64,000 nucleotides of DNA from Candidatus Kapaibacterium sp. (GTDB lineage Bacteria > Bacteroidota > Ignavibacteria > Kapaibacteriales > UBA2268). The stretch covers positions 1,401,950 through 1,465,949 of the forward strand of contig CP058732.1 of assembly GCA_013414795.1 (NCBI GenBank), read 5' to 3'. Below are positions 1 through 64,000 of the stretch, one piece after another; within the stretch, counting starts at the first letter, position 1; each line of letters starts with the position of its first letter. A program made the translations under genes and the position numbers. The notes beneath the pieces were generated by a model. The model had not been told where the DNA came from. It saw only the letters and a list, made by a program, of their open reading frames with translations, and did not search any database.

Positions 1-2
1 TC

Positions 3-971
3 GTCCTTGCTCCCGGAGCCGAAACGTCATATTTTGGGAATGTTGAATGGAAAGATTACGCAGTTGCATTGAAATCCCTTCCAGATGCTTTAGCGATACG
101 AGAAAAGATTTTGTCTACATTCGAAGAAGCAGAGAAACTTGCTTATAAAAACCTGGACATTAGTAAGCATCTAACTTTTATCATAGTAGGAGGTGGACCC
201 ACTGGAGTAGAACTTTCCGGTGCAATTGCTGAATTAATATACAAAACAATTCTGCCAGATTTTCCTCTTTTACGGCACAAGAAAATCAATGTAATATTGA
301 TTGATGCGGGTAACCGGTTACTTTCGAGTTATCCAGAGGAACTTTCGGAATATACTTATAAGTCATTGACTTCCCTTGGTGTTAAAATTTATTTGAACAC
401 ACGTGTAACTTCTATTGAAAAAAATGTTATTAGGACTACTCAAGGAACATTTAGTGCTTTCAATATTTTTTGGGCTGCTGGAAATATTGCCTCGCCTCTT
501 CTAAAAAGTTTACCAGTCAAACTCGATAGGCAAGGAAGGGTTGTAGTTAATCCAGATTTGTCGATACCTGGATTTCCCGATGCTTTTGTTATCGGGGACT
601 CTGCCAGTTTCACGGACAAAAATGGAGAAACTTTGCCCGCAATAGCACCAGTAGCAATGCAACAGGGAAAGCACGTTGGTAAAATCATTCTCGAGGGTTT
701 GCCTTTTGGATTGCGTCCAAATTTCGTTTATAGAGATAAAGGTACTATGGCGACGATTGGAAAGGCCAGAGCAGTTGCTTATCTAAAAGGGCAGTCATTC
801 AAAGGTTGGTTCGCATGGTTGCTATGGTCTTTGGTTCATATACTCTTTTTGATTGGCTTTAGGAATAAAATTCGAGTGATGCTCGAATGGATATGGTATT
901 ACATAACGAATAAGTCTGGTGCAAGATTGATTGTTAATGCGTTTCGAAAGGATAATTCGAAAAATTGTTAG
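3..971 (+). CDS. ndh: Type II NADH dehydrogenase (NDH-2), 5'-truncated by window edge
   Basis: Single-subunit flavoprotein that oxidises NADH and reduces quinone at the inner face of the cytoplasmic membrane without pumping protons. The reading frame is open from base 3, so the N-terminal FAD Rossmann fold lies outside the window; 322 residues are visible. The second dinucleotide motif [16 protein letters not shown], the FAD-contacting FVIGDSAS motif near two thirds of the visible part, and a C-terminal amphipathic/hydrophobic stretch ([14 protein letters not shown]) typical of the NDH-2 membrane anchor are all present. Its TAG stop overlaps the stop of the convergent uvrB gene. The window also has nuoLMN, so the organism probably has both NDH-2 and a complex I-like enzyme. 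Confidence 0.9.
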
Positions 972-3028
972 TTCAAAAGTTTCTTTTTACCTTTACCAAA
1001 GAAGTTGGTGTCCCCTTTCAATCGAGCAATCTCGTCGCGAATTTCCGCTGCCCGTTCGAAATCGAGATTCCTTGCTGCTTCCTTCATTTCTTTAAATAAC
1101 TGCTCAATCAATTCTTCTTTTTGTTTTTCATCAAGAAATTGAACAAGGGGTTCAACAAAGGAAGTCTGTTTGCTGACATATTTTTCTACTTTCTTGTAAT
1201 TTCTTGCCTGTTGAATATCAGCAATGGAAGTAGAACTTAGTATCTCCTCCAATGTTTTGTAAACTGTTTGGGGGTTAATATTGTGTTCTTTGTTGAATTC
1301 TATTTGAAGTTTCCTTCGCCGATTTGTTTCTTCGACGAAACTTTTGATAGAATTTGTGATTTTGTCCGCATAAAGTATGACCAAACCGTCTACATTTCTT
1401 GCAGTTCGACCAGCGATTTGAAGCAAGGAACGCTCGCTTCTCAAAAATCCTTCCTTGTCTGCGTCCAATATAGCAACAAGGGAAACTTCGGGTAAATCCA
1501 GTCCCTCGCGCAAAAGATTTACACCAACCAGGACATCGTAATTTCCAAGCCGTAAATCGCGAATGATTTCAACTCTTTCCAATGCATCTATATCAGAATG
1601 TATATAGGCTACTTTGATGTTCAATTGGTTCAAATATTCCGCTAAATCTTCTGCCATTCTCTTTGTTAATGTTGTAACCAAGGTCCTATGTCCTTTCTGG
1701 ACTCTTTTTCGGATTTCGTCTATTAAATCGTCAACTTGATTTTTGACTGGGCGAATAGATACTTCGGGGTCGACTAATCCCGTTGGGCGAATGATTTGTT
1801 CAACAACCACACCTCCAGTTTTTTCAAGTTCGTAGGGCCCTGGAGTTGCACTGACGTAGATGACTTGGTTTACAAGTTGTTCAAATTCTTCGAACTTCAG
1901 TGGTCTGTTTTCCAATGCTGATGGGAGACGAAACCCAAAGTCCACCAAAGTTTGTTTACGGGAGCGGTCGCCATTATACATACCTCTTAACTGTGGAATT
2001 GTAACGTGGCTTTCGTCGATTATTGTCAAGAAATCTTTTGGAAAATAATGTATTATTGTTTCTGGGGTATCGCCAAAATTTCTTCCAGAAAGATGCATCG
2101 AATAGTTTTCAATTCCAGAGCAATATCCGATCTCTTTCATCATTTCGATGTCAAACAGTGTTCGTTGTTCAAGTCTTTGAGCCTCGAGCAATTTCCCTTG
2201 GGAGCGAAGTTCACGAAGTCTTTCAACAAGTTCGTTTTGTATTGCAACAATAGCTCTTTGAAGGCGACTTTCGGTCGTAACGAAAAGTTTTGCTGGGTAG
2301 ATTGTGTATTCTTCGAAATTTTTCAAGACCTTGCCAGTCGTTGGATTTATCAATGAAATTTTATCAATTTCGTCACCGAAAAGTTCAATTCTAATTGCTA
2401 CATCATATTCGTATGGTGGGATTAAATCGATAATATCACCACGAACCCGAAAACAACCACGCTTGAAGTCCAAGTCGTTTCGATTGTAATACAGATAAAT
2501 CAATTTATTCATCAACGCTTTTCGGCTGATTTGCATTCCTACGTGAATTGGAAAAAGAAATTTCTCGAATTCTTCACGAGAACCAATACTGTAAATGCAA
2601 CTTACAGATGCAACAATTATTACGTCCCTTCGATTTTCGACCAGTTTGCTTGTTGCTCGAATTCTTAACCTATCGATTTCCTCGTTGATTGAAAAGTCTT
2701 TTTCAATGTAAGTGTCGGTTTGCGGAATGTAAGCCTCTGGCTGGTAATAATCATAGTAAGATATGAAATATTCAACAGCATTTTCGGGAAAAAAGTTTTT
2801 GAATTCGCTGTACAATTGGGCAGCAAGAGTTTTGTTTGGAGAAATTACAAGAACTGGTTTTTGTACCTGTTCGATTACATTTGAAATTGTAAATGTTTTA
2901 CCAGAACCAGTAACCCCAAGCAGAACTTGGTGTTTCAAGCCTTTGCGAATACCTTCGACCAATTCACGAATAGCCTTCGGCTGGTCTCCTGCTGGACTGT
3001 AATTTGAATATAATTTAAACTCTGGCAT
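968..3028 (-). CDS. uvrB: UvrABC system protein B
   Basis: Damage-verifying helicase-like subunit of nucleotide excision repair; UvrA loads it at lesions and it recruits UvrC. 686 residues, normal for the family. Visible motifs are Walker A GVTGSGKT (residues 38-45), the beta-hairpin [12 protein letters not shown] (91-102) that inserts between DNA strands, the DESH Walker B motif near residue 340, helicase motif VI with QIAGRTARN, and a C-terminal UVR motif ([19 protein letters not shown]) that binds UvrC. The ATG at 3028 gives the standard N-terminus. It converges on ndh and the two stop codons share bases. Confidence 0.97.
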
Positions 3029-3071
3029 TTCAAATTTCCTACTCTAATTAAAATATTAACGAATATATGCT

Positions 3072-3079
3072 TATTTTTG
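3072..3079 (+). promoter_or_regulatory. Candidate Bacteroidota -7 promoter box
   Basis: TATTTTTG fits the Bacteroidota -7 consensus TAnnTTTG and lies 16 bases before the ATG of the lipoprotein gene. No clear TTTG -33 box was identified; the region is AT-rich, so a chance match is possible. Confidence 0.4.
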
Positions 3080-3095
3080 TTATTTTTTAAAGACT

Positions 3096-4094
3096 ATGAA
3101 CAGAATTATTTTCTTCGTTTTGTTAATTCTTTTTGCTGTTTCTTGCGAAAGCAAGAAGATTGCAGAGGAGAAGAAGCCCGCAGAAACGAATAAAACAGCG
3201 GAATCTCTTGCACAAATCGAAAGTAAGGGTTTGGATTTGTTTTTGAACCCTGAAATTGGCAAAGAATATGTCTTCGAAAGCCTGATGAACCAGAAGATTA
3301 TGCAAAAACTCGATACTGTTTCATACGAGACAAAAGTTTTTCAATCAATTGTTTATTCTTTAAAACCCGTCTGGAAGGATACAGCTACTCTTCGTTTTCA
3401 AGCAAAGTTTTTAGAAATTGAACAGAAGATAACTTCCCCGATGATATCTGTAAATGCGAGTACAAAAAAACAATCCCAACAACCAACTCCATTGGATTTA
3501 TTTTACTCTGCATTGAAAGGCAAAACCTTTGAATTTATTATTGGTAGGCGAGGGGAAAACCTTTCGCTCATTGGTTTTGATTCGCTTATTGAAAGAGTTA
3601 TTACAGATTTGTCGAAAAGAAAAGAATTTAAAGGGGTTGATAAAAATTTGATTTCTCAACTAATTTCAAACTTTTTCAACCAAAATGAATTGCAAAAAAG
3701 TTTTGAAAAAGTTTTTGAGATTTACCCCAAAAAGAAGGTCAATGTAGGCGATAACTGGAAAGTCGAGAAACATCTAAATGAACCCGTTCCTACAGATATT
3801 ACAAATAATTTTAGCCTAAAAGCAATTCAAGGCGATTCCTTGATAATTGATTTGGTTTCAGATGTAAAATTCGAAAAAGTCAAATCCAAAGAAGGGGAAC
3901 CACAAGTTAAGGAAATGAGTGGTCGGCAAAACGGAAGTCTAATTGTTAACAAAAGTTCTGGAATGCTTCAAAGCGGGAATTTGAATCAATCAATTAGAAT
4001 AGTAAATCAATTTCCACCTTCTCCCCAGACAAATAATAAATCTGTAACTCTTCTAACAAATATTAATTCGAATTTTCTTTTAAAACTAAAGTAA
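3096..4094 (+). CDS. Secreted lipoprotein of unknown function (possibly DUF6263-like)
   Basis: 332 residues. The N-terminus is a lipoprotein signal peptide with a lipobox ending AVSC (Cys17), followed by a Lys/Glu-rich linker. The remainder is soluble and alternates charged and hydrophobic residues, with a pattern (GKEYVFESLM near the start, later VGDNWKVEKHL) that resembles the DUF6263 lipoproteins common in Bacteroidota; that assignment is from memory of the pattern and is weak. No catalytic motif is visible. It is followed after 53 bp by the DUF1573 gene on the same strand, so the two may be co-transcribed, and a TAnnTTTG-like promoter box precedes it. Confidence 0.7.
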   Translation: MNRIIFFVLLILFAVSCESKKIAEEKKPAETNKTAESLAQIESKGLDLFLNPEIGKEYVFESLMNQKIMQKLDTVSYETKVFQSIVYSLKPVWKDTATLRFQAKFLEIEQKITSPMISVNASTKKQSQQPTPLDLFYSALKGKTFEFIIGRRGENLSLIGFDSLIERVITDLSKRKEFKGVDKNLISQLISNFFNQNELQKSFEKVFEIYPKKKVNVGDNWKVEKHLNEPVPTDITNNFSLKAIQGDSLIIDLVSDVKFEKVKSKEGEPQVKEMSGRQNGSLIVNKSSGMLQSGNLNQSIRIVNQFPPSPQTNNKSVTLLTNINSNFLLKLK

Positions 4095-4147
4095 ACGAAA
4101 AGACAAACGAATTCGTAATAATTATTTGATTTAAGAAGGGGAAGAAA

Positions 4148-4843
4148 ATGAGAATCGGAAGTTTTCTTGTGTTTGTTTTTATAACTTTCAATCTTTTATC
4201 TGCACCGAAATTTCGGTTTGAAAATGGAGATACTTACGACTTTGGTAAAGTTCGCAACACCGACGAACCATTAAAAGCCAAAGTTAGAATTTTCAACGAT
4301 GGTGATGATACTTTGAAAATTTTATATGTTAAACCTGGTTGTGGATGCACCGCTGCACCACTGGATAAGTACAACATCGAGCCGAATGGTTTTGCAACAA
4401 TGGATGTAAGCCTTATGGTACCAAAAAGTCCAGGTGTCCATACGAAGTCCATCTATTTTAAAACTAACGACCCAACCAAAGAGGAAACATATTTTTACCT
4501 AAAAGCGGAATATTTACCCCCAATCAAATTTTTCCCCGATAGCAAGGTTATGGCTTCGAATTTGTTGATTGGAGACACCTCCACATTCAAATTGGTTATG
4601 AAAAACACCTCGGGGGACACTTTAATTATTAAAGAACCCAAAACCGAACCACAAGAATCCATTTTCACAAATTTGCGACAAGATTTAGTTCTGAAGCCTG
4701 ACGAGGATTTCACTTTGGAAGTTAAAATTGCACCAAATACCATTGGGAATTTTAGTGGAAAAATAAAATTCAAAACCACTTTGCCCGATTTACCACGTGT
4801 TGAAATTCCAGTTTTTGGTATCGTCTCTGGTTTTAAAAAGTAG
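4148..4843 (+). CDS. DUF1573 domain protein (exported Ig-like)
   Basis: 231 residues with a signal peptide (residues 1-18, ending LLSA) and a typical DUF1573 domain from about residue 25 to 120: an Asp-Phe-Gly-Lys-Val start, then FNDGDDTLKILYVKPGCGCT, containing the conserved CGCT motif. A second Ig-like segment follows. The family is abundant in Bacteroidota and Chlorobiota and thought to be periplasmic or cell-surface; its biochemical role is unknown. It precedes the batB/batC pair by less than 30 bp and may belong to the same transcription unit. GGGG-rich sequence before the ATG (AGAAGGGGAAG) can serve as a ribosome binding site. Confidence 0.85.
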   Translation: MRIGSFLVFVFITFNLLSAPKFRFENGDTYDFGKVRNTDEPLKAKVRIFNDGDDTLKILYVKPGCGCTAAPLDKYNIEPNGFATMDVSLMVPKSPGVHTKSIYFKTNDPTKEETYFYLKAEYLPPIKFFPDSKVMASNLLIGDTSTFKLVMKNTSGDTLIIKEPKTEPQESIFTNLRQDLVLKPDEDFTLEVKIAPNTIGNFSGKIKFKTTLPDLPRVEIPVFGIVSGFKK

Positions 4844-4870
4844 TTTGTTCAAAATTGTTGTTTGAACACA

Positions 4871-5923
4871 ATGTTTGCTTGGGAAAATAAAGAATTTTTT
4901 TGGGGTTTCCTTTTGATATTATTTCTTCTTGTACTTTTTTTTGTTCAAAGAATCAAAGTCCAGCAAAATTTAGCCCGATTTGGAGATGTGAATCTCTTGC
5001 AAAGTCTTTCCGAAGAAAATTCAAAGAAAAAGCATTACTTCAAGTTCTTCCTTGTGGTTCTCTCTTTGATTTTTGTTGTTTTTTCGCTTGCAAATCCACT
5101 GCTTGGCACAAAATTGACAGAAGGGAAACGTCAAGGTGTCGACGTTGTAATTCTTCTTGACGTGTCCAATAGTATGAAAGCCGAAGATGTCAAACCGAAC
5201 CGATTGGAGAGGGCAAAACAAATGATTATGAAACTTATCGACAATCTGGTTAACGATAGAATTGGTATTATTGTTTTTGCAGGCGAACCATATGTTCAGT
5301 TGCCTTTAACAACAGATTATTCCGCTGCAAAGTTATTCACAAGTTACGTTGACACTGATATTATCCCAACGCAAGGTACTGCTATTGGTGCTGCTATAGA
5401 TTTAGCAGTGGAACGCTTCAACTTTGAACCGAATAGAAAGAAGGCGATGATTATCATTACAGACGGCGAAAATCACGAAGATGATGCAATTTCTGCTGCT
5501 GAAAATGCTGCTAAAAACAATTTCGTTATCCACACAATTGGAATGGGGACATTGGAAGGTGGTCCAATTCCTATTTATGTTAATGGTACAAAAGAATTTC
5601 TCAAAGACCAAAGCGGTGCAGTCGTTACAACAAAATTGGACCCCGTGATGCTTCAAAAAATATCCGCTGTTGGCGGTGGAGAATTCATATCGAATTCTGG
5701 TGTCGACCCCGACCTTTCACAAATCGTAGAAAAGATTGCTCGTATGGAAAAAAAAGAATACGAAAGGAAAATTTTTTCAAATTTTGAAACTCAATTTCAA
5801 TATCCATTATTTTTTGCTGTACTTTTTTTGCTAATCGAGGCATTTATTTCCGAGCGGAGAAATAAATATCTTGTTGCGTTAAATGATTTTTTCCAAAAGA
5901 GTATAAAGAAAAATGAGAAGTAA
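4871..5923 (+). CDS. batB: BatB-like von Willebrand A membrane protein
   Basis: About 350 residues. Transmembrane segments near residues 7-24 and 55-75 and near the C-terminus enclose a VWA domain whose MIDAS motif is DVSNS (in ILLDVSNSMKAEDVKPNRLE), a signature of the Bat aerotolerance proteins. A further conserved stretch is IIITDGENHEDD. I chose the ATG at 4871 rather than the in-frame TTG at 4862 because it gives the usual N-terminus. The gene overlaps the next one by 11 bp, the normal batB-batC arrangement. The other Bat genes (batA, batD, batE, moxR) are not in the window. The family is linked to envelope integrity and oxygen tolerance in Bacteroides and Leptospira, although the molecular function is not settled. 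Confidence 0.87.
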   Translation: MFAWENKEFFWGFLLILFLLVLFFVQRIKVQQNLARFGDVNLLQSLSEENSKKKHYFKFFLVVLSLIFVVFSLANPLLGTKLTEGKRQGVDVVILLDVSNSMKAEDVKPNRLERAKQMIMKLIDNLVNDRIGIIVFAGEPYVQLPLTTDYSAAKLFTSYVDTDIIPTQGTAIGAAIDLAVERFNFEPNRKKAMIIITDGENHEDDAISAAENAAKNNFVIHTIGMGTLEGGPIPIYVNGTKEFLKDQSGAVVTTKLDPVMLQKISAVGGGEFISNSGVDPDLSQIVEKIARMEKKEYERKIFSNFETQFQYPLFFAVLFLLIEAFISERRNKYLVALNDFFQKSIKKNEK

Positions 5924-6611
5924 AAATCTAATAGTATTAATTCTATTAGTCGCCGTAGTGAATTTGGGTTATGCCCAATCTTCAATTGATTTTTTACGGA
6001 AAGGGAATGCGAAATACAAAGAGAAAAAATTTGAAAGTGCAGAGGTTGACTATCGAAAAGCATTAGAAAAGGATAAAAACGAGCGACGGACAATCTATAA
6101 TCTTGGAAATGCTTTGTATAAACAAGAAAAATATAATGAATCGAAGCAAAAGTACCTTGAAATTTTAAATTCAAGCAAGAATAACATCGAAAAAGCAAAT
6201 GCATATTACAATCTGGGGAATGCCCTATTAAAAGAAAAAAAGTACAGCGAAAGTTTAGAAATGTACAAAAATGCTTTGAAACTTAATCCAAAAGATTTCG
6301 ATGCAAAGTATAATTATGAATATGCTCGTAGGATGTTGCTATTACAACAGCAACAACAGCAACAGAAGCAACAACAGCAGAATAATAACAAGAAAGAACA
6401 GAATCAACAGAACCAGGCTCGGAACAATCAACAACAAAAACAACAAGAACAAGAGCAGAAACAAAATCAACAACCGAACCAAAATAAACTTTCCCAGCAA
6501 AATGTTCAAAATATCTTGAATGCTTTGCGAAACGAGGAGAGAAAAACGCAAAAGGAAATCAAAGCAAAACTTCTTCCCCGCATTGAAAAGAAAATTGAAA
6601 AGAATTGGTAG
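5913..6611 (+). CDS. batC: BatC-like TPR protein with Gln/Asn-rich linker
   Basis: 232 residues: signal peptide (to about residue 21, ending GYAQ), then three or so TPR repeats (residues 25-140, e.g. RTIYNLGNALYKQEKYNESK), then a Gln/Asn-rich tract at about residues 145-195 encoded by CAA/CAG runs, then a conserved tail (ILNALRNEERKTQKEI ... KNW) characteristic of BatC. The start overlaps the end of batB by 11 bp, so translational coupling is likely. It probably works with BatB at the membrane as a protein-interaction partner. The poly-Gln tract is low complexity and may vary in length between strains. Confidence 0.85.
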   Translation: MRSKNLIVLILLVAVVNLGYAQSSIDFLRKGNAKYKEKKFESAEVDYRKALEKDKNERRTIYNLGNALYKQEKYNESKQKYLEILNSSKNNIEKANAYYNLGNALLKEKKYSESLEMYKNALKLNPKDFDAKYNYEYARRMLLLQQQQQQQKQQQQNNNKKEQNQQNQARNNQQQKQQEQEQKQNQQPNQNKLSQQNVQNILNALRNEERKTQKEIKAKLLPRIEKKIEKNW

Positions 6612-6614
6612 TTT

Positions 6615-7913
6615 ATGAAAAAAAATGATAATGTCATTGTTCTCACACTTGGCTGCTCCAAAAATGTTGTCGATAGCGAGAAATTAATTGGAATGCTTTC
6701 GGCAAACGGATTTACTCTTACCGAAGACATCCGCAAAGCCAAAACTTGCATAATCAACACCTGTGGGTTTATCAAACCAGCGGTTGAAGAAAATCTTCAA
6801 GTTGTGCTTGATGTTGTTAACCGAAAAATTCAAGGAGAGTTAGAGCGGGTAATTGTCTCTGGGTGTATGGTCGAGCGATTCAAAGAAAGTTTAATCAATG
6901 AGTTTCCCGAAGTAGATTTGTTTGTCGGCGTGGAAAGTGCCGAACAAATTGTTCGATTCCTTAAGCCCGATGATGATTTTAGGATAAATTTAATAGGGGG
7001 ACGCCAATTGCTTACCCCAAATCATTATGCATATTTAAAGATAAGCGAAGGTTGTAATAGAGAATGCTCTTTCTGTGCGATACCAAAAATTCGTGGGCTT
7101 TTGCGTTCGAAACCCATAGAAGAATTGTTAGACGAGACAAAAAAGTTATCAGAAAAAGGTGTCAAAGAACTGATAATTATTTCGCAAGATACAAGTTCTT
7201 ATGGAGTCGATTTGTATGGGAAACCAATGCTAATTCCTCTACTCGAGGAACTCACCAAAGTCGAAGGAATAGAATGGATACGCTTGATGTATCTATATCC
7301 AGCGGGGTTACCCGAAGGATTAATTGAATTTGTTCAAAACGAGCCCAAAATGTGCAAATACTTCGATATTCCTTTGCAACATATTTCAGATAGAATATTA
7401 AAGTCAATGCGAAGAGGAACAACCAAGAAAAGAACTATCGAATTGATAGAGAAAATTCGCACAAAAATTCCGAATGCAGTAATTCGGACTACTTTGATTG
7501 TTGGATATCCAGGTGAAACAGAACAAGAATTCAAAGAATTAATGCAATTTATTTCGGATTACGAACTCGATAGGGTAGGTGTGTTTACATATTTCCGAGA
7601 GGATGGCACTTATGCTTTTCCGCTTGGGGATACTGTTCCAGAAGATATTAAAAACTTGCGAAGAGAGGAAATTTTGAAATTGCAAAGCCAAATTTCTTTA
7701 AGAAAAAACAATGCATTAGTTGGGAAAAAACTCAAAGTATTGATTGATGAGAAGAAAAATGGTGTTTTTGCTGGTAGGACTGAATTTGATGCTCCCGAGG
7801 TTGACAATCTTGTGTATGTTAGAGCCCAAAAGCATAAAGTTCGAGTTGGAGATTTTGTTGAAGCCATTATTGCTCGGGCAAAACACTACGATTTGTACGG
7901 TGAAGTATGTTAG
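6615..7913 (+). CDS. rimO: Ribosomal protein S12 methylthiotransferase
   Basis: Radical SAM enzyme that adds a methylthio group to the conserved aspartate of ribosomal protein S12. 432 residues. The N-terminal UPF0004 domain supplies three cysteines for the auxiliary cluster (Cys14, Cys50, Cys84); the radical SAM CxxxCxxC motif is Cys147, Cys151, Cys154 (CNRECSFC); a TRAM domain occupies the last 70 or so residues. VIVLTLGCSKNVVDSEKL is the RimO rather than MiaB form of the N-terminus. It starts 4 bp after batC and is followed by a strong hairpin terminator. Confidence 0.95.
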   Translation: MKKNDNVIVLTLGCSKNVVDSEKLIGMLSANGFTLTEDIRKAKTCIINTCGFIKPAVEENLQVVLDVVNRKIQGELERVIVSGCMVERFKESLINEFPEVDLFVGVESAEQIVRFLKPDDDFRINLIGGRQLLTPNHYAYLKISEGCNRECSFCAIPKIRGLLRSKPIEELLDETKKLSEKGVKELIIISQDTSSYGVDLYGKPMLIPLLEELTKVEGIEWIRLMYLYPAGLPEGLIEFVQNEPKMCKYFDIPLQHISDRILKSMRRGTTKKRTIELIEKIRTKIPNAVIRTTLIVGYPGETEQEFKELMQFISDYELDRVGVFTYFREDGTYAFPLGDTVPEDIKNLRREEILKLQSQISLRKNNALVGKKLKVLIDEKKNGVFAGRTEFDAPEVDNLVYVRAQKHKVRVGDFVEAIIARAKHYDLYGEVC

Positions 7914-7942
7914 GAATTGTTCTTGACTCATATCAGATAAAT

Positions 7943-7975
7943 AAAAAAAAGGATGCCGAAGGTGGCATCCTTTTT
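7943..7975. terminator. Bidirectional intrinsic terminator between rimO and rpsR
   Basis: Perfect 7-bp stem GGATGCC (7951-7957) and GGCATCC (7964-7970) with a 6-nt loop, preceded by eight A (7943-7950) and followed by five T (7971-7975). The flanking A and T tracts allow termination from both converging genes. Confidence 0.85.
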
Positions 7976-7993
7976 AATTAATCTAAAACTTTT

Positions 7994-8257
7994 TTAACCA
8001 ATATCTTGTGCAACAAAGGGCAAAAGGGCGAGGTGTCTTGCGTACTTCACTGCTTTTGCAATTCTTCTTTGTTGTTTTGGAGTAACGCCAGTAAGTCGGC
8101 GTGGAAGAATTTTCCCCTGGTCGTTAATAAATTTTTCCAAGAACTTGTAGTCGAGATAATCAAAAACTTCTACATCTTTATAAGGATTAATTTTCTTTTT
8201 AGTGGTTTTTTTGTTCTTTTGTTGTTGTTGACTTAAAACTTGATGAATTGCCGTCAT
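7994..8257 (-). CDS. rpsR: 30S ribosomal protein S18
   Basis: 87 residues with the S18 core [19 protein letters not shown] followed by [20 protein letters not shown], which binds 16S rRNA in the platform next to S6. The N-terminus has a Gln/Lys-rich extension of about 25 residues. The ATG overlaps the end of rpmE by 4 bp, so the two are co-translated. An rpsR-rpmE neighbourhood without rpsF or rplI is less usual than the common rpsF-rpsR-rplI order. Confidence 0.95.
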
Positions 8258-8490
8258 TTCTTCCTCCTTTGTTCTTGAATCGCTTTACTCTTTTCTAATC
8301 GTTTTTGGAATCTATCGACTCGACCAGCAGTGTCGACAAGAACTTGCTTGCCAGTAAAGAATGGGTGGGATTTCGAGTCGATTTCAAGGACAAGCCGTTC
8401 TCCTTTGTAGCAAGAACGAGTTTTGAAAGTTGTACCGTCGGTCATCACAACTTCAATTGTTCTGTAATATGGATGAATTCCTTTTTTCAT
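8254..8490 (-). CDS. rpmE: 50S ribosomal protein L31, zinc-free type
   Basis: 78 residues. The core [19 protein letters not shown] and [21 protein letters not shown] identifies L31. The positions that form the CxxC and the second zinc cysteine pair in the zinc-binding form are Met-Thr-Asp and Asp-Ser-Lys-Ser here, so this is the C-minus type; the single Cys in RSCYKG is not part of a pair. L31 forms an inter-subunit bridge with S13/S19 and L5. The C-terminus is longer and basic. It overlaps rpsR by 4 bp. Confidence 0.93.
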
Positions 8491-8505
8491 ATTTCATTCC
8501 TACAA

Positions 8506-8682
8506 TTATTTACTAATGTCAACATTAGCGAGTTCGTTCAAATCGTTTACACGAACAAATTTGTAAAAGAAACGAAGATTGCCACTTTCAGTACGATAGC
8601 CTTTAATGACCTTAACATTGTAACCTGTTTCGGTCTTGGTTTTCTTTTTAACTTTGTCTGCGAATGTTGTTTGTTTAGCCAT
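8506..8682 (-). CDS. Small basic protein, DUF4295-like
   Basis: 58 residues, read directly from the minus strand: starts MAKQTTFADKVKKKTKTE and contains YNVKVIKGYRTESGNLRFFY. The MAKKT-type start, the VKVIK core and the position beside ribosomal protein genes match the DUF4295 small proteins found with rpmB/rpmG in Bacteroidota and Chlorobiota. It is strongly basic, so ribosome association is plausible but not shown. It lies 15 bp upstream of rpmE, giving a three-gene unit. The match to DUF4295 is by eye. Confidence 0.75.
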   Translation of the reverse strand: MAKQTTFADKVKKKTKTETGYNVKVIKGYRTESGNLRFFYKFVRVNDLNELANVDISK

Positions 8683-8832
8683 TTTTATATCAAATATTTT
8701 AAAGAATACAAAATTAATAAAAAATTTTCAATAAATAAAAATCAAATTTGTTTTTTTAATAAATCATCTATTCTTAATTTTACAATTTATTTTTTTGAAA
8801 TTATTTTTACTGTTTTTAAGACGGATTGAAAT

Positions 8833-10821
8833 ATGATTTCATTAATATTTTTGGTACCATTGTTTCCTTTGGTTGGTTTTTTAATTTTAGGAATTTTCGG
8901 AAAGTATTTAAATAAGGAAAGCATCATTGGTTTTATCGGAAATTTGACAGTGTTTCTCTCTTTTTTGTTAACCGTATTAATATTTTTTGAGTGGATTGCA
9001 AAAAATTACGAAGAACCCCACATTGTTACTTTATTCCCTTGGATATCCACTGGTGAATTTAATGTCAATTGGGCATACCAAGTAGACCAATTGTCGATTA
9101 CTTTTGCTCTAATTGTTACTGGCGTTGGTTTTTTGATACATCTCTATTCGATTGGCTATATGCATAACGATAGAAGTTTCTATCGCTTTTTTGCTTATAT
9201 GAATTTGTTCATTTTTATGATGCTTAATCTTGTGCTTTCAAGCAATTTCCTTTTGACTTTTCTTGGCTGGGAAGGTGTCGGGTTATGCTCCTATCTTTTA
9301 ATTGGATTTTGGTACGATAGAAAATTTGAAGGAGTTCGCATTGAATGGACTGGACACGCTGCAAACAAAGCCTTTATCGTCAATCGAATAGGTGATTTTG
9401 GCTTTTTGATTGCAATGTTCCTTCTTTTTGTAAATTTTCAAACCTTGGAATACTCGAGTTTGAATACTGCATTAGCAAATTCTATAAGTGTTTTCTACAA
9501 CACTGGTTTGATTACTGCAATTACAATGTTGCTTTTCTTGGGATGCACTGGTAAATCTGCACAAATTCCGCTTGCTGTTTGGTTGCCCGATGCTATGGCG
9601 GGTCCAACACCTGTAAGTGCTCTAATCCACGCTGCAACAATGGTTACTTCGGGAATTTTCCTTGTGGCGAGAAATGCAACTATGTTTGCTCTTGCTCCAT
9701 CAACATTGATTGTAATTGCAGTAATTGGAACATTGACTGCATTTTTTGCAGCCACTATCGGCGTTGTTCAAAACGACATCAAAAAGGTACTTGCTTATTC
9801 AACTGTTAGCCAACTTGGTTTTATGTTCGCAGCCCTCGGTGTTGGAGCCTTTGTTGCTGGTGTCTTCCACGTTATGACACACGCATTTTTCAAAGGATTG
9901 CTGTTTCTTGGGGCTGGTTCAGTTATTCACGGGATGCACGAAGAGCAGAATATCAAGAAGATGGGCGGTCTTCGCAATTATATGCCGAAAACCTATCTTA
10001 CATTTTTTATTGCAACTTTGGCAATTGCTGGCATTCCTTTCTTCAGTGGATTTTTCTCGAAGGATGAAATTCTTTGGAAAGTTTTTTCAAGCGGAAATAT
10101 TTTCCTTTGGATTGTTTTAATTGTTTCTGCATTTTTCACTGCTTTCTATATGTTTAGACTTTTGAACCTTGTTTTCTTTGGTAGCGAGAGATTTGATAAA
10201 CATCACATCCACCCACATGAATCACCAAAAATAATGACCATCCCTTTGCAAATTCTTGCATTTCTTTCGGCTTTCGGTGGTTTCCTTGGAATACCTTATG
10301 CATTGGGGGCTTGGTTGGGAGAACATCCCAATCTGATGGACAAATGGCTGGAGCCTATATTCGCAAATGCAAATAAAATTTTATTATTACATTCTGCCTC
10401 TGGATTTACAATCGGAGAGCATATCCACATCGAAGAGTATTTGTTGATGGTTCTTTCTATTGTTGTTGCTCTTGCTGGTATATTTCTTGCAAATAAGTTC
10501 TATTCCGATGAAGAATGGTCAATCCCCAGAAAACTTGCTTCGAATTTCAAATCGTTGTACAGAACATTGTACCATAAATATTACGTTGATGAATTTTACT
10601 TCTTCGCAATTGTCGACCCGTTAATTGGTATTTCAAATAAATTCTTGTGGAAATTGTTCGATGCCAAGTTCATCGATGGAATTGTAAATGGTTCTGCCGT
10701 TGTAACTGTTAAAATTAGCGAGTACTTGCGTAAGATTCAAACTGGTATGGTTCAGAATTATGCTCTGGTGATGTTTGGCGGTATAATTATCATTTTTATA
10801 TGGTTGTTGCTTTCTTTTTGA
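8833..10821 (+). CDS. nuoL: NADH-quinone oxidoreductase subunit L
   Basis: Antiporter-like proton-translocating subunit of complex I, 662 residues, full length. Conserved signatures are WEGVGLCSYLLIGFWYDR, the TM5/TM7/TM8 region GKSAQIPLAVWLPDAMAGPTP and SALIHAATMVTSG, and the discontinuous helix with KVLAYSTVSQLGFM. Multiple transmembrane helices span the protein, and the C-terminus continues into the long lateral helix region. It is directly followed by nuoM and nuoN, but no nuoA-K genes are upstream: the preceding gene is the ribosomal cluster on the opposite strand. Confidence 0.96.
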   Translation: MISLIFLVPLFPLVGFLILGIFGKYLNKESIIGFIGNLTVFLSFLLTVLIFFEWIAKNYEEPHIVTLFPWISTGEFNVNWAYQVDQLSITFALIVTGVGFLIHLYSIGYMHNDRSFYRFFAYMNLFIFMMLNLVLSSNFLLTFLGWEGVGLCSYLLIGFWYDRKFEGVRIEWTGHAANKAFIVNRIGDFGFLIAMFLLFVNFQTLEYSSLNTALANSISVFYNTGLITAITMLLFLGCTGKSAQIPLAVWLPDAMAGPTPVSALIHAATMVTSGIFLVARNATMFALAPSTLIVIAVIGTLTAFFAATIGVVQNDIKKVLAYSTVSQLGFMFAALGVGAFVAGVFHVMTHAFFKGLLFLGAGSVIHGMHEEQNIKKMGGLRNYMPKTYLTFFIATLAIAGIPFFSGFFSKDEILWKVFSSGNIFLWIVLIVSAFFTAFYMFRLLNLVFFGSERFDKHHIHPHESPKIMTIPLQILAFLSAFGGFLGIPYALGAWLGEHPNLMDKWLEPIFANANKILLLHSASGFTIGEHIHIEEYLLMVLSIVVALAGIFLANKFYSDEEWSIPRKLASNFKSLYRTLYHKYYVDEFYFFAIVDPLIGISNKFLWKLFDAKFIDGIVNGSAVVTVKISEYLRKIQTGMVQNYALVMFGGIIIIFIWLLLSF

Positions 10822-10847
10822 AATTTGTTGAACTAAATGAAACTGAT

Positions 10848-12422
10848 ATGGAATTACTTTTGACTTTGTTTTTACCTTTAATTGGTGCGTTACTACTTCT
10901 TTTTGTTAATAGAAATAATATCAAAACTTTTAAATACTTTTCATTAGCGGTTTCCTTGCTAACATTTCTTGTTTCACTACTTTTACTAATAAAATTCGAT
11001 TTCGCCAATCCAGAATTTCAATTTTTAACAGAAGCAGTTTGGATAGAAAAATTCGATTTAGGTTTTCGAGTAGGTATTGATGGGATTAGTATTCTTCTTG
11101 TTCTTTTGACAACATTTATTTCACCAATTACGATTTTGTCTTCATTTTCTGCAATTGAAAAAAGAGAGAAGGAATACTATGTGCTTCTTCTCTTTTTACA
11201 ATTTGCAATGACTGGTGTTTTTGTTGCTTTGGATTTGTTCCTTTTCTATATTTTCTGGGAACTTGTACTTATTCCGATGTACTTCATAATTGGACTTTGG
11301 GGTGGGAAGAATAGAATTTACGCTTCTGTTAAGTTCTTTATTTACACTGTCGTTGGTTCTTTGTTTATGCTTGTTGCAATTGTCTGGCTTGGACTTTATG
11401 TTGGTGGAAATATCCTGAAAATGCCAAGTGGCTTCACTTCCAATTTCATTTTAATTCGTCAAATTCTAAGTCAAAATGTAATTCCTTTTGAAATAGAGCG
11501 TTGGCTTTTCCTTGCTTTTGCACTTTCGTTTTGTATCAAAGTGCCCCTTTTTCCATTGCATACTTGGTTGCCAGATGCACACACCGAAGCCCCAACTCCA
11601 GGCTCGGTTATACTTGCTGGGATTCTCTTGAAGTTAGGAACTTACGGTTTGATTCGTTTCAATATTGAACTTTTTACAAATTCTGCAATTTATTATGCAC
11701 CATACATTTCCGTCCTTGCTGTCATTGGCATTGTTTATGGTGCACTTGTTTCGGCTGTTCAAACCGACGTAAAAAGATTGGTTGCTTTTTCTTCTGTTAG
11801 CCACCTTGGATTTGTTGTGCTCGGAATTTTTTCAATAACAGTGGAAGGAATGCAAGGAGCACTAATTCAAATGGTAAATCACGGCTTATCGACTGGTATG
11901 CTCTTTCTTGCCGTTGGGATTTTGTACGAACGCAGGCATACACGGGAAATTGCAGAATATGGTGGAATTGCACGGGTTATGCCTGCCTTTACGGTATTCT
12001 TTGGTGTTGCTATGCTTGCTTCTGTTGGTTTACCAGGGCTAAATGGTTTCGTGGGTGAATTTTTAAGTTTGCTTGGTGCCTTTAAATCACCTGTGCTGAA
12101 TTCCTATTGGTATACCATTATTGGTGCAACTGGTGTGATTTTCGCAGCGGTTTATTTGTTAACAATGTTTCAGAAAGTCGTGTTTGGTCCTTTAACAAAT
12201 CCAGCAAATCATACTTTAAAAGACATAAACAGGAGAGAATGGGCATATCTTGTTCCGATTGTAATTATGATGGTTTGGATTGGTGTTTATCCGAAGTTCT
12301 TTTTGAATTATTCAGAGCCTACGGTGAAGAATGTTGTGAATAGAGTTTATCAACAAAAGTTTCCGACACAAACAAACATAGATGTTTTAAAAATTTCAAC
12401 TAAAATTGGTGAGAAAAAGTAA
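10848..12422 (+). CDS. nuoM: NADH-quinone oxidoreductase subunit M
   Basis: Second antiporter-like membrane subunit of complex I, about 524 residues from the ATG at 10848. An in-frame ATG at 10800 would overlap nuoL by 22 bp and add 16 residues; I prefer 10848 because MELLLTLFLPLIGALLLL is the usual NuoM start. Diagnostic stretches are FYIFWELVLIPMYFIIGLWG, PLHTWLPDAHTEAPTPGSV, and VKRLVAFSSVSHLGFV, carrying the conserved Glu and Lys residues of the proton path. Between nuoL and nuoN. Confidence 0.95.
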   Translation: MELLLTLFLPLIGALLLLFVNRNNIKTFKYFSLAVSLLTFLVSLLLLIKFDFANPEFQFLTEAVWIEKFDLGFRVGIDGISILLVLLTTFISPITILSSFSAIEKREKEYYVLLLFLQFAMTGVFVALDLFLFYIFWELVLIPMYFIIGLWGGKNRIYASVKFFIYTVVGSLFMLVAIVWLGLYVGGNILKMPSGFTSNFILIRQILSQNVIPFEIERWLFLAFALSFCIKVPLFPLHTWLPDAHTEAPTPGSVILAGILLKLGTYGLIRFNIELFTNSAIYYAPYISVLAVIGIVYGALVSAVQTDVKRLVAFSSVSHLGFVVLGIFSITVEGMQGALIQMVNHGLSTGMLFLAVGILYERRHTREIAEYGGIARVMPAFTVFFGVAMLASVGLPGLNGFVGEFLSLLGAFKSPVLNSYWYTIIGATGVIFAAVYLLTMFQKVVFGPLTNPANHTLKDINRREWAYLVPIVIMMVWIGVYPKFFLNYSEPTVKNVVNRVYQQKFPTQTNIDVLKISTKIGEKK

Positions 12423-12433
12423 GGAATGGAAAA

Positions 12434-13903
12434 ATGGTGGAAGAAATTTACCTTTTGCTTCCAATGATTATACTATCAGTTGCCATAATTGTTTTTCTTG
12501 TTGTCGATGGTATCTGGAAAAATAAAACAGTTAATTTTTGGGGTTCTATCATCTCTCTTCTGTTATCTTTTATTGTGACTTTTTGGTCTATGCAGTATTT
12601 AGATTTTGCACATAACCCAGATTATTCTAAATTCATAACGAAAGGATTTCTTGCATTCAATGGTTTTTCCTATTACTTCGATTTGATATTTTTCTTTGCT
12701 GGAATTTTGACAATTCTTGCATCCCGTGATTACCAAAGAGCAAATTACAAGGAATTGAACGAGTTCTACACTTTGGTTCTTATTTCAACTTTTGGAATGA
12801 CGATTATTTCACATTCAAACAATCTTCTTGCCTTGTTCCTTGGGATTGAAACGATGTCTCTTAGTTTTTACGTTCTGGCTGGTTTTTTCCGAAAATCACA
12901 ACAAAGCGTTGAGGCTGGAATTAAATACTTTCTCCTTGGTGCTTTTGCAACTGGGTTTTTGGTCTATGGAATTGCTTTCGTTTACGGGGCTACAAAATCT
13001 ATTGATTTTTCGAGCATAGCCCTGGCTGTGCAAAGTGGAAATTTCACAAGTATTTATTTAGCAATTGGTATTGGATTGATTTTTATTGGGCTTTCATTCA
13101 AAGTTGCTGCATTCCCGTTTCATCAATGGGCACCCGATGTGTACACTGGTGCCCCGACCACAGTTTCGGCTTTTATGAGCACGGCTGGGAAAGCCTCGGC
13201 TATTTTTGCTTTGTTTTTGGTTGCCAAATCTATTTTGTTGCCAATGCATGGCTTGGAAGCGACATTGAAGACAGTCGCTAATATACAAACAATACTTGCA
13301 GTGATTTCTGCATTGACAATGCTTGTTGGTAATTTTATTGCTCTTGTTCAAAAGGATGTTAAAAGAATGCTTGCATATTCCAGTGTTGCCCACGCTGGCT
13401 ATTTGCTTATGGGTATTGTTGCAAACAATCCAGAAGGGTGGAATGCTATTGGCTTCTATGCTCTTGCATATTTATTTATGCAATTTGGGGCATTTACAAT
13501 TCTTTCGCTTGGCGAAAAAGAGGATAATAAATTTAATACCATAGAAGACTACTACGGTTTTTCCAAAAAACATCCATTCCTTGCAGGAACGATGTCTGTT
13601 TTTATGCTTTCGCTTGCAGGTATACCCCCGTTTGCTGGCTTTTTTGGTAAGTATTTTCTATTTCTTTCCGCAATCAAGGCTGGTTATCTTTGGTTGACAA
13701 TTATTGCCGTTATCTCTTCAATAATTTCGATGTATTATTACATTGGATTAATTTTAGCAATGTATTTCAAAGAGCAAAAGGAAGGCATCGAACCTCGTTT
13801 TGGTTTACCTTTTGTGGCTGTTTTATTTTGCTTATTTGCTACAATACTTTTTGGTTTAATTCCTCAATATGTTATTGATTTCACGTACTTATTACTTGGA
13901 TAA
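12434..13903 (+). CDS. nuoN: NADH-quinone oxidoreductase subunit N
   Basis: Third antiporter-like subunit of complex I, 489 residues. Motifs include LALFLGIETMSLSFYVLAGF, KVAAFPFHQWAPDVYTGAPT, VKRMLAYSSVAHAGYLLMG and AGIPPFAGFFGKYFLF, all standard for NuoN. It follows nuoM by 11 bp and is followed 2 bp later by the DUF3108 gene, so the latter probably shares the transcript. Confidence 0.95.
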   Translation: MVEEIYLLLPMIILSVAIIVFLVVDGIWKNKTVNFWGSIISLLLSFIVTFWSMQYLDFAHNPDYSKFITKGFLAFNGFSYYFDLIFFFAGILTILASRDYQRANYKELNEFYTLVLISTFGMTIISHSNNLLALFLGIETMSLSFYVLAGFFRKSQQSVEAGIKYFLLGAFATGFLVYGIAFVYGATKSIDFSSIALAVQSGNFTSIYLAIGIGLIFIGLSFKVAAFPFHQWAPDVYTGAPTTVSAFMSTAGKASAIFALFLVAKSILLPMHGLEATLKTVANIQTILAVISALTMLVGNFIALVQKDVKRMLAYSSVAHAGYLLMGIVANNPEGWNAIGFYALAYLFMQFGAFTILSLGEKEDNKFNTIEDYYGFSKKHPFLAGTMSVFMLSLAGIPPFAGFFGKYFLFLSAIKAGYLWLTIIAVISSIISMYYYIGLILAMYFKEQKEGIEPRFGLPFVAVLFCLFATILFGLIPQYVIDFTYLLLG

Positions 13904-13905
13904 AA

Positions 13906-14703
13906 ATGCAAATTAAATTTTGGTTTAGATTAATTTCATTTTCCGTGCTAATCTTTTTTTTTAGTCATTTTCTAATTTCTAAAAATCAATTTCGATACCA
14001 TCCAAACGAGGCTTTTGGGTATGGTGAACGATTGGACTATAAGGTTAGGTATGGCTTTATAGTTGCAGGTGAAGGGTATCTCCATATTTTGCCCAAGCCG
14101 ATATATGTAAGAGGTAGGGAATGTTATGATATACGCTATCAAGTAAATTCGCTTAAATCTCTTGAATGGATTTATCGAGTTCGCGATTGGTATCGAACCG
14201 TTCTGGATGTCGAAGGGATTTTCCCTTGGGAATTTGAACAGCACATTCGCGAAGGCAACTATAAACGCGATTTTAAAGCGGAATTTGACCAGGAGAAAAA
14301 TTTAGTTTTTGCCGAAGGAAAAACTTACAAAGTGCCACCATTTGTACACGACATTACATCTGCGTTTTATTACGTGAGAACTTTGCCAATCAACAAATTC
14401 CCAAAAGATACTGTTTTTTATCTATACAATTTTTACAAAGATTCGACATATCGCCTTGGAGTTAAAATACTTGGGAAGCAAGTGGTTGAGGTACCCGCGG
14501 GCAAATTTCGATGTGTTGTTGTCGAGCCCCTCGTTGTTGAAGGTGGACTATTTAAGAGCGAGGGTGCAATTTACGTTTGGTTGACCGACGACGACCGAAA
14601 AATGCCAGTTAAAGTTGCGGCAAAAATACTTATCGGCTATGTTGCCGCCGAACTTGTTTCCTACCGTGGCTTGCGTGGTCCTTTAGGTGCAAAACTTGAT
14701 TAA
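13906..14703 (+). CDS. DUF3108 domain protein (exported)
   Basis: 265 residues with a hydrophobic N-terminal signal or anchor (to about residue 27). The DUF3108 signature is clear: FGYGERLDYKVRYGFIVAGEG near residue 40, then paired Tyr/Trp-rich strands (RVRDWYRTVLDVEG, VPAGKFRCVVVEP). The family is an envelope beta-rich fold of unknown function, frequent in FCB bacteria. Only 2 bp separate it from nuoN and the next gene starts 1 bp after its stop, so it sits in the middle of a tight run. Confidence 0.85.
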   Translation: MQIKFWFRLISFSVLIFFFSHFLISKNQFRYHPNEAFGYGERLDYKVRYGFIVAGEGYLHILPKPIYVRGRECYDIRYQVNSLKSLEWIYRVRDWYRTVLDVEGIFPWEFEQHIREGNYKRDFKAEFDQEKNLVFAEGKTYKVPPFVHDITSAFYYVRTLPINKFPKDTVFYLYNFYKDSTYRLGVKILGKQVVEVPAGKFRCVVVEPLVVEGGLFKSEGAIYVWLTDDDRKMPVKVAAKILIGYVAAELVSYRGLRGPLGAKLD

Positions 14704-14704
14704 A

Positions 14705-15421
14705 ATGTGGCGTCCACACATCTTTTCTGATTTCGACGGAACCATTGCAATAACTGATGTTTGTATTGACATAATCAAGCATTTTGGGAAACTTGAACCA
14801 TATCTTTCTCAATTAGCCAGAGGTGATTTGAAACTGCGCGACTTTTGGATAGAAACTTTACGAACATTTCCCGAAGATGTTACAATTGAGGAATTATACA
14901 ATTTTGCACGTGAGCAAACAACTTTGGATGCGTATTTTTCTGAATTCATTCATTTTTGTCGAGAGTATTCCATACCTTTTGAGATTTTAAGTGATGGGTT
15001 TGATTTTTACATTGAAGCCTCGCTTGAAAAAGTTAATCTGGGAAAAATAAAATACTTTGCTAATTCAATTGTGAAACTTGGGCGACATTTCTACCCAGTT
15101 TTTAATTATGCGAATGAATCTTGTCAATGCGACAATGTTGGTTCCTGCAAAAGGAATATTGCATTATCACTGCTAGCCGAAGATGAGGTTTTAGTTTATA
15201 TAGGCGATGGCTATTCCGATTTTTGTATGGTTGAATATGCGGATATTATTTTTGCAAAAGGAGTTTTAAGTCGTTTTTGCAACAAACATAGAATTCCCCA
15301 CTTCAATTATAAAACATTCTACGATGTTAAAATTATTATAAAGAAACTTTTGGATGAAAAAAAGTTAAAGCCTCGTCGTCAAGCACAAATTAATAGACAA
15401 AAGGCATTTGAAATGGAATAG
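14705..15421 (+). CDS. HAD-superfamily phosphatase, MtnX/SerB-like
   Basis: About 238 residues from the ATG at 14705. HAD motif I is SDFDGTIAITD near residue 8-18, with the nucleophile Asp and acid/base Asp; motif II Ser is in EILSDGFDFYIE; motif IV is GDGYSDFCMVEYADIIFAKG. The sequence pattern matches the MtnX-type HAD-IB phosphatases (2-hydroxy-3-keto-5-methylthiopentenyl-1-phosphate phosphatase of methionine salvage). No other methionine-salvage genes are adjacent, so the substrate is uncertain. Four cysteines (SCQCDNVGSC) in the middle are unusual. Confidence 0.8.
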   Translation: MWRPHIFSDFDGTIAITDVCIDIIKHFGKLEPYLSQLARGDLKLRDFWIETLRTFPEDVTIEELYNFAREQTTLDAYFSEFIHFCREYSIPFEILSDGFDFYIEASLEKVNLGKIKYFANSIVKLGRHFYPVFNYANESCQCDNVGSCKRNIALSLLAEDEVLVYIGDGYSDFCMVEYADIIFAKGVLSRFCNKHRIPHFNYKTFYDVKIIIKKLLDEKKLKPRRQAQINRQKAFEME

Positions 15422-15432
15422 TCGAGCAAGTT

Positions 15433-16965
15433 TCACTCCCATTCAATAGTACCAGGCGGTTTGCTGGTTATATCGTAAACTACTCTGTTGATTCCAATTA
15501 CTTCGTTGATTATGCGATTTGCCGTTCGATCCAAAATTTCGTATGGTATCTTAAACCAATCGGCTGTCATCCCGTCAATGCTCGAGACAGCGCGCAAAGC
15601 GCAAACATTTTCATATGTTCTTTCGTCGCCCATAACTCCGACAGTTTTTACAGGCAAGAGAACAGCAAATGCTTGCCAGATTTCGTTGTATAGGTTTGCT
15701 TTTTGAATTTCTTCGATAAATATTGCATCGGCTTTTCGTAATATTTCCAGTCTTTCTTTATTTACTTCACCGATAACTCTAATTGCCAATCCAGGACCAG
15801 GAAAGGGGTGTCGTTCGATAAACCAATTCGGAACGCCTAACTCTAAGCCAACCTTGCGAACTTCGTCTTTAAACAATTCTCGCAGTGGTTCTATGATTTT
15901 TAAATTCATTTTTTCAGGCAATCCGCCGACGTTGTGGTGGGACTTGATTGTTGCCGATGGTCCTTTTACTGTTGTCGATTCAATGACATCGGGATAAAGA
16001 GTGCCTTGAACAAGCCATTTTGCATTTTTAAACTTACTGGCTTCTTGCTCGAATAACTCGATAAAAGTTTGTCCAATAATTTTTCTTTTTGCCTCGGGGT
16101 CGGTTATGTTTTTTAAACGAGTAAGAAAAATTTCTTCGGCTTCTATCAATTTGATTGGTATGTGAAAATGCTGCTTAAAAAGAGATACCACTTGTTGACT
16201 TTCATTCAATCGCATTAATCCAGTGTCAATGTGAATGCAATGAAGTTGCTCTCCAATTGCTTTATGCATCAGCACAGCACAAACCGTTGAGTCCACACCT
16301 CCGCTAAGTGCAAGAATAACTTCTTCGTTCCCTACTTTGTTTTTAATTGTTTCGACTTGAGTTTCAATAAATGATTTTGCATTCCAATTTTCTTCACATC
16401 GACAGATTTTTCTAACAAAATTTTCAAGAATTTTTTTTCCAAATTCGGTATGGTGGACTTCTGGGTGAAATTGTAATCCATAGATTTCTTTTTCTTTATT
16501 ATAGATTGCAGAAATTGAATTCTCTGTTGTTCCAAGAATTTCGAAACCTTTTGGAATTTCCTCAACTCTGTCGCTATGGCTCATCCAAACAGTGGACTCT
16601 TCTGGGATTTCATCGAAAAGAGGAACACGTTTGAAAATCTTAAACTTTGCCCGACCATACTCTCGCTTTGCTGCTTTGTCGACTTTTCCACCAAAATAAT
16701 TGGTTATTAATTGAAGTCCATAGCAAATTCCAAGAATAGGAATATTTAGTTCGAAAATATTCTTGTCTGGATGAGGTGAATTATCATCGTAAACGCTGGA
16801 TGGTCCGCCCGAAAGAACAATACCCTTTGGAGAGAGTTTTTTAATTTCATCGATTGATATGTTAAATGGGTGGATTTCTGCAAAAACTCCACACTCTCTT
16901 ATTTTACGAGCAATAAGTTGGGTGTATTGCGAACCAAAATCTAAAACTAATATTTTTTCGTTCAT
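15433..16965 (-). CDS. guaA: GMP synthase (glutamine-hydrolysing)
   Basis: Converts XMP to GMP with ATP and glutamine. 510 residues from the ATG at 16965; an upstream TTG-type in-frame start is not needed. The N-terminal class I glutamine amidotransferase domain has the catalytic Cys81 in GICYGLQLI and His/Glu in FHPEV. The ATP-pyrophosphatase domain carries the PP-loop [10 protein letters not shown] near residue 225. The C-terminal dimerisation domain ends KPPGTIEWE, the invariant GuaA C-terminus. It converges on the HAD phosphatase gene. Confidence 0.97.
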
Positions 16966-17098
16966 AATAATAAAAAAAAACAAAATTACTATTTAACTTA
17001 AAACCCAACAAAGTAAATTTAATTGTAATTTTAGTCAACTAATCAAATTTTAATTTTTTAAAATTTCAAAAAAATTATTTCGGATACAATAATTTTTT

Positions 17099-17106
17099 TA
17101 TATTTG
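17099..17106 (+). promoter_or_regulatory. Candidate Bacteroidota -7 promoter box before first subtilase
   Basis: TATATTTG fits TAnnTTTG and stands 31 bases before the ATG at 17138. An identical octamer, TATATTTG at 18322-18329, stands 26 bases before the second subtilase. The same box at both paralogues supports a real promoter copied with the gene. Confidence 0.5.
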
Positions 17107-17137
17107 ATTTTCAATATAAATCATTTCTGGAGGTTCT

Positions 17138-18316
17138 ATGAAAAAGTTCTTATATAATTTCCTTTTCGTTTTTGGCTTTGCTTTTTTGATTTTATCTTGC
17201 CAAAAGCAAAGCATAATCGATTCACCGAGCGAATCCAATTCGAACGACCATTACATTGTGTTACTTAAATCGACAAAAGGAGATTTTACACTTTCAATTA
17301 ACGAAGCGGAAAACTTTGTTAAATCATTTATCGTGGCGAATAACATTTCCAAGGATAAGATTACTTACATTTACAAAAAGGCGGTCATCGGCTTTGCTGG
17401 CTATTTGACATCGGAGGAAGTGAATCGATTATCTTCCTTACCCGAAGTGAAAGTGATTGAAAAAGACCAACTTGTAACTTTGCCTCCTACCGAAGTAATT
17501 GAAGAGCCAGAAAAAAGCGAAAAACCTCTTGCGCAAACAACTCCTTGGGGAATTTCTGCTGTGGGTGGATATGTTGACTGTTCAAATATTACACGTATTG
17601 CGTGGATTGTCGATACTGGAATCGACCTTGACCATCCAGATTTGAATGTTAACACTTCCTTGTCGAGGACTTTCGTTCGAAGTGGAAGAGATTCCCGCAA
17701 TGCCGACGATAACAATGGTCACGGAACGCATTGTGCTGGGATTATTGCTGCAAAAAATAATTCCATAGGAGTTGTAGGGGTTGCTGCTGGGGCGAGAGTA
17801 GTTGCTGTCAAAGTTCTTTCAAGCAACGGGTCTGGTTATGTTTCGGATATCGTTGCTGGCTTGGACTATGTTGCTCAATATGGCAACACAAATGATGTTG
17901 TAAATCTGAGCCTTGGCGGAAGCCCTTCGACGACATTAGACAATGCAGTTGTTGGGTGTGCGAACGCTGGTTTGATTGTAGTTATTGCTGCTGGAAATTC
18001 TTCTGCTGATGCTGGAAACTATTCACCCGCAAGGGTTAACGGTACAAACATTTATACAGTTTCTGCTCATAACAGCAGTGATGTTTTTGCTTCTTTCTCC
18101 AATTATGGGAATCCACCAATTGATTATTGTGCCCCAGGGGTAAGTATTTATTCAACTTATAAGAGCGGAAGATACGCTACTATGAGCGGTACCTCGATGG
18201 CAGCACCCCACGTGGCTGGAATTTTACTTGCAAATAATGGTAGCATTTATTCTCGCGGTTATGTATCAAATGATCCAGATGGTAACCCAGATCCACTTGC
18301 ATCAAGAACGCAATAA
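17138..18316 (+). CDS. Subtilisin-like (S8) serine protease lipoprotein, copy A
   Basis: 392 residues. Lipoprotein signal with lipobox Cys21 (LILSC). An I9-type propeptide follows (about 38-112, with HYIVLLKST and AGYL), then the S8 domain with Asp159 (VDTGIDLDHPD), His195 (GHGTHCAG), Asn287 in AAGNSS (oxyanion hole) and Ser353 (GTSMAAPHVAG). All catalytic residues are intact. No T9SS tail is present, so it is probably anchored by its lipid. GGAGG lies 7 bp before the ATG. It is a tandem paralogue of the next gene. Confidence 0.93.
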   Translation: MKKFLYNFLFVFGFAFLILSCQKQSIIDSPSESNSNDHYIVLLKSTKGDFTLSINEAENFVKSFIVANNISKDKITYIYKKAVIGFAGYLTSEEVNRLSSLPEVKVIEKDQLVTLPPTEVIEEPEKSEKPLAQTTPWGISAVGGYVDCSNITRIAWIVDTGIDLDHPDLNVNTSLSRTFVRSGRDSRNADDNNGHGTHCAGIIAAKNNSIGVVGVAAGARVVAVKVLSSNGSGYVSDIVAGLDYVAQYGNTNDVVNLSLGGSPSTTLDNAVVGCANAGLIVVIAAGNSSADAGNYSPARVNGTNIYTVSAHNSSDVFASFSNYGNPPIDYCAPGVSIYSTYKSGRYATMSGTSMAAPHVAGILLANNGSIYSRGYVSNDPDGNPDPLASRTQ

Positions 18317-18321
18317 ATTCT

Positions 18322-18329
18322 TATATTTG
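18322..18329 (+). promoter_or_regulatory. Candidate Bacteroidota -7 promoter box before second subtilase
   Basis: TATATTTG (TAnnTTTG type) in the 39-bp gap between the two subtilase genes, suggesting the second gene can be transcribed on its own. Confidence 0.45.
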
Positions 18330-18355
18330 TCTTTTAAATTATTTTAAGGTTGTTT

Positions 18356-19543
18356 ATGATTAGATTTTTTTCATTCGGCTTGTTTCTATCGTTTTTGTTG
18401 CTCTTTTTTGGTTGCATTAGACAGGACAATAATCCTAATCCCACCGACCCAACAACTAATGCTCCAAAGCATTATATTGTGCTTCTCAAGGAAACCACAA
18501 AAGATGTGGAAACCCTAAGCGAAAAGGGAAGAGAAGATTACGTTATCCAATTCCTAGCAAATTATAATGTCAAGAGAAATTCCGTAACGTATGTCTATTC
18601 TTCGGTAGTACTTGGATTTGCAGGTTATTTAAGCGAACAGCAAATAAAGCAATTAAAGAATGCACCCGAGGTTCTCTTGGTTGAAGAAGATAAACAAATC
18701 GGCATTGAACCACTGGATTTAAAACTTCCCGATAAACAGGAAAAACCACTCGCCGGAACTCAGACAATACCTTGGGGAATTTCCGCAGTTGGTGGATATG
18801 TTTTGTCCAACAATAACAGCAGAATCGGTTGGGTAGTTGATACCGGTATCGATTTGTATCATCCAGACCTCAATGTTGATGTAAATCTTTCCAAGACATT
18901 TGTTAGGACTGGGATTGATTCAACAACACCTAATGATTTTCACGGGCACGGTACACACGTTGCTGGAATTATCGCTGCGAAGGACAATGACTTTGGTGTT
19001 GTTGGTGTAGCCGCTGGAAACAAAGTCGCTGCAGTAAAAGTACTTTCGAGCAGTGGTTGGGGCTGGGATTCCGATATTATTGCTGGGCTTGATTACATCG
19101 GCAAACGGGGGAAACCTGGTGACGTTGTCAATATGAGCTTAGGAGGGGAAGTGTCTCCGGCTTTGGACCAAGCAGTGGTTGCATTAGGAGCAAAAAATTT
19201 CCTCGTGGTTTTGGCGGCTGGAAATTCTAGAATAGATGCAAATAATTTCTCCCCTGCAAGAGCAAATGGAAGAAATGTATTTACTGTTTCAGCCCACGAC
19301 GTAAATAACAATTTTGCTTCGTTTTCCAATTTTGGAAATCCACCAATTGATTACTGTGCTCCGGGCGTAAACATTTATTCTACCTACAAAAATGGTAGTT
19401 ACGCAACGATGAGTGGAACTTCGATGGCTGCTCCGCACGTTGCTGGCATTTTACTTGCAAACAACAAAACTATTTTCACTCGTGGTTATGTAAACAGTGA
19501 TCCAGACTATGTTCCCGATAGGCTGGCTTCCAGAAGGCGATAA
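18356..19543 (+). CDS. Subtilisin-like (S8) serine protease lipoprotein, copy B
   Basis: 395 residues from the ATG at 18356 (the in-frame TTG at 18350 is less likely). Same plan as copy A: lipobox ending FFGC, I9 propeptide (HYIVLLKETT, GFAGYLS), S8 domain with Asp in VDTGIDLYHPD, His in GHGTHVAGI, Asn in LAAGNSR and Ser in GTSMAAPHVAG. The mature domains are very similar to copy A (shared QTIPWGISAVGGYV-like start, YCAPGV, LLANN end), while signal and propeptide have drifted, as expected after tandem duplication. A terminator follows. Confidence 0.93.
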   Translation: MIRFFSFGLFLSFLLLFFGCIRQDNNPNPTDPTTNAPKHYIVLLKETTKDVETLSEKGREDYVIQFLANYNVKRNSVTYVYSSVVLGFAGYLSEQQIKQLKNAPEVLLVEEDKQIGIEPLDLKLPDKQEKPLAGTQTIPWGISAVGGYVLSNNNSRIGWVVDTGIDLYHPDLNVDVNLSKTFVRTGIDSTTPNDFHGHGTHVAGIIAAKDNDFGVVGVAAGNKVAAVKVLSSSGWGWDSDIIAGLDYIGKRGKPGDVVNMSLGGEVSPALDQAVVALGAKNFLVVLAAGNSRIDANNFSPARANGRNVFTVSAHDVNNNFASFSNFGNPPIDYCAPGVNIYSTYKNGSYATMSGTSMAAPHVAGILLANNKTIFTRGYVNSDPDYVPDRLASRRR

Positions 19544-19566
19544 TTTTTTGTTGTAGTTTTTTATTT

Positions 19567-19597
19567 AAGGCAACCCTTTTGGGTTGCCTTTGTTTTT
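19567..19597 (+). terminator. Intrinsic terminator after the subtilase pair
   Basis: Perfect 10-bp stem AAGGCAACCC (19567-19576) and GGGTTGCCTT (19581-19590) with a TTTT loop, followed by TGTTTTTT. A strong rho-independent terminator. Confidence 0.88.
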
Positions 19598-19622
19598 TAG
19601 CACTTTCAAATACTTAATTTTG
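19589..19622 (+). promoter_or_regulatory. Candidate promoter of secA
   Basis: TTTG at 19589-19592 and TAATTTTG (TAnnTTTG) at 19615-19622, 22 bases apart, resemble the -33/-7 pair of Bacteroidota promoters; secA starts 36 bases downstream. The -33 box overlaps the terminator tail. Confidence 0.4.
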
Positions 19623-19658
19623 TAGGTCGTCTTTTATATTTATTATTAAAGGTAAGAT

Positions 19659-22600
19659 ATGTTTGGTTTTTTGAAGAAAATAATTAAAACAAAGCACGAG
19701 AAGGATATTCAAAGACTGAAACCAATTGTAGCAAAAATTAACGAATACTTTGAACAATTTGATAATTTATCCGATGACGAATTAAGGGCAAAAACCCAAG
19801 AATTTCGCGAACTTATCCAAAGTCGTATCCAGGACTTGGAAGCAAAGAAGGAGCAATTGTCCGAACGTTTGAAGAATGAAATTTTGACCCCTTCCGAAGT
19901 TGCCGATATTAGAGAAGAAATAAAAAAATTAGATAAAGAGATTTTCGAAACTGTCGAGGAAACCCTCGACGAGATTTTGCCACAAGCGTATGCAGTTGTT
20001 AAACAAGCCTGCAAGAGGTTGAAGGACCGTGGCTATGCTTATACCTATACGGGACAACATTACGTTTGGGATATGGTTCCTTTCGATGTGCAATTGATGG
20101 GAGCCATTGTTTTGCACGAGGGCAAAATTGCAGAAATGGCAACTGGCGAGGGGAAAACCCTTGTCGCTGTTATGCCTTTATATTTGAACTCCCTTGCTGG
20201 AAAAGGCTGCCATCTTGTTACTGTAAACGACTACCTTGCCCGACGCGATGCGGAATGGATGAAGCCAGTTTACGATTTCCTCGGTGTTACAGTTGGTGTA
20301 ATTCAATCGAATATGACCACTGAACAGAGACAAAAAGAATATAATTGCGATATAACTTACGGAACGAACAACGAATTTGGTTTCGACTACCTTCGCGATA
20401 ATATGGTTATAGATGCAAAGGACATCGTTCAAAGGGGGCATTGGTATGCAATTGTTGACGAAGTTGATTCTGTTTTGATCGACGAAGCAAGAACACCTTT
20501 GATAATATCTGGACCAGTAGAGCACACAACAGATGAAATTTATCAAGAGATGGAGCCGCGTGTTCGCCGAATGGTTGAAGCACAAACGAAACTTGTAAAC
20601 CAGATTGTTTCTGAAGCCCAGAAGTTACTTGAAAGTGGTTCAAAAGAAGATAGAGAAGCAGCCGGCGTTCTGTTGCTTCGTGCTTATCGAGGGTTACCAA
20701 AGCATAAAAGATTGACAAAACTTTTGCAAGAACCCGAATATTTGAAGTTGTTAAAAGAGACTGAACTGCTTTACCTTCGCGACCAAGGACAGCGAATGCA
20801 CGAAATCGATGATGAGTTGTATTATACGATTGATGAGAAGAATCATAATGTTGACATTACAGAAAAGGGTAGGCAAATGCTTTGCACTGCCCAAGAAGAC
20901 CCCAATATGTTTGTTATTCCCGATATCGCAACAGAATTAAGCCAAATTGAAGGTGATTCAAGTCTTTCGCCGGAGGAAAAGCAAAAGAAGAAAGATGAAC
21001 TTTACGTTCTCTATTCCGAGAGGAGTGAAAAAATTCACGCTATAAATCAACTTCTTGTTGCTTTTTCTTTGTATGAAAAGGATGTTGAATATGTTGTTCA
21101 AGATGGTAAGGTCCTTATTGTTGACGAGTTTACTGGACGTATTCTTGAAGGAAGAAGATATTCCGAAGGATTGCACCAAGCAATAGAAGCAAAGGAACAC
21201 GTTCGAGTTGAACGCGATACTCAAACCCTTGCCACAATAACAATCCAGAATTACTTCCGAATGTATAAAAAACTTGCTGGAATGACCGGTACTGCCGAGA
21301 CCGAGGCAGCAGAGTTCGAAAAAATTTATGGGTTGGATGTTGTCGTAATACCAACGAACAAACCGGTAATTCGAATTGACAAAGATGATTTGATTTTCAG
21401 AACAAAAAGGGAAAAATATAATGCGATTATAGAGGCAATTGAAGAGGAGTTGAAAAAAGGTCGAGCAGTATTGGTTGGTACCACAAGCGTCGAGGTTTCG
21501 GAACTTTTAAGTAAGATGTTACGCCGAAAGGGAATACCCCACAATGTTTTAAATGCGAAGCACCACCAACGAGAAGCGGAAATTATTGCACAGGCAGGAA
21601 GAAAAGGAACCGTTACGATTGCAACCAATATGGCTGGACGAGGTACAGATATTAAAATCGACCACGAAGTTAGGAAAAATGGTGGGCTTGCGATAATTGG
21701 TTCAGAAAGGCACGAAGCACGCCGAATCGACCGTCAGTTGCGAGGCCGTGCTGGTCGACAAGGAGACCCTGGTACATCACAGTTCTTTATTTCTTTGGAA
21801 GATGATTTGATGCGCCTATTTGGAGGCGAACGAATCGCTAACATTATGCAAAAGTTAAAAATTCCCGAGGGTGAACCAATTTTCCATCCGATGATTACTA
21901 AAAATGTTGAAAAAGCCCAGAAAAAAGTCGAAGAGAATAACTTTGGTATTCGAAAGCGTTTGTTGGAATATGACAATGTAATGAATCAGCAACGCGAGGT
22001 GATTTATGCTCGAAGAAGAAATGCTCTGACAGGCGAAAGACTTCGCCCAGAGATATTTGAATACATTGAAGACCTTGCTTACGATTGGTACGATGAGTTT
22101 CATCCTGATTTAAAAGTTGAAGAATTTAAAAATGTCGTTCGTTCAACGTTGCTTTGTGAATTGAACCTTACGAAGGAAGAATTTGAAAGTCTTAAAAAGG
22201 AAGAAGTGATACAAAAAGTATTAGATGCTGCACGGGAATTTTACGACCGCAAAGAGCAGTTTTTGGGTACAGAATTTATGGCTCAACTTGAACGAATTGC
22301 GACATTGCAGATAATTGACGACAAATGGCGAGAGCATCTACGCGAAATGGACGACTTGCGAGAGGGTATTCATTTGCGTAGTTATGGTCAAAAAGATCCA
22401 CTTCTTGAGTATAAAGCCGAAGCATATAAACTTTTCGTGAATTTGATAAAAACCATTAATCGGGATATTGTTCGATTTGTGTTCCGCTACTTCCCACCAG
22501 TTATTGAAAAGGAGGTGCGTGCTGTTGGTCGCGCTCGAAAAGATCTTCCCACATTGAAGAGAGTTATGCCCGACCAGTCCAGTTTGCAATTTTCCCATTC

Positions 22601-22787
22601 ATCAACTTTGCCTCAATTTCTTGTTGCTCCTTTTGCACAGCAGCAACAGCAAGCCCAGGGTGATGTTACTGCTGTGAAAACGTACCGAAAGACCGAAAAG
22701 GAAATCGGACGAAACGATCCTTGCCCTTGTGGAAGCGGAAAGAAATATAAACATTGTCACGGGAAGAAGGTTTCAACTAATGCTTAA
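19659..22787 (+). CDS. secA: Preprotein translocase ATPase SecA
   Basis: Motor of the Sec export pathway. 1,042 residues, longer than the roughly 900 of E. coli; the extra length includes a charged coiled segment at about residues 45-105, as in other Bacteroidota SecA. Walker A is ATGEGKT (161-167), the DEAD-like motif is DEVDSVLIDEARTP, and helicase motif VI is QLRGRAGRQGDPG. A second insertion lies at about residues 290-350. The C-terminus has the zinc-binding SEC-C motif CPCGSGKKYKHC. It overlaps the following pseudouridine synthase gene by 8 bp. Confidence 0.97.
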   Translation: MFGFLKKIIKTKHEKDIQRLKPIVAKINEYFEQFDNLSDDELRAKTQEFRELIQSRIQDLEAKKEQLSERLKNEILTPSEVADIREEIKKLDKEIFETVEETLDEILPQAYAVVKQACKRLKDRGYAYTYTGQHYVWDMVPFDVQLMGAIVLHEGKIAEMATGEGKTLVAVMPLYLNSLAGKGCHLVTVNDYLARRDAEWMKPVYDFLGVTVGVIQSNMTTEQRQKEYNCDITYGTNNEFGFDYLRDNMVIDAKDIVQRGHWYAIVDEVDSVLIDEARTPLIISGPVEHTTDEIYQEMEPRVRRMVEAQTKLVNQIVSEAQKLLESGSKEDREAAGVLLLRAYRGLPKHKRLTKLLQEPEYLKLLKETELLYLRDQGQRMHEIDDELYYTIDEKNHNVDITEKGRQMLCTAQEDPNMFVIPDIATELSQIEGDSSLSPEEKQKKKDELYVLYSERSEKIHAINQLLVAFSLYEKDVEYVVQDGKVLIVDEFTGRILEGRRYSEGLHQAIEAKEHVRVERDTQTLATITIQNYFRMYKKLAGMTGTAETEAAEFEKIYGLDVVVIPTNKPVIRIDKDDLIFRTKREKYNAIIEAIEEELKKGRAVLVGTTSVEVSELLSKMLRRKGIPHNVLNAKHHQREAEIIAQAGRKGTVTIATNMAGRGTDIKIDHEVRKNGGLAIIGSERHEARRIDRQLRGRAGRQGDPGTSQFFISLEDDLMRLFGGERIANIMQKLKIPEGEPIFHPMITKNVEKAQKKVEENNFGIRKRLLEYDNVMNQQREVIYARRRNALTGERLRPEIFEYIEDLAYDWYDEFHPDLKVEEFKNVVRSTLLCELNLTKEEFESLKKEEVIQKVLDAAREFYDRKEQFLGTEFMAQLERIATLQIIDDKWREHLREMDDLREGIHLRSYGQKDPLLEYKAEAYKLFVNLIKTINRDIVRFVFRYFPPVIEKEVRAVGRARKDLPTLKRVMPDQSSLQFSHSSTLPQFLVAPFAQQQQQAQGDVTAVKTYRKTEKEIGRNDPCPCGSGKKYKHCHGKKVSTNA

Positions 22788-23547
22788 AAAAATGGTTACG
22801 AAAGAGGGCGAAAATCTTCAAATATATTCAAAATCTCGAATTAGATTAAATCGGTTGATTGCCGAGGCTGGAATTACCTCCCGCCGCAAAGCCGACGAAT
22901 TGATTAAATCCGGGGTGGTTAAGGTAAATGGCAAAGTCGTTACAAAACTTGGTACGGTCGTTTCTCTCGACGACCTTGTTACAGTAAATGGTAAACCTAT
23001 TAAACTATTAAAAAGATATGAATATATTCTACTTAATAAACCAAAAGATACGATTTGCACCTTGAAAGATGAAAAGGGGCGTAAAACAGTTGTTGATTTG
23101 GTTCAAACTAAATCACGTGTTTATCCAGTCGGTCGCCTGGATAGAAATACAACTGGTGTCCTTCTGCTTACAAATGATGGTGAGTTGGCGAATCGTTTAA
23201 TGCACCCTAGGTATCAAATCCTACGAACCTATACTGTTGGATTGGACAAGCCATTGAAAGTTGAACACGCAAAGCAAATTGCAAATGGTGTGGAAATTGA
23301 TGGGGTGAAATTTCAAAAATGTGAATTGTTTATTGATTTCAAAGACCCAAAAAAAGTTACCATAACTTTGACAGAAGGAAAAAATCGTGAGATAAAGCGA
23401 ATATTTGAGCATTTTGGTTATGAAGTAAAGAAATTGAATCGCAAAATGTTTGCTAATCTTACAACCAGTGGATTAAAGCGTGGTGAATGGAGACATCTAA
23501 CTAAAAAAGAAATTAATATGCTTCGTGAACTTGTTGGGTTATTGTAG
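22780..23547 (+). CDS. Pseudouridine synthase, RluB/RsuA family
   Basis: About 255 residues from the ATG at 22780, which overlaps the secA stop by 8 bp. An S4 RNA-binding domain (RLNRLIAEAGITSRRKADELI) is followed by the catalytic domain with GRLDRNTTGVLLLTNDGELANRL, whose Asp is the nucleophile that isomerises uridine in rRNA. The length and S4 domain favour RluB (23S rRNA U2605) over RluE; I cannot fix the target site from sequence alone. Confidence 0.9.
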   Translation: MLKKMVTKEGENLQIYSKSRIRLNRLIAEAGITSRRKADELIKSGVVKVNGKVVTKLGTVVSLDDLVTVNGKPIKLLKRYEYILLNKPKDTICTLKDEKGRKTVVDLVQTKSRVYPVGRLDRNTTGVLLLTNDGELANRLMHPRYQILRTYTVGLDKPLKVEHAKQIANGVEIDGVKFQKCELFIDFKDPKKVTITLTEGKNREIKRIFEHFGYEVKKLNRKMFANLTTSGLKRGEWRHLTKKEINMLRELVGLL

Positions 23548-23645
23548 TTTTGTTTTTAAATTTTGACGAAAATTCTTAATAATTAAATCATTTTGCGAGT
23601 TTTTAAAGTTTATAAAGATTAAACCTTAACTTTCGAATTATTTCT

Positions 23646-25391
23646 TTAGTCAATTACGATAAAACTGTGAACAATTCTGTTTGTGGGTGTTTCAAGTATC
23701 AAGTGGTAAAGTGATGAGGAAAGTTGGGATTTGTTTATTCTAAAATAGTTAAATCCTGGCTCCACAAATTTATCAAAAGGGATAGATATAATTTCTCCAA
23801 GATTGTTAACTAACTTAACTTGCGTGCGACCTCTTTCTATTGCATAGAATGAGATAGTTAAATCACTTGTCAATGGATTTGGGATTTCAGAAAGAAATAG
23901 TTTGTTTGTAAGTTCGAAAAGTCTGTTTCCTCCCTCTTTACAAATGTTACTAATTATGACTTTTCCGTTTATTGTTTGAACGTCGACTTTGTCGCAATTC
24001 CATTGAAATGATTCAAGAGTAATGTTTGTTGATGTATCGTTTCCAAGAGTAACAAAAAATACAAGGCTATCCAAAATTTCTTTTAAAGAGAAACCAGAAA
24101 TCTCTATCTTTTCAATGTTTCCATTGCTTAATGTTGGTTTTAAATTCATTGGTAAAAGAAGTGAGGGATTATATGAGACAACAACCTTAAAACTGTCGTA
24201 CCCACAAATGAAATGATTTGTTTCCGAAACCAACTTCAATGGCAAAGTAACAATTTCCCCAATCATTGCATACAAAGTATCGAACTTTAATGTGGTCGAA
24301 ACTTGATACTTGGAAACATAAATGCCAGTTGTATCGATACAACCAAAGGGGCTTTCAACCCGAAGTTTATAATAACCTTCATCTTTAACTGTAATTGAGG
24401 AAGTTGTATCCCCAGTAGACCAAAGATATTTCAGTCCTTCTGTTGCTACAAGGGTAATGCTGTCGCAAGGACAAATGGGAAGAGACTTGTTTGGAGTGAT
24501 AAGAGCCAAGGGTCTTAAATGGACAACCACTGTAACCGAATCAAAAGCAACACAGCCCAAACTATCAGTTACTTCGAGGTAGTAAGTAGTTGTTCTTTGA
24601 GGAAATGCGAGCGGGTTGGGTGAAAAAGGAGAATCGAGCCCTTCTTCTGGGAACCATCGAAACTTATAGGGTTTGAAACCTTGAATTGCACTGTGGTTTG
24701 TTACATCACCAAGAATTACTGTGTCCCCAGCACAAATTTCTTTGTCTTCGCCCGAACAGGCTTGAACATCACATAGCGATTTCAAGGAAATTTCATCAAG
24801 AGCAAAGTCGTTTCCGAAGTATTTCAACTGCAAATCACGAAATCTTATAGTTAACTTTGTATTATTGCCCGAATACCAAATGAAAGAGCGGGTTTGCCAT
24901 TGGCAAGTTTCCTTGGGCACGTAAACGGTATCGAAAAATTTATCATTGAAAGAAACCTGAATAATCGGGAGGTTCTTGTTGGTATCAACTTTTGCGTCGA
25001 TATTTGCATACATATATTGAAATTTGTAAAAGTTATTGGGTAATACCTCAATTTCTTGTTCCCAAACGATGTTTAAACCATCGAAGAGGTCATTGCCGTT
25101 AACAATTAAGAACTTACCGTTTGGAGTTACTGGGTCGGCACAACTATCGAAAGTATAATATTCATTGTAGGGATTAGTAGTTATCTTAATGTTTTTAGGG
25201 AATTTGATATAATTCGTATCGTAGGTTGTTTTAAATCCAAAAAGCCCGAGTTCGAAATTGCCATTTACAATTAATTCAGGATTTGGTGGTGTTGGGTAGC
25301 AGTCTTTTGGTAGGACATTATATGAAAAAACAATAAGAAAGGTAAAAATTACTATTAAACTTACGCAAATGTGTATTTTTGTCTTTTTCAT
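23646..25391 (-). CDS. T9SS-sorted secreted protein of unknown function
   Basis: About 581 residues from the ATG at 25391. A signal peptide (residues 1-28) is followed by a jelly-roll or carbohydrate-binding-like segment (PELIVNGNFELGLFGFKTTY...), common in secreted Bacteroidota proteins, then Ig/PKD-like segments with paired Cys and RTTTYYLEVTDSLGC, and a C-terminal type A sorting domain (SEIPNPLTSDLTISFY ... ENIV-type ending SFIVID). Predicted to be exported by Sec then by T9SS to the cell surface. No catalytic residues recognised. Confidence 0.8.
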   Translation of the reverse strand: MKKTKIHICVSLIVIFTFLIVFSYNVLPKDCYPTPPNPELIVNGNFELGLFGFKTTYDTNYIKFPKNIKITTNPYNEYYTFDSCADPVTPNGKFLIVNGNDLFDGLNIVWEQEIEVLPNNFYKFQYMYANIDAKVDTNKNLPIIQVSFNDKFFDTVYVPKETCQWQTRSFIWYSGNNTKLTIRFRDLQLKYFGNDFALDEISLKSLCDVQACSGEDKEICAGDTVILGDVTNHSAIQGFKPYKFRWFPEEGLDSPFSPNPLAFPQRTTTYYLEVTDSLGCVAFDSVTVVVHLRPLALITPNKSLPICPCDSITLVATEGLKYLWSTGDTTSSITVKDEGYYKLRVESPFGCIDTTGIYVSKYQVSTTLKFDTLYAMIGEIVTLPLKLVSETNHFICGYDSFKVVVSYNPSLLLPMNLKPTLSNGNIEKIEISGFSLKEILDSLVFFVTLGNDTSTNITLESFQWNCDKVDVQTINGKVIISNICKEGGNRLFELTNKLFLSEIPNPLTSDLTISFYAIERGRTQVKLVNNLGEIISIPFDKFVEPGFNYFRINKSQLSSSLYHLILETPTNRIVHSFIVID

Positions 25392-25453
25392 TTTCAAAAA
25401 ATTTTAAAAACAAATTTAACTATTTTGAACAAAATAGGATATAAGCAAAACAA

Positions 25454-26917
25454 ATGCCAGAATTAACAAAACAGCAAGAAAGAATATCTCGATTTCTAAA
25501 AAGATTGATTCTTCTCTTTATATCTGCATTCGTTTTAATTACTTTAATTGTTATGCTTTTTAGAATAAACTACCCGTATCAATTAGAATGGATGGAAGGT
25601 GGGGAAATTGAACACATTATTCGATTGCTCGAAGGGAAAAACATTTACACAGAACCCAGTTTAGAATTTATTCCATACATTTATACACCTTTCTTCTACT
25701 ACATTGGGGCTGGAATGTCGTACCTTTTTGGAACCAGTCTGGCTACCATAAGATTTCTTTCATTGTTTTCTTTTATTCTATCACTTGTTTTTACTTATAA
25801 GATAATCTTTTTCATAACAAAAGACCACTTTTGGAGCATTGTTGGAGTTGGAATTTATGTGCTTTCGTTTTCGACAACTGGCTTTTGGTTCGACCTTGCA
25901 CGTGTTGATTCTCTTGCCAATTTGTTAATCATCATTTCATTCTATTTTCTTTTGAAAGAGACAAAAAGGGATATTTTTTTCTCTGCTGTTTTTTCTTTCC
26001 TTGCTTTTTACACAAAACAAAGTTATCTTTTGGTAACAATTTTCTTAATAATCCCGTTGTTCATCCAAAAGAAAAAACTTGCATTTTTCTTTTCAACTGT
26101 ATACTTTGCTTTGGTTATTACTTCTACTGTTGTTGAGTCAATATTGAGCAATGGGTGGTATTTCTTTTGGAATTTTTATTTCCCCTCAACTCATCATTGG
26201 ATTTGGAGTCGGGCAATAACTTTCTGGACAGTAGATATTTTGCCTTTTTATTCAATTTCTTTTGCGATTATCCTCGCCTATATTTTACTTAACTACAAAT
26301 CTATTTTCGTAGGTTCTAATTCTTACTTCATTTTTCTACTTCTTGGGACAATGTTAAGTTCATATTTTACCCGTCTTCATTATGGTGGCTTTTTGAATGT
26401 TCTAATGCCACTAGTTTTTGCTATTTCGGTCTTTTTTCCTATCGTATCTAATGGATTAAAGAACAGCAACTTTCCCAGTAATAGTATTGAAACCGTCTTG
26501 GTTGTTCTTGCATTTTTTCAATTAATACTTTTGATATACGATCCAATATACCCAATACCCAAAGATAGCGATAAAAAGGATGTCGAGCAAGTTTTCGAGT
26601 TTGCAAAAAGTGTTGGCGGGGATGTTTATCTAATGGGATACAATTTTGTCCAAAGGGATTTTGGATTGCCTTCCTTACCACATTATGTCCTTTTGAATGA
26701 TTTGTTTATTAGCAATGTTCCACAAAAGCAAAAGTTAATCAAAGAATTTGAGATTGCTTTGAAAGAGAAGAAATTTAAAACCATAATTTTAGACGATGAT
26801 TTAAGTTTGGATTTAATTGACAAGTATTATAGGAAGACAGAAAAGGTTTTCTACCACAGAGTTTTAAATTCTAAATCTTCCCCGTATCGTCGAGAGGTAG
26901 TCTGGGTTCCAAAATAA
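25454..26917 (+). CDS. GT-C type membrane glycosyltransferase (GT39/ArnT-like)
   Basis: 487 residues with about ten transmembrane helices. The first periplasmic loop contains the acidic motif EWMEGGEIEH and then YIYTPFFYYIGA, the layout of GT-C/PMT-type transferases that use polyprenyl-phosphate sugars. A small soluble C-terminal part (from about residue 385) carries KDVEQVFEFAKSVGGDVYLMG. Substrate and acceptor cannot be told. It is divergent from the T9SS protein gene and followed by tRNA-fMet. Confidence 0.7.
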   Translation: MPELTKQQERISRFLKRLILLFISAFVLITLIVMLFRINYPYQLEWMEGGEIEHIIRLLEGKNIYTEPSLEFIPYIYTPFFYYIGAGMSYLFGTSLATIRFLSLFSFILSLVFTYKIIFFITKDHFWSIVGVGIYVLSFSTTGFWFDLARVDSLANLLIIISFYFLLKETKRDIFFSAVFSFLAFYTKQSYLLVTIFLIIPLFIQKKKLAFFFSTVYFALVITSTVVESILSNGWYFFWNFYFPSTHHWIWSRAITFWTVDILPFYSISFAIILAYILLNYKSIFVGSNSYFIFLLLGTMLSSYFTRLHYGGFLNVLMPLVFAISVFFPIVSNGLKNSNFPSNSIETVLVVLAFFQLILLIYDPIYPIPKDSDKKDVEQVFEFAKSVGGDVYLMGYNFVQRDFGLPSLPHYVLLNDLFISNVPQKQKLIKEFEIALKEKKFKTIILDDDLSLDLIDKYYRKTEKVFYHRVLNSKSSPYRREVVWVPK

Positions 26918-26942
26918 ACTTTATTCCAACTGTTAGAAAATA

Positions 26943-26974
26943 TTTGTTTATTTAAAAAAAATTTGTTAATTTTG
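26943..26974 (+). promoter_or_regulatory. Bacteroidota-type promoter of tRNA-fMet
   Basis: TTTG at 26943-26946 and TAATTTTG at 26967-26974, separated by 20 bases, match the TTTG / TAnnTTTG -33/-7 pair with proper spacing; transcription would begin close to the tRNA 5' end at 26987. The best-formed promoter of this kind in the window. Confidence 0.65.
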
Positions 26975-26986
26975 TATTTCGATGAT

Positions 26987-27058
26987 CGCGGGCTGGAGCA
27001 ATGGAAGCTCGTCGGGCTCATAACCCGAAGGTTCTAGGTTCGAATCCTAGGCCCGCTA
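26987..27058 (+). tRNA. tRNA-fMet (CAT), initiator
   Basis: Cloverleaf readable by eye: acceptor CGCGGGC / GCCCGCT, D arm GAGC/GCTC with a short loop, anticodon arm CGGG-CTCATAA-CCCG with anticodon CAT, T arm CTAGG-TTCGAAT-CCTAG. Two initiator hallmarks are seen: a mismatch at position 1:72 (C against U) and three consecutive G-C pairs at the base of the anticodon loop. CCA is not encoded. Confidence 0.95.
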
Positions 27059-27060
27059 CT

Positions 27061-27090
27061 AAAAGAAGAAGCGAGCGCTTCTTCTTTTTA
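27061..27090. terminator. Hairpin terminator after tRNA-fMet
   Basis: AAAAGAAGAAGCG, a 2-nt AG loop, then CGCTTCTTCTTTTT: a stem of about 13 bp ending in a T tract. It also lies at the stop codon of the converging carboxypeptidase gene, and A/T tracts on both sides suit either direction. Confidence 0.8.
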
Positions 27091-29406
27091 TTTTACAAGA
27101 ATTTTGAAATTCTTATATCCCTCGTTGGTGCTCAGTCTTAGAAAGTAAACCCCATCAGTTATACCTTGAAGGTAAATGGTGCTATTTGGTTCGGGGTAAT
27201 TTTGCGTAAACACTTTTCTTCCCAAAATGTCCCAAATTGCAAGTTCATAAATTTGAATATTTTCTGTTAACTCGATACTTTGAAGGAATTTTCCTTGGCT
27301 AAATAGAAAAAGTTTGTTGATTGGTTTTGGGGTAGAAACATAGTTTTGGAAACTAATATTGGGGAATTTTCGAAGTTTGATATCTTTTATGTCCCAGCCA
27401 GCGGAATTTTTTGCTCTATCGCTAAGAACCGAAAGACGTAATAATATTTCCTTCCATAGGAATTCCTTTAAACTTAAAGTTTGAGTATTCCAAAACCGAA
27501 TATAACCAGCAAAACCGAATTCACCCAGTTTTTGTTTTCCATATTGATTTCCGCTAGCGATTGTGCTTCTTTTGAAACGAAGTGGCGTCCAATCCCTTCC
27601 GTTGTTTGTGGATATTTCAACTTTTGCGTAATCGTAGAATGGTTCAATTGCCCAGCGTGATGTAAGTTCCAATTCAAAATTGTTGGCTCCCAATCTATAT
27701 GGTGCTCGAAAAACGAGATAGTTGTCCAAAGAATCTTTATAGTTGTAATAGGGACTATCGCAAAGAAGGATGTAATTTGAATCATTGAGAATTTCGTATC
27801 CCCATTTCCCAAGTGAGAAATCCCAAAGAGTCGAGTCTTTTAAATCAACAATTTGGTACTCATAAAGTGTTAACTTTATTGTGTCTTTTCTTACAAGATT
27901 ATTATGAATAACTGAAACTGTGAATTCAATTTCGCTTCCATTTTTGAATGTTTCGTTTGGTATTGGCAACTGTATGCTTTTATAAAATCTTTCGGCAGAT
28001 TGAAGTGGGGGAAGTTCAAATATTGTATCCAAAGAATAATCGGATGAGTTTGAATAAATTCTAACTTGGGTTGAATTTGTTGAATTTTCAAGCCCAATGT
28101 TTGCAAATTCAAGTTGGAGAAAGCCAATTTTTCTAGTTGTGTCAAAATTGTAAAAGTAATCCCAAAGTCGGATATTTGCCTCGACAGACCAAAGGAAATT
28201 TAGAATCAAAGGATAATTCTCTTTTGCAATTGGTAAAATTCGTTCCTTTTTGGGCCAGAAACCATCGAATTGGAAACTTGCCTCTGGCGAGAATGCTAAA
28301 ATTTTGCCTTTGGTTGAATCTGGGGTGTAGAACCAATCATCCGAGGAACCTCGTGTTGGATAGCCAACAGTTTGAACATCTGTGCCAAAATAGTAACTAG
28401 TTATTGGCTGTAGATATGCTCCGAAACTTCTATACCAAATTGAGTCGGGTGTTTCAAATGGCAAAGCACTATAAGGGTAAATTAGCATACCGCCGTAGGT
28501 ATGGAAGTTAAGTGCCAATCGAAAGTTTCGTTTAAAGCAAAAGTTGCGAAGAGCGGTTATTTCTGGTTCAGAAAATGGGGCTGGTCCTCTGTAAGTTTCA
28601 TTTTTGGGATTTGTGGAAGAACCATTGTTATTTGCGTTCCAAAACTCGTATGGACCATAGTTGCGGTTTAAATCAACTCCAGTATCGGTCTGACTTATCG
28701 GTCGACGATTTTTTCTCCATAATCCTCCACCGTTTGGATAACTCTTTTGATTATACAAATAACCATCGGGATTTAAAACTGGGATAATCCAAATTCTTCT
28801 GTTTTCAAGTAAGTAAACTGCTTCATCATCCCCATTTTTTGCTTTTTCTAAGAGATTTTGCAAAAAATAAACTATTGTGGTAACTGTTGCTGGTTCACGG
28901 GAATGATGTAAAGCGGTAATGAGAACTTCTGGTTTATTGTTATCCCTGCTCCCAAAACAGTATGCGATGATGGGATTTTTCTCCCAGGAGTATCCAATTT
29001 CTTGTTTTTCGACAAAATATGGGTTATTGCTAAGTTTGTTGAATTGTTGATAAATTTCTTCAAGGGTATAAAAACCGCCCATCGAACCGTACTCAAATGC
29101 TTGCAAATTATCTTCTTTAAACTTATCTACATTTTCTTTTATTTTCATTTCAAGATGTTTCTCGTAATCTTCTATTAATGGTTCGAACTTAAATCCATTT
29201 TCTGCTATCATTTCTTTTTCATACTCGTTCACGATAATTGTTATTTCGCTTTTTCCATACGTTGCTGACTCCATATCTAAATTTAAAGAAAGCAATTTTT
29301 GGTAATCATTTTCTTGCTCTAAAAAAATTTTCAAGAGATAATATTTTGAATTGAGATTGATAATGCTTTCCAGAAATAAAATCAGTAAAATCGAGACTTT
29401 TTTCAT
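27088..29406 (-). CDS. M14 zinc carboxypeptidase with T9SS sorting tail
   Basis: 772 residues. A signal peptide is followed by a pro-region, then the M14 domain: zinc ligands in ALHHSREPATVTT (His and Glu of HxxE), LNPDGYLYNQ, substrate-binding Asn-Arg in GVDLNRNYGP, the third zinc His in NFHTYGG, and the catalytic Glu in FSPEASF. Beta-rich domains follow, and the last 75 residues form a type A sorting domain ending NFKILVK. Predicted to be a surface-exposed or released exopeptidase. It lies 8 bp downstream of ade on the same strand, though an operon link is uncertain. Confidence 0.92.
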   Translation of the reverse strand: MKKVSILLILFLESIINLNSKYYLLKIFLEQENDYQKLLSLNLDMESATYGKSEITIIVNEYEKEMIAENGFKFEPLIEDYEKHLEMKIKENVDKFKEDNLQAFEYGSMGGFYTLEEIYQQFNKLSNNPYFVEKQEIGYSWEKNPIIAYCFGSRDNNKPEVLITALHHSREPATVTTIVYFLQNLLEKAKNGDDEAVYLLENRRIWIIPVLNPDGYLYNQKSYPNGGGLWRKNRRPISQTDTGVDLNRNYGPYEFWNANNNGSSTNPKNETYRGPAPFSEPEITALRNFCFKRNFRLALNFHTYGGMLIYPYSALPFETPDSIWYRSFGAYLQPITSYYFGTDVQTVGYPTRGSSDDWFYTPDSTKGKILAFSPEASFQFDGFWPKKERILPIAKENYPLILNFLWSVEANIRLWDYFYNFDTTRKIGFLQLEFANIGLENSTNSTQVRIYSNSSDYSLDTIFELPPLQSAERFYKSIQLPIPNETFKNGSEIEFTVSVIHNNLVRKDTIKLTLYEYQIVDLKDSTLWDFSLGKWGYEILNDSNYILLCDSPYYNYKDSLDNYLVFRAPYRLGANNFELELTSRWAIEPFYDYAKVEISTNNGRDWTPLRFKRSTIASGNQYGKQKLGEFGFAGYIRFWNTQTLSLKEFLWKEILLRLSVLSDRAKNSAGWDIKDIKLRKFPNISFQNYVSTPKPINKLFLFSQGKFLQSIELTENIQIYELAIWDILGRKVFTQNYPEPNSTIYLQGITDGVYFLRLSTNEGYKNFKILVK

Positions 29407-29414
29407 CCTTACCT

Positions 29415-31049
29415 CTAATCAGCAAAAAGACTTACAAAGGAAAATTTATCGACATCGAACAGCCCTTTGTCCCCAATTTTTAATTTTGGTATAACCAACA
29501 AAGACATAAAAGACATTGTCATAAGTGGTGATGTTAATCTACACCCTACAGATTTGGCTTTGTTTTCGATTTCAGTGTATTTATTAGAAACTTCGAGTAT
29601 TTTCCTATCACTCATAAGTCCAGCAATGGGCAAAGGCAAAACATCTTTGTTTTGATTATCTACGAAGGAAATTCCTCCTTTGTTGGCTATAACCAAATTC
29701 ACTGCATTTGCTATTTCTTCTTCATTGACACCGATAGCAATAATATTGTGCGAGTCGTGGGCTATGCTTGTAGCAATTGCTCCGCGTTTCAATCCAAAGT
29801 TTTTGATAAAGCCAACTGATGGTTTTGTGTCTTGATAGCGATTGACCACCGCAACTTTAAGAATGTCTCGTTCTGGGTCTGAAACGAGCAATCCGTTTTC
29901 AATTCTTGGGCTGTCGATTATTTGATTAGTTAGCAAAGAGCCATCGATTGCTTCAATAATGCGAATTTGTGTTTTGCCATTTGCAGAGATTTCAAAGTCT
30001 TTCTTCGTTTTATACTTTGCATTAAAATTGTTGACCGTTTTAATTTCATCTAAATCGAACAATGTATTCCCATCTTTGAATATCAAATTTCCCTTGATAT
30101 ATGTCTCTGCAACTTTGAAATCTTTTAGGTTTTCGACAACGATGAAATCTGCGTCGTCGCCAACTCTTAGCAAACCAACGGGAATTTTGTAGTGCAAAAC
30201 TGGATTTAAGGAAACTGCTCGTAAGACATCGAACAGTTCAAAACCTTTTTCAATTGCTTTTTTGACAAGTATGTTAATGTGTCCATTCATTAAATCGAAT
30301 GGATGTAAATCGTCGGAGCAAAACATTACAGAGTCGGGATATTTTGCAAGTAAAGGAACAAGTTCATCAAAATTTTTTGCCGAAGAACCTTCACGAATCA
30401 AAATTTTCATTCCTTTGGAAATTTTTTCCTCTGCTTCTTCATAGGTGGTAGCCTCGTGGTCTGTTGTAATTCCAAATGAAATATACTTAGTAAGGTTATC
30501 ACCAACAAGCCCTGGGCAATGTCCGTCTATTGGCACATTATATTTTTTTGCGACGTTGATTTTTTCAATTACTTCTGGAACTTCGAAAATTACACCTGGG
30601 AAATTCATCATTTCGCTTAAATATGTCAAATTGAATTGTCGAAAGATTAAATCAATTTCTTTTGCTGTAATTGAGGCACCAGAAGTTTCGAATGGAGTGG
30701 CGGGGACACAAGATGGTACACCAAAGAAGAATTTAAATGGTGTTTGGTTTCCGTTTTCAATCATAAACTTAATACCTTCGATGCCGCATACGTTCGCTAT
30801 TTCGTGTGGGTCTGAAATTGTGGCGACGGTTCCAAATTTCACAGCATTTTTTGCGAATTCACACGGCGGTAATAGAGAACTTTCAATATGGATGTGCGAA
30901 TCAATAAAACCAGGAAGAATATACTTGGTGTATTCTGCATTTATATCAGATTTGATTTCTTTGATTACGCCATTTTCAACGAAAATTGTGCCAGGGAAAA
31001 TTTTTTTTCCAACAATGTCGACGATGTTTCCACTTATTGTAAATTTCAT
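29415..31049 (-). CDS. ade: Adenine deaminase
   Basis: Converts adenine to hypoxanthine in purine salvage. About 544 residues from the ATG at 31049. The amidohydrolase metal site is in GFIDSHIHIESS; further conserved motifs are DPHEIANVCG, DGHCPGLVG, TDHEAT and CSDDLHPFDL; the C-terminal domain has IAHDSHNIIAIG and GGISFV. This is the amidohydrolase-type Ade, not the Add-type. It starts 11 bp after the GWxTD gene. Confidence 0.93.
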   Translation of the reverse strand: MKFTISGNIVDIVGKKIFPGTIFVENGVIKEIKSDINAEYTKYILPGFIDSHIHIESSLLPPCEFAKNAVKFGTVATISDPHEIANVCGIEGIKFMIENGNQTPFKFFFGVPSCVPATPFETSGASITAKEIDLIFRQFNLTYLSEMMNFPGVIFEVPEVIEKINVAKKYNVPIDGHCPGLVGDNLTKYISFGITTDHEATTYEEAEEKISKGMKILIREGSSAKNFDELVPLLAKYPDSVMFCSDDLHPFDLMNGHINILVKKAIEKGFELFDVLRAVSLNPVLHYKIPVGLLRVGDDADFIVVENLKDFKVAETYIKGNLIFKDGNTLFDLDEIKTVNNFNAKYKTKKDFEISANGKTQIRIIEAIDGSLLTNQIIDSPRIENGLLVSDPERDILKVAVVNRYQDTKPSVGFIKNFGLKRGAIATSIAHDSHNIIAIGVNEEEIANAVNLVIANKGGISFVDNQNKDVLPLPIAGLMSDRKILEVSNKYTEIENKAKSVGCRLTSPLMTMSFMSLLVIPKLKIGDKGLFDVDKFSFVSLFAD

Positions 31050-31060
31050 CTTTTCACCCC

Positions 31061-32350
31061 TCATCTATAAGAATACTTTTCGTTAAACGTTGGTGGGGAA
31101 TACAATCGATAGTCTCCAAAACCACTGTAATCTACGAATATAAAAGTTCTATTTGCATAGTTCCAAATTTCGTAGTTTCGGTTACTATAAAAGTCTGATT
31201 GAGTTTGAATCGTTGCTGGTGGACCAAGCACAATGTAGACCATACCTCTATCGGTTTGCCAGCCTTCGATGTAAGATTTAAAGTTTGCATTTGCATAGTA
31301 AACACGTTCGTAATATTCTTCAAATGCCTCATTATATTCAGTTGATGGGGTCGGGTCAAGTTTTTTCCAAAATTCCAAAAATCGTTTCTTCTTTTCCTCG
31401 GGGTCTGGTGCTTGATTAATGTAATCAATATCGCTTTGATATGCAACATATTTCAATTGTCGAATTGATTTGTCTAAATTTGTAAGCACTTGGTTTGAGA
31501 TACTCGGGGTAATCTCGAATGCTCTTTCGGAAACCGAAAGGATTTCAGATGGAGTAAAATTCGAATCAGACGTGCGTGAAGGTTTAAGAGCAGTTACCCT
31601 TAAGAAATAACTCCCGTTTTTTAATGAGACTGGTTTCACCAAAGGGAAAAAAATTTGCTGATTGTTCTTCAAAGAAAAAGTTTTTCGAGAACTGCGGTAC
31701 TCGTCTTTGTTTTTAGGATTTACAATTTGGTAAACAATATCAACGGAATCATATTTTGGGCTTTTTTGGTAAGTTTCCAAAAAGATGAAAATATTATCCA
31801 GGTTGCCAAGATTATCGGAAAGGTATGGAGTTATCTTAAACTCGGAGTTTTGTTCTTCGATTTCAGAAACAAACATAATTCCAGAAAGAGCAAAGTCGAA
31901 TTTTGAAAAGTTTAAAGCATTAGTGGTTCGTCTCTTGGTGTAAGTTGTATTTGAATTTTTATCGTAAACTGTTGCCTCGATTATATACTTGCCTTCTGGA
32001 ACTTCGAACGAATGGTAGGATTCCTGGAATTTTGCCGAAGCACCCAAAGTCTCCAATTGGTCTTTTTCTTCAATTCTTTTGATGATAGATTTGGATTTTA
32101 AAGTTGAAGAATTTGAATCTTTGAGAGTGTATGTTAAAGTGTATTCAGCAGTATATTTGCTATCTGATTTGAAGAAAGAAAGGGTTGAATATGGAACGAC
32201 AACAAAAATGTCGATTCTGGAGAGTGTATCAAAATTTGATGATTTAAAGCAAATTGCGTCGAAGAAGAAAGGATTTGCGTCTTTGGGTATAAGTCTTATT
32301 GTTGAAAAAAGCAAAATTAATATTGTTGCAAGCCAAAAATTCTTTTTCAT
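31061..32350 (-). CDS. GWxTD domain protein (exported)
   Basis: 429 residues from the ATG at 32350, with a signal peptide (ATILILLFSTIRL). The C-terminal third carries the domain signature EGWQTDRGMVYIVLGPP followed by the Tyr/Trp-rich YEIWNYANRTFIFVDYSG. The upstream half is beta-rich. The family is found in FCB-group bacteria and its function is unknown. The gene starts 1 bp after the M50 protease stop, so co-expression is likely. Confidence 0.87.
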   Translation of the reverse strand: MKKNFWLATILILLFSTIRLIPKDANPFFFDAICFKSSNFDTLSRIDIFVVVPYSTLSFFKSDSKYTAEYTLTYTLKDSNSSTLKSKSIIKRIEEKDQLETLGASAKFQESYHSFEVPEGKYIIEATVYDKNSNTTYTKRRTTNALNFSKFDFALSGIMFVSEIEEQNSEFKITPYLSDNLGNLDNIFIFLETYQKSPKYDSVDIVYQIVNPKNKDEYRSSRKTFSLKNNQQIFFPLVKPVSLKNGSYFLRVTALKPSRTSDSNFTPSEILSVSERAFEITPSISNQVLTNLDKSIRQLKYVAYQSDIDYINQAPDPEEKKKRFLEFWKKLDPTPSTEYNEAFEEYYERVYYANANFKSYIEGWQTDRGMVYIVLGPPATIQTQSDFYSNRNYEIWNYANRTFIFVDYSGFGDYRLYSPPTFNEKYSYR

Positions 32351-32351
32351 A

Positions 32352-33422
32352 TTATTTAAGGTAAATTCCATTTGGAGTAAACGAAAGAACTAAAATCAAT
32401 ATTGCAAAGAACCCGAGAGCAAATCTTATTTTTCCAAGCGGTTCGTTAGAAGGAATATAAGGGTGGGGAAGTTTAATAAATATTTTAGTGATAATTGCCC
32501 AAAAGAGCCAACCTCCCCAAGCATTGAACCAAATTGGCAAGGTGTTTTTAAGTTGTTTTAGAAAAGGAGCAAGATTATCTTGGAGCCAGATGTAAAAACT
32601 TGCTGGGTAGTCAACTTCTTCCAAAAGTAAAAGTAGAGAGTCGAGCAGTGAGCCAAGCCCAAAAATAACCATTGCCCACCAAAGTATTTTGGCTATTTTC
32701 CATTGCCTTTCACCAAACATAGCGAAGAGTATATGTCCGCCGTCAAGTTGTCCAAATGGGAGCAGATTCAACACAGTAACAAACAACCCGAACCAACCCA
32801 CGCAAAGGAAAGGATAATGGTAGATTTCATTCATTGGTGGTAGCCAACCATTTGGATTGGCAAAAATTTTTGAGAGAATATAGAACAACAAATTGTCCCC
32901 AAAATGTAAACCAGTTTGAGGTATTTCGCCGTTATAATTGATTAAGTATTCTGGATGGATTTGGTATATTGTTTCTTTGGCTGGAAGATGGGTAAAGCCC
33001 CAAATCAGAATTAAAAGTGACACAACAAAACCCGCCAAAGGACCAGCAATTCCAATGTCGAATAATGCTTTTCGGTTCGTAATGGGTGAGCGTGTTGCAA
33101 TGACAGCACCAAATGTACCGAATGGATTCAAATCTGGAATTGGGACTGGCAAAAAGAATGGCAAAGAGGCATCAACTTTGTGAATCTTTGATGCAATGTA
33201 ATGTCCCATTTCGTGAGAGGTAAGGAAAGACATAATCAAAACTGCATAGGTAAGTCCGTAGTGCCAGTTGCTCAAATCGAGGTAGTTTTTCATTACCCAA
33301 TGGGTGCCCGCAATCATTGTGGTAACAAATGTAAAGGCAAAAAGGAAAAGATGAAGCCAAAGAGGAGACTTTTTTCTCAACAAACGAGGTTGTCGATATG
33401 GTAAAAACTCGTATTCTTTCAT
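32352..33422 (-). CDS. Site-2 protease family (M50) membrane metalloprotease
   Basis: 356 residues with about six to eight transmembrane helices. The zinc motif HEMGH is at residues 70-74 inside a helix, and the third ligand motif LPFGQLDGGH is near residue 224. The arrangement is that of the bacterial S2P/SREBP-type proteases with a soluble loop between motifs. The substrate is unknown; neighbours (GWxTD envelope protein, a small membrane protein) hint at an envelope role. It overlaps the upstream membrane-protein gene by 4 bp (ATGA). Confidence 0.88.
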   Translation of the reverse strand: MKEYEFLPYRQPRLLRKKSPLWLHLFLFAFTFVTTMIAGTHWVMKNYLDLSNWHYGLTYAVLIMSFLTSHEMGHYIASKIHKVDASLPFFLPVPIPDLNPFGTFGAVIATRSPITNRKALFDIGIAGPLAGFVVSLLILIWGFTHLPAKETIYQIHPEYLINYNGEIPQTGLHFGDNLLFYILSKIFANPNGWLPPMNEIYHYPFLCVGWFGLFVTVLNLLPFGQLDGGHILFAMFGERQWKIAKILWWAMVIFGLGSLLDSLLLLLEEVDYPASFYIWLQDNLAPFLKQLKNTLPIWFNAWGGWLFWAIITKIFIKLPHPYIPSNEPLGKIRFALGFFAILILVLSFTPNGIYLK

Positions 33423-33853
33423 TTGCTATAATGAATTTTTAAATAATAAATCAAAGTATTTATGTTACCATCAAAGAAGTCGTAAATCATTGCTAATCCA
33501 AGAATAAGAAAAATTAATACCCACAACAAGAAAATAAAAATTATTTGTCTAAAACTAAAATTGCCATTTTCCAATTTCAAATAGTTTTTTTTTCTATTAA
33601 AAAGATAAAGTATTTGAACACCAGAGATTATAAAAAAAAGTAATAAACCAAGAATTTTTGTGTCTAAAGAATATTTTGTCTCGAAACGAAAAAAAAAGAA
33701 AAGTGAAGAAATTCCTAAAGTATAAAAGACAGTGGTAAGGAAAATAGAAACTATCGAAAATTCTTCGACAGAATTCCCAAGTTTAATTTTTTTTGCCAAT
33801 GCATAATGATTCTTCCAAATAGCCCAGACAAATTTTGAAACGAAGTTTCCCAT
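33419..33853 (-). CDS. Small membrane protein of unknown function
   Basis: 144 residues with three predicted transmembrane helices (about 34-57, 68-87 and 103-124) and a basic N-terminus (FVWAIWKNHYALAKKIKLG). I do not recognise a family. The stop overlaps the start of the M50 protease (ATGA), and lysS ends 6 bp upstream, so it belongs to the lysS - this gene - M50 - GWxTD - ade run. Confidence 0.7.
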   Translation of the reverse strand: MGNFVSKFVWAIWKNHYALAKKIKLGNSVEEFSIVSIFLTTVFYTLGISSLFFFFRFETKYSLDTKILGLLLFFIISGVQILYLFNRKKNYLKLENGNFSFRQIIFIFLLWVLIFLILGLAMIYDFFDGNINTLIYYLKIHYSK

Positions 33854-33859
33854 TTCTAT

Positions 33860-35368
33860 CTATTGATTTTCGGGTTTCATTTGTGGAAATAGAATAACAT
33901 CACGGATAGACTTTTGGTTTGTTAAAAGCATAACAAGTCTATCAATTCCAATTCCAAGACCACCAGTTGGGGGCATACCAACTTCCAAAGCATTAAGGAA
34001 ATCTTCGTCGATTACCATTGCTTCTTCGTCGCCTTTGGCTCGTAATCTTGCTTGTTCCTCGAAACGGGAGCGTTGGTCGCGAGGGTCGTTCAACTCGGAG
34101 AATGCATTTGCGATTTCGAACCCGTTTACAAACAATTCGAAGCGTTCAACGAGACCTTCTTCGCTACGGTGTTTCTTTGCCAATGGAGACATCTCGATTG
34201 GATAATCGATAACGAAAGTTGGTTGAATAAGATTCGGTTGCACTATTTCAGAAAAAATCTCATCGAGTATTTTTGCCTTGCTGGCGTTTTCTGGAAATTC
34301 AAGTTCTAATCGCTTTCCAATTTCAAGGAGTTCTTGCTCGGATTTGTTTTTCAAATCTTCACCAATATATTCTTTAAACAAGTCGAACATCTTCCTACGA
34401 GCAAATGGCTTTTTAAAATCTATTTCGACATTGTCATATACGATTTTTTCTGTTCCGTATAAATAAGTTACAAGGGAATTTAGCAAATCTTCTACTAATT
34501 CCATCACCCAAAAGTAATCCTTATAGGCGACATAAATTTCAAGGGCGGTGAATTCTGGGTTGTGCATTTTATCCATACCCTCGTTGCGGAAATTCTTGCT
34601 GATTTCGTATACGCCTTCGAAACCACCAACGATGAGCCTTTTCAAATATAGTTCGTCAGCAATTCTTAAGTAAAGGTCAATATCAAGTGCATTGTGGTGG
34701 GTGATAAATGGTCGGGCAGTTGCACCGCCGTATATTGGTTGGAGTATTGGTGTTTCAACTTCAAGCCAGCCTCTACTATCGAAGTAATTTCTAATGAATG
34801 AAATTATTTTGGCACGTTTTCGGAAAATTTCTCTCACATCTGGATTTACAATTAGGTCAACATATCTTTTCCGATAACGCTGTTCTTTATCGGTGAATTG
34901 GTCGTGAACAATTTTATTTCCGCTTTCGTCTTCTTCAACTTTTGGTACAGGAATAGGAGTAAGAGATTTGCAAAGTATTTCATAACGCTGTGTATGGACA
35001 GTTATTTCCCCCATACGAGTTCTGAATACAAATCCTTCGACCCCAATAATATCGCCGATGTCCAAATATTTCAACAAGTCGTAACTATCGCCCAAATCAT
35101 TTTTTCGAAAATATATTTGAATTCGACCAGTTTCGTCTTGGATATCGCAAAAAGTGGCTTTTCCCATACGACGAAATGTCATAATTCTGCCAGCAACGAA
35201 AACTTTGGAAAACTTTTCTGGTTCCTCGTCTCTAAATTGTGAAATTATTTCTATTGCAGAATGCGTTTTGTTAAACTCATAGGGGTAAGGATTAATTCCA
35301 ATTTTTTCTAAAAATTCAAGTTCTTCTTTTCGTCTTGCTTTTTGGTCATTGATTTCGTTAATATCCAT
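33860..35368 (-). CDS. lysS: Lysyl-tRNA synthetase, class II
   Basis: About 502 residues from the ATG at 35368. An N-terminal OB fold ([25 protein letters not shown]) binds the tRNA anticodon. The class II catalytic core has motif 1 ([16 protein letters not shown]), motif 2 ([15 protein letters not shown]) and motif 3 ([14 protein letters not shown]). Probably the first gene of a five-gene minus-strand run extending to ade. Confidence 0.97.
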
Positions 35369-35420
35369 CGGCAAACTCCTCATTAAAAAATACATTTTAA
35401 AAAGAAACTAAATTAATAAA

Positions 35421-35450
35421 TAAAGAGAATCCCGTTAAGGATTCTCTTTA
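35421..35450 (-). terminator. Intrinsic terminator after the EF-G-like gene
   Basis: Perfect 12-bp inverted repeat TAAAGAGAATCC (35421-35432) and GGATTCTCTTTA (35439-35450) with a 6-nt loop. On the minus strand it follows the stop of the EF-G-like gene at 35474 and is followed by an A/T-rich tail. Confidence 0.8.
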
Positions 35451-35473
35451 AGTTTTAATAAGAAAAACTCGTC

Positions 35474-37609
35474 TCACTCGCTTTCTTCTTGTTGTCGTTT
35501 CTTATATTCCTCGATAAGTTTTTGCTGAATTTGTGGCGGTACTACTTGATATTCAGCGAAAGATTGCGAATGGGTTGCCCGTGCCTGGGTCATTGAACGA
35601 AGTGCTGTTGAGTACTTATCGAGTTCCGCCAAAGGCATTTTTGCCTTAATTTTTTGGTATCTTCCTTCGCTTTCGATTCCAATAATAACTCCACGACGGC
35701 TTGGCAAATCACTCATAACGTCGCCAACAAATTCCTCTGGCACTTTTATTTCAACATTATAAATTGGCTCTAAAATTTTTGGGTCTGCTTTTACGAAGTT
35801 TTCTTTGAAGACCATCATACCAGCGGTTTTGAATGCAGCCTCGTTGGAGTCGACTGGATGCATCTTTCCATCATAAATGACAACTCGAATATCTCGAACA
35901 TAGGAGCCTGTTAAAGGTCCTTCTTGCATCTTTTCCATTACACCTTTCAAAATTGCTGGCATAAATCTTTGGTCGATAACACCACCAACTATGCAGTTCA
36001 CGAATTCCAACTTTCCGCCCCATTCAAGGTCGTAGACTTCACGACCACGTACCGTAAATTCAGAGGGAATAGGTGCATTTTCGACATAGGGTTCAATCAT
36101 CATATGCACTTCGGCAAATTGCCCAGCACCGCCAGTTTGCTTTTTATGTCTGTACATTCCGCGAACTTGTTTCTGGATGGTTTCACGATAGGGTACACGT
36201 GGTTCCTTGAATTCGACTTCAACTTTGTACCGATGTTCCAATCGCCATTTGGCAACAGCAAGATGTTGTTCTCCTTGTGCATAAACAATTATTTGCTTCA
36301 GTTCGGGAGAATGTTCAACAACCAGAGTTGGGTCCTCTAAGTGCAAGTTATTTAATGATGTTCCAACTTTTTCTTCTTCCCCTTTATTCTTTGGAGCGAC
36401 TGCAATACGAATTCTTGGATTTGGAAACTCAATAGGAGCATAATCAATGTTGAAACCTTTTTCGTGCAATGTATGGTTAATTTGTGTGAATTTAAGTTTT
36501 ACAGTTGCACCAATATCACCAGCATTTAGTTGAGTTACGTCAATTCGTTTTTTTCCGTTAATTACAAAAATTTGATTTAATCGTTCCAATTGAGACTTTG
36601 CTTCATTTATTAAATCAATTCCAGGAACAATTTTCCCAGTTTGTACTTTGAAGAAGGTCATATCGCCCAAATGGGCTTCGCTAGTTAGTTTGAAAACGAA
36701 AAGCGAGGCAGGAAGGCTCGGGTCGACTTTTTGAATGTTGCCAGCCTTTGTGATTCTACCCTCGGATTCGTCGGGAGCAGGGCATATGTTAGTAACAAAA
36801 TCGACGAAGAAGTCCGTTCCAATGTTATTTTTAGAGTTCACACAGATAACAGGGAAAATATCCTTTGCAATGAATGTTCTTTTCAAAGCGGGATAGAGCA
36901 GTTCATCTTCAAGGTTTCCAGTTTCTAAATATTTATCCATTAATTCCATATCGGTTTCGGCAACCATTTCAAGTAGTTCGTTTCGATATTGTTCAATCTT
37001 AGATTTTTCGCCTTCTGGTATATCTTTTATTTCGGCGACGCAAGAATCGTCTTTATACTCGTAAAGTTTCATATTCAAAACGTTATAAAAGGCTTTGAAC
37101 GAGGGTCCAACAGATATTGGAATATGAAATGCAATAACTTTTCTTCCAAACAATTCTCTTAATTGATTGAATGTATTTTCAAAATTCGCTTGGTCGAGGT
37201 CGAGTTTATTGATTACAAAAACGGTAGGTAGTTTGAATTTCGAGGCATACTCCCAAGCGTTTTCTGTTCCAACTTCAACGCCACTTTGTGCATTGACGAA
37301 GATGAAAGCAGTTTCGACGACGTTAAGGCTTGCAATCATTTCTCCAATGAAGTCATCCATTCCAGGCGTATCGATGAAATTAATTTTGGTTCCGTTATGC
37401 TCAATAAAAAGTAAAGAGGAAAGGACAGAGGATTTTCTTACTTGTTCAATTTCATTAAAATCAGATTGGGTTGAATTTTCTTCAACCGTACCACGTCGGT
37501 TAATAACTTTTCCGTAATAAAGAAGACATTCACAGAAAGTCGTTTTTCCAGTATTAAAATGTCCAGCTAATGCGATGTTCCTTATTTGTTTTGTTTCATA
37601 CACGTTCAT
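35474..37609 (-). CDS. EF-G-like translational GTPase (EF-G II type)
   Basis: 711 residues. G1 is GHFNTGKT (16-23), G3 is DTPGMDDF, G4 is NKLD. Domains II to V are present, including EFKEPRVPYRETI and VKADPKILEPIYNVEIKVPEEFVGDVMSDL in domains IV/V. The G1 loop reads GHFNTGKTT rather than the canonical AHIDAGKTT of the main EF-G, and the switch I region is short and diverged, as in the paralogous EF-G II/FusA2 clade. A second, canonical fusA is presumably elsewhere. Transcribed alone, with its own terminator. Confidence 0.9.
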   Translation of the reverse strand: MNVYETKQIRNIALAGHFNTGKTTFCECLLYYGKVINRRGTVEENSTQSDFNEIEQVRKSSVLSSLLFIEHNGTKINFIDTPGMDDFIGEMIASLNVVETAFIFVNAQSGVEVGTENAWEYASKFKLPTVFVINKLDLDQANFENTFNQLRELFGRKVIAFHIPISVGPSFKAFYNVLNMKLYEYKDDSCVAEIKDIPEGEKSKIEQYRNELLEMVAETDMELMDKYLETGNLEDELLYPALKRTFIAKDIFPVICVNSKNNIGTDFFVDFVTNICPAPDESEGRITKAGNIQKVDPSLPASLFVFKLTSEAHLGDMTFFKVQTGKIVPGIDLINEAKSQLERLNQIFVINGKKRIDVTQLNAGDIGATVKLKFTQINHTLHEKGFNIDYAPIEFPNPRIRIAVAPKNKGEEEKVGTSLNNLHLEDPTLVVEHSPELKQIIVYAQGEQHLAVAKWRLEHRYKVEVEFKEPRVPYRETIQKQVRGMYRHKKQTGGAGQFAEVHMMIEPYVENAPIPSEFTVRGREVYDLEWGGKLEFVNCIVGGVIDQRFMPAILKGVMEKMQEGPLTGSYVRDIRVVIYDGKMHPVDSNEAAFKTAGMMVFKENFVKADPKILEPIYNVEIKVPEEFVGDVMSDLPSRRGVIIGIESEGRYQKIKAKMPLAELDKYSTALRSMTQARATHSQSFAEYQVVPPQIQQKLIEEYKKRQQEESE

Positions 37610-37705
37610 TTTGAACTCCCAGCATTTTTACTTTTTCAACAATAAAAAAAATTACAATTTATTGAATTTTATTGAGAAAAAAAACATATTTTTTTAAGAA
37701 TGTAA

Positions 37706-37743
37706 TAAAAAACTGGCTAATGAAATTAATTCCACTAGCCAGT
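37706..37743 (-). terminator. Probable terminator after the porin gene
   Basis: ACTGGCTA (37712-37719) and TAGCCAGT (37736-37743) form an 8-bp stem with a 16-nt loop; on the minus strand the hairpin is followed by six T. It lies 26 bases after the porin stop. Confidence 0.65.
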
Positions 37744-37769
37744 ATGTGTGTATGGAATTTAATCAAGTG

Positions 37770-39086
37770 TCAAAACCTAATATTAAATTGCAGATAAGTC
37801 CAAAATGCAGGGTCGAAATTTGTAATACCATTTCTACCAGGTATTGTTCCGTATAATTCTTTCATTACATCTTCTGCAAGGAATATACCAGAACCCCATT
37901 CCAGTTCCAAAGCCTCATAGAGTTTGTAACGAAGTACCAAATCAACTTCTGGACCATAATTAGAGATTTCTTTTCCCTGACTATCGACAAAACTTGTGAA
38001 GGTCGTAAAATAATGTCCGTCGAGTTGGATGTTGAAGTTTTTGAAAGGAATGTAGATTAATCGAAGGAAGTAGTCGTTTAGTCCGTAGATACCAGTTGTA
38101 AACTTTGTATCCGATAGACCAGTGAAGAAATCCATATAACCTTGAAAATTGTGCTTTGTTGAGTATGGATTGTCAAAAAGTTTATATTTGTTGGTTTTCA
38201 AAGGATCGCCACCAGAATTTATGTCGGCATTTAAAGAAACGGTAAAGTTGTCTGTTTTGTATTGAACAGTTGCTAAAACCATAAAAGCAGAAATATCCTT
38301 CTTTTGTGCCAGAGTAATGGTGCCTCCTTGATAAGCAAATTCGACTCTACTACTAATTGGAAGATATTGCGAATTGAATTCCAATGCGGTTCCGATAGTG
38401 TAGCGTTTTAAATGCATATCTTTTCCATTTGGTCTTGAGCGGTCGTATTCGTAGTAAGCAATTAGTTCGTGAGTAAATGCATCGGCAAACTTTTTCGTAT
38501 AATAAAAACCAAGGATATTGAAACCAGTATCGGCGGGTGCTTCGGAGTAATTGTAATTTTGGTAAACACGGGCGGCACCAGCACGATAATTCATAAAATT
38601 GGTGTGTGTGGTCCAGAATATATCAAAATTTGTTTTTGGGGTATTGTACCCAACGACAAACCCATCGTGACTTCGACCAACGTTATGCCAATCGTTTGGA
38701 CCGAACAATTTGTTTTTACCATAGGCAAGTTTAAATCTACCGAATTTTAAATAAAATGGAGTATCGAAAATGTCTTTACAAATAACGTAGCCTTGATGAA
38801 GGTCAATGTTGGCAAGGCTTGTCAAAGTGGATTTTTCTTCCCCAAAAACACGGGAGTCCTGGAGTTGTAAGAAGAAATTGATATGTTCGTTAATGCTCTT
38901 TTCAAAAGCCAACCGAGCTCGAAGTGCAGTGAACGATTGTGGATAGGTTCGATTGAGGAAGTCTCTTCCGTCAAGTTCAGTTCGGACACGAAACTCGCCA
39001 GAAATTTTAAAATCACTTTGTGAGAAAACTGTTAACGGAAGGATAAGCAGCAAGGCAAGTTTAAAAACGGAGATTCTTTTATTCAT
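37770..39086 (-). CDS. Outer-membrane porin (alginate-export-like beta-barrel)
   Basis: 438 residues, signal peptide to about residue 22 (LPLTVFSQ). The mature protein is composed of alternating amphipathic strands rich in Tyr, Phe and Asn and ends in an aromatic residue (FNIRF), the classic outer-membrane barrel C-terminus. The start FKISGEFRVRTELDG and LAYGKNKLFGPNDWHNVGR resemble the Alginate_exp porin family. Substrate unknown. It lies 40 bp downstream of the TonB receptor gene. Confidence 0.8.
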   Translation of the reverse strand: MNKRISVFKLALLLILPLTVFSQSDFKISGEFRVRTELDGRDFLNRTYPQSFTALRARLAFEKSINEHINFFLQLQDSRVFGEEKSTLTSLANIDLHQGYVICKDIFDTPFYLKFGRFKLAYGKNKLFGPNDWHNVGRSHDGFVVGYNTPKTNFDIFWTTHTNFMNYRAGAARVYQNYNYSEAPADTGFNILGFYYTKKFADAFTHELIAYYEYDRSRPNGKDMHLKRYTIGTALEFNSQYLPISSRVEFAYQGGTITLAQKKDISAFMVLATVQYKTDNFTVSLNADINSGGDPLKTNKYKLFDNPYSTKHNFQGYMDFFTGLSDTKFTTGIYGLNDYFLRLIYIPFKNFNIQLDGHYFTTFTSFVDSQGKEISNYGPEVDLVLRYKLYEALELEWGSGIFLAEDVMKELYGTIPGRNGITNFDPAFWTYLQFNIRF

Positions 39087-39126
39087 AAACCCTCAACAAA
39101 AAAAAAGCGAAAATAGCAAATTTTTT

Positions 39127-41625
39127 CTATTCCATTTCGTTTTCTGGCATATTTTCCTGTGGTCTAATTTTGGGTCGTTTGTATTCATTGATTTTGTATT
39201 GGAAACCAAGGAAGGCAACTCGACTTTCCCGAGTTCTGTGAATATTGGAAACAAAGTTTGCTCCATTTGTGGTAAGATTATAATTAATTGTTTTGAAAAT
39301 ATCCATTAATCGGAAGTTTATAGTTCCTTTTCCGTTAAGAATGTCAATCTTCATAGCCAAACTTGATGTAAAGATTCCGTCAAGTTTACCAACACTTCCC
39401 ATTTCAAAGAAACGCCAGTACATACCACCGCCCCCAGTAGTTACAACTGGTGAATCATAAGATAGGTTGAATTGTAAATCTATGTTTTTAGTAAGGTTAA
39501 ACATCGTATTCAATTTAATATTCCAACTTTTGCTATTTCTCGATGGAATTCCATAGTCGGGAATCCCATTTATGTCCAAATAGAAATATGAAAAGTTTAA
39601 GTTGAATTTCACGAAATCAAAAAGTGTTTGGTTCCACATTGCTTCGAAACCAATGCTCTTACTTTTGTTTAGATTTTCATACGTGGTTAGGGTGAAAGTT
39701 TTGCTCGTGTCGAGCCGTGTTATTCGGGAGATTATGTCAGTTGTGTAACGATAGAACAGGGTGAGGTTTAAAGAGTTTCTTCCAAAGTACGACAAATTGG
39801 AAATTTCAAAAGAATTTGAAAATTCTGGCTTTAAGTATGGATTTCCTTTAGACAAGTTTTGGGGGTCCGAGTAGTCAATAAATGGATTTAACACCATCGA
39901 TTGCGGACGATTGATTCTACGGGTGTAACTAAACATAAGACTATTCCAAGGTACAATCTGATAATTCAGATGAAGTGTTGGAAAAAGGTTGAAATATTTG
40001 TCCTTATAGACTTCATTTAGAGTTTTCTGGTCCACTTTTGTAAATGTTTGCTCTGCACGTAAACCAATCTGATAACTAATATTGGAAATTTTGGAACTGA
40101 ATGTGGCATAAGCGGAAATGATGTTTTCGTTGTATCCAAACTCGTTGCTGATATTAGTGTCGAGTTGCCAAACTTGTGATGAATTATTAAAAATGTAGAA
40201 ATTATAATTTATGTCAATGGTACGTAGATTTGCTTTTGCTCCGATTTCTAATTTTCCAATGTCTGATGGATTAATAAAATTGATTTCATATGTTAGATTA
40301 TTATTGAGGAAATCTGATTTGTTGTTCTGCCGAATTGGATATTCAATCAAACCAAGTGTATCATTGTGCGTTTCGTAGTATAAATTATTATTATCACCTT
40401 TAAAAGTCATAAAAAGGAGATTTGTGTTGAATTCTTTATCTTTTTTGTCGAATAGGTATTTATAAAATAAACTTAAATCTGCCGATAGGTTTTTTCCATC
40501 GGACGAATTTTTTCTGTGATAAGGTTCTTGAATAAATGGATTCATTATGGAAAAGAGATACCCAGTTGAATCTGACATTTTTCTATCGAAAAAGCCAGCG
40601 TTTGCTCCGAAGAGTAATGAATTCTTTGGATTTGGCATCCATTCAGTGGAAAATTGAAAACGATGGAACACGCCCCTACGTAAAAAGGATTGGTTTTGAG
40701 TTAAATATGTAGAGTCTGGGGAAAATGAACTTCTTGAACTTTCTGTATTACCACGCATACTAAACGCTCGATAGTTGTATCCTATCGTAGAGTTGAAATT
40801 ATCTGTTCGCAAGTTCAAGTTGACAGAACCGTTGTATTTATCTGCTGTTCCCACATTAGCACTTAAAATTGCACCGTAGCCAAGCATTGTGTTTTTCTTT
40901 AAAACTATGTTGATGATACCAGCCACACCGTCTGGGTCATACTTTGCCGATGGGTTGGTAATCACTTCGATTCGCTCAATATTTTCTGCTGGGATTTGGT
41001 CGAGAGCAGTTCCGCGGTCGAAACCCAATAGCGAGGAAGGTTTTCCATCGATTAATACTTGAAGATTTCCGCTACCACGCAATGTGATGTTGCCTTCAAT
41101 ATCTACTGAAACAGAGGGAACATTACTCAACACATCCAGAGCAGTTCCACCGCTTGTAGTTAAATCCCGTGAAACGTCGTAAATTCTTCTATCGACTGCG
41201 TAGGAAATAATATCTCTTTGTGCTGTAACTTCGACTTCTTTGGTCTGTATTGGTTCTGGTTGAAAATGGATTACGCCGATGTTTACCTCTGGGTTTCTTG
41301 GGGTGATAAAAATAGAATCGACCAATTTAGTTTTGAAGCCTATGAATTTTACTTCTGCATAATAGCGACCAAAGGGCACGTTCTTTATTTCGAAGTAACC
41401 TTGTGAATTTGTTAGACTTCCAGAAACAATAGATGAATCACGTGAACGGAAAAGCCGAATCGATACATATTCCATTGGCTTTTGTGATTGGTCGTCTACG
41501 ACTTTTCCCCGAACGATTCCAATCGGGTCGCTTTGAATTTGTCTTTGCCTTGTTTCTTGCGAAAAAATATTAACTGTAAAAAAAGCAAAAAATATTAACA
41601 AATTAAAAAAATATTTTGTTTTCAT
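39127..41625 (-). CDS. TonB-dependent receptor with CarboxypepD-like N-terminal domain
   Basis: 832 residues. Signal peptide, then a carboxypeptidase-regulatory-like domain (IVRGKVVDDQSQKPMEYVSI) at about residues 36-120, a plug domain (GTALDVLSNVPSVSVDIEGN, ITLRGSGNLQVLIDGKPSSL, RIEVITNPSAKYDPDG) and a 22-strand barrel. The family, outer-membrane beta-barrel proteins of Bacteroidota, imports or binds unknown ligands. The C-terminus is extended by a hydrophilic tail rich in Pro and Glu. No SusD partner is next to it. Confidence 0.9.
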   Translation of the reverse strand: MKTKYFFNLLIFFAFFTVNIFSQETRQRQIQSDPIGIVRGKVVDDQSQKPMEYVSIRLFRSRDSSIVSGSLTNSQGYFEIKNVPFGRYYAEVKFIGFKTKLVDSIFITPRNPEVNIGVIHFQPEPIQTKEVEVTAQRDIISYAVDRRIYDVSRDLTTSGGTALDVLSNVPSVSVDIEGNITLRGSGNLQVLIDGKPSSLLGFDRGTALDQIPAENIERIEVITNPSAKYDPDGVAGIINIVLKKNTMLGYGAILSANVGTADKYNGSVNLNLRTDNFNSTIGYNYRAFSMRGNTESSRSSFSPDSTYLTQNQSFLRRGVFHRFQFSTEWMPNPKNSLLFGANAGFFDRKMSDSTGYLFSIMNPFIQEPYHRKNSSDGKNLSADLSLFYKYLFDKKDKEFNTNLLFMTFKGDNNNLYYETHNDTLGLIEYPIRQNNKSDFLNNNLTYEINFINPSDIGKLEIGAKANLRTIDINYNFYIFNNSSQVWQLDTNISNEFGYNENIISAYATFSSKISNISYQIGLRAEQTFTKVDQKTLNEVYKDKYFNLFPTLHLNYQIVPWNSLMFSYTRRINRPQSMVLNPFIDYSDPQNLSKGNPYLKPEFSNSFEISNLSYFGRNSLNLTLFYRYTTDIISRITRLDTSKTFTLTTYENLNKSKSIGFEAMWNQTLFDFVKFNLNFSYFYLDINGIPDYGIPSRNSKSWNIKLNTMFNLTKNIDLQFNLSYDSPVVTTGGGGMYWRFFEMGSVGKLDGIFTSSLAMKIDILNGKGTINFRLMDIFKTINYNLTTNGANFVSNIHRTRESRVAFLGFQYKINEYKRPKIRPQENMPENEME

Positions 41626-41713
41626 ATCTAAACCAAAAATGAAAAAATGAAAACGAATAAATGTCTAAATCATTATTTAGACACAAAAAAATTCGATTGG
41701 TTTAATGATTGAA

Positions 41714-43069
41714 TTACTTGATTAGGTTATAAAACGAATTTTGTTGTTTGTCGAAGATATGAATAAAGTAAATGCCATTGGGTAAATTTTCAAGAATCGA
41801 AAAGATTTCTTGTTTCGAATTAATCTCTTCTAAAATGATAGTTTCGCCTAAAATGTTTACTATTCGTAATTTTGCTGGGAATTGTATGTTCTCAAGAAAG
41901 AGACTTGTTGAATTTTCAACGTTGGAGGACAAAATCTGTAAAGGAGTTAGTTCAGCGTCTACTATTTTTCCTTCTGGGGTTATCGCTTTTCCTGTGATTG
42001 GAAAATTCCTATTTGAAAAGCACACTAACTGGTTGTTTAAGACACTACCGTTGGTCGAGCCACATACAACATAATTACCAAACTGGTTTTTGGTCATTGT
42101 GCAAAAAGTTGTTGGTGTTTGCATTTCCATATCAAATTTTGAAACTGGGTTGAAATAGTCTTCACTGCCTATTTCTCCCACAAAACCAATCACTGGTTCA
42201 TTTGCTTTTATTGTAAATGGTATTTTTGCAATGTTTTGTATTAATGAATTTTCGTTTTGGTCGTTCTCGCTTGAAACAAGACTTTTCAGTTGATGTGTCT
42301 TGCCAAAATTCAATGGAATTACAAGCATATCGTTTATGGTAACTTCGCCGTCACCGTCGCAATCTGCGTAGGTAACTGCCAAACTGTCCCAAGCAAGTGA
42401 AGTTTGTCCGAACCAATTTGTTGATGGGTTTAGTCTTTGGAATGCTCGAAAATTGGGCTTGGTTGGACCATAACCAAGATATAAAGCAACTGTTGAAACA
42501 TCGTTGATGTTTACAATTCCATCGTTGTTTGCGTCTCCTGGCCAAACTTCTACAAAACCGTGAATGTTCAATAGAATTGGATTAGATTTTAGTTTGATTA
42601 TTTTCCCAATTCCAGACTCGGAAACTACTGCTTCCGCGTCTTCAAAGTATAATTCCAATATGTTGTTAAAAGGAGCGTTGGGAGAGACCGTAAACTCGAA
42701 TTCAATTGCCTCTGGATTGTTTGCTCCTTGCCCGCCAATTGTATCACCATTAAGTATTCCTGTGTAAATCCTTTCGAAGCCGTCTACTGGATTATACCAC
42801 GGAAATACAAAAACAGAACCGTTTTGGCTAAATGGAAGTGTTCGATAATTTGAGAAATGTACGTAGTCCGTTTGATTGTATCTTAATACAAATGAAATAG
42901 ATGTACAATTTGAAACACCATCAACCCTAACCTTAAACGAAAAGTTGTATGTGGCTGTTACGAAACTACTTCTCGATGATTCGACATCAGTTCGCTCAAT
43001 GTAGATAGTTTGAGCGTTGGAAGTATATCCAACAATAATAAAACACAATATATATACTATTTTTCTCAT
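41714..43069 (-). CDS. Secreted protein with cohesin-like domain, dockerin repeats and T9SS tail
   Basis: 451 residues with a signal peptide. Residues about 25-160 resemble a cohesin-like beta-sandwich; two dockerin-type calcium loops follow (GDANNDGIVNINDVS and DCDGDGEVTINDML, about 180-265). The last 75 residues form a type A T9SS sorting domain. In FCB bacteria these modules are common in surface proteins and need not mean a cellulosome. Confidence 0.82.
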   Translation of the reverse strand: MRKIVYILCFIIVGYTSNAQTIYIERTDVESSRSSFVTATYNFSFKVRVDGVSNCTSISFVLRYNQTDYVHFSNYRTLPFSQNGSVFVFPWYNPVDGFERIYTGILNGDTIGGQGANNPEAIEFEFTVSPNAPFNNILELYFEDAEAVVSESGIGKIIKLKSNPILLNIHGFVEVWPGDANNDGIVNINDVSTVALYLGYGPTKPNFRAFQRLNPSTNWFGQTSLAWDSLAVTYADCDGDGEVTINDMLVIPLNFGKTHQLKSLVSSENDQNENSLIQNIAKIPFTIKANEPVIGFVGEIGSEDYFNPVSKFDMEMQTPTTFCTMTKNQFGNYVVCGSTNGSVLNNQLVCFSNRNFPITGKAITPEGKIVDAELTPLQILSSNVENSTSLFLENIQFPAKLRIVNILGETIILEEINSKQEIFSILENLPNGIYFIHIFDKQQNSFYNLIK

Positions 43070-43139
43070 ATTATTTTACACAATATGCAGAAAAATAAAA
43101 ACAAAACTTATGCCAATCGTAAAAAAAAGGAAATGTGGA

Positions 43140-43667
43140 TTATTTATTAAAGGATTTTATCTCACTTATAGTGAATAGTGAACGAAGTTCAATGCCAATT
43201 TTTGCGAGGTTTTCTTTTCCACCCTGCTCTCTATCGATTACGCAAAGAGCAAGATTGCAAATTGCACCAAGGTTCCGTAAATCTTCAATACTTTTGATAA
43301 TTTGTCCACCGCTGGTAACAACATCTTCTATTACAACAACTTTCATTCCTTGAACATTCGGACCTTCGGCAAGTTTCATTGTTCCATATTCTTTTGCTTT
43401 TTTTCTTACAAAGACAATTGGCTTGTTGATTTCCAGGGCAATTGCTGTGGCAAGCGGAATTCCCCCAGTTTCAAGTCCAGCAATTAAGTCGAAATCGTTT
43501 GGAAGGAAATTTATCATACCTTTGGCAATTTCTCGTAAAAGTTTTGGGTCACTTTCAAATTGATATTTGTCGAAATATTCATTACTTAAAATTCCAGAAC
43601 GTAATCGGAATTCACCACGTAAAAGCGAAACTTTATAAATTTCTTTACCGAGTTCCTTTCGGGTCAT
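43140..43667 (-). CDS. pyrE: Orotate phosphoribosyltransferase
   Basis: 175 residues. The PRPP-binding loop is VVVIEDVVTSGGQIIKSI, and the substrate region includes LIAGLETGGIPLATAIA and FVRKKAKEYGT with the catalytic Lys. It transfers phosphoribose to orotate in pyrimidine synthesis. The flippase gene is divergent. Confidence 0.95.
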   Translation of the reverse strand: MTRKELGKEIYKVSLLRGEFRLRSGILSNEYFDKYQFESDPKLLREIAKGMINFLPNDFDLIAGLETGGIPLATAIALEINKPIVFVRKKAKEYGTMKLAEGPNVQGMKVVVIEDVVTSGGQIIKSIEDLRNLGAICNLALCVIDREQGGKENLAKIGIELRSLFTISEIKSFNK

Positions 43668-43817
43668 TATTCACCATTTGTTTTGAAAAAGTATAAAATT
43701 AAACAATTGTGATGAGATAATCTTTCCTGCGTTGTAATAAAATTTTTTTATCTGCCTCAATTGTTGTTATAATTCTGCTTATTACCAAATTTGTTGCAAT
43801 TTTGCTTTTTTGCGATA

Positions 43818-45293
43818 ATGAAAAGCAGAATTTTAAGTTTAGCAAGTGATACTTTTACATACGGAATCTTCATATTAATTGGAAGATTCCTTACCTTTCT
43901 GCTTACTCCATTTTATACAAATTATCTTTCTGTTGAAGAAGTTGGTGATGTTGGCAATTTCTTTGCTTTGATTGCTTTCGTCAATGTAATTTATACTTTT
44001 GGTATGGACGCTGCCTATTTTCGTTTCTATTCGAAAGACAATTTCAATCAAAGTAGACTTGCATTTACTTATGCGTATCTCACAATTTTTTCGATTGCAA
44101 TAATCATTACAACAATTTTACTTTTAACGGTAAATTATTATTCTAACTTTCTTACTAATCTTCCAGATAGAGAAACAATTGTGCGACTTGCGGTACTTGT
44201 TCCTTTCACAGATTGTTTAATGGTTGTGCCGTATGCATATTTGAGAATGACTAGAAAGGTTGCTAAATTCTCTCTTATTCGATTTTCTTTGATTGTAATT
44301 GCAGTTGCTTTAAATATTTATTTTGTGGTAATTCTTCGTGTAGGTATAAAAGGTGTGTTCTATGCACAATTAATTGCAAACATTGTTGGAGTCGCTATTT
44401 TTCTTCCAATAATTTTTAAACTGACACTCTTCCAATGGAATAGCAAGTTGTTCAAAGAGATGCTTAGATTTGGTTTGCCAACGATTCCAGCCACATTTTC
44501 TGGAATTATCTTACAAGTTGTCGACCGTCCTATACTAAAATATCTAACTGATGCACAAAATGTTGGTATTTATATGGTGAACTATAGACTTGCTATTCCG
44601 ATGATGCTTTTTGTTGCAATGTATGACTATGCCTGGCGACCTTTCTATTTAACGCACTACGAGAGTTCGGATTCCAAACAGTTATTTGCAAGAATTTTTA
44701 AATATTTTGTCTATTTCTCTGGTTTCGTCTTTCTTCTTAATTCATTCTTTATTGAGTATTTGATACGCCTTCCTTTTTTCGGTGGTCGATTTATAGAACC
44801 AACTTATTGGGAAGGGCTGGATATTATTCCAATTGTTATGATTGGCTATGTTTTTAACGGATTTTACATCAACTTTACTGCTGGAATTAATATTCGAAAG
44901 CAGACCAAATACTTGCCAGTTGCTGTTGGGATTTCTGCCATTGCGAATATTGCTTTGAATTTCGCTTTAATTCCTATTCTGGGCTATCGAGGTGCTGCTT
45001 GGGCAACACTTCTTGCCTATTTTGTTTCTGCAATAGTAATATATTATTTCTCACAAAGGGTTTATCCAATTCAGTATCAATGGAACAAGATTATCCCGCT
45101 TTTTCTTATAATGATTTTTATTTACATTATAACCATTCAAGTAACTTCTGGAATGAATTTGGAATATAGATTTTTCATTCGTTTATTTGCTGTTTTAATA
45201 TATCTTTTTGCACCATTTTTTGTAAATATTTTTTCGAAGACAGAGATTCACTCTTTGCGTTCAATATTGATGGGTTTTCGAAATAGGAAATGA
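43818..45293 (+). CDS. Polysaccharide/oligosaccharide flippase (Wzx/MATE-like)
   Basis: About 491 residues from the ATG at 43818, with 12-14 transmembrane helices; the N-terminus SDTFTYGIFILIGRFLTFLL is typical of the polysaccharide biosynthesis (MVF/Wzx) family. It presumably flips lipid-linked sugars across the inner membrane. It is the last chromosomal gene before tRNA-Arg and the accessory unit. Confidence 0.85.
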   Translation: MKSRILSLASDTFTYGIFILIGRFLTFLLTPFYTNYLSVEEVGDVGNFFALIAFVNVIYTFGMDAAYFRFYSKDNFNQSRLAFTYAYLTIFSIAIIITTILLLTVNYYSNFLTNLPDRETIVRLAVLVPFTDCLMVVPYAYLRMTRKVAKFSLIRFSLIVIAVALNIYFVVILRVGIKGVFYAQLIANIVGVAIFLPIIFKLTLFQWNSKLFKEMLRFGLPTIPATFSGIILQVVDRPILKYLTDAQNVGIYMVNYRLAIPMMLFVAMYDYAWRPFYLTHYESSDSKQLFARIFKYFVYFSGFVFLLNSFFIEYLIRLPFFGGRFIEPTYWEGLDIIPIVMIGYVFNGFYINFTAGINIRKQTKYLPVAVGISAIANIALNFALIPILGYRGAAWATLLAYFVSAIVIYYFSQRVYPIQYQWNKIIPLFLIMIFIYIITIQVTSGMNLEYRFFIRLFAVLIYLFAPFFVNIFSKTEIHSLRSILMGFRNRK

Positions 45294-45376
45294 GATTCAT
45301 TTTTTTGTTCTGCAAGAGATGTGTAGAGAAGGATTTCCCAAATATTTGGAGGTGAGTAACATAAGCTATGTAGGAG

Positions 45377-45450
45377 TGGTCCCGGAGGGACTCGAACCCC
45401 CGACACGCAGTTTAGGAAACTGCTGTTCTATCCGCCTGAACTACGGGACC
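45377..45450 (-). tRNA. tRNA-Arg (CCT), left copy
   Basis: Minus-strand cloverleaf: acceptor GGTCCCG / CGGGACC, anticodon arm GCAGT-TTCCTAA-ACTGC with anticodon CCT, T arm GGGGG-TTCGAGT-CCCTC. Discriminator base is A (base 45377, T on plus). CCA is not encoded. The copy at 60976-61049 is identical apart from the discriminator. Its 3' end is exactly where the large direct repeat starts. Confidence 0.93.
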
Positions 45451-45482
45451 CTCGACTGCAAAATTAATAAAATTTACTTGCT

Positions 45483-45490
45483 TAACTTTG
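45483..45490 (+). promoter_or_regulatory. Candidate promoter box of left HlyD-ABC operon
   Basis: TAACTTTG fits TAnnTTTG and lies 22 bases before the HlyD ATG at 45513, divergent to tRNA-Arg. The same box is at 61082-61089 in the right copy. Confidence 0.5.
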
Positions 45491-45512
45491 TATTTATTAT
45501 TAGTAATGTATT

Positions 45513-46484
45513 ATGAAAAAAATTATTGTATTGTTGCTTTTAAGTTTAACTCTGAGTTGTTCCCATCAAAATTCAAAAGGATTTATCGAAGCCAGCGGAA
45601 TAATTGAAGCTACAGAAATTCTTATTTCTTCAAAAGTAAACTCGCAAGTATTAAATCTTCTTGTTGACGAAGGTAGTGACGTTCGCAAAGGTGATACTCT
45701 TGCCATTCTGGATAGTGAGAATTATCAGTACCAATATGAACAAGCACTTGCAAGTGAATCCTCTGCAAAGGCGCAGTTGGAACTTCTTCGAAAAGGGGCT
45801 CGAATTGAGGACATTCGTCAAGCAGAGGAAGCATTAAAGCAAGCAGAAGAGAATCTCTCGATTGCAAAAACAAATTACGAACGTTTCCAAAAATTAAAAG
45901 CAAACAAAGTTGTAAGTGATAAGCAATTCGAAGATGTTGAACTGAATTTCAAACTTGCTCAATCTCGTTATCTACAAGCAAAAGAGAATTATAACAAGGT
46001 TTCAAAACTCTTTCGGAAAGAAGAAATTGAACAAGCAGAAGCAAATTTACAAAGAGCGAGTGCAAATGTGAAATTGTTTCGCAAATATCTTACCGATTGT
46101 ATAGTAGTTTCCCCAGTTGAAGGCAAGATTTTACAAAAATTTGTGGAAGTTGGTGAGATAGTTTCGCAAGGAATTCCATTATTCAAAATTGCTAAACTGG
46201 ATACGATGGAGATGATTGTTTATGTTTCGGAAAAAGATTTGGGCAAGGTAAAATATGGTCAATACGTCGAAGTTCGTTGTGATTCTTACCCAGAAAAAGT
46301 ATTTAAAGGGAAGATTGTTTACATATCGAGCGAAGCAGAATTCACACCCAAAAATGTACAGACAAAGGACGAGCGAGAAACAATGGTTTTTGCCGTGAAA
46401 ATAAAAATCCCAAATCCCAATATGGAACTCAAATCTGGAATGCCGGCGGACTCAAAAATTTTGATTTCTGAATTACAGAAGTAA
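45513..46484 (+). CDS. HlyD/YbhG-type membrane fusion lipoprotein, left copy
   Basis: 323 residues. Lipobox ending TLSC (Cys16). Barrel/lipoyl halves (LILSSKVNSQVLNLLVDEGSDVRKGDTL and later GKILQKFVEVGEIVSQG) bracket a coiled coil of about residues 70-170. This is the adaptor of an ABC export system. Its amino acid sequence is identical to that of the right copy. The stop overlaps the ATPase start (TAATG). Because the left second ATPase is broken and no permease follows, this copy may lack a full transporter unless partners act in trans. Confidence 0.92.
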   Translation: MKKIIVLLLLSLTLSCSHQNSKGFIEASGIIEATEILISSKVNSQVLNLLVDEGSDVRKGDTLAILDSENYQYQYEQALASESSAKAQLELLRKGARIEDIRQAEEALKQAEENLSIAKTNYERFQKLKANKVVSDKQFEDVELNFKLAQSRYLQAKENYNKVSKLFRKEEIEQAEANLQRASANVKLFRKYLTDCIVVSPVEGKILQKFVEVGEIVSQGIPLFKIAKLDTMEMIVYVSEKDLGKVKYGQYVEVRCDSYPEKVFKGKIVYISSEAEFTPKNVQTKDERETMVFAVKIKIPNPNMELKSGMPADSKILISELQK

Positions 46485-47395
46485 TGGAACCAACTATTAA
46501 GGTTGAGAATCTTACTAGGATTTATAATAATAGGAAAGCCATAGACAATCTTTCCTTTTCTGTCCAAAAGGGCGAAATCTTTGGGGTGGTTGGACCAGAC
46601 GGAAGCGGAAAAACTACATTAATAAAACTTCTTGCAGGAATAATTCAGCCCACAGAAGGGGAAATTGTTATTAATGGACTTAACATCTTGAAGGATTATA
46701 AAAAAATCAAGCCATTGATTGGATATTTATCGCAAAACTTTTCCCATTATCTTGATCTTACAGTTGAGGAAAATCTTGAATTTTTTGCGGAAATGCATAA
46801 AATCAAAAATTATCGAGACAGAATCGAATTTTTGTTGAGATTTGTCAATTTAGAGAATTTTCGAAACACTTTGATTGCAAATCTTTCAGGGGGAATGAAA
46901 CAAAAATTGGCATTAATTTCTTCGTTAATTTACGAACCAGAAATACTTTTACTTGATGAACCAACAACGGGAGTAGACCCAATTTCGAGGCGTGAATTTT
47001 GGTTTTTGTTACATAAACTTGTTCTGGAAGGAAAAACAATATTTTTTGCCACTCCGTATCTGGATGAAGCCGAACGTTTCAATAAAGTTCTGTTGCTGGA
47101 TAGTGGGAAGAAATTGGCTTGCGATTCTCCATCAAATCTACTTGCAAATGTTGATTTCTCCGTCCTCGAAATTATTTGTTCAAATTTGAACACTGGCAGC
47201 AAAATCTTAAAAGAATATGGTGATGTGCAAGTATTTGGCGACAGAATCCATCTTGTTTTACACAAACAAAAGAGTAATCTTGTTGAAAAAGTGAAAAATA
47301 GTATTGAATCTGCCGGTGTTGAACTTTATCAAATTCAAGAGATTAATCCAACATTAGAGAATGTATTTTTACATCTGATAACGAAAAGGAATTAA
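46484..47395 (+). CDS. ABC transporter ATPase (first), left copy
   Basis: 303 residues, complete: Walker A GPDGSGKT (37-44), signature LSGGMKQ near 136, Walker [14 protein letters not shown]. Pairs with a HlyD-type adaptor and two-ATPase arrangement like YbhF halves in the YbhGFSR drug exporter of E. coli. Identical to the right copy. The stop overlaps the next ATG by one base (TAATG). Confidence 0.92.
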
Positions 47396-47604
47396 TGAAC
47401 GCTATCGTAACAAAAGGGCTAACGAAAAAATTTGGTGAATTTATTGCGGTGAACAATATCGATTTAGAAGTTGGAAATGGCGAGATATTCGGTTTTCTTG
47501 GTGCTAACGGGGCTGGGAAGACGACCACAATCAAGATGTTGGTTGGCTTGTTGTTCTGCTTTCTGAAATCTTTCTACATATTTCACATTAGGAGGTATTG
47601 TTAA
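47395..47604 (+). pseudogene. Second ABC ATPase, truncated to its first 53 residues (left copy)
   Basis: The frame starts [20 protein letters not shown] and includes an intact Walker A (GANGAGKTT). Homology to the intact right copy stops at codon 53 (base 47553), after which the frame runs 16 unrelated residues ([12 protein letters not shown]...) into the nuclease gene on the opposite strand. Signature motif, Walker B and D-loop are missing, so no ATPase can form. Thirteen base differences from the right copy are all synonymous, so the fragment shows no sign of relaxed coding selection before truncation. Confidence 0.9.
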
Positions 47605-47976
47605 AAGCATTGCGTATCCTTCGGCAAGAATGACTTCGTTGAGCAGCCTGCCATCAGGAAGCCAAACATAAGCAAGTGTACGGCCGTATTTATCGTATCG
47701 TTGGACATCAAACTCCAACCTAACTTTTGTGCCTACTGGAATTAATTTTTCCACAAATCTCGTTGCACGTTTTCCCAACTTGATTATTGTCTTTGTGTCA
47801 CCAAGCTTTCGCTGGTATCCGATGCGCTTATTCTCCTTGGTCTCTGGACAATCAATGCCTATTAATCGTATAACTTCTCCGTTGCAAACAAAGGTGTCTC
47901 CATCGTAAATCTTCTCAACAGTGCAAGTTTCCCCTGACGCGCATAAAATTAAAAAAAGCAAAATAAATGTTGACAT
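47464..47976 (-). CDS. Secreted thermonuclease (SNase) family protein with replaced C-terminus
   Basis: 170 residues. Signal peptide ([15 protein letters not shown]) and SNase fold with the calcium and catalytic residues seen: Asp25 in DGDT, Arg37 in VIRLIGID, Asp42, Glu45 in PET, Arg99 in [11 protein letters not shown]. After ERFQKAEQQ (to residue 143) the normal family tail is replaced by 27 residues read from the antisense strand of the ABC ATPase fragment. The core may still be active, but the original 3' end was lost at the join. Confidence 0.82.
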
Positions 47977-48175
47977 AAAGTCCTATAATTTTAAAATGAA
48001 ATTTACAAAAATTTGTATAATTAATTTTAAAATTGTTAATTTGTATTCCTAAACGTTGGAACAAAAATGATGCGAAAATTTCAAGGGACATCATCTTCGC
48101 TCCTCACTCGATGCTATCATTGTGCTTTTTACATTAGAAACTTAATTTCATTTTAATATAATTTTTGGAGGACTT

Positions 48176-49675
48176 ATGAAAACAGACAAAATTTCTCTTG
48201 CTACCCCGAGCAAGGGGTTCGTTTGCATTCTTCTTTTCGCATGTGTGTTCCTTTCTTTTCCATTACAAGCATTTGATGACTCTACGTTCGTTTGGAGAAA
48301 ACTTTTTTATAGAAAGCCTGGGGACAACTGTGGATTTGAGCATGCATATCTTTCAAATACTGACAGCATATTTGTTTTGCCCGACTTGCGATGTTTTCAC
48401 CTGGTAAAGACACTTTCTGGGGAGATTCTTTACACATCTTCGGAATATCTTGGTTGGCAGAATCCGAGAGCGATAATCTTTTTTGATGGTGACCGATATT
48501 TTATTGCCAGAAGAAATACTTCCACCCAGGGAGTATTCCTTTACGAAACACAACGAGTATTAAATGGAGACTTAATACCATTGGACACGATAAGAGTTGA
48601 AGGTGTAGAGATGCAAGACTATGATGTCTCGCCGGGTGGTAAATATCTGGTGCTTCAAGGTTACCTATACGGCTATATATTCGATCTGCCAACGGGCAAT
48701 TTTCTTAAGAGTTACAAAATGGAACCTTATGGGAGGAGGCCACAAGCAAGATTCCTTAATGATGATACATTAGTTATAGCGGTTGATGGTTGGAAGAGTA
48801 CATCTGGAGAGCCGAGATATTATTGGATAAGACTATACGATATAAACAAAGGGATGATAATAGATACAATATATTCGAATCATAAGGATTGTCCAATAGA
48901 TACGCAGAAACCTTGGATTCCAGTGCCATGTACACCACTTGGACCGACGTGTGACCAGGAGTGGTATGGGTGGACATATTGTGTGCCTATGTTTACAGTT
49001 TCGCGAACTGGTAGATATATATTGTATGGATTCGTCCCTCAGGAATATATAGATTCGAACGTGTTTGCTCCTCCCTTATGGTGGGCTCTTTACGATGTCA
49101 GAGAAAAAAAAGTGTTGTGGAAGAAGCAGTACGACAATTCTGTGTCGCATGGTGATTTTGGTATTTTTAAATTTGCGGCTGATGATAAAATTATATTGCT
49201 GCACGCAACCCACATAATTGATGTAAAAACTGGTGATGTAGTCTACATCTGGGGGGAAAAGGACAACAAGTGGATAGTATTAAAGCAACATTATTTTGAT
49301 ATAACAAAGGACGGTAGATATATAATATCAGGCTATGAATCGGATAATGAAGCATTTACTTACCTTCGGCGGAATCCATACGTAGATGTAGTAAATGAAG
49401 CGAGTGAGGAGACTTTCATAGAAGGTGGGACTATAGTGCCAAATCCCGCCGACGGGAAAGCAGTTCTAGAGATAGATATATCAGAAAGCAAGATAGACAA
49501 AATTACGATCAATACGTTGCAAGGGGAAGAAATTAAGGTGATATTCGAAGGAATGTTGCCCGAAGGGAAACATCTGTTTGAAATAAACACAAAAGAACTT
49601 GCCAGTGGAATGTATTTCGTAGTTGTGCAAACTTCCAAATGGCTAAAAACTTATAAGTTAATTGTTACAAAATAA
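48176..49675 (+). CDS. T9SS-sorted secreted beta-propeller-like protein
   Basis: 499 residues. A signal peptide (about residues 10-33, FVCILLFACVFLSFPLQ) is followed by repeated strand patterns with DVSPGGKYLVLQGYLYGYIFDL, FLNDDTLVIAVDG and KFAADDKIILLHATHIIDVK, reminiscent of WD40/quinoprotein propellers. The last 80 residues are a type A sorting domain (GGTIVPNPADGKAVLEIDIS ... KTYKLIVTK). RBS GGAGG precedes the ATG. Ile is written mostly as ATA through the second half of the gene, unlike nearby chromosomal genes. Confidence 0.8.
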   Translation: MKTDKISLATPSKGFVCILLFACVFLSFPLQAFDDSTFVWRKLFYRKPGDNCGFEHAYLSNTDSIFVLPDLRCFHLVKTLSGEILYTSSEYLGWQNPRAIIFFDGDRYFIARRNTSTQGVFLYETQRVLNGDLIPLDTIRVEGVEMQDYDVSPGGKYLVLQGYLYGYIFDLPTGNFLKSYKMEPYGRRPQARFLNDDTLVIAVDGWKSTSGEPRYYWIRLYDINKGMIIDTIYSNHKDCPIDTQKPWIPVPCTPLGPTCDQEWYGWTYCVPMFTVSRTGRYILYGFVPQEYIDSNVFAPPLWWALYDVREKKVLWKKQYDNSVSHGDFGIFKFAADDKIILLHATHIIDVKTGDVVYIWGEKDNKWIVLKQHYFDITKDGRYIISGYESDNEAFTYLRRNPYVDVVNEASEETFIEGGTIVPNPADGKAVLEIDISESKIDKITINTLQGEEIKVIFEGMLPEGKHLFEINTKELASGMYFVVVQTSKWLKTYKLIVTK

Positions 49676-49688
49676 GAAAGGAAGAAAA

Positions 49689-52600
49689 ATGAAAAAGATG
49701 ATTTTCATTTTGGGAGCGCTCTTTCTTGCATTGAACCTTTTTGCACAGAATCGGATAAGTCCCCGCCCAATAAGATTGAAGGAAATTAATTTTGATACGG
49801 TTCGAATCTATTGTGGTGTAAAGAGTGACACATTTAAACTTGACCAATTTCTAGGAGAAGATACACTTTATTTCGATATAGACACTTTAATCAAACCCGA
49901 TGGGGTATTTCTAAGGCAATGTTATGGTGGAGGAGGGGACCGAATCGGATTTGGAGCCCATACAGATTCTGCTTTGAGGATTAATTCTTATTTGGATCCA
50001 TTTCATCGAAGTGCAAATCCAGATTTAAATTTGGTGAGAAAATGGAATAACGCGCACAACCCCGGTGTATTGACAGTTCCACGGATTGACGCTGCTGGAA
50101 GTAGTTATTGGACACCTTTTATTTTTCAATCTTTACAACTCGAGCCCATACTCGAATACGACGACTTAGGTTACCCAATCATTGACCAAAATGATGAGGA
50201 TGGTTCGGTTTTTGGTTGGAAAAACAAAAACTCCGATTATGTTGCAAGAGGAACCGGGCTCGATACACATCGGCTTGTTGTAAGAAGACTAAATTGGTCA
50301 ATTTTTGAACCAGCTTTAATACTATGGAATAGCAATAAAGGAACGTTCTTCCGAAGAGTAAATGCCGAAGATACTACTTCGGTAGAAGTCGATAGTCTCT
50401 ATCTAACTGTAAATTTGCGTTCGTTAGATTCTTCTTTTACTGGTTTATCGGAATCGGACACCGTACTAAATTTGAGAATAAAAGTAATTCGACTCATCAA
50501 TAAGTTTGACAGCAGGGGGAACAGAGTAGACCCTTATCCCCAATATGATACAACTTACATAAAATTTGATTCTTTACCTAGCCTTGCTAATGGTGCATTC
50601 ATTACAATGCGGGGGACAAGACAAATAAATAATGAGTGGGAATTTTTAGGGTATGAATTAAATATGATGCGACAGCGTCCACTTCCCACCTCCTTTGCGA
50701 TTACAAAGGGTATGTTAATACCCGATACTCTTGGCGGAGATAGTAACAGCATTACATTGTCGGCACATGGTATTTTCTATGATACTACTGCCAGGCCTTC
50801 GTTATGTTTTGATTGGGTAAGTAAAGATTCTATAGAGAATGGGGTACGATATAGATACGTTTATGGAATAGTTGATTTCGACGTTGAGGTTTATTATTAT
50901 AACAATCTTGATGTTGCAATAGATTGGATAAGATTAGAATCGGGGAAAGCAAGGAGAGTATATCGGGGAAAATACGATGGCTGGCTATCGAAATATATAA
51001 AGTTGTTTTTCGAAGGTATAAGGAAAAGTCAACCCGACGAAGAAGATACGGCAAGCTATTGGAATTACTGGCGGAATTTTTTCCCATTATGGGCATACGA
51101 TACTGTTGGACTGAAAGTTCATAGGTTTTTCTTAGCAGAAGAGTTAGGACCGAATTTTTGGGGTGCGTATCGTTATTTGAACTTACTTCTGGATACTTTG
51201 GGAACGGCACCCAATGGTCTTCCCCCAAAAGAGCCTTGGAAACCTTACCAAGCTCAATTACATTTAACCGGCGAACATTTTTTTCATGCCACAGGGTTCG
51301 ATAATATTATCCTTGAATCAAGTATAGGCTTTGATATTCACCAGGCTGCACCCTATATTCGTTTATCTGGCGATCCACTTAACTTTTTTAATCAACCGTG
51401 GACAAGATGGGGTCCACAGTTTTTGCATCTTACCTCTGGTTACAAAGGAACTTTTCTTATGGATAACTTTGACGCTGTTGACCAAGGAAAAACCCGAAAG
51501 TTAATAGAAAATGAACCAACCACCAAACAAACAATAAATTTAAACAACAGAGATTTTGAAATTGATATACTTACCGATACTCTGTGTTCTGGGTATGAGC
51601 ATTGGAAGGGGGCACGCTCGACTGGATACTGTTTCGATAACATTAGCGACTCTTCGTTTAGAGTCAATCCTGACACTGTTGTAAAATATCGATTACCTGC
51701 TGTAATGAAAAGTCCTCTGTATAGTTTCGAATTCCAATTATACCAAAACTACCTCCAACAAAGTAATATATTACTTTTCAATAGAATTAAATTATATAAC
51801 TATTCTTGGCTTTCACCATTTCCTTGGCTGCGAGTTTCGTATCCTTCGCCTTTAGATACAACGAAAGAAGTTAGGGTATGGAATAGATATACAACAACCT
51901 CTGTTTTAATCAACCGCCCATGGACCGGGGAAGAAACACGTCTATCTTTTTACGCTCCTGTTTTGATAGGTGCAAAAGGCCTTAGTTTTTGGCATACAGG
52001 GTTCGAAATGGATGGGCGGCAAAATTCAATGGGGGTAATATGCCAACTCTATCCTTCCGATACTAATGCTTTAAGAAACTTACCAGTTGATTCAATAGTT
52101 TATTCTCCCTTGCTTATGGGTGATTATGTTCGGCGGGGCAACAATCGTGATGCTCATCCATACTGGGATACCACTCTTAATACTTTCAACCTATTAGATT
52201 CTGCGTTTAATTTTGAGATTATGGGGATTGATAGTAACCATATTTATATTGGAATAATGTCGAATCGAGCGGAAATGTCAAAAATCTTCAAATGGATAGA
52301 TGCTATTGAAGATACTTTAATAAATCTTCGATTGCTTTCCGCTTTTTATAAAGGAGCCAATCGTTATTATATTCAGGACCCAAAAGTTACATATTCCGAC
52401 ACATTGTTAAAAATTTTTGTAAAACTTAACAGTGTAAAGACTCGAAGGATTGGTGACAGTAGTAATTTTGACTCTGATTCGCTCAAGAGTTTTCTGCTTT
52501 CGCTTTTTGCCTATGGTAACGATACACTCCGCGACCCAGAAACCCTTGGTGAGGATTGCCCACCCTATATACCTATTGTTGGTTCTTATCCCTGCCATGT

Positions 52601-55460
52601 GGAGACTTTCTACCTTGGAGTTCTCAATCCACGGACAGACCCGCTGGTTCGAACATTCGATACAATCCGCAACCAACAAGGGGAAATTCTTTACATCGAT
52701 AGTTCAATGAAGTTTTACTCGACGGCAGAATACGACATTGGGGTTCGCTATGGCAATTACACGCATATTTGGAATCCATCGGATACCTCTTACCAACGGC
52801 GTGACACATCCTATTGGCAATCGCTGTGGTGGAAGCGACAGGGGGCAAGGGAAATTACCATACCGTTGCAGATTGAAGGTATAACAACCCCTAACGTTCG
52901 GAGAAATGCGCTTTATTTCTACTCCGTCGTTGTTCAGGAATTAGGAGCACAAGATACTAATCTAAACAAAGAATTTTGGCGTCAACCGAAATACTATCAT
53001 AAAGTAGATACTCTTTTGGTTAATTATGAAAGGGTCCATACGTGGAAATACGGGGGTTACTCTTATATATACCATAAAGATTACAATTTAAAAGTTCGGC
53101 TCTTGCCCGGGGAAGGAAAAATATTGAAAGTTTCTATCTACCGAAATTATCTGTGCGATTGGCAAGCCCGAGGGGATCTTCCTTATATTCACCAAACTAA
53201 ATTAATTACCCATTCTATTGAAATTGGGACCCGCTGGACTCGCGATAGTCTGTATCGTCATTTAGTTTACCATCGTAAAGATTCATTGACTGGTCGCTCT
53301 AAAATATATTATCGGCGAAGTTACCCTGTAATGTACGACTCCACCACAAGGATTACTGCGTGGTCGCCCGAAGTATGCCTTTCCGATAGTATTCGCTGTT
53401 GGCGTGAGCCTGAACGAATCATAACGAATGCCGATTGTGCCTATCCATCGCTCGTTGTTCGCTACGATTCTGTATCAGAAAAAACCAAGGTTTATGTTAC
53501 CTTTGTTTGTCGCGATGCCGATAGTCTTTCCAACTTCAACGATTGTCTTTACTCCAATGAACCACGATATAATTGTCCCAATGGTGATTACACGGTTGTA
53601 GCTGAGTGTATATTCGATGCAGACGACACAGTTCAAACGATACAGCCAGCACTGGCAATACGTTGGGCTTGTGGCGATGATGTTGCAACTTGGGGTGTTC
53701 CCGTTGTCAACGCCTCGCGATATGGCAATTATTACGTTTGGGCAGATTCGATTTCGGGTATTGTTTCTGGCTATAAAAGACCCTGGGAAAGCGAATTCCC
53801 TAATGGATTCAACTTTAATATGTCTTCGTTTAAATTCAGTTCTAATGGGATTGCAATAAATCCGTCGCTAACTTCTTATTCCAGAATATTTTACGATGAG
53901 GACGGAACCCCAATCGTTTGGCAGGAGAAGGACAACGCTGGCAGTCCTTACAATGTTTATTATTCATTGTTAAAAGTAGATTCGTCTGGTTTCTTCGTTC
54001 GGCACTATCTTCCCACCGGGGTTGGAAATAATAATCCATCTTTTGTTTTCAATGCTGACTCATCCATTGTAGAACTTGGTTTAGGTAGTGAAGTTGCCGA
54101 GCATCCGGTCATTTATCGTGATGTTAAAGATAGCCTTCAGCCTCCTGGACCCGAGCAAATTTTAGATTTGGTTGCTTGGGGTGCACAAAGAACGGATACC
54201 GTTGGAACTTGTCGTTTCGTTCGAACGATTACTTTGCAACACTTTTTGAATAACAGAGAGATTACATCAACAAGTATAAAACCAAGGGTTTCATTACATA
54301 CTGATTATACTAATTTTAATTTGCGGTATCCTGTGTTGTCGCAAGGTTCTTCTGGTACAGCAGAAAATCATCAAGGACCGGTAGTTTTAGAAACAATTGT
54401 CGAGGATAGTTGTCCGAGTCGAGAGAACTTCGAGAAAAAGGTTTTGCATATTCCTTATGACTACTTTGTTACAGAATCCCCATATTCGGAATTAATTCAT
54501 AGCGGAGCCTCTCTTGTTCAACTTTCGCGGCGGCCATTTGTTTCGATTCAAAACGATTGGTGGCAAAATTTACGATTGTTACAGAAAGACAGCTCGATTG
54601 CAGAATTTTGTACTTCGACTCGAAAGTTCTGGCGTCGGCAGGATGAAGAACCGAAGCCTTTTGTCTTCTTTGGCTTTTGCGATTCGACTGGTGTAACCTC
54701 GTTTACAAATATCCTTTTAGATGGAACAAGCTTAAAATGGAATGTAAAAGATATATATCCCGAATTAGACTCGGTTCGTAGATATCGTTTCATACCTTAT
54801 TCAGCAAGGAATGTGTTTTCGACGGAATGGTTCCAAGCGAAAGATTTATCCGCTTTATCTTTCGTAGTCAATAAAACGAGCAACAATCCGTTCAGCATCA
54901 CACTCGAAAGGCAAAGCGACAGAAGAAGAACGAGCTTACCGATTGGTTTAGACGCGGGATATAAAGTTCGTAACATAACATATCAGCTTTTGAACCGAAC
55001 ACCTGAGGAGAAATATCGAATCATAGTTGCACGAAACACACCGGAAGCACAGTTCTGCCAGGAAATTATTTTGATGCCCGACCCATTTGCCGAAGAGAAT
55101 ATATCGAGAGAAACAAATAACGATGTGCCTGTGCTCGACTTGGGAAGTATGGAAGTAAATACAAACACCAGCAATAATATTCAGATTTTGGTCTATCCAA
55201 ATCCAGTTGATGAACAGGTATATATAACAAGCTTATTACCTATTAAATATCTAAAAACTAAAGACAAAGAAGCATCGTTAGTTAGAATCAATATTTATAA
55301 CTCTATTGGGAACAAAATATATGGAGGCGAAATCCCATCGGGGAGTACATTTGCTTTTTCTACTACTACGTTACCATCTGGATTATACTATATAATTGCA
55401 ACTAAAATGGATTATGGGGTGAGTCTTAGCGGGAATGCTTCGTTCTTTATTTCAAAGTAA
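49689..55460 (+). CDS. Very large T9SS-sorted secreted protein
   Basis: 1,923 residues from the ATG at 49689 with RBS AAAGGAAG; the in-frame start at 49662 overlaps the preceding gene and is unlikely. A signal peptide (MKKMIFILGALFLALNLFAQ) and a final type A sorting domain (residues about 1,835-1,923, with LVYPNPVDEQVYITSLLP and SGLYYIIATK) mark it for the cell surface. The body is rich in Tyr, Trp, Asp and Arg, without repeats or a domain I recognise. It starts 13 bp after the preceding secreted protein gene and is probably co-transcribed. It fills more than a third of the accessory unit. Confidence 0.85.
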   Translation: MKKMIFILGALFLALNLFAQNRISPRPIRLKEINFDTVRIYCGVKSDTFKLDQFLGEDTLYFDIDTLIKPDGVFLRQCYGGGGDRIGFGAHTDSALRINSYLDPFHRSANPDLNLVRKWNNAHNPGVLTVPRIDAAGSSYWTPFIFQSLQLEPILEYDDLGYPIIDQNDEDGSVFGWKNKNSDYVARGTGLDTHRLVVRRLNWSIFEPALILWNSNKGTFFRRVNAEDTTSVEVDSLYLTVNLRSLDSSFTGLSESDTVLNLRIKVIRLINKFDSRGNRVDPYPQYDTTYIKFDSLPSLANGAFITMRGTRQINNEWEFLGYELNMMRQRPLPTSFAITKGMLIPDTLGGDSNSITLSAHGIFYDTTARPSLCFDWVSKDSIENGVRYRYVYGIVDFDVEVYYYNNLDVAIDWIRLESGKARRVYRGKYDGWLSKYIKLFFEGIRKSQPDEEDTASYWNYWRNFFPLWAYDTVGLKVHRFFLAEELGPNFWGAYRYLNLLLDTLGTAPNGLPPKEPWKPYQAQLHLTGEHFFHATGFDNIILESSIGFDIHQAAPYIRLSGDPLNFFNQPWTRWGPQFLHLTSGYKGTFLMDNFDAVDQGKTRKLIENEPTTKQTINLNNRDFEIDILTDTLCSGYEHWKGARSTGYCFDNISDSSFRVNPDTVVKYRLPAVMKSPLYSFEFQLYQNYLQQSNILLFNRIKLYNYSWLSPFPWLRVSYPSPLDTTKEVRVWNRYTTTSVLINRPWTGEETRLSFYAPVLIGAKGLSFWHTGFEMDGRQNSMGVICQLYPSDTNALRNLPVDSIVYSPLLMGDYVRRGNNRDAHPYWDTTLNTFNLLDSAFNFEIMGIDSNHIYIGIMSNRAEMSKIFKWIDAIEDTLINLRLLSAFYKGANRYYIQDPKVTYSDTLLKIFVKLNSVKTRRIGDSSNFDSDSLKSFLLSLFAYGNDTLRDPETLGEDCPPYIPIVGSYPCHVETFYLGVLNPRTDPLVRTFDTIRNQQGEILYIDSSMKFYSTAEYDIGVRYGNYTHIWNPSDTSYQRRDTSYWQSLWWKRQGAREITIPLQIEGITTPNVRRNALYFYSVVVQELGAQDTNLNKEFWRQPKYYHKVDTLLVNYERVHTWKYGGYSYIYHKDYNLKVRLLPGEGKILKVSIYRNYLCDWQARGDLPYIHQTKLITHSIEIGTRWTRDSLYRHLVYHRKDSLTGRSKIYYRRSYPVMYDSTTRITAWSPEVCLSDSIRCWREPERIITNADCAYPSLVVRYDSVSEKTKVYVTFVCRDADSLSNFNDCLYSNEPRYNCPNGDYTVVAECIFDADDTVQTIQPALAIRWACGDDVATWGVPVVNASRYGNYYVWADSISGIVSGYKRPWESEFPNGFNFNMSSFKFSSNGIAINPSLTSYSRIFYDEDGTPIVWQEKDNAGSPYNVYYSLLKVDSSGFFVRHYLPTGVGNNNPSFVFNADSSIVELGLGSEVAEHPVIYRDVKDSLQPPGPEQILDLVAWGAQRTDTVGTCRFVRTITLQHFLNNREITSTSIKPRVSLHTDYTNFNLRYPVLSQGSSGTAENHQGPVVLETIVEDSCPSRENFEKKVLHIPYDYFVTESPYSELIHSGASLVQLSRRPFVSIQNDWWQNLRLLQKDSSIAEFCTSTRKFWRRQDEEPKPFVFFGFCDSTGVTSFTNILLDGTSLKWNVKDIYPELDSVRRYRFIPYSARNVFSTEWFQAKDLSALSFVVNKTSNNPFSITLERQSDRRRTSLPIGLDAGYKVRNITYQLLNRTPEEKYRIIVARNTPEAQFCQEIILMPDPFAEENISRETNNDVPVLDLGSMEVNTNTSNNIQILVYPNPVDEQVYITSLLPIKYLKTKDKEASLVRINIYNSIGNKIYGGEIPSGSTFAFSTTTLPSGLYYIIATKMDYGVSLSGNASFFISK

Positions 55461-55638
55461 AAACAGAAGGCAAGAAGAACTTGTTGAAAAGTATTTGATT
55501 GGTTTCGAAGAGAAATACGAAGCAAGAGCAGAGAAGATGAAGAAATTTATTAGTGCTGTTGAAGAATTTTTGAAACAACTCGAAGGTTATTACATTGAAC
55601 ACGGCGAGCCAGTACATCTTCGCTACGAAAACAATTGA
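55435..55638 (+). CDS. Small charged hypothetical protein
   Basis: 67 residues, overlapping the end of the giant gene by 26 bp in another frame. Rich in Glu and Lys with helix-forming heptads (EELVEKYLIGFEEKYEARAE), likely a short coiled coil. No RBS was identified and no family recognised. Could be a real translationally coupled gene or chance. Confidence 0.45.
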   Translation: MLRSLFQSKNRRQEELVEKYLIGFEEKYEARAEKMKKFISAVEEFLKQLEGYYIEHGEPVHLRYENN

Positions 55639-55651
55639 AGATTATTGTTTT
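55628..55651. terminator. Hairpin between converging genes
   Basis: AAAACAAT (55628-55635) and ATTGTTTT (55644-55651), 8-bp stem and 8-nt loop, A tract one side and T tract the other. It falls at the end of the secreted-protein operon and at the end of the minus-strand operon. Confidence 0.6.
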
Positions 55652-55875
55652 AATTCGTTCAAAAATCCATATTTAATTAGGTCTTCAACGAAATTTTTGG
55701 GGTGGTCTGTGTTAATGATGGCGCCGCTGTAAACGTAGCAAGCTTTTGCAGTTTCATCCATAAATTCTTGTCGAACGCGCCCTGGATTGAAACTCATTCT
55801 TCTTAGTGTTTCGATTATTTCTTCGGGGGTTTCTCCTTCGATAATACCCCCGCCAAGCAGTTGATATTTTTTCAT
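55642..55875 (-). CDS. Small hypothetical protein
   Basis: 77 residues from the ATG at 55875, with AAAGGAA before it. It contains KKYQLLGGGIIEGETPEE, then ETAKACYVYSG and NTDHPKNFVEDLIKYGFL. The last gene of the minus-strand operon, 13 bp after the amidoligase-like gene. I have a weak memory of similar small proteins in phage-like elements but cannot name a family. Confidence 0.6.
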   Translation of the reverse strand: MKKYQLLGGGIIEGETPEEIIETLRRMSFNPGRVRQEFMDETAKACYVYSGAIINTDHPKNFVEDLIKYGFLNELKQ

Positions 55876-55888
55876 AATAATTCCTTTT

Positions 55889-56311
55889 TTAAAATCCAAA
55901 TTTTTGTCTTCTGTGGTTGACGTATGCGATTATACTTACGTTTAGAATTCCTAAAAATAAATTCCAATCGGGTCTTGGAAATGTTCTTGTTTCAGAGAAA
56001 TTGATTAGCCGATTTAAGATTTGAATCCAGTTTGATATTTTTTCGAATTCGATTGTTCCGCTGTGATGCCTGAATTCTACCGTTTTATGTCTCCAATATG
56101 CTTCAATATTAATTTTGTAGTATCGGCTTCTATCGGTTACAACTGATGATAATGTTTCTAATCTTCTACATTGTATAATTTTATTATAAACATTTGAAAG
56201 TTCTAAATCGTTTGATGGTCTAAATCTTTGTTCTATACTTTTGCAGTATCTATTTGTATCGCCTCTTCTGGACTCAGGCATAATCTTGTCTATTTCTTTT
56301 TCCATTATCAA
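55889..56311 (-). CDS. Amidoligase_2-like protein, C-terminal part only
   Basis: 140 residues from a TTG at 56311 (an ATG at 56305 is alternative). It carries the second half of the Amidoligase_2 pattern: MPESRRGDTNRYCKSI and then YYKINIEAYWRHKTVEFRHH, HSGTIEFEKISNWIQIL. Full-length members are about 250-320 residues with a GCS-like N-terminal half containing a VEIE motif; this half is missing. In the same frame, upstream of the start, SWKKLVYNYL also fits the family, overlapping the 3' end of the preceding gene, so the gene seems to have lost its 5' half. Family members join amino groups to carboxylates; a fragment may be inactive. Confidence 0.72.
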   Translation of the reverse strand: MIMEKEIDKIMPESRRGDTNRYCKSIEQRFRPSNDLELSNVYNKIIQCRRLETLSSVVTDRSRYYKINIEAYWRHKTVEFRHHSGTIEFEKISNWIQILNRLINFSETRTFPRPDWNLFLGILNVSIIAYVNHRRQKFGF

Positions 56312-56579
56312 ATAATTGTAAACCAGCTTTTTCCAGCTGTTGTTCGATGAGAGTTGTAAGTTTTTCCGAAAGGAAATCCGATGTTAAGTTCGACAGGTCG
56401 TCTACCGTGTCGAGCGGCAACGAAACAAAGGAAGACAAAAGGCGCGGAGCGTGATATTCTACTCCCTCTTTTGCATCGACGAACGTAGCGTAAAGATTGA
56501 GTGTGTTTCGCAACTCATTGAGCTTCTCAATAAGTTTAGTGTTTTGGGAAAATTTCCCGATTTCATTTGGTAGATTCAT
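56274..56579 (-). CDS. Hypothetical protein
   Basis: 101 residues (MNLPNEIGKFSQNTKLIEKL...), mostly helical, acidic and unrecognised. Its start overlaps the HTH gene by 4 bp (ATGA), and its last 38 bases overlap the amidoligase-like gene in another frame. Part of the five-gene operon. Confidence 0.6.
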   Translation of the reverse strand: MNLPNEIGKFSQNTKLIEKLNELRNTLNLYATFVDAKEGVEYHAPRLLSSFVSLPLDTVDDLSNLTSDFLSEKLTTLIEQQLEKAGLQLFDNGKRNRQDYA

Positions 56580-56950
56580 AAAATCTCCCTAATTTTGTGT
56601 GACAAATGCGTGTGACAAGCGTTGTTTGTTACCCCATTGTTAGTTTTTCCTCGTCGGGAGGCTTTCAATGGGGTTTCTTTTTGTATTTCTTTTAAGAGAT
56701 TATCGTAGAATGCTTCTGGAATTTTTTCGTTAGGTCGAGGCGAAGTAACGAAGCGTTCCAGTTCTTTTTGTTGCAGTTCTTTGAGAGCTTTTCGCTCTGC
56801 TTCAAGGAAGGCGTCAATGGAGAATTTTTTCCGAGTGCCGGAAATTTGAGTAGGTACAAGTAACCCGCGGCGAACCCAATCGTAGAGCAGGTGCTTGCTT
56901 GTCTTGGTTTCTCGAGCGAGTTCGTTGATTGTGTACCTACGGTAATCCAT
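56576..56950 (-). CDS. MerR/excisionase-type HTH protein
   Basis: 124 residues. The N-terminus YTINELARETKTSKHLLYDWVRRGLL with FSIDAFLEAER is a winged-helix DNA-binding fold of the MerR/excisionase class. The C-terminal half is charged, low complexity. In phage-like elements such proteins act as excisionases or early regulators. It overlaps the upstream HTH gene by 14 bp and the next gene by 4 bp. Confidence 0.7.
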   Translation of the reverse strand: MDYRRYTINELARETKTSKHLLYDWVRRGLLVPTQISGTRKKFSIDAFLEAERKALKELQQKELERFVTSPRPNEKIPEAFYDNLLKEIQKETPLKASRRGKTNNGVTNNACHTHLSHKIREIL

Positions 56951-57170
56951 TGAACTTTTTCCATTGGTTAAGAATAAGGTCGTACTTAAATTTTGCTCTT
57001 TGTGATTTTGTTTTTTTGTTTTCGAGGTATTCGGTTAGGCATTGTTCAAGCAAATCGATAGTATACTCGTCGTTTCGCTTCAATCGATGGTAAACAGCTT
57101 GTTTGGTTAATTTCAGTTTCTTTGCAATGGCTGGAATTATACCGCGAGGTAAATATTTTTTATTATACAT
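56937..57170 (-). CDS. Small HTH DNA-binding protein
   Basis: 77 residues, basic. IPAIAKKLKLTKQAVYHRLKRND (about residues 12-33) is a helix-turn-helix of the Cro/transposase type. First gene of the minus-strand operon and directly divergent from the CI-type repressor gene, the place of a Cro-like antagonist; that role is inferred. Confidence 0.65.
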   Translation of the reverse strand: MYNKKYLPRGIIPAIAKKLKLTKQAVYHRLKRNDEYTIDLLEQCLTEYLENKKTKSQRAKFKYDLILNQWKKFNGLP

Positions 57171-57477
57171 AGGCAGCCTCGTAATTTTTGGTTTTAAAAT
57201 ATTTTTTATTAATTTTGAAATGTTTTGTTTTAATTTTGTTAATATTTTTTTGCATTTTTAAAAAATATATAATAAATATGAAAGAATCGATGAAACCAAC
57301 AGACATTATATTGCGGTTCAAAAAGTGGGCTTTTCTTCTTTTGTTACAAAACTCTTTACTTTTACTTTTTAGAATTCCTTTCATTTTTCGTTTTTCATTT
57401 TTTGTTCCTTACAAAATTACAAAAAAAATTTAAATTATGCAAGTATTTTAAAAAAATTTTTAAAAAAAGTAATATTT
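57171..57477. promoter_or_regulatory. Divergent control region between early operon and CI-type repressor
   Basis: 307 bp, very AT-rich, between the two divergent regulators. TAATTTTG occurs on the plus strand at 57210-57217 and 57231-57238 (21 bases apart) and on the minus strand at 57412-57419, each fitting TAnnTTTG. No hairpin or clear operator palindrome was seen. Short reading frames in both directions (one predicting a hydrophobic peptide from 57279) have no support beyond being open. Confidence 0.5.
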
Positions 57478-58005
57478 ATGGTGAAAGCAGTGGAAACAAA
57501 AGAATTAATTGTTGCGGAAATAATAGAGAGATTGCGTAATTATTATAAAGTTAGGACTTTATCGGAGATTGGAGAACGCCTTGGGGTAAGCGAATCCACT
57601 CTTTCTGTGTGGAAACACAGAAATACGTTTGATATTTTTAAGATATTCTCCAAAATTCCCGACATTAATTGGCACTGGTTGTTGACCGGTGAGGGAGAAA
57701 TGCATTATAATCCTAAAGAGAAACAAGAGAAAACTGCTACAATAGAATATTTGTTAAGAAAATTGAAAGAGTTGGAAAGCGAAAATGAGGTTTTGAAGAG
57801 ACTTTATAATGAAAGTCTTCGTAAAATCGAGGAAATGAAATCTCAATTAGAATCTTCCAAAGAACAATCTTTATCTGGTGATACAATCGAAGTTCCGCTT
57901 ATGAAGCTTCCAGATGAAGCAGAAATATTTAAAAGAGAAAAAGAAAAAGGTGGAGGAATATACTCTCGCGGCAAAAAGAAAGATTTAAATAAAGAAAATT
58001 GTTAA
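57478..58005 (+). CDS. CI-type phage repressor HTH protein without peptidase domain
   Basis: 175 residues. The HTH is at about 27-46 (TLSEIGERLGVSESTLSVWK), followed by IPDINWHWLLTGEGEM, the signature of the Bac_CI_repr N-terminal domain. A coiled coil follows (about 82-120, rich in Leu/Glu), and a charged tail ends KKKDLNKENC. The S24 peptidase domain expected C-terminally is absent; an S24 protein is encoded 0.55 kb downstream. Divergent from the early operon, consistent with a lysogeny-like switch. Confidence 0.8.
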   Translation: MVKAVETKELIVAEIIERLRNYYKVRTLSEIGERLGVSESTLSVWKHRNTFDIFKIFSKIPDINWHWLLTGEGEMHYNPKEKQEKTATIEYLLRKLKELESENEVLKRLYNESLRKIEEMKSQLESSKEQSLSGDTIEVPLMKLPDEAEIFKREKEKGGGIYSRGKKKDLNKENC

Positions 58006-58083
58006 AAAATTTGCTTAACTGTAAGTTTTTGTTTAATTTTTATTTTTTAATTCCTTTTGTCTAATTGTTTTTTAGGAGGCTTT

Positions 58084-58389
58084 GTGGAAAAATCACTGTA
58101 TCTCTTGACTCCATCTCAATTTATAGCATATCAATCATTAGGGATGGAAAAACAGCAACAATTTCTTTATGAGTTCGGGAAGCAGTCACACGATCCGCTT
58201 ATTGCGATGATATTTTTTATCTTTGGTTTCCATTATTTTTATTTAGGGGAAACTGGTAAACAGATATTGTATATGTTTACTCTAGCAGGTTTTTCTATAT
58301 GGTGGTGGATCGATCTGTTTGGGCTTAAGAAAAAAGTCCAAAAACAGAATGAGTTATTAGCAGACCGGATATTGGGGCGTTTGAAATAA
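58084..58389 (+). CDS. TM2-domain membrane protein
   Basis: 101 residues from a GTG at 58084 with AGGAGG 4 bp before it; an earlier TTG (58057) is less likely. The TM2 pattern is present: IFFIFGFHYFYLGETGKQ then WWWIDLFGL, two transmembrane helices joined by a short polar loop with an acidic residue. A soluble N-terminus (LLTPSQFIAYQSLG) precedes it. TM2 proteins occur in many bacteria, with no general function assigned. It sits between the two repressor parts. Confidence 0.78.
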   Translation: MEKSLYLLTPSQFIAYQSLGMEKQQQFLYEFGKQSHDPLIAMIFFIFGFHYFYLGETGKQILYMFTLAGFSIWWWIDLFGLKKKVQKQNELLADRILGRLK

Positions 58390-58469
58390 CAATTTGTTTC
58401 GATCCCCGCCTTAATGGACGCTGTTTTAAAATCTAAAATAGAAATCGAGAAAAAGAGCTTATAATTTTT

Positions 58470-58500
58470 AAATTATTTTGAAATAATTTTAAAATTATTT
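58470..58500. promoter_or_regulatory. Perfect palindrome and extra half site, candidate operator
   Basis: AAATTATTT (58470-58478), TG, AAATAATTT (58481-58489) form a perfect 9-bp inverted repeat; a third AAATTATTT follows at 58492-58500. It lies 54 bases before the S24 gene. AT-rich composition lowers the weight of the palindrome, but the third identical half site argues for a repeat array. Confidence 0.45.
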
Positions 58501-58553
58501 CTTTTCCTGTAAAAACTTAAGGTAATAAATTGTTTTTTTGACAGAGAAAAATT

Positions 58554-58994
58554 ATGAACACTGAAGACGTTGTTGCTGTTCCGTTTTGTGTCACCCAAAT
58601 AGCGTGCGGTGATGGTATTCCATTTTTTGATGGAATAGAGTATATGAAAATTCCTTGTAAAAGATTGCGAGGAATAAAAGAGCCCTTGCTTGTCGAGGTA
58701 ACAGGCGATTCAATGGAACCGTTTTTTTTCCACAGAGAAATTGTTCTTGTTGATTTGGATAGATTGCCTAGTCACGGCGATTTTGTTCTGATTTCTTTCA
58801 ATGGTTGTTTAATGATTAAAAGGTTACATTTTAAGGATGGTCGAATGTGTTTAATTTCGACGAACTTTTTGTATCCAACTATTTTTATAAAAGATTGCGA
58901 CGACTGGCAGGTGTTGGGTGTTTGCGTAAAGAAGGTGAGAAGTTTATCCGAGCTTAGTTTGAATACATATAAAGATATTAAATTAAACAAATAA
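58554..58994 (+). CDS. S24 (LexA/CI C-terminal) peptidase-type protein, no HTH
   Basis: 146 residues. VTGDSMEPFF holds the nucleophile Ser53, and LMIKRL holds Lys89, the S24 Ser-Lys dyad. The upstream QIACGDG resembles the region where an Ala-Gly cleavage bond stands in LexA-like proteins, here Ala-Cys-Gly. No DNA-binding domain is present. It could act with the separate HTH protein at 57478, as a split repressor, or as an inducible antirepressor; both are inferred. Confidence 0.82.
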   Translation: MNTEDVVAVPFCVTQIACGDGIPFFDGIEYMKIPCKRLRGIKEPLLVEVTGDSMEPFFFHREIVLVDLDRLPSHGDFVLISFNGCLMIKRLHFKDGRMCLISTNFLYPTIFIKDCDDWQVLGVCVKKVRSLSELSLNTYKDIKLNK

Positions 58995-58996
58995 AC

Positions 58997-59004
58997 TATT
59001 TTTG
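58997..59004 (+). promoter_or_regulatory. Candidate promoter box before lipoprotein gene
   Basis: TATTTTTG (TAnnTTTG type) 23 bases before the ATG at 59028. No -33 box assigned. Confidence 0.35.
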
Positions 59005-59027
59005 TTGTAAAAATTAGGGTTACCGTT

Positions 59028-59825
59028 ATGAAAAGGTTTTTTGTTGCTTTGTTTGTTGCTGTCTTGTTGTGGGGTTGTACCTCAAATTTAGAAATAGTAA
59101 AAAATTGGAAGGAAGTTGTCAAGGAAAGGGCAATCGAAGAAAAACCAAAAATTGTAGCTAACGTTGGTGACGTTTTGTTTCAAAAGCATATTGATGATGT
59201 TTATCGTTACGATTGCTTTAAGAATGATGTTCCAATCTTTTTCCCAGATGATTTAATTGAAGATTTGGAACTCCAGCCGGGATATTTTATCCCAGCGGGA
59301 AAATCCTTTTGTAGTATTTCAACCTATGATTGTAATTTGGGTGAATTTTATTTGGAAATTGAGAAAAGAGTAACAAAGGAAGAAAACGGTAATGATTGGT
59401 GCTCTTCGGAAGATTCTATTCCATCGATACAGTGGATTTATTTGAAGATAAGTGCAGAAAAAGAGGGGAATTCGATTTTGATAACAAAAAGTGATGAATT
59501 AGTGTTGCGCGAAACAAGGACGGGATATCGATATCTTAAAAAGGAATATGAGCTTCCGAACAACATTAAATTAAGTTCAGTAGTTAAGGACACTATAAAT
59601 TATAATGTTTATTATATGGAGTTAATTTTTGGTGGTGTTCAAGGCAACAGTTTGATAATGTATTTTAGAGAATATTATCGTAGCGAACTTAATCAACCAC
59701 ATTCATATACGCTTTATTATAATGTTGAAGATATTAAAAGGCAAGGGAAAATCAAATTTAGGGATGTTGAATTAGAAGTAATAGATTTTGATGGTCAGTC
59801 AATTACATATAGGATTGCAAAATAA
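59028..59825 (+). CDS. Lipoprotein of unknown function
   Basis: 265 residues. Lipobox LWGC (Cys17) after a hydrophobic signal. The body is beta-rich with several Cys (CFKND, CSISTYDCN, WCSSEDS), and no family is recognised. It lies between the S24 gene and the integrase gene, so it may be cargo expressed from an integrated element, like a surface-altering moron. Confidence 0.7.
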   Translation: MKRFFVALFVAVLLWGCTSNLEIVKNWKEVVKERAIEEKPKIVANVGDVLFQKHIDDVYRYDCFKNDVPIFFPDDLIEDLELQPGYFIPAGKSFCSISTYDCNLGEFYLEIEKRVTKEENGNDWCSSEDSIPSIQWIYLKISAEKEGNSILITKSDELVLRETRTGYRYLKKEYELPNNIKLSSVVKDTINYNVYYMELIFGGVQGNSLIMYFREYYRSELNQPHSYTLYYNVEDIKRQGKIKFRDVELEVIDFDGQSITYRIAK

Positions 59826-59840
59826 CTTTATAAATTAGAA

Positions 59841-60890
59841 ATGCCGCGCTATTCTACCGCTCGTGAAGACCGCTGGCTTCATCCTAGCTATCGCAAGGCA
59901 TATTGTTTTCGATATAGAAATGGTATGGTTTATACGTCCGTCAACTCGGTGCGAAAAGCGACAGGCCTTGTTTGGTCGCAAAAGAATCGTAAATTGGCGA
60001 TGGAGATACTTGAACGAAGAATACAAGAAGAGGTTTTTGGCAAAAAAATTCAAAAGTCTAAATATGTTAAAGATTTAGTTGTTCGTTTCTTTAATGATCG
60101 GGTATCGAAACTTTCGCAGGCAACTCAACAAAGGTACAAAAGAATTGTTAAATATTTTCTGTACGAGAATTGGAGCTTAGATGACATCCAGTTGATAAGG
60201 ATTAAAATACTTGAGGTTGTAAATTCAATGAACTATAATTTAAGTTATATTCGTAAGATGCTTTCGGATTTAAAGGGAATATTCAATTATGCTATAGATC
60301 TTGATTGGATGGATAAAAATCCTATAATTACTTCAATGTTGCCTACCATAAAGAGACAGGAAGTACGAACGTTGACATTTGAGCATATACAAAAATATAT
60401 AGAATTTTTCTTTTCAAATAATCAGGAGCCGTTAGCATTAATTGTAGAATTTGCATATTTAACCGCTATGAGAATACAGGAAATAATAGATTTGAAGTGG
60501 GAAGATATTAGCGACAGATACTTTATAATCAAAGGAAAAGGTGATAGAAATCGAGTGTTTCCGTTGAACCCATTCCCACGAGTAAAAGAGATTTTAAATC
60601 GAATGAAAGAATTGAAGTTGTCTAAGCCTGGTGTTTATCAGAATCAACAGAACTTAGCAAGGCAAATTAAAAAAGCAAATGTTGAATTACAGAAGAGATA
60701 TCCAGAGATGCATTATGAGAAGATTACTTTTCACGTTATCAGGAAAGGAGCAATCAACCATTGGAGAACAATTGGAATAGACCCAGAAGTCAGGAATATG
60801 TTGGCAGGGCATACCCGGGAGGTAGAGCGGAATTATTATTTATCTGTCCCGGATATTAACTTATTAGAGCAAAGATTAAGTAAAATATAA
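59841..60890 (+). CDS. Tyrosine recombinase (integrase)
   Basis: 349 residues. Core-binding domain at about 70-165, catalytic domain from 175. Catalytic residues seen: Arg211 (LTAMRIQEI), Lys near 233 (KGKGDRNR), His298-x-x-Arg301 (FHVIRKG), His324 (LAGHTRE) and Tyr333 (RNYYL). The N-terminal 60 residues (RKAYCFRYRNGMVYTSVNS) form an arm-binding-like three-stranded domain. All catalytic residues are present. It ends 86 bp from the 3' end of the right tRNA-Arg, the normal layout when the tRNA is the attachment site. Confidence 0.93.
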   Translation: MPRYSTAREDRWLHPSYRKAYCFRYRNGMVYTSVNSVRKATGLVWSQKNRKLAMEILERRIQEEVFGKKIQKSKYVKDLVVRFFNDRVSKLSQATQQRYKRIVKYFLYENWSLDDIQLIRIKILEVVNSMNYNLSYIRKMLSDLKGIFNYAIDLDWMDKNPIITSMLPTIKRQEVRTLTFEHIQKYIEFFFSNNQEPLALIVEFAYLTAMRIQEIIDLKWEDISDRYFIIKGKGDRNRVFPLNPFPRVKEILNRMKELKLSKPGVYQNQQNLARQIKKANVELQKRYPEMHYEKITFHVIRKGAINHWRTIGIDPEVRNMLAGHTREVERNYYLSVPDINLLEQRLSKI

Positions 60891-60975
60891 GCAAAATGAG
60901 TGCCTAAAAATGAAGATTTTGGATAAGATGTTTGGATATAAGTGGCTTAATATCGAGAGGTAAAAAAGATTTTTG

Positions 60976-61049
60976 CGGTCCCGGAGGGACTCGAACCCCC
61001 GACACGCAGTTTAGGAAACTGCTGTTCTATCCGCCTGAACTACGGGACC
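60976..61049 (-). tRNA. tRNA-Arg (CCT), right copy
   Basis: Same sequence as the left copy for every base of the cloverleaf, but the discriminator is G (C on plus at 60976) instead of A. CCA is not encoded. It lies between the integrase and the intact HlyD operon, whose upstream region is also duplicated. Confidence 0.93.
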
Positions 61050-61081
61050 CTCGACTGCAAAATTAATAAAATTTACTTGCT

Positions 61082-61089
61082 TAACTTTG
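61082..61089 (+). promoter_or_regulatory. Candidate promoter box of right HlyD-ABC operon
   Basis: TAACTTTG, TAnnTTTG type, 22 bases before the ATG at 61112; copy of the box at 45483. Confidence 0.5.
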
Positions 61090-61111
61090 TATTTATTATT
61101 AGTAATGTATT

Positions 61112-62083
61112 ATGAAAAAAATTATTGTATTGTTGCTTTTAAGTTTAACTCTGAGTTGTTCCCATCAAAATTCAAAAGGATTTATCGAAGCCAGCGGAAT
61201 AATTGAAGCTACAGAAATTCTTATTTCTTCAAAAGTAAACTCGCAAGTATTAAATCTTCTTGTTGACGAAGGTAGTGACGTTCGCAAAGGTGATACTCTT
61301 GCCATTCTGGATAGTGAGAATTATCAGTACCAATATGAACAAGCACTTGCAAGTGAATCCTCTGCAAAGGCGCAGTTGGAACTTCTTCGAAAAGGGGCTC
61401 GAATTGAGGACATTCGTCAAGCAGAGGAAGCATTAAAGCAAGCAGAAGAGAATCTCTCGATTGCAAAAACAAATTACGAACGTTTCCAAAAATTAAAAGC
61501 AAACAAAGTTGTAAGTGATAAGCAATTCGAAGATGTTGAACTGAATTTCAAACTTGCTCAATCTCGTTATCTACAAGCAAAAGAGAATTATAACAAGGTT
61601 TCAAAACTCTTTCGGAAAGAAGAAATTGAACAAGCAGAAGCAAATTTACAAAGAGCGAGTGCAAATGTGAAATTGTTTCGCAAATATCTTACCGATTGTA
61701 TAGTAGTTTCCCCAGTTGAAGGCAAGATTTTACAAAAATTTGTGGAAGTTGGTGAGATAGTTTCGCAAGGAATTCCATTATTCAAAATTGCTAAACTGGA
61801 TACGATGGAGATGATTGTTTATGTTTCGGAAAAAGATTTGGGCAAGGTAAAATATGGTCAATACGTCGAAGTTCGTTGTGATTCTTACCCAGAAAAAGTA
61901 TTTAAAGGGAAGATTGTTTACATATCGAGCGAAGCAGAATTCACACCCAAAAATGTACAGACAAAGGACGAGCGAGAAACAATGGTTTTTGCCGTGAAAA
62001 TAAAAATCCCAAATCCCAATATGGAACTCAAATCTGGAATGCCGGCGGACTCAAAAATTTTGATTTCTGAATTACAGAAGTAA
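61112..62083 (+). CDS. HlyD/YbhG-type membrane fusion lipoprotein, right copy
   Basis: 323 residues, identical in translation to the left copy (lipobox Cys16, coiled-coil hairpin about 70-170, barrel/lipoyl halves). Here it heads a complete run of HlyD - ATPase - ATPase - permease, with TAATG overlap into the next gene, so this copy should form a working exporter of the YbhGFSR type, substrate unknown. Confidence 0.93.
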   Translation: MKKIIVLLLLSLTLSCSHQNSKGFIEASGIIEATEILISSKVNSQVLNLLVDEGSDVRKGDTLAILDSENYQYQYEQALASESSAKAQLELLRKGARIEDIRQAEEALKQAEENLSIAKTNYERFQKLKANKVVSDKQFEDVELNFKLAQSRYLQAKENYNKVSKLFRKEEIEQAEANLQRASANVKLFRKYLTDCIVVSPVEGKILQKFVEVGEIVSQGIPLFKIAKLDTMEMIVYVSEKDLGKVKYGQYVEVRCDSYPEKVFKGKIVYISSEAEFTPKNVQTKDERETMVFAVKIKIPNPNMELKSGMPADSKILISELQK

Positions 62084-62994
62084 TGGAACCAACTATTAAG
62101 GTTGAGAATCTTACTAGGATTTATAATAATAGGAAAGCCATAGACAATCTTTCCTTTTCTGTCCAAAAGGGCGAAATCTTTGGGGTGGTTGGACCAGACG
62201 GAAGCGGAAAAACTACATTAATAAAACTTCTTGCAGGAATAATTCAGCCCACAGAAGGGGAAATTGTTATTAATGGACTTAACATCTTGAAGGATTATAA
62301 AAAAATCAAGCCATTGATTGGATATTTATCGCAAAACTTTTCCCATTATCTTGATCTTACAGTTGAGGAAAATCTTGAATTTTTTGCGGAAATGCATAAA
62401 ATCAAAAATTATCGAGACAGAATCGAATTTTTGTTGAGATTTGTCAATTTAGAGAATTTTCGAAACACTTTGATTGCAAATCTTTCAGGGGGAATGAAAC
62501 AAAAATTGGCATTAATTTCTTCGTTAATTTACGAACCAGAAATACTTTTACTTGATGAACCAACAACGGGAGTAGACCCAATTTCGAGGCGTGAATTTTG
62601 GTTTTTGTTACATAAACTTGTTCTGGAAGGAAAAACAATATTTTTTGCCACTCCGTATCTGGATGAAGCCGAACGTTTCAATAAAGTTCTGTTGCTGGAT
62701 AGTGGGAAGAAATTGGCTTGCGATTCTCCATCAAATCTACTTGCAAATGTTGATTTCTCCGTCCTCGAAATTATTTGTTCAAATTTGAACACTGGCAGCA
62801 AAATCTTAAAAGAATATGGTGATGTGCAAGTATTTGGCGACAGAATCCATCTTGTTTTACACAAACAAAAGAGTAATCTTGTTGAAAAAGTGAAAAATAG
62901 TATTGAATCTGCCGGTGTTGAACTTTATCAAATTCAAGAGATTAATCCAACATTAGAGAATGTATTTTTACATCTGATAACGAAAAGGAATTAA
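62083..62994 (+). CDS. ABC transporter ATPase (first), right copy
   Basis: 303 residues with Walker A GPDGSGKT, signature LSGGMKQ and Walker [14 protein letters not shown]; identical to the left copy. TAATG overlaps on both sides. Together with the next gene it corresponds to the two halves of the fused YbhF ATPase, here as separate genes. Confidence 0.93.
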   Translation: MEPTIKVENLTRIYNNRKAIDNLSFSVQKGEIFGVVGPDGSGKTTLIKLLAGIIQPTEGEIVINGLNILKDYKKIKPLIGYLSQNFSHYLDLTVEENLEFFAEMHKIKNYRDRIEFLLRFVNLENFRNTLIANLSGGMKQKLALISSLIYEPEILLLDEPTTGVDPISRREFWFLLHKLVLEGKTIFFATPYLDEAERFNKVLLLDSGKKLACDSPSNLLANVDFSVLEIICSNLNTGSKILKEYGDVQVFGDRIHLVLHKQKSNLVEKVKNSIESAGVELYQIQEINPTLENVFLHLITKRN

Positions 62995-63914
62995 TGAACG
63001 CTATCGTAACAAAAGGTTTAACGAAAAAGTTTGGTGAATTTATTGCGGTGAACAATATCGATTTAGAAGTTGGCAATGGGGAGATATTCGGTTTTCTTGG
63101 TGCTAATGGGGCGGGGAAAACGACAACAATCAAGATGTTGGTAGGGCTGTTACCCCCGACAAGCGGTTCAATTTTTGTCTCTGGCATAGATGTGGTGAAA
63201 CAACCATTAAAAATCCGAGAAACTATCGGCTATATGTCGCAAAAATTTTCGCTTTATAATGATTTAACAGTGGAAGAAAATATTGATTTTTTTGCTGGTA
63301 TCTATGGGATTGCTTTTAAAAAAGCAAAGCAACTAAAAGAGGAGTTAATTGAGCGTTTTCAGTTGCAAGAATTTAGGAAATTTTTGACAAAAGACTTGCC
63401 TCTTGGATTGAAGCAACGGCTTGCTCTTGGTGTTGCATTGATGCACAAGCCAAAAGTAATTTTTCTCGATGAACCCACCTCGGGTGCAGACCCAATTGCA
63501 AGAAAGTATTTTTGGGAGTTAATCCAATCGCTTGCAAACGACGGCGTTACTTGTTTTGTTACGACACATTATCTTGAAGAGGCAGAATTTTGTTCGAGAA
63601 TAAGTCTAATTGATTCTGGAAAAATTATTGCTTGTGGTTCTCCTAATGAATTAAAAAGAAAATATTTTCAAACACCAATATTCGAGGTTGATTTTGGAAA
63701 TCTTGAAAAGAACATTGAAGTTTACCGAAAAGGGGTTAGCAATTCTGAAATTTCCTTCTTTGGAAGTAGATTACATATAACAATGAAAGAATTATCAGTC
63801 TCTGAAAATGATTTACGGATACAGTTAACCTCAACTTTTGGAGAGCAACCACGGACAATTCGACGAATATTACCAACTTTGGAAGATGTTTTCATAAAAG
63901 CAATTCAAAAGTAA
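62994..63914 (+). CDS. ABC transporter ATPase (second), intact
   Basis: 306 residues: Walker [10 protein letters not shown] (about 35-43), signature LPLGLKQRLALG (diverged from LSGGQ), Walker B VIFLDEPTSGADP, switch His in TTHYLEEAE. The complete version of the fragment at 47395. Second half of a YbhF-like pair; the permease gene starts 4 bp after its stop. Confidence 0.93.
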   Translation: MNAIVTKGLTKKFGEFIAVNNIDLEVGNGEIFGFLGANGAGKTTTIKMLVGLLPPTSGSIFVSGIDVVKQPLKIRETIGYMSQKFSLYNDLTVEENIDFFAGIYGIAFKKAKQLKEELIERFQLQEFRKFLTKDLPLGLKQRLALGVALMHKPKVIFLDEPTSGADPIARKYFWELIQSLANDGVTCFVTTHYLEEAEFCSRISLIDSGKIIACGSPNELKRKYFQTPIFEVDFGNLEKNIEVYRKGVSNSEISFFGSRLHITMKELSVSENDLRIQLTSTFGEQPRTIRRILPTLEDVFIKAIQK

Positions 63915-63918
63915 TGTT

Positions 63919-64000
63919 ATGATTGACTTAAGTGTTATTGGGGCAATTGCAAAGAAAGAATTACGGCAGTTAAGTCGTGAGAAAAGAATGCTTTTTGTGA
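63919..64000 (+). CDS. ABC-2 type permease, start only (cut by window end)
   Basis: 27 residues visible (MIDLSVIGAIAKKELRQLSR...), the amphipathic N-terminus of YbhS/YbhR-type permeases (KEL.Q..R). Starts at the second of two ATGs after the ATPase stop, because the first (63914) meets a stop after two codons. Confidence 0.7.
   Translation, partial: MIDLSVIGAIAKKELRQLSREKRMLFV

Follow-up and report, generated by a model that had tools for sequence, protein, structure and literature searches.

A helix-turn-helix repressor-like protein and an S24 peptidase encoded by separate genes in a phage-derived element of Candidatus Kapaibacterium, and recurrence of the split in its family

The window analyzed here is a stretch of 64,000 nucleotides (G000:C1:1401950-1465949) from the 2.66-Mb single-contig genome of Candidatus Kapaibacterium sp. 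(G000), a bacterium of the Ignavibacteria, and it carries a helix-turn-helix (HTH) protein and a stand-alone S24 peptidase in two different genes. S24 repressors are the classic self-destroying switch, cut in cis. Here the separation of the two parts is no accident, as it recurs in two forms that we call class 1 (pairs of the window type, with the predicted cleavage site on the S24 protein) and class 2 (chromosomal HTH and S24 pairs). Class 1 comprises two elements of this genome and eight other loci from its bacterial family, while class 2 was found in at least 25 of the 54 family genomes and in 13 of the 27 genera. We propose that the window pair is a bipartite CI-type switch, in which a UmuD-like S24 protein would control the HTH protein by contact and release it after RecA-triggered self-cleavage, a reading to which we assign a probability of about 0.5.

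The split module in the window

The features to which the text refers are given below by their positions in the window.

56576..56950, minus strand: MerR-like or excisionase-like protein, 124 aa (PF13411, E 9e-7; phrog_66 excisionase, E 3e-5)
56937..57170, minus strand: 77-aa protein in the Cro position, with a homologue in the second element L035 at 7647-7883
57171..57477, no strand: AT-rich control region separating the HTH gene from the divergent early genes; no clear operator repeat was found in it
57478..58005, plus strand: HTH and coiled-coil repressor half, an ORF of 175 aa with no peptidase domain
57877..57966, plus strand: C-terminal tail of the HTH protein (...VPLMKLPDEAEIFKREKEKGGGIY..., residues 134-163), a conserved stretch and a candidate for docking
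58084..58389, plus strand: TM2 membrane protein, 101 aa, GTG start (PF05154, E 8.8e-10), exchangeable cargo
58480..58501, no strand: perfect AT-rich palindrome 5' of the S24 gene (inverted repeat I2), possible operator or promoter part
58554..58994, plus strand: stand-alone S24 peptidase, 146 aa, of UmuD-like layout (PF00717, E 6.2e-19)
58605..58610, plus strand: Cys18-Gly19, predicted self-cleavage site (G19 invariant in 6/6 separate S24 proteins)
58710..58712, plus strand: Ser53, catalytic (invariant in 6/6 separate S24 proteins and in 44/44 alignment rows)
58818..58820, plus strand: Lys89, catalytic (invariant in 6/6 separate S24 proteins and in 44/44 alignment rows)
59028..59825, plus strand: protein with a lipoprotein-type start, 265 aa, cargo (called by eye; no Pfam match better than E 0.09)
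59841..60890, plus strand: tyrosine integrase (PF00589, E 1.6e-14)
60975..61049, minus strand: right-end tRNA-Arg, probably the attachment site (second copy at 45376-45450)

The HTH protein matches PF07022 (Phage_CI_repr) over residues 15 to 75 with an E value of 1.1e-9, which passes Pfam's cut-off, and the Pfam profile search found no S24 match in it; its coiled coil is a by-eye call. Conversely, PF00717 spans residues 14 to 125 of the S24 protein and is the sole family matched at E values up to 1, with no HTH in the ORF. The sequence-only reading of this region had described an HTH protein with no peptidase domain and an S24 domain with Ser53 and Lys89 but no HTH, and both descriptions are borne out, as is that of a GTG-start TM2 gene between the two, which is preceded by AGGAGG at 58074-58079. 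The HTH and S24 matches thus fall on different ORFs, while in lambda CI and LexA both parts belong to one polypeptide. What the window S24 protein does share with them is the Ser-Lys pair together with a C-G at the usual spacing, as Cys18-Gly19 lies 34 residues N-terminal of Ser53, the place where S24 proteins cut themselves. An AlphaFold model built from 44 rows (mean pLDDT of 86 and pTM of 0.80) matched a lambda CI fragment that includes the cleavage-site region, UmuD' and LexA in a structure search, and on this model the protein has the CI/LexA/UmuD fold. At the sequence level, the PDB gave four matches at E values up to 0.01, the best of 6e-6. The gene has no adjoining umuC; its neighbors are the genes of the lipoprotein-type protein and of the integrase.

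Aligned with the paralogue from L035, the other element of this genome, the HTH protein is best preserved in its tail (19 of 30 residues identical); the figures for the HTH domain and the coil are 31 of 66 and 19 of 51, respectively. Counted by codon, 12 changes in the 30 codons of the tail are synonymous and 11 alter the amino acid, and the 66 codons of the HTH domain have 12 and 35, respectively. Neither A-G nor C-G is present in this tail in the window protein. Searches for operators in the control regions of the window gave AT-rich repeats only, none of them convincing. An FCB-type promoter pattern has a single plus-strand match, at 57187, and in its strict form none 5' of the S24 gene. 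The S24 gene begins 548 bp behind the HTH gene in the window and 1,953 bp behind it in L035, and in both it may have its own promoter.

From left to right, the module consists of the genes for the MerR- or excisionase-like and 77-aa proteins, the divergent AT-rich region, the HTH, TM2, S24, lipoprotein-type and tyrosine integrase genes and the tRNA-Arg. Such an order is usual for a lysogeny module, and the three genes form part of a lysogeny-type module in a phage-derived element that carries an integrase and lies at the tRNA-Arg. The element also encodes a nuclease (PF00565, SNase), and no head or tail gene could be named among the ORFs scanned between the repeats that flank it (10 plus the SNase and three more). 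These are perfect direct repeats of 2,040 bp (45378-47417 and 60977-63016) on either side of a 15.6-kb element, far longer than a normal attachment repeat; they contain the tRNA-Arg, an HlyD-type gene and an ABC gene (both protein names given by eye), and beyond them the match continues at 55 to 56 of every 60 bases over some 120 bp and then ends. Also within the element are two proteins of 499 aa (48176-49675) and 1,932 aa (49662-55460), both with a PF18962 secretion-system sorting end, and a piece of an amidoligase gene (55889-56311), whose Pfam match is confined to the C-terminal end of the profile (137-244 of 245) and which is probably a remnant.

Recurrence of the split in mobile elements

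The ten class-1 loci are the window, L035, L171, L037, L038, L070, L039, L040, L042 and L175. In L035, located near a tRNA-Val, the genes for a 78-aa protein and a MerR-like protein (7301-7660, homologue of the one in the window) are divergent from an HTH gene of 161 aa, and after the cargo come an S24 gene of 139 aa and the integrase. The two elements of this genome share 46% identity in their HTH proteins, 42% in the S24 proteins and 73% in the integrases. L171, from another genus, has an HTH gene, two lipoprotein-type genes, a Bro-N gene, a second HTH-like gene, S24 and integrase, its two HTH proteins being called by eye, with no Pfam match for either at E values up to 0.05. The order HTH, cargo, S24, integrase is therefore common to the window, L035 and L171. 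In L175 the S24 gene lies directly behind the HTH gene and the integrase follows after one further long gene; the two genes also adjoin in L037, L038 and L070 (one phage type), L039 and L042, and in L040 one more small gene stands between them. An AG or CG is found 25 to 45 residues before the Ser in nine of the ten class-1 S24 proteins, L175 having GG instead. Three of the ten class-1 HTH tails contain AG, all from the one phage type of L037, L038 and L070.

The conserved neighborhood of a pair in separate genes makes control by contact between two proteins, as suggested by the sequence-only reading, a sensible inference. The other half of that suggestion, that the membrane protein links the unit to an envelope signal, found no support, because the genes in this slot differ between elements. 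In L035 it is occupied by genes for a ClpP/SDH-type protease and a lipoprotein-type protein with a small ORF between them, in L171 by two lipoprotein-type genes and the Bro-N gene, and only the window has TM2 there among the three elements with cargo at this place. The HTH and S24 genes recur together in other genomes, while TM2 is replaced by others. Since the content of the slot varies, the cargo appears exchangeable, which fits what can be expected of lysogeny-module cargo, and TM2 would be one such item, perhaps directed against superinfection. In another genome of the collection (G003, locus L173) a TM2 gene lies directly 5' of the integrase, at the very point where the contig begins, and among 50,697 phage records TM2 gave two weak matches.

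A second feature of the class-1 HTH proteins is the motif [LI]PD after residue 75, present in six of nine and reached in none of 2,000 shuffles; this count omits L038 and L070 as copies of L037 and takes two proteins from L171, the motif was chosen post hoc, and in L040 it appears to fall inside an HTH. It occurs in one of seven HTH proteins with no S24 gene; L066, where no S24 gene was seen, has it. Both L066 and L174 have an HTH gene of the PF07022 kind 5' of a lipoprotein-type gene and an integrase with no S24 gene between them. Together with ten S24 genes of the chromosomal type that have no HTH gene within 250 to 300 bp upstream, they represent the independent occurrence that the sequence-only reading had named as the evidence to count against it, seen here in part of the loci only. 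The S24 gene is a frequent, non-obligatory part of such modules.

Three side observations concern these loci. Behind the split pair of the single phage type there is a third gene (L037 9139-9783, L038 8242-8886, L070 2294-2938) for an S24-like protein, with a PF00717 match of E 4e-12 in L037; its catalytic Ser position reads VKGNDLF, and to judge from this the protein is probably inactive. In a different family of the order, L026 (genome G050) has an HTH-like protein of 190 aa whose gene overlaps a UmuD-like S24 gene, a possible further split pair. Beside the second element (L035 106-2788) there are a CysH-like gene (PF01507) and a RAMP-like gene (PF03787, weak and below cut-off), which look like a type IV CRISPR-Cas set.

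Viral relatives were collected from IMG/VR with an S24 alignment, keeping the best 80 of 131. By a length rule applied with no domain search, which takes a protein as fused when its Ser is at residue 95 or later, 76 of these best 80 have fused length. The remaining loci are L098 and L120, with no recognizable Ser motif, L086, which is short and has no HTH upstream, and L077, a split pair with an S24 domain identical to the one in L042. The single clear split pair among the best 80 loci is the virus record of L042, and the split is rare in IMG/VR. An AG or CG in the cis interval was present in 75 of 78 viral S24 proteins, 76 of which are of fused length.

A tree of S24 domains was built with 18 of the 25 class-2 pairs, eight of the ten class-1 loci and four of the ten unpaired genes, from few columns and with a bootstrap that had not settled. 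The eight class-1 rows group with three viral rows, one of them the L042 record, and stand apart from the UmuD rows, with weak support (71/72). Class-2 rows and S24 genes with no HTH partner form one starred set (96/84). It lies inside a larger one (97/87, also starred) that includes UmuD and the majority of the fused host rows, class 1 remaining outside. Judging from these sequences, the split likely arose twice.

Chromosomal pairs of HTH and S24 genes

A PF00717 search of the Kapaibacterium genome found four S24 genes, none fused to an HTH. Two belong to the elements, one (L001) is of the UmuD type and forms a umuD-umuC type locus, its second gene matching PF00817 (IMS) at E 9e-39, and the last is L036, in which the gene for a 158-aa XRE-type protein (PF12844 at E 0.001, short of Pfam's cut-off) overlaps that for a 189-aa S24 protein. 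The L036 pair lies at 7323-8724 of the locus, about 150300-151720 of the chromosome (G000:C1). On the opposite strand there is a divergent gene of the Mor family (PF08765, E 4e-6), with a strong palindrome in between. Relatives of this S24 protein are present in all five genomes of the genus, each with an HTH gene in front. The 25 class-2 pairs come from long-frame S24 genes among the matches listed, from L024/L182 and from further searches, so that the count of 25 in 54 genomes is a minimum. Their S24 proteins have about 190 to 240 aa, including an extra N-terminal stretch. Within 245 genomes of the class, matches over this stretch appeared in family f1 only (9 genomes), in a class-wide search (E up to 1e-25) that missed known class-2 genes in G002 and G004.

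Unlike CI and LexA, class-2 pairs have the candidate scissile dipeptide on one protein and the catalytic pair on the other. None of the 25 S24 partners has AG or CG in the usual cis interval, and the Ser is kept in all 25 (Ser and Lys are both invariant in 10 that were aligned). Instead, 24 of 25 pairs have an A-G among the 45 C-terminal residues of the HTH protein ([AV]AG in 22 and SAG in 2), in contexts such as KVLKVAAGKIKNRG, ISVAAGDI, YTAVAGDL and YKVSAGRLEK; as the rows are related, these do not amount to 24 independent events. By genus the figure is 12 of 13, the exception being L207 (g6), which reads AAAK. Of the 21 pairs scored first, 20 had [AV]AG among the final 45 residues of the HTH protein and one had it at another place in that protein, compared to 0.035 per protein in shuffled tails, and the four pairs read after the first counts (L271, L272, L274 and L275) all fit. 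Leaving out the three pairs that prompted the idea (L036, L013/L180 and L023/L181), 21 of 22 remain. As a control, eight HTH proteins with no S24 gene directly behind had no A-G or C-G in the tail. The ten class-2-like S24 genes that have no HTH gene within 250 to 300 bp upstream were not counted as pairs, and two of them (L197 and L200) have AG in the cis interval. In seven fused relatives from a sister family, VSAG occupies the normal cis place, so that the class-2 HTH tail looks like a fused protein's scissile strand.

This layout suggests trans cleavage of a separate repressor by an S24 peptidase, and the class-2 S24 protein probably acts in this way on its HTH partner. The tail of the HTH protein would dock in the active site of the peptidase and tie the repressor to it, and DNA damage would lead the peptidase to cut this tie in trans. 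More broadly, we put forward tentatively, at a little under even odds, that Ignavibacteria have a split version of LexA/CI, with the Ala-Gly of the HTH tail docking in an S24 protein that has no site of its own and being cut in trans upon damage, of which the elements would be the mirror form. These odds are lowered by six pairs (L187, L192, L195, L196, L201 and L182, of the 24) in which the A-G codons are inside the overlap of the HTH and S24 frames, where the start of the S24 gene may help to hold them; outside frame overlaps the A-G is found in 18 of 19 tails. An Ala-Gly in the tail can also have other causes, for example a helix hinge.

The LexA DNA-binding domain (PF01726) had no match in the Kapaibacterium genome and is present in only 5 of the 54 family genomes, a scarcity compatible with a replacement. 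A palindrome, GTAAGAAATAC-N11-GTATTTCTTAC, precedes the HTH gene in the five genomes of the genus, with one-base departures in some of them. In the Kapaibacterium genome exact copies of its arm number three, two of them within coding sequence, and sites with up to one mismatch number 69, versus 98 for the reversed control. Of these 69 sites, 30 were inspected, and among them the HTH promoter alone had two good arms at a suitable spacing; no wide regulon of the L036 pair was found. A role of the class-2 pair as SOS master regulator was consequently discarded, with no regulon found and fewer arm sites than in the reversed control.

Possible mechanisms of the window pair and alternatives

The proposed switch builds on what the sequences show, namely split genes, conservation of the predicted cleavage site, the catalytic pair and the HTH tail, and a gene order that is kept while the cargo varies. 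In it, the S24 protein would be the damage-sensing subunit. Its uncut arm or body would bind the tail of the HTH protein and aid repression, RecA filaments would trigger self-cleavage at Cys18-Gly19, and contact with the tail would then be lost and the element induced. As the S24 protein has no DNA-binding domain, cutting itself would free its arm of 18 residues rather than such a domain. Binding between the tail and the S24 protein is proposed on the conserved tail, the [LI]PD motif and the analogy with the arms of UmuD, which according to extracts of PMC5342242 hold recognition sites for several partners and whose removal alters the role of UmuD. Binding, the RecA response and the direction of the effect are the steps that we infer. 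Several observations weigh against the switch: the distance of the S24 gene from the HTH gene and the promoter that it may have, the HTH genes of L174 and L066 with no S24 gene before the integrase, the [LI]PD of L066, the GG of L175, and the AG in the HTH tail of the one phage type.

An enzyme similar to ImmA could instead cut the HTH protein in trans, within its conserved tail, and not hold the repressor at all. We consider this unlikely for the window. The gene logic is the same as that described in the excerpted text on phage TP-J34 (int, ltp, a metalloproteinase and an HTH-only CI; PMC3952083) and on ImmR/ImmA (PMC12637031), and the A-G on the HTH protein of 24 of 25 class-2 pairs points in the same direction; however, the window tail has neither A-G nor C-G, and its S24 protein keeps a C-G of its own that a purely trans-acting enzyme would not need. 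Somewhat less probable still is a role for the S24 protein unrelated to the HTH repressor, as a UmuD-like polymerase manager or as damage-response cargo. All four PDB matches are indeed UmuD or UmuD', and a stand-alone S24 protein with a short N-terminal arm and a C-G resembles UmuD. The absence of an adjoining umuC argues against it, as do the position of the S24 gene between the HTH gene and the integrase in the window, L035, L171 and L175, the other class-1 S24 genes that adjoin the HTH gene or are one small gene away, and, weakly, the separation of class-1 and UmuD rows in the tree.

The two remaining explanations seem very improbable. Decay, in which the insertion of TM2 broke a fused CI gene into two nonfunctional halves, would agree with an element that looks reduced, with no head or tail gene named among the scanned ORFs and with a piece of an amidoligase gene, but neither half is broken, both are conserved in the paralogue and across other genera despite different cargo, the catalytic pair and the site are conserved, and the ratio of synonymous to amino-acid changes is higher in the tail than in the HTH domain (12 to 11 versus 12 to 35), all of which disfavor it. 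The least probable of all is the relay in which TM2 would pass an envelope signal to both soluble proteins. TM2 does sit between the two genes here and a TM2 gene is also found near the integrase of G003, but signaling by this route was rejected because the content of the slot is not constant.

Several known systems come close to the split pairs. Lambda CI, LexA and the noncanonical LexA of Bacteroidetes, the latter as far as covered by the excerpts of PMC8565304, share with the split pairs the HTH and S24 parts, a scissile A-G or C-G, the Ser-Lys pair and the fold. UmuD is also stand-alone, with a short arm and a C-G site, but the window S24 protein has no umuC partner and is placed in a module of repressor and integrase. 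The module of TP-J34, in the portion of PMC3952083 available, likewise has an HTH-only repressor, a separate protease, lipoprotein cargo and an integrase, and the combination of HTH-only repressor and separate protease gene that defines ImmR/ImmA is found in the window too; in both of those systems, though, the protease is a metalloproteinase and not an S24 serine peptidase. UmuDAb of Acinetobacter, in the excerpted part of PMC7273328, is an S24 repressor that depends on DdrR, a protein encoded by a gene of its own, in a background in which LexA is absent. It differs in keeping its own N-terminal DNA-binding part, and DdrR is described there as a corepressor with no homologues, not as an HTH partner. 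In the extracts of the literature that we covered on split, LexA-type and ImmA-type repressors and on S24 cleavage in trans, HTH and S24 proteins as separate partner genes were not found described.

If these readings are correct, the same S24 chemistry would work between proteins, and these pairs would provide a natural system in which to measure S24 cleavage in trans. In addition, a group of bacteria that is mostly free of LexA (PF01726 in 5 of 54 genomes) could still couple transcription to DNA damage.
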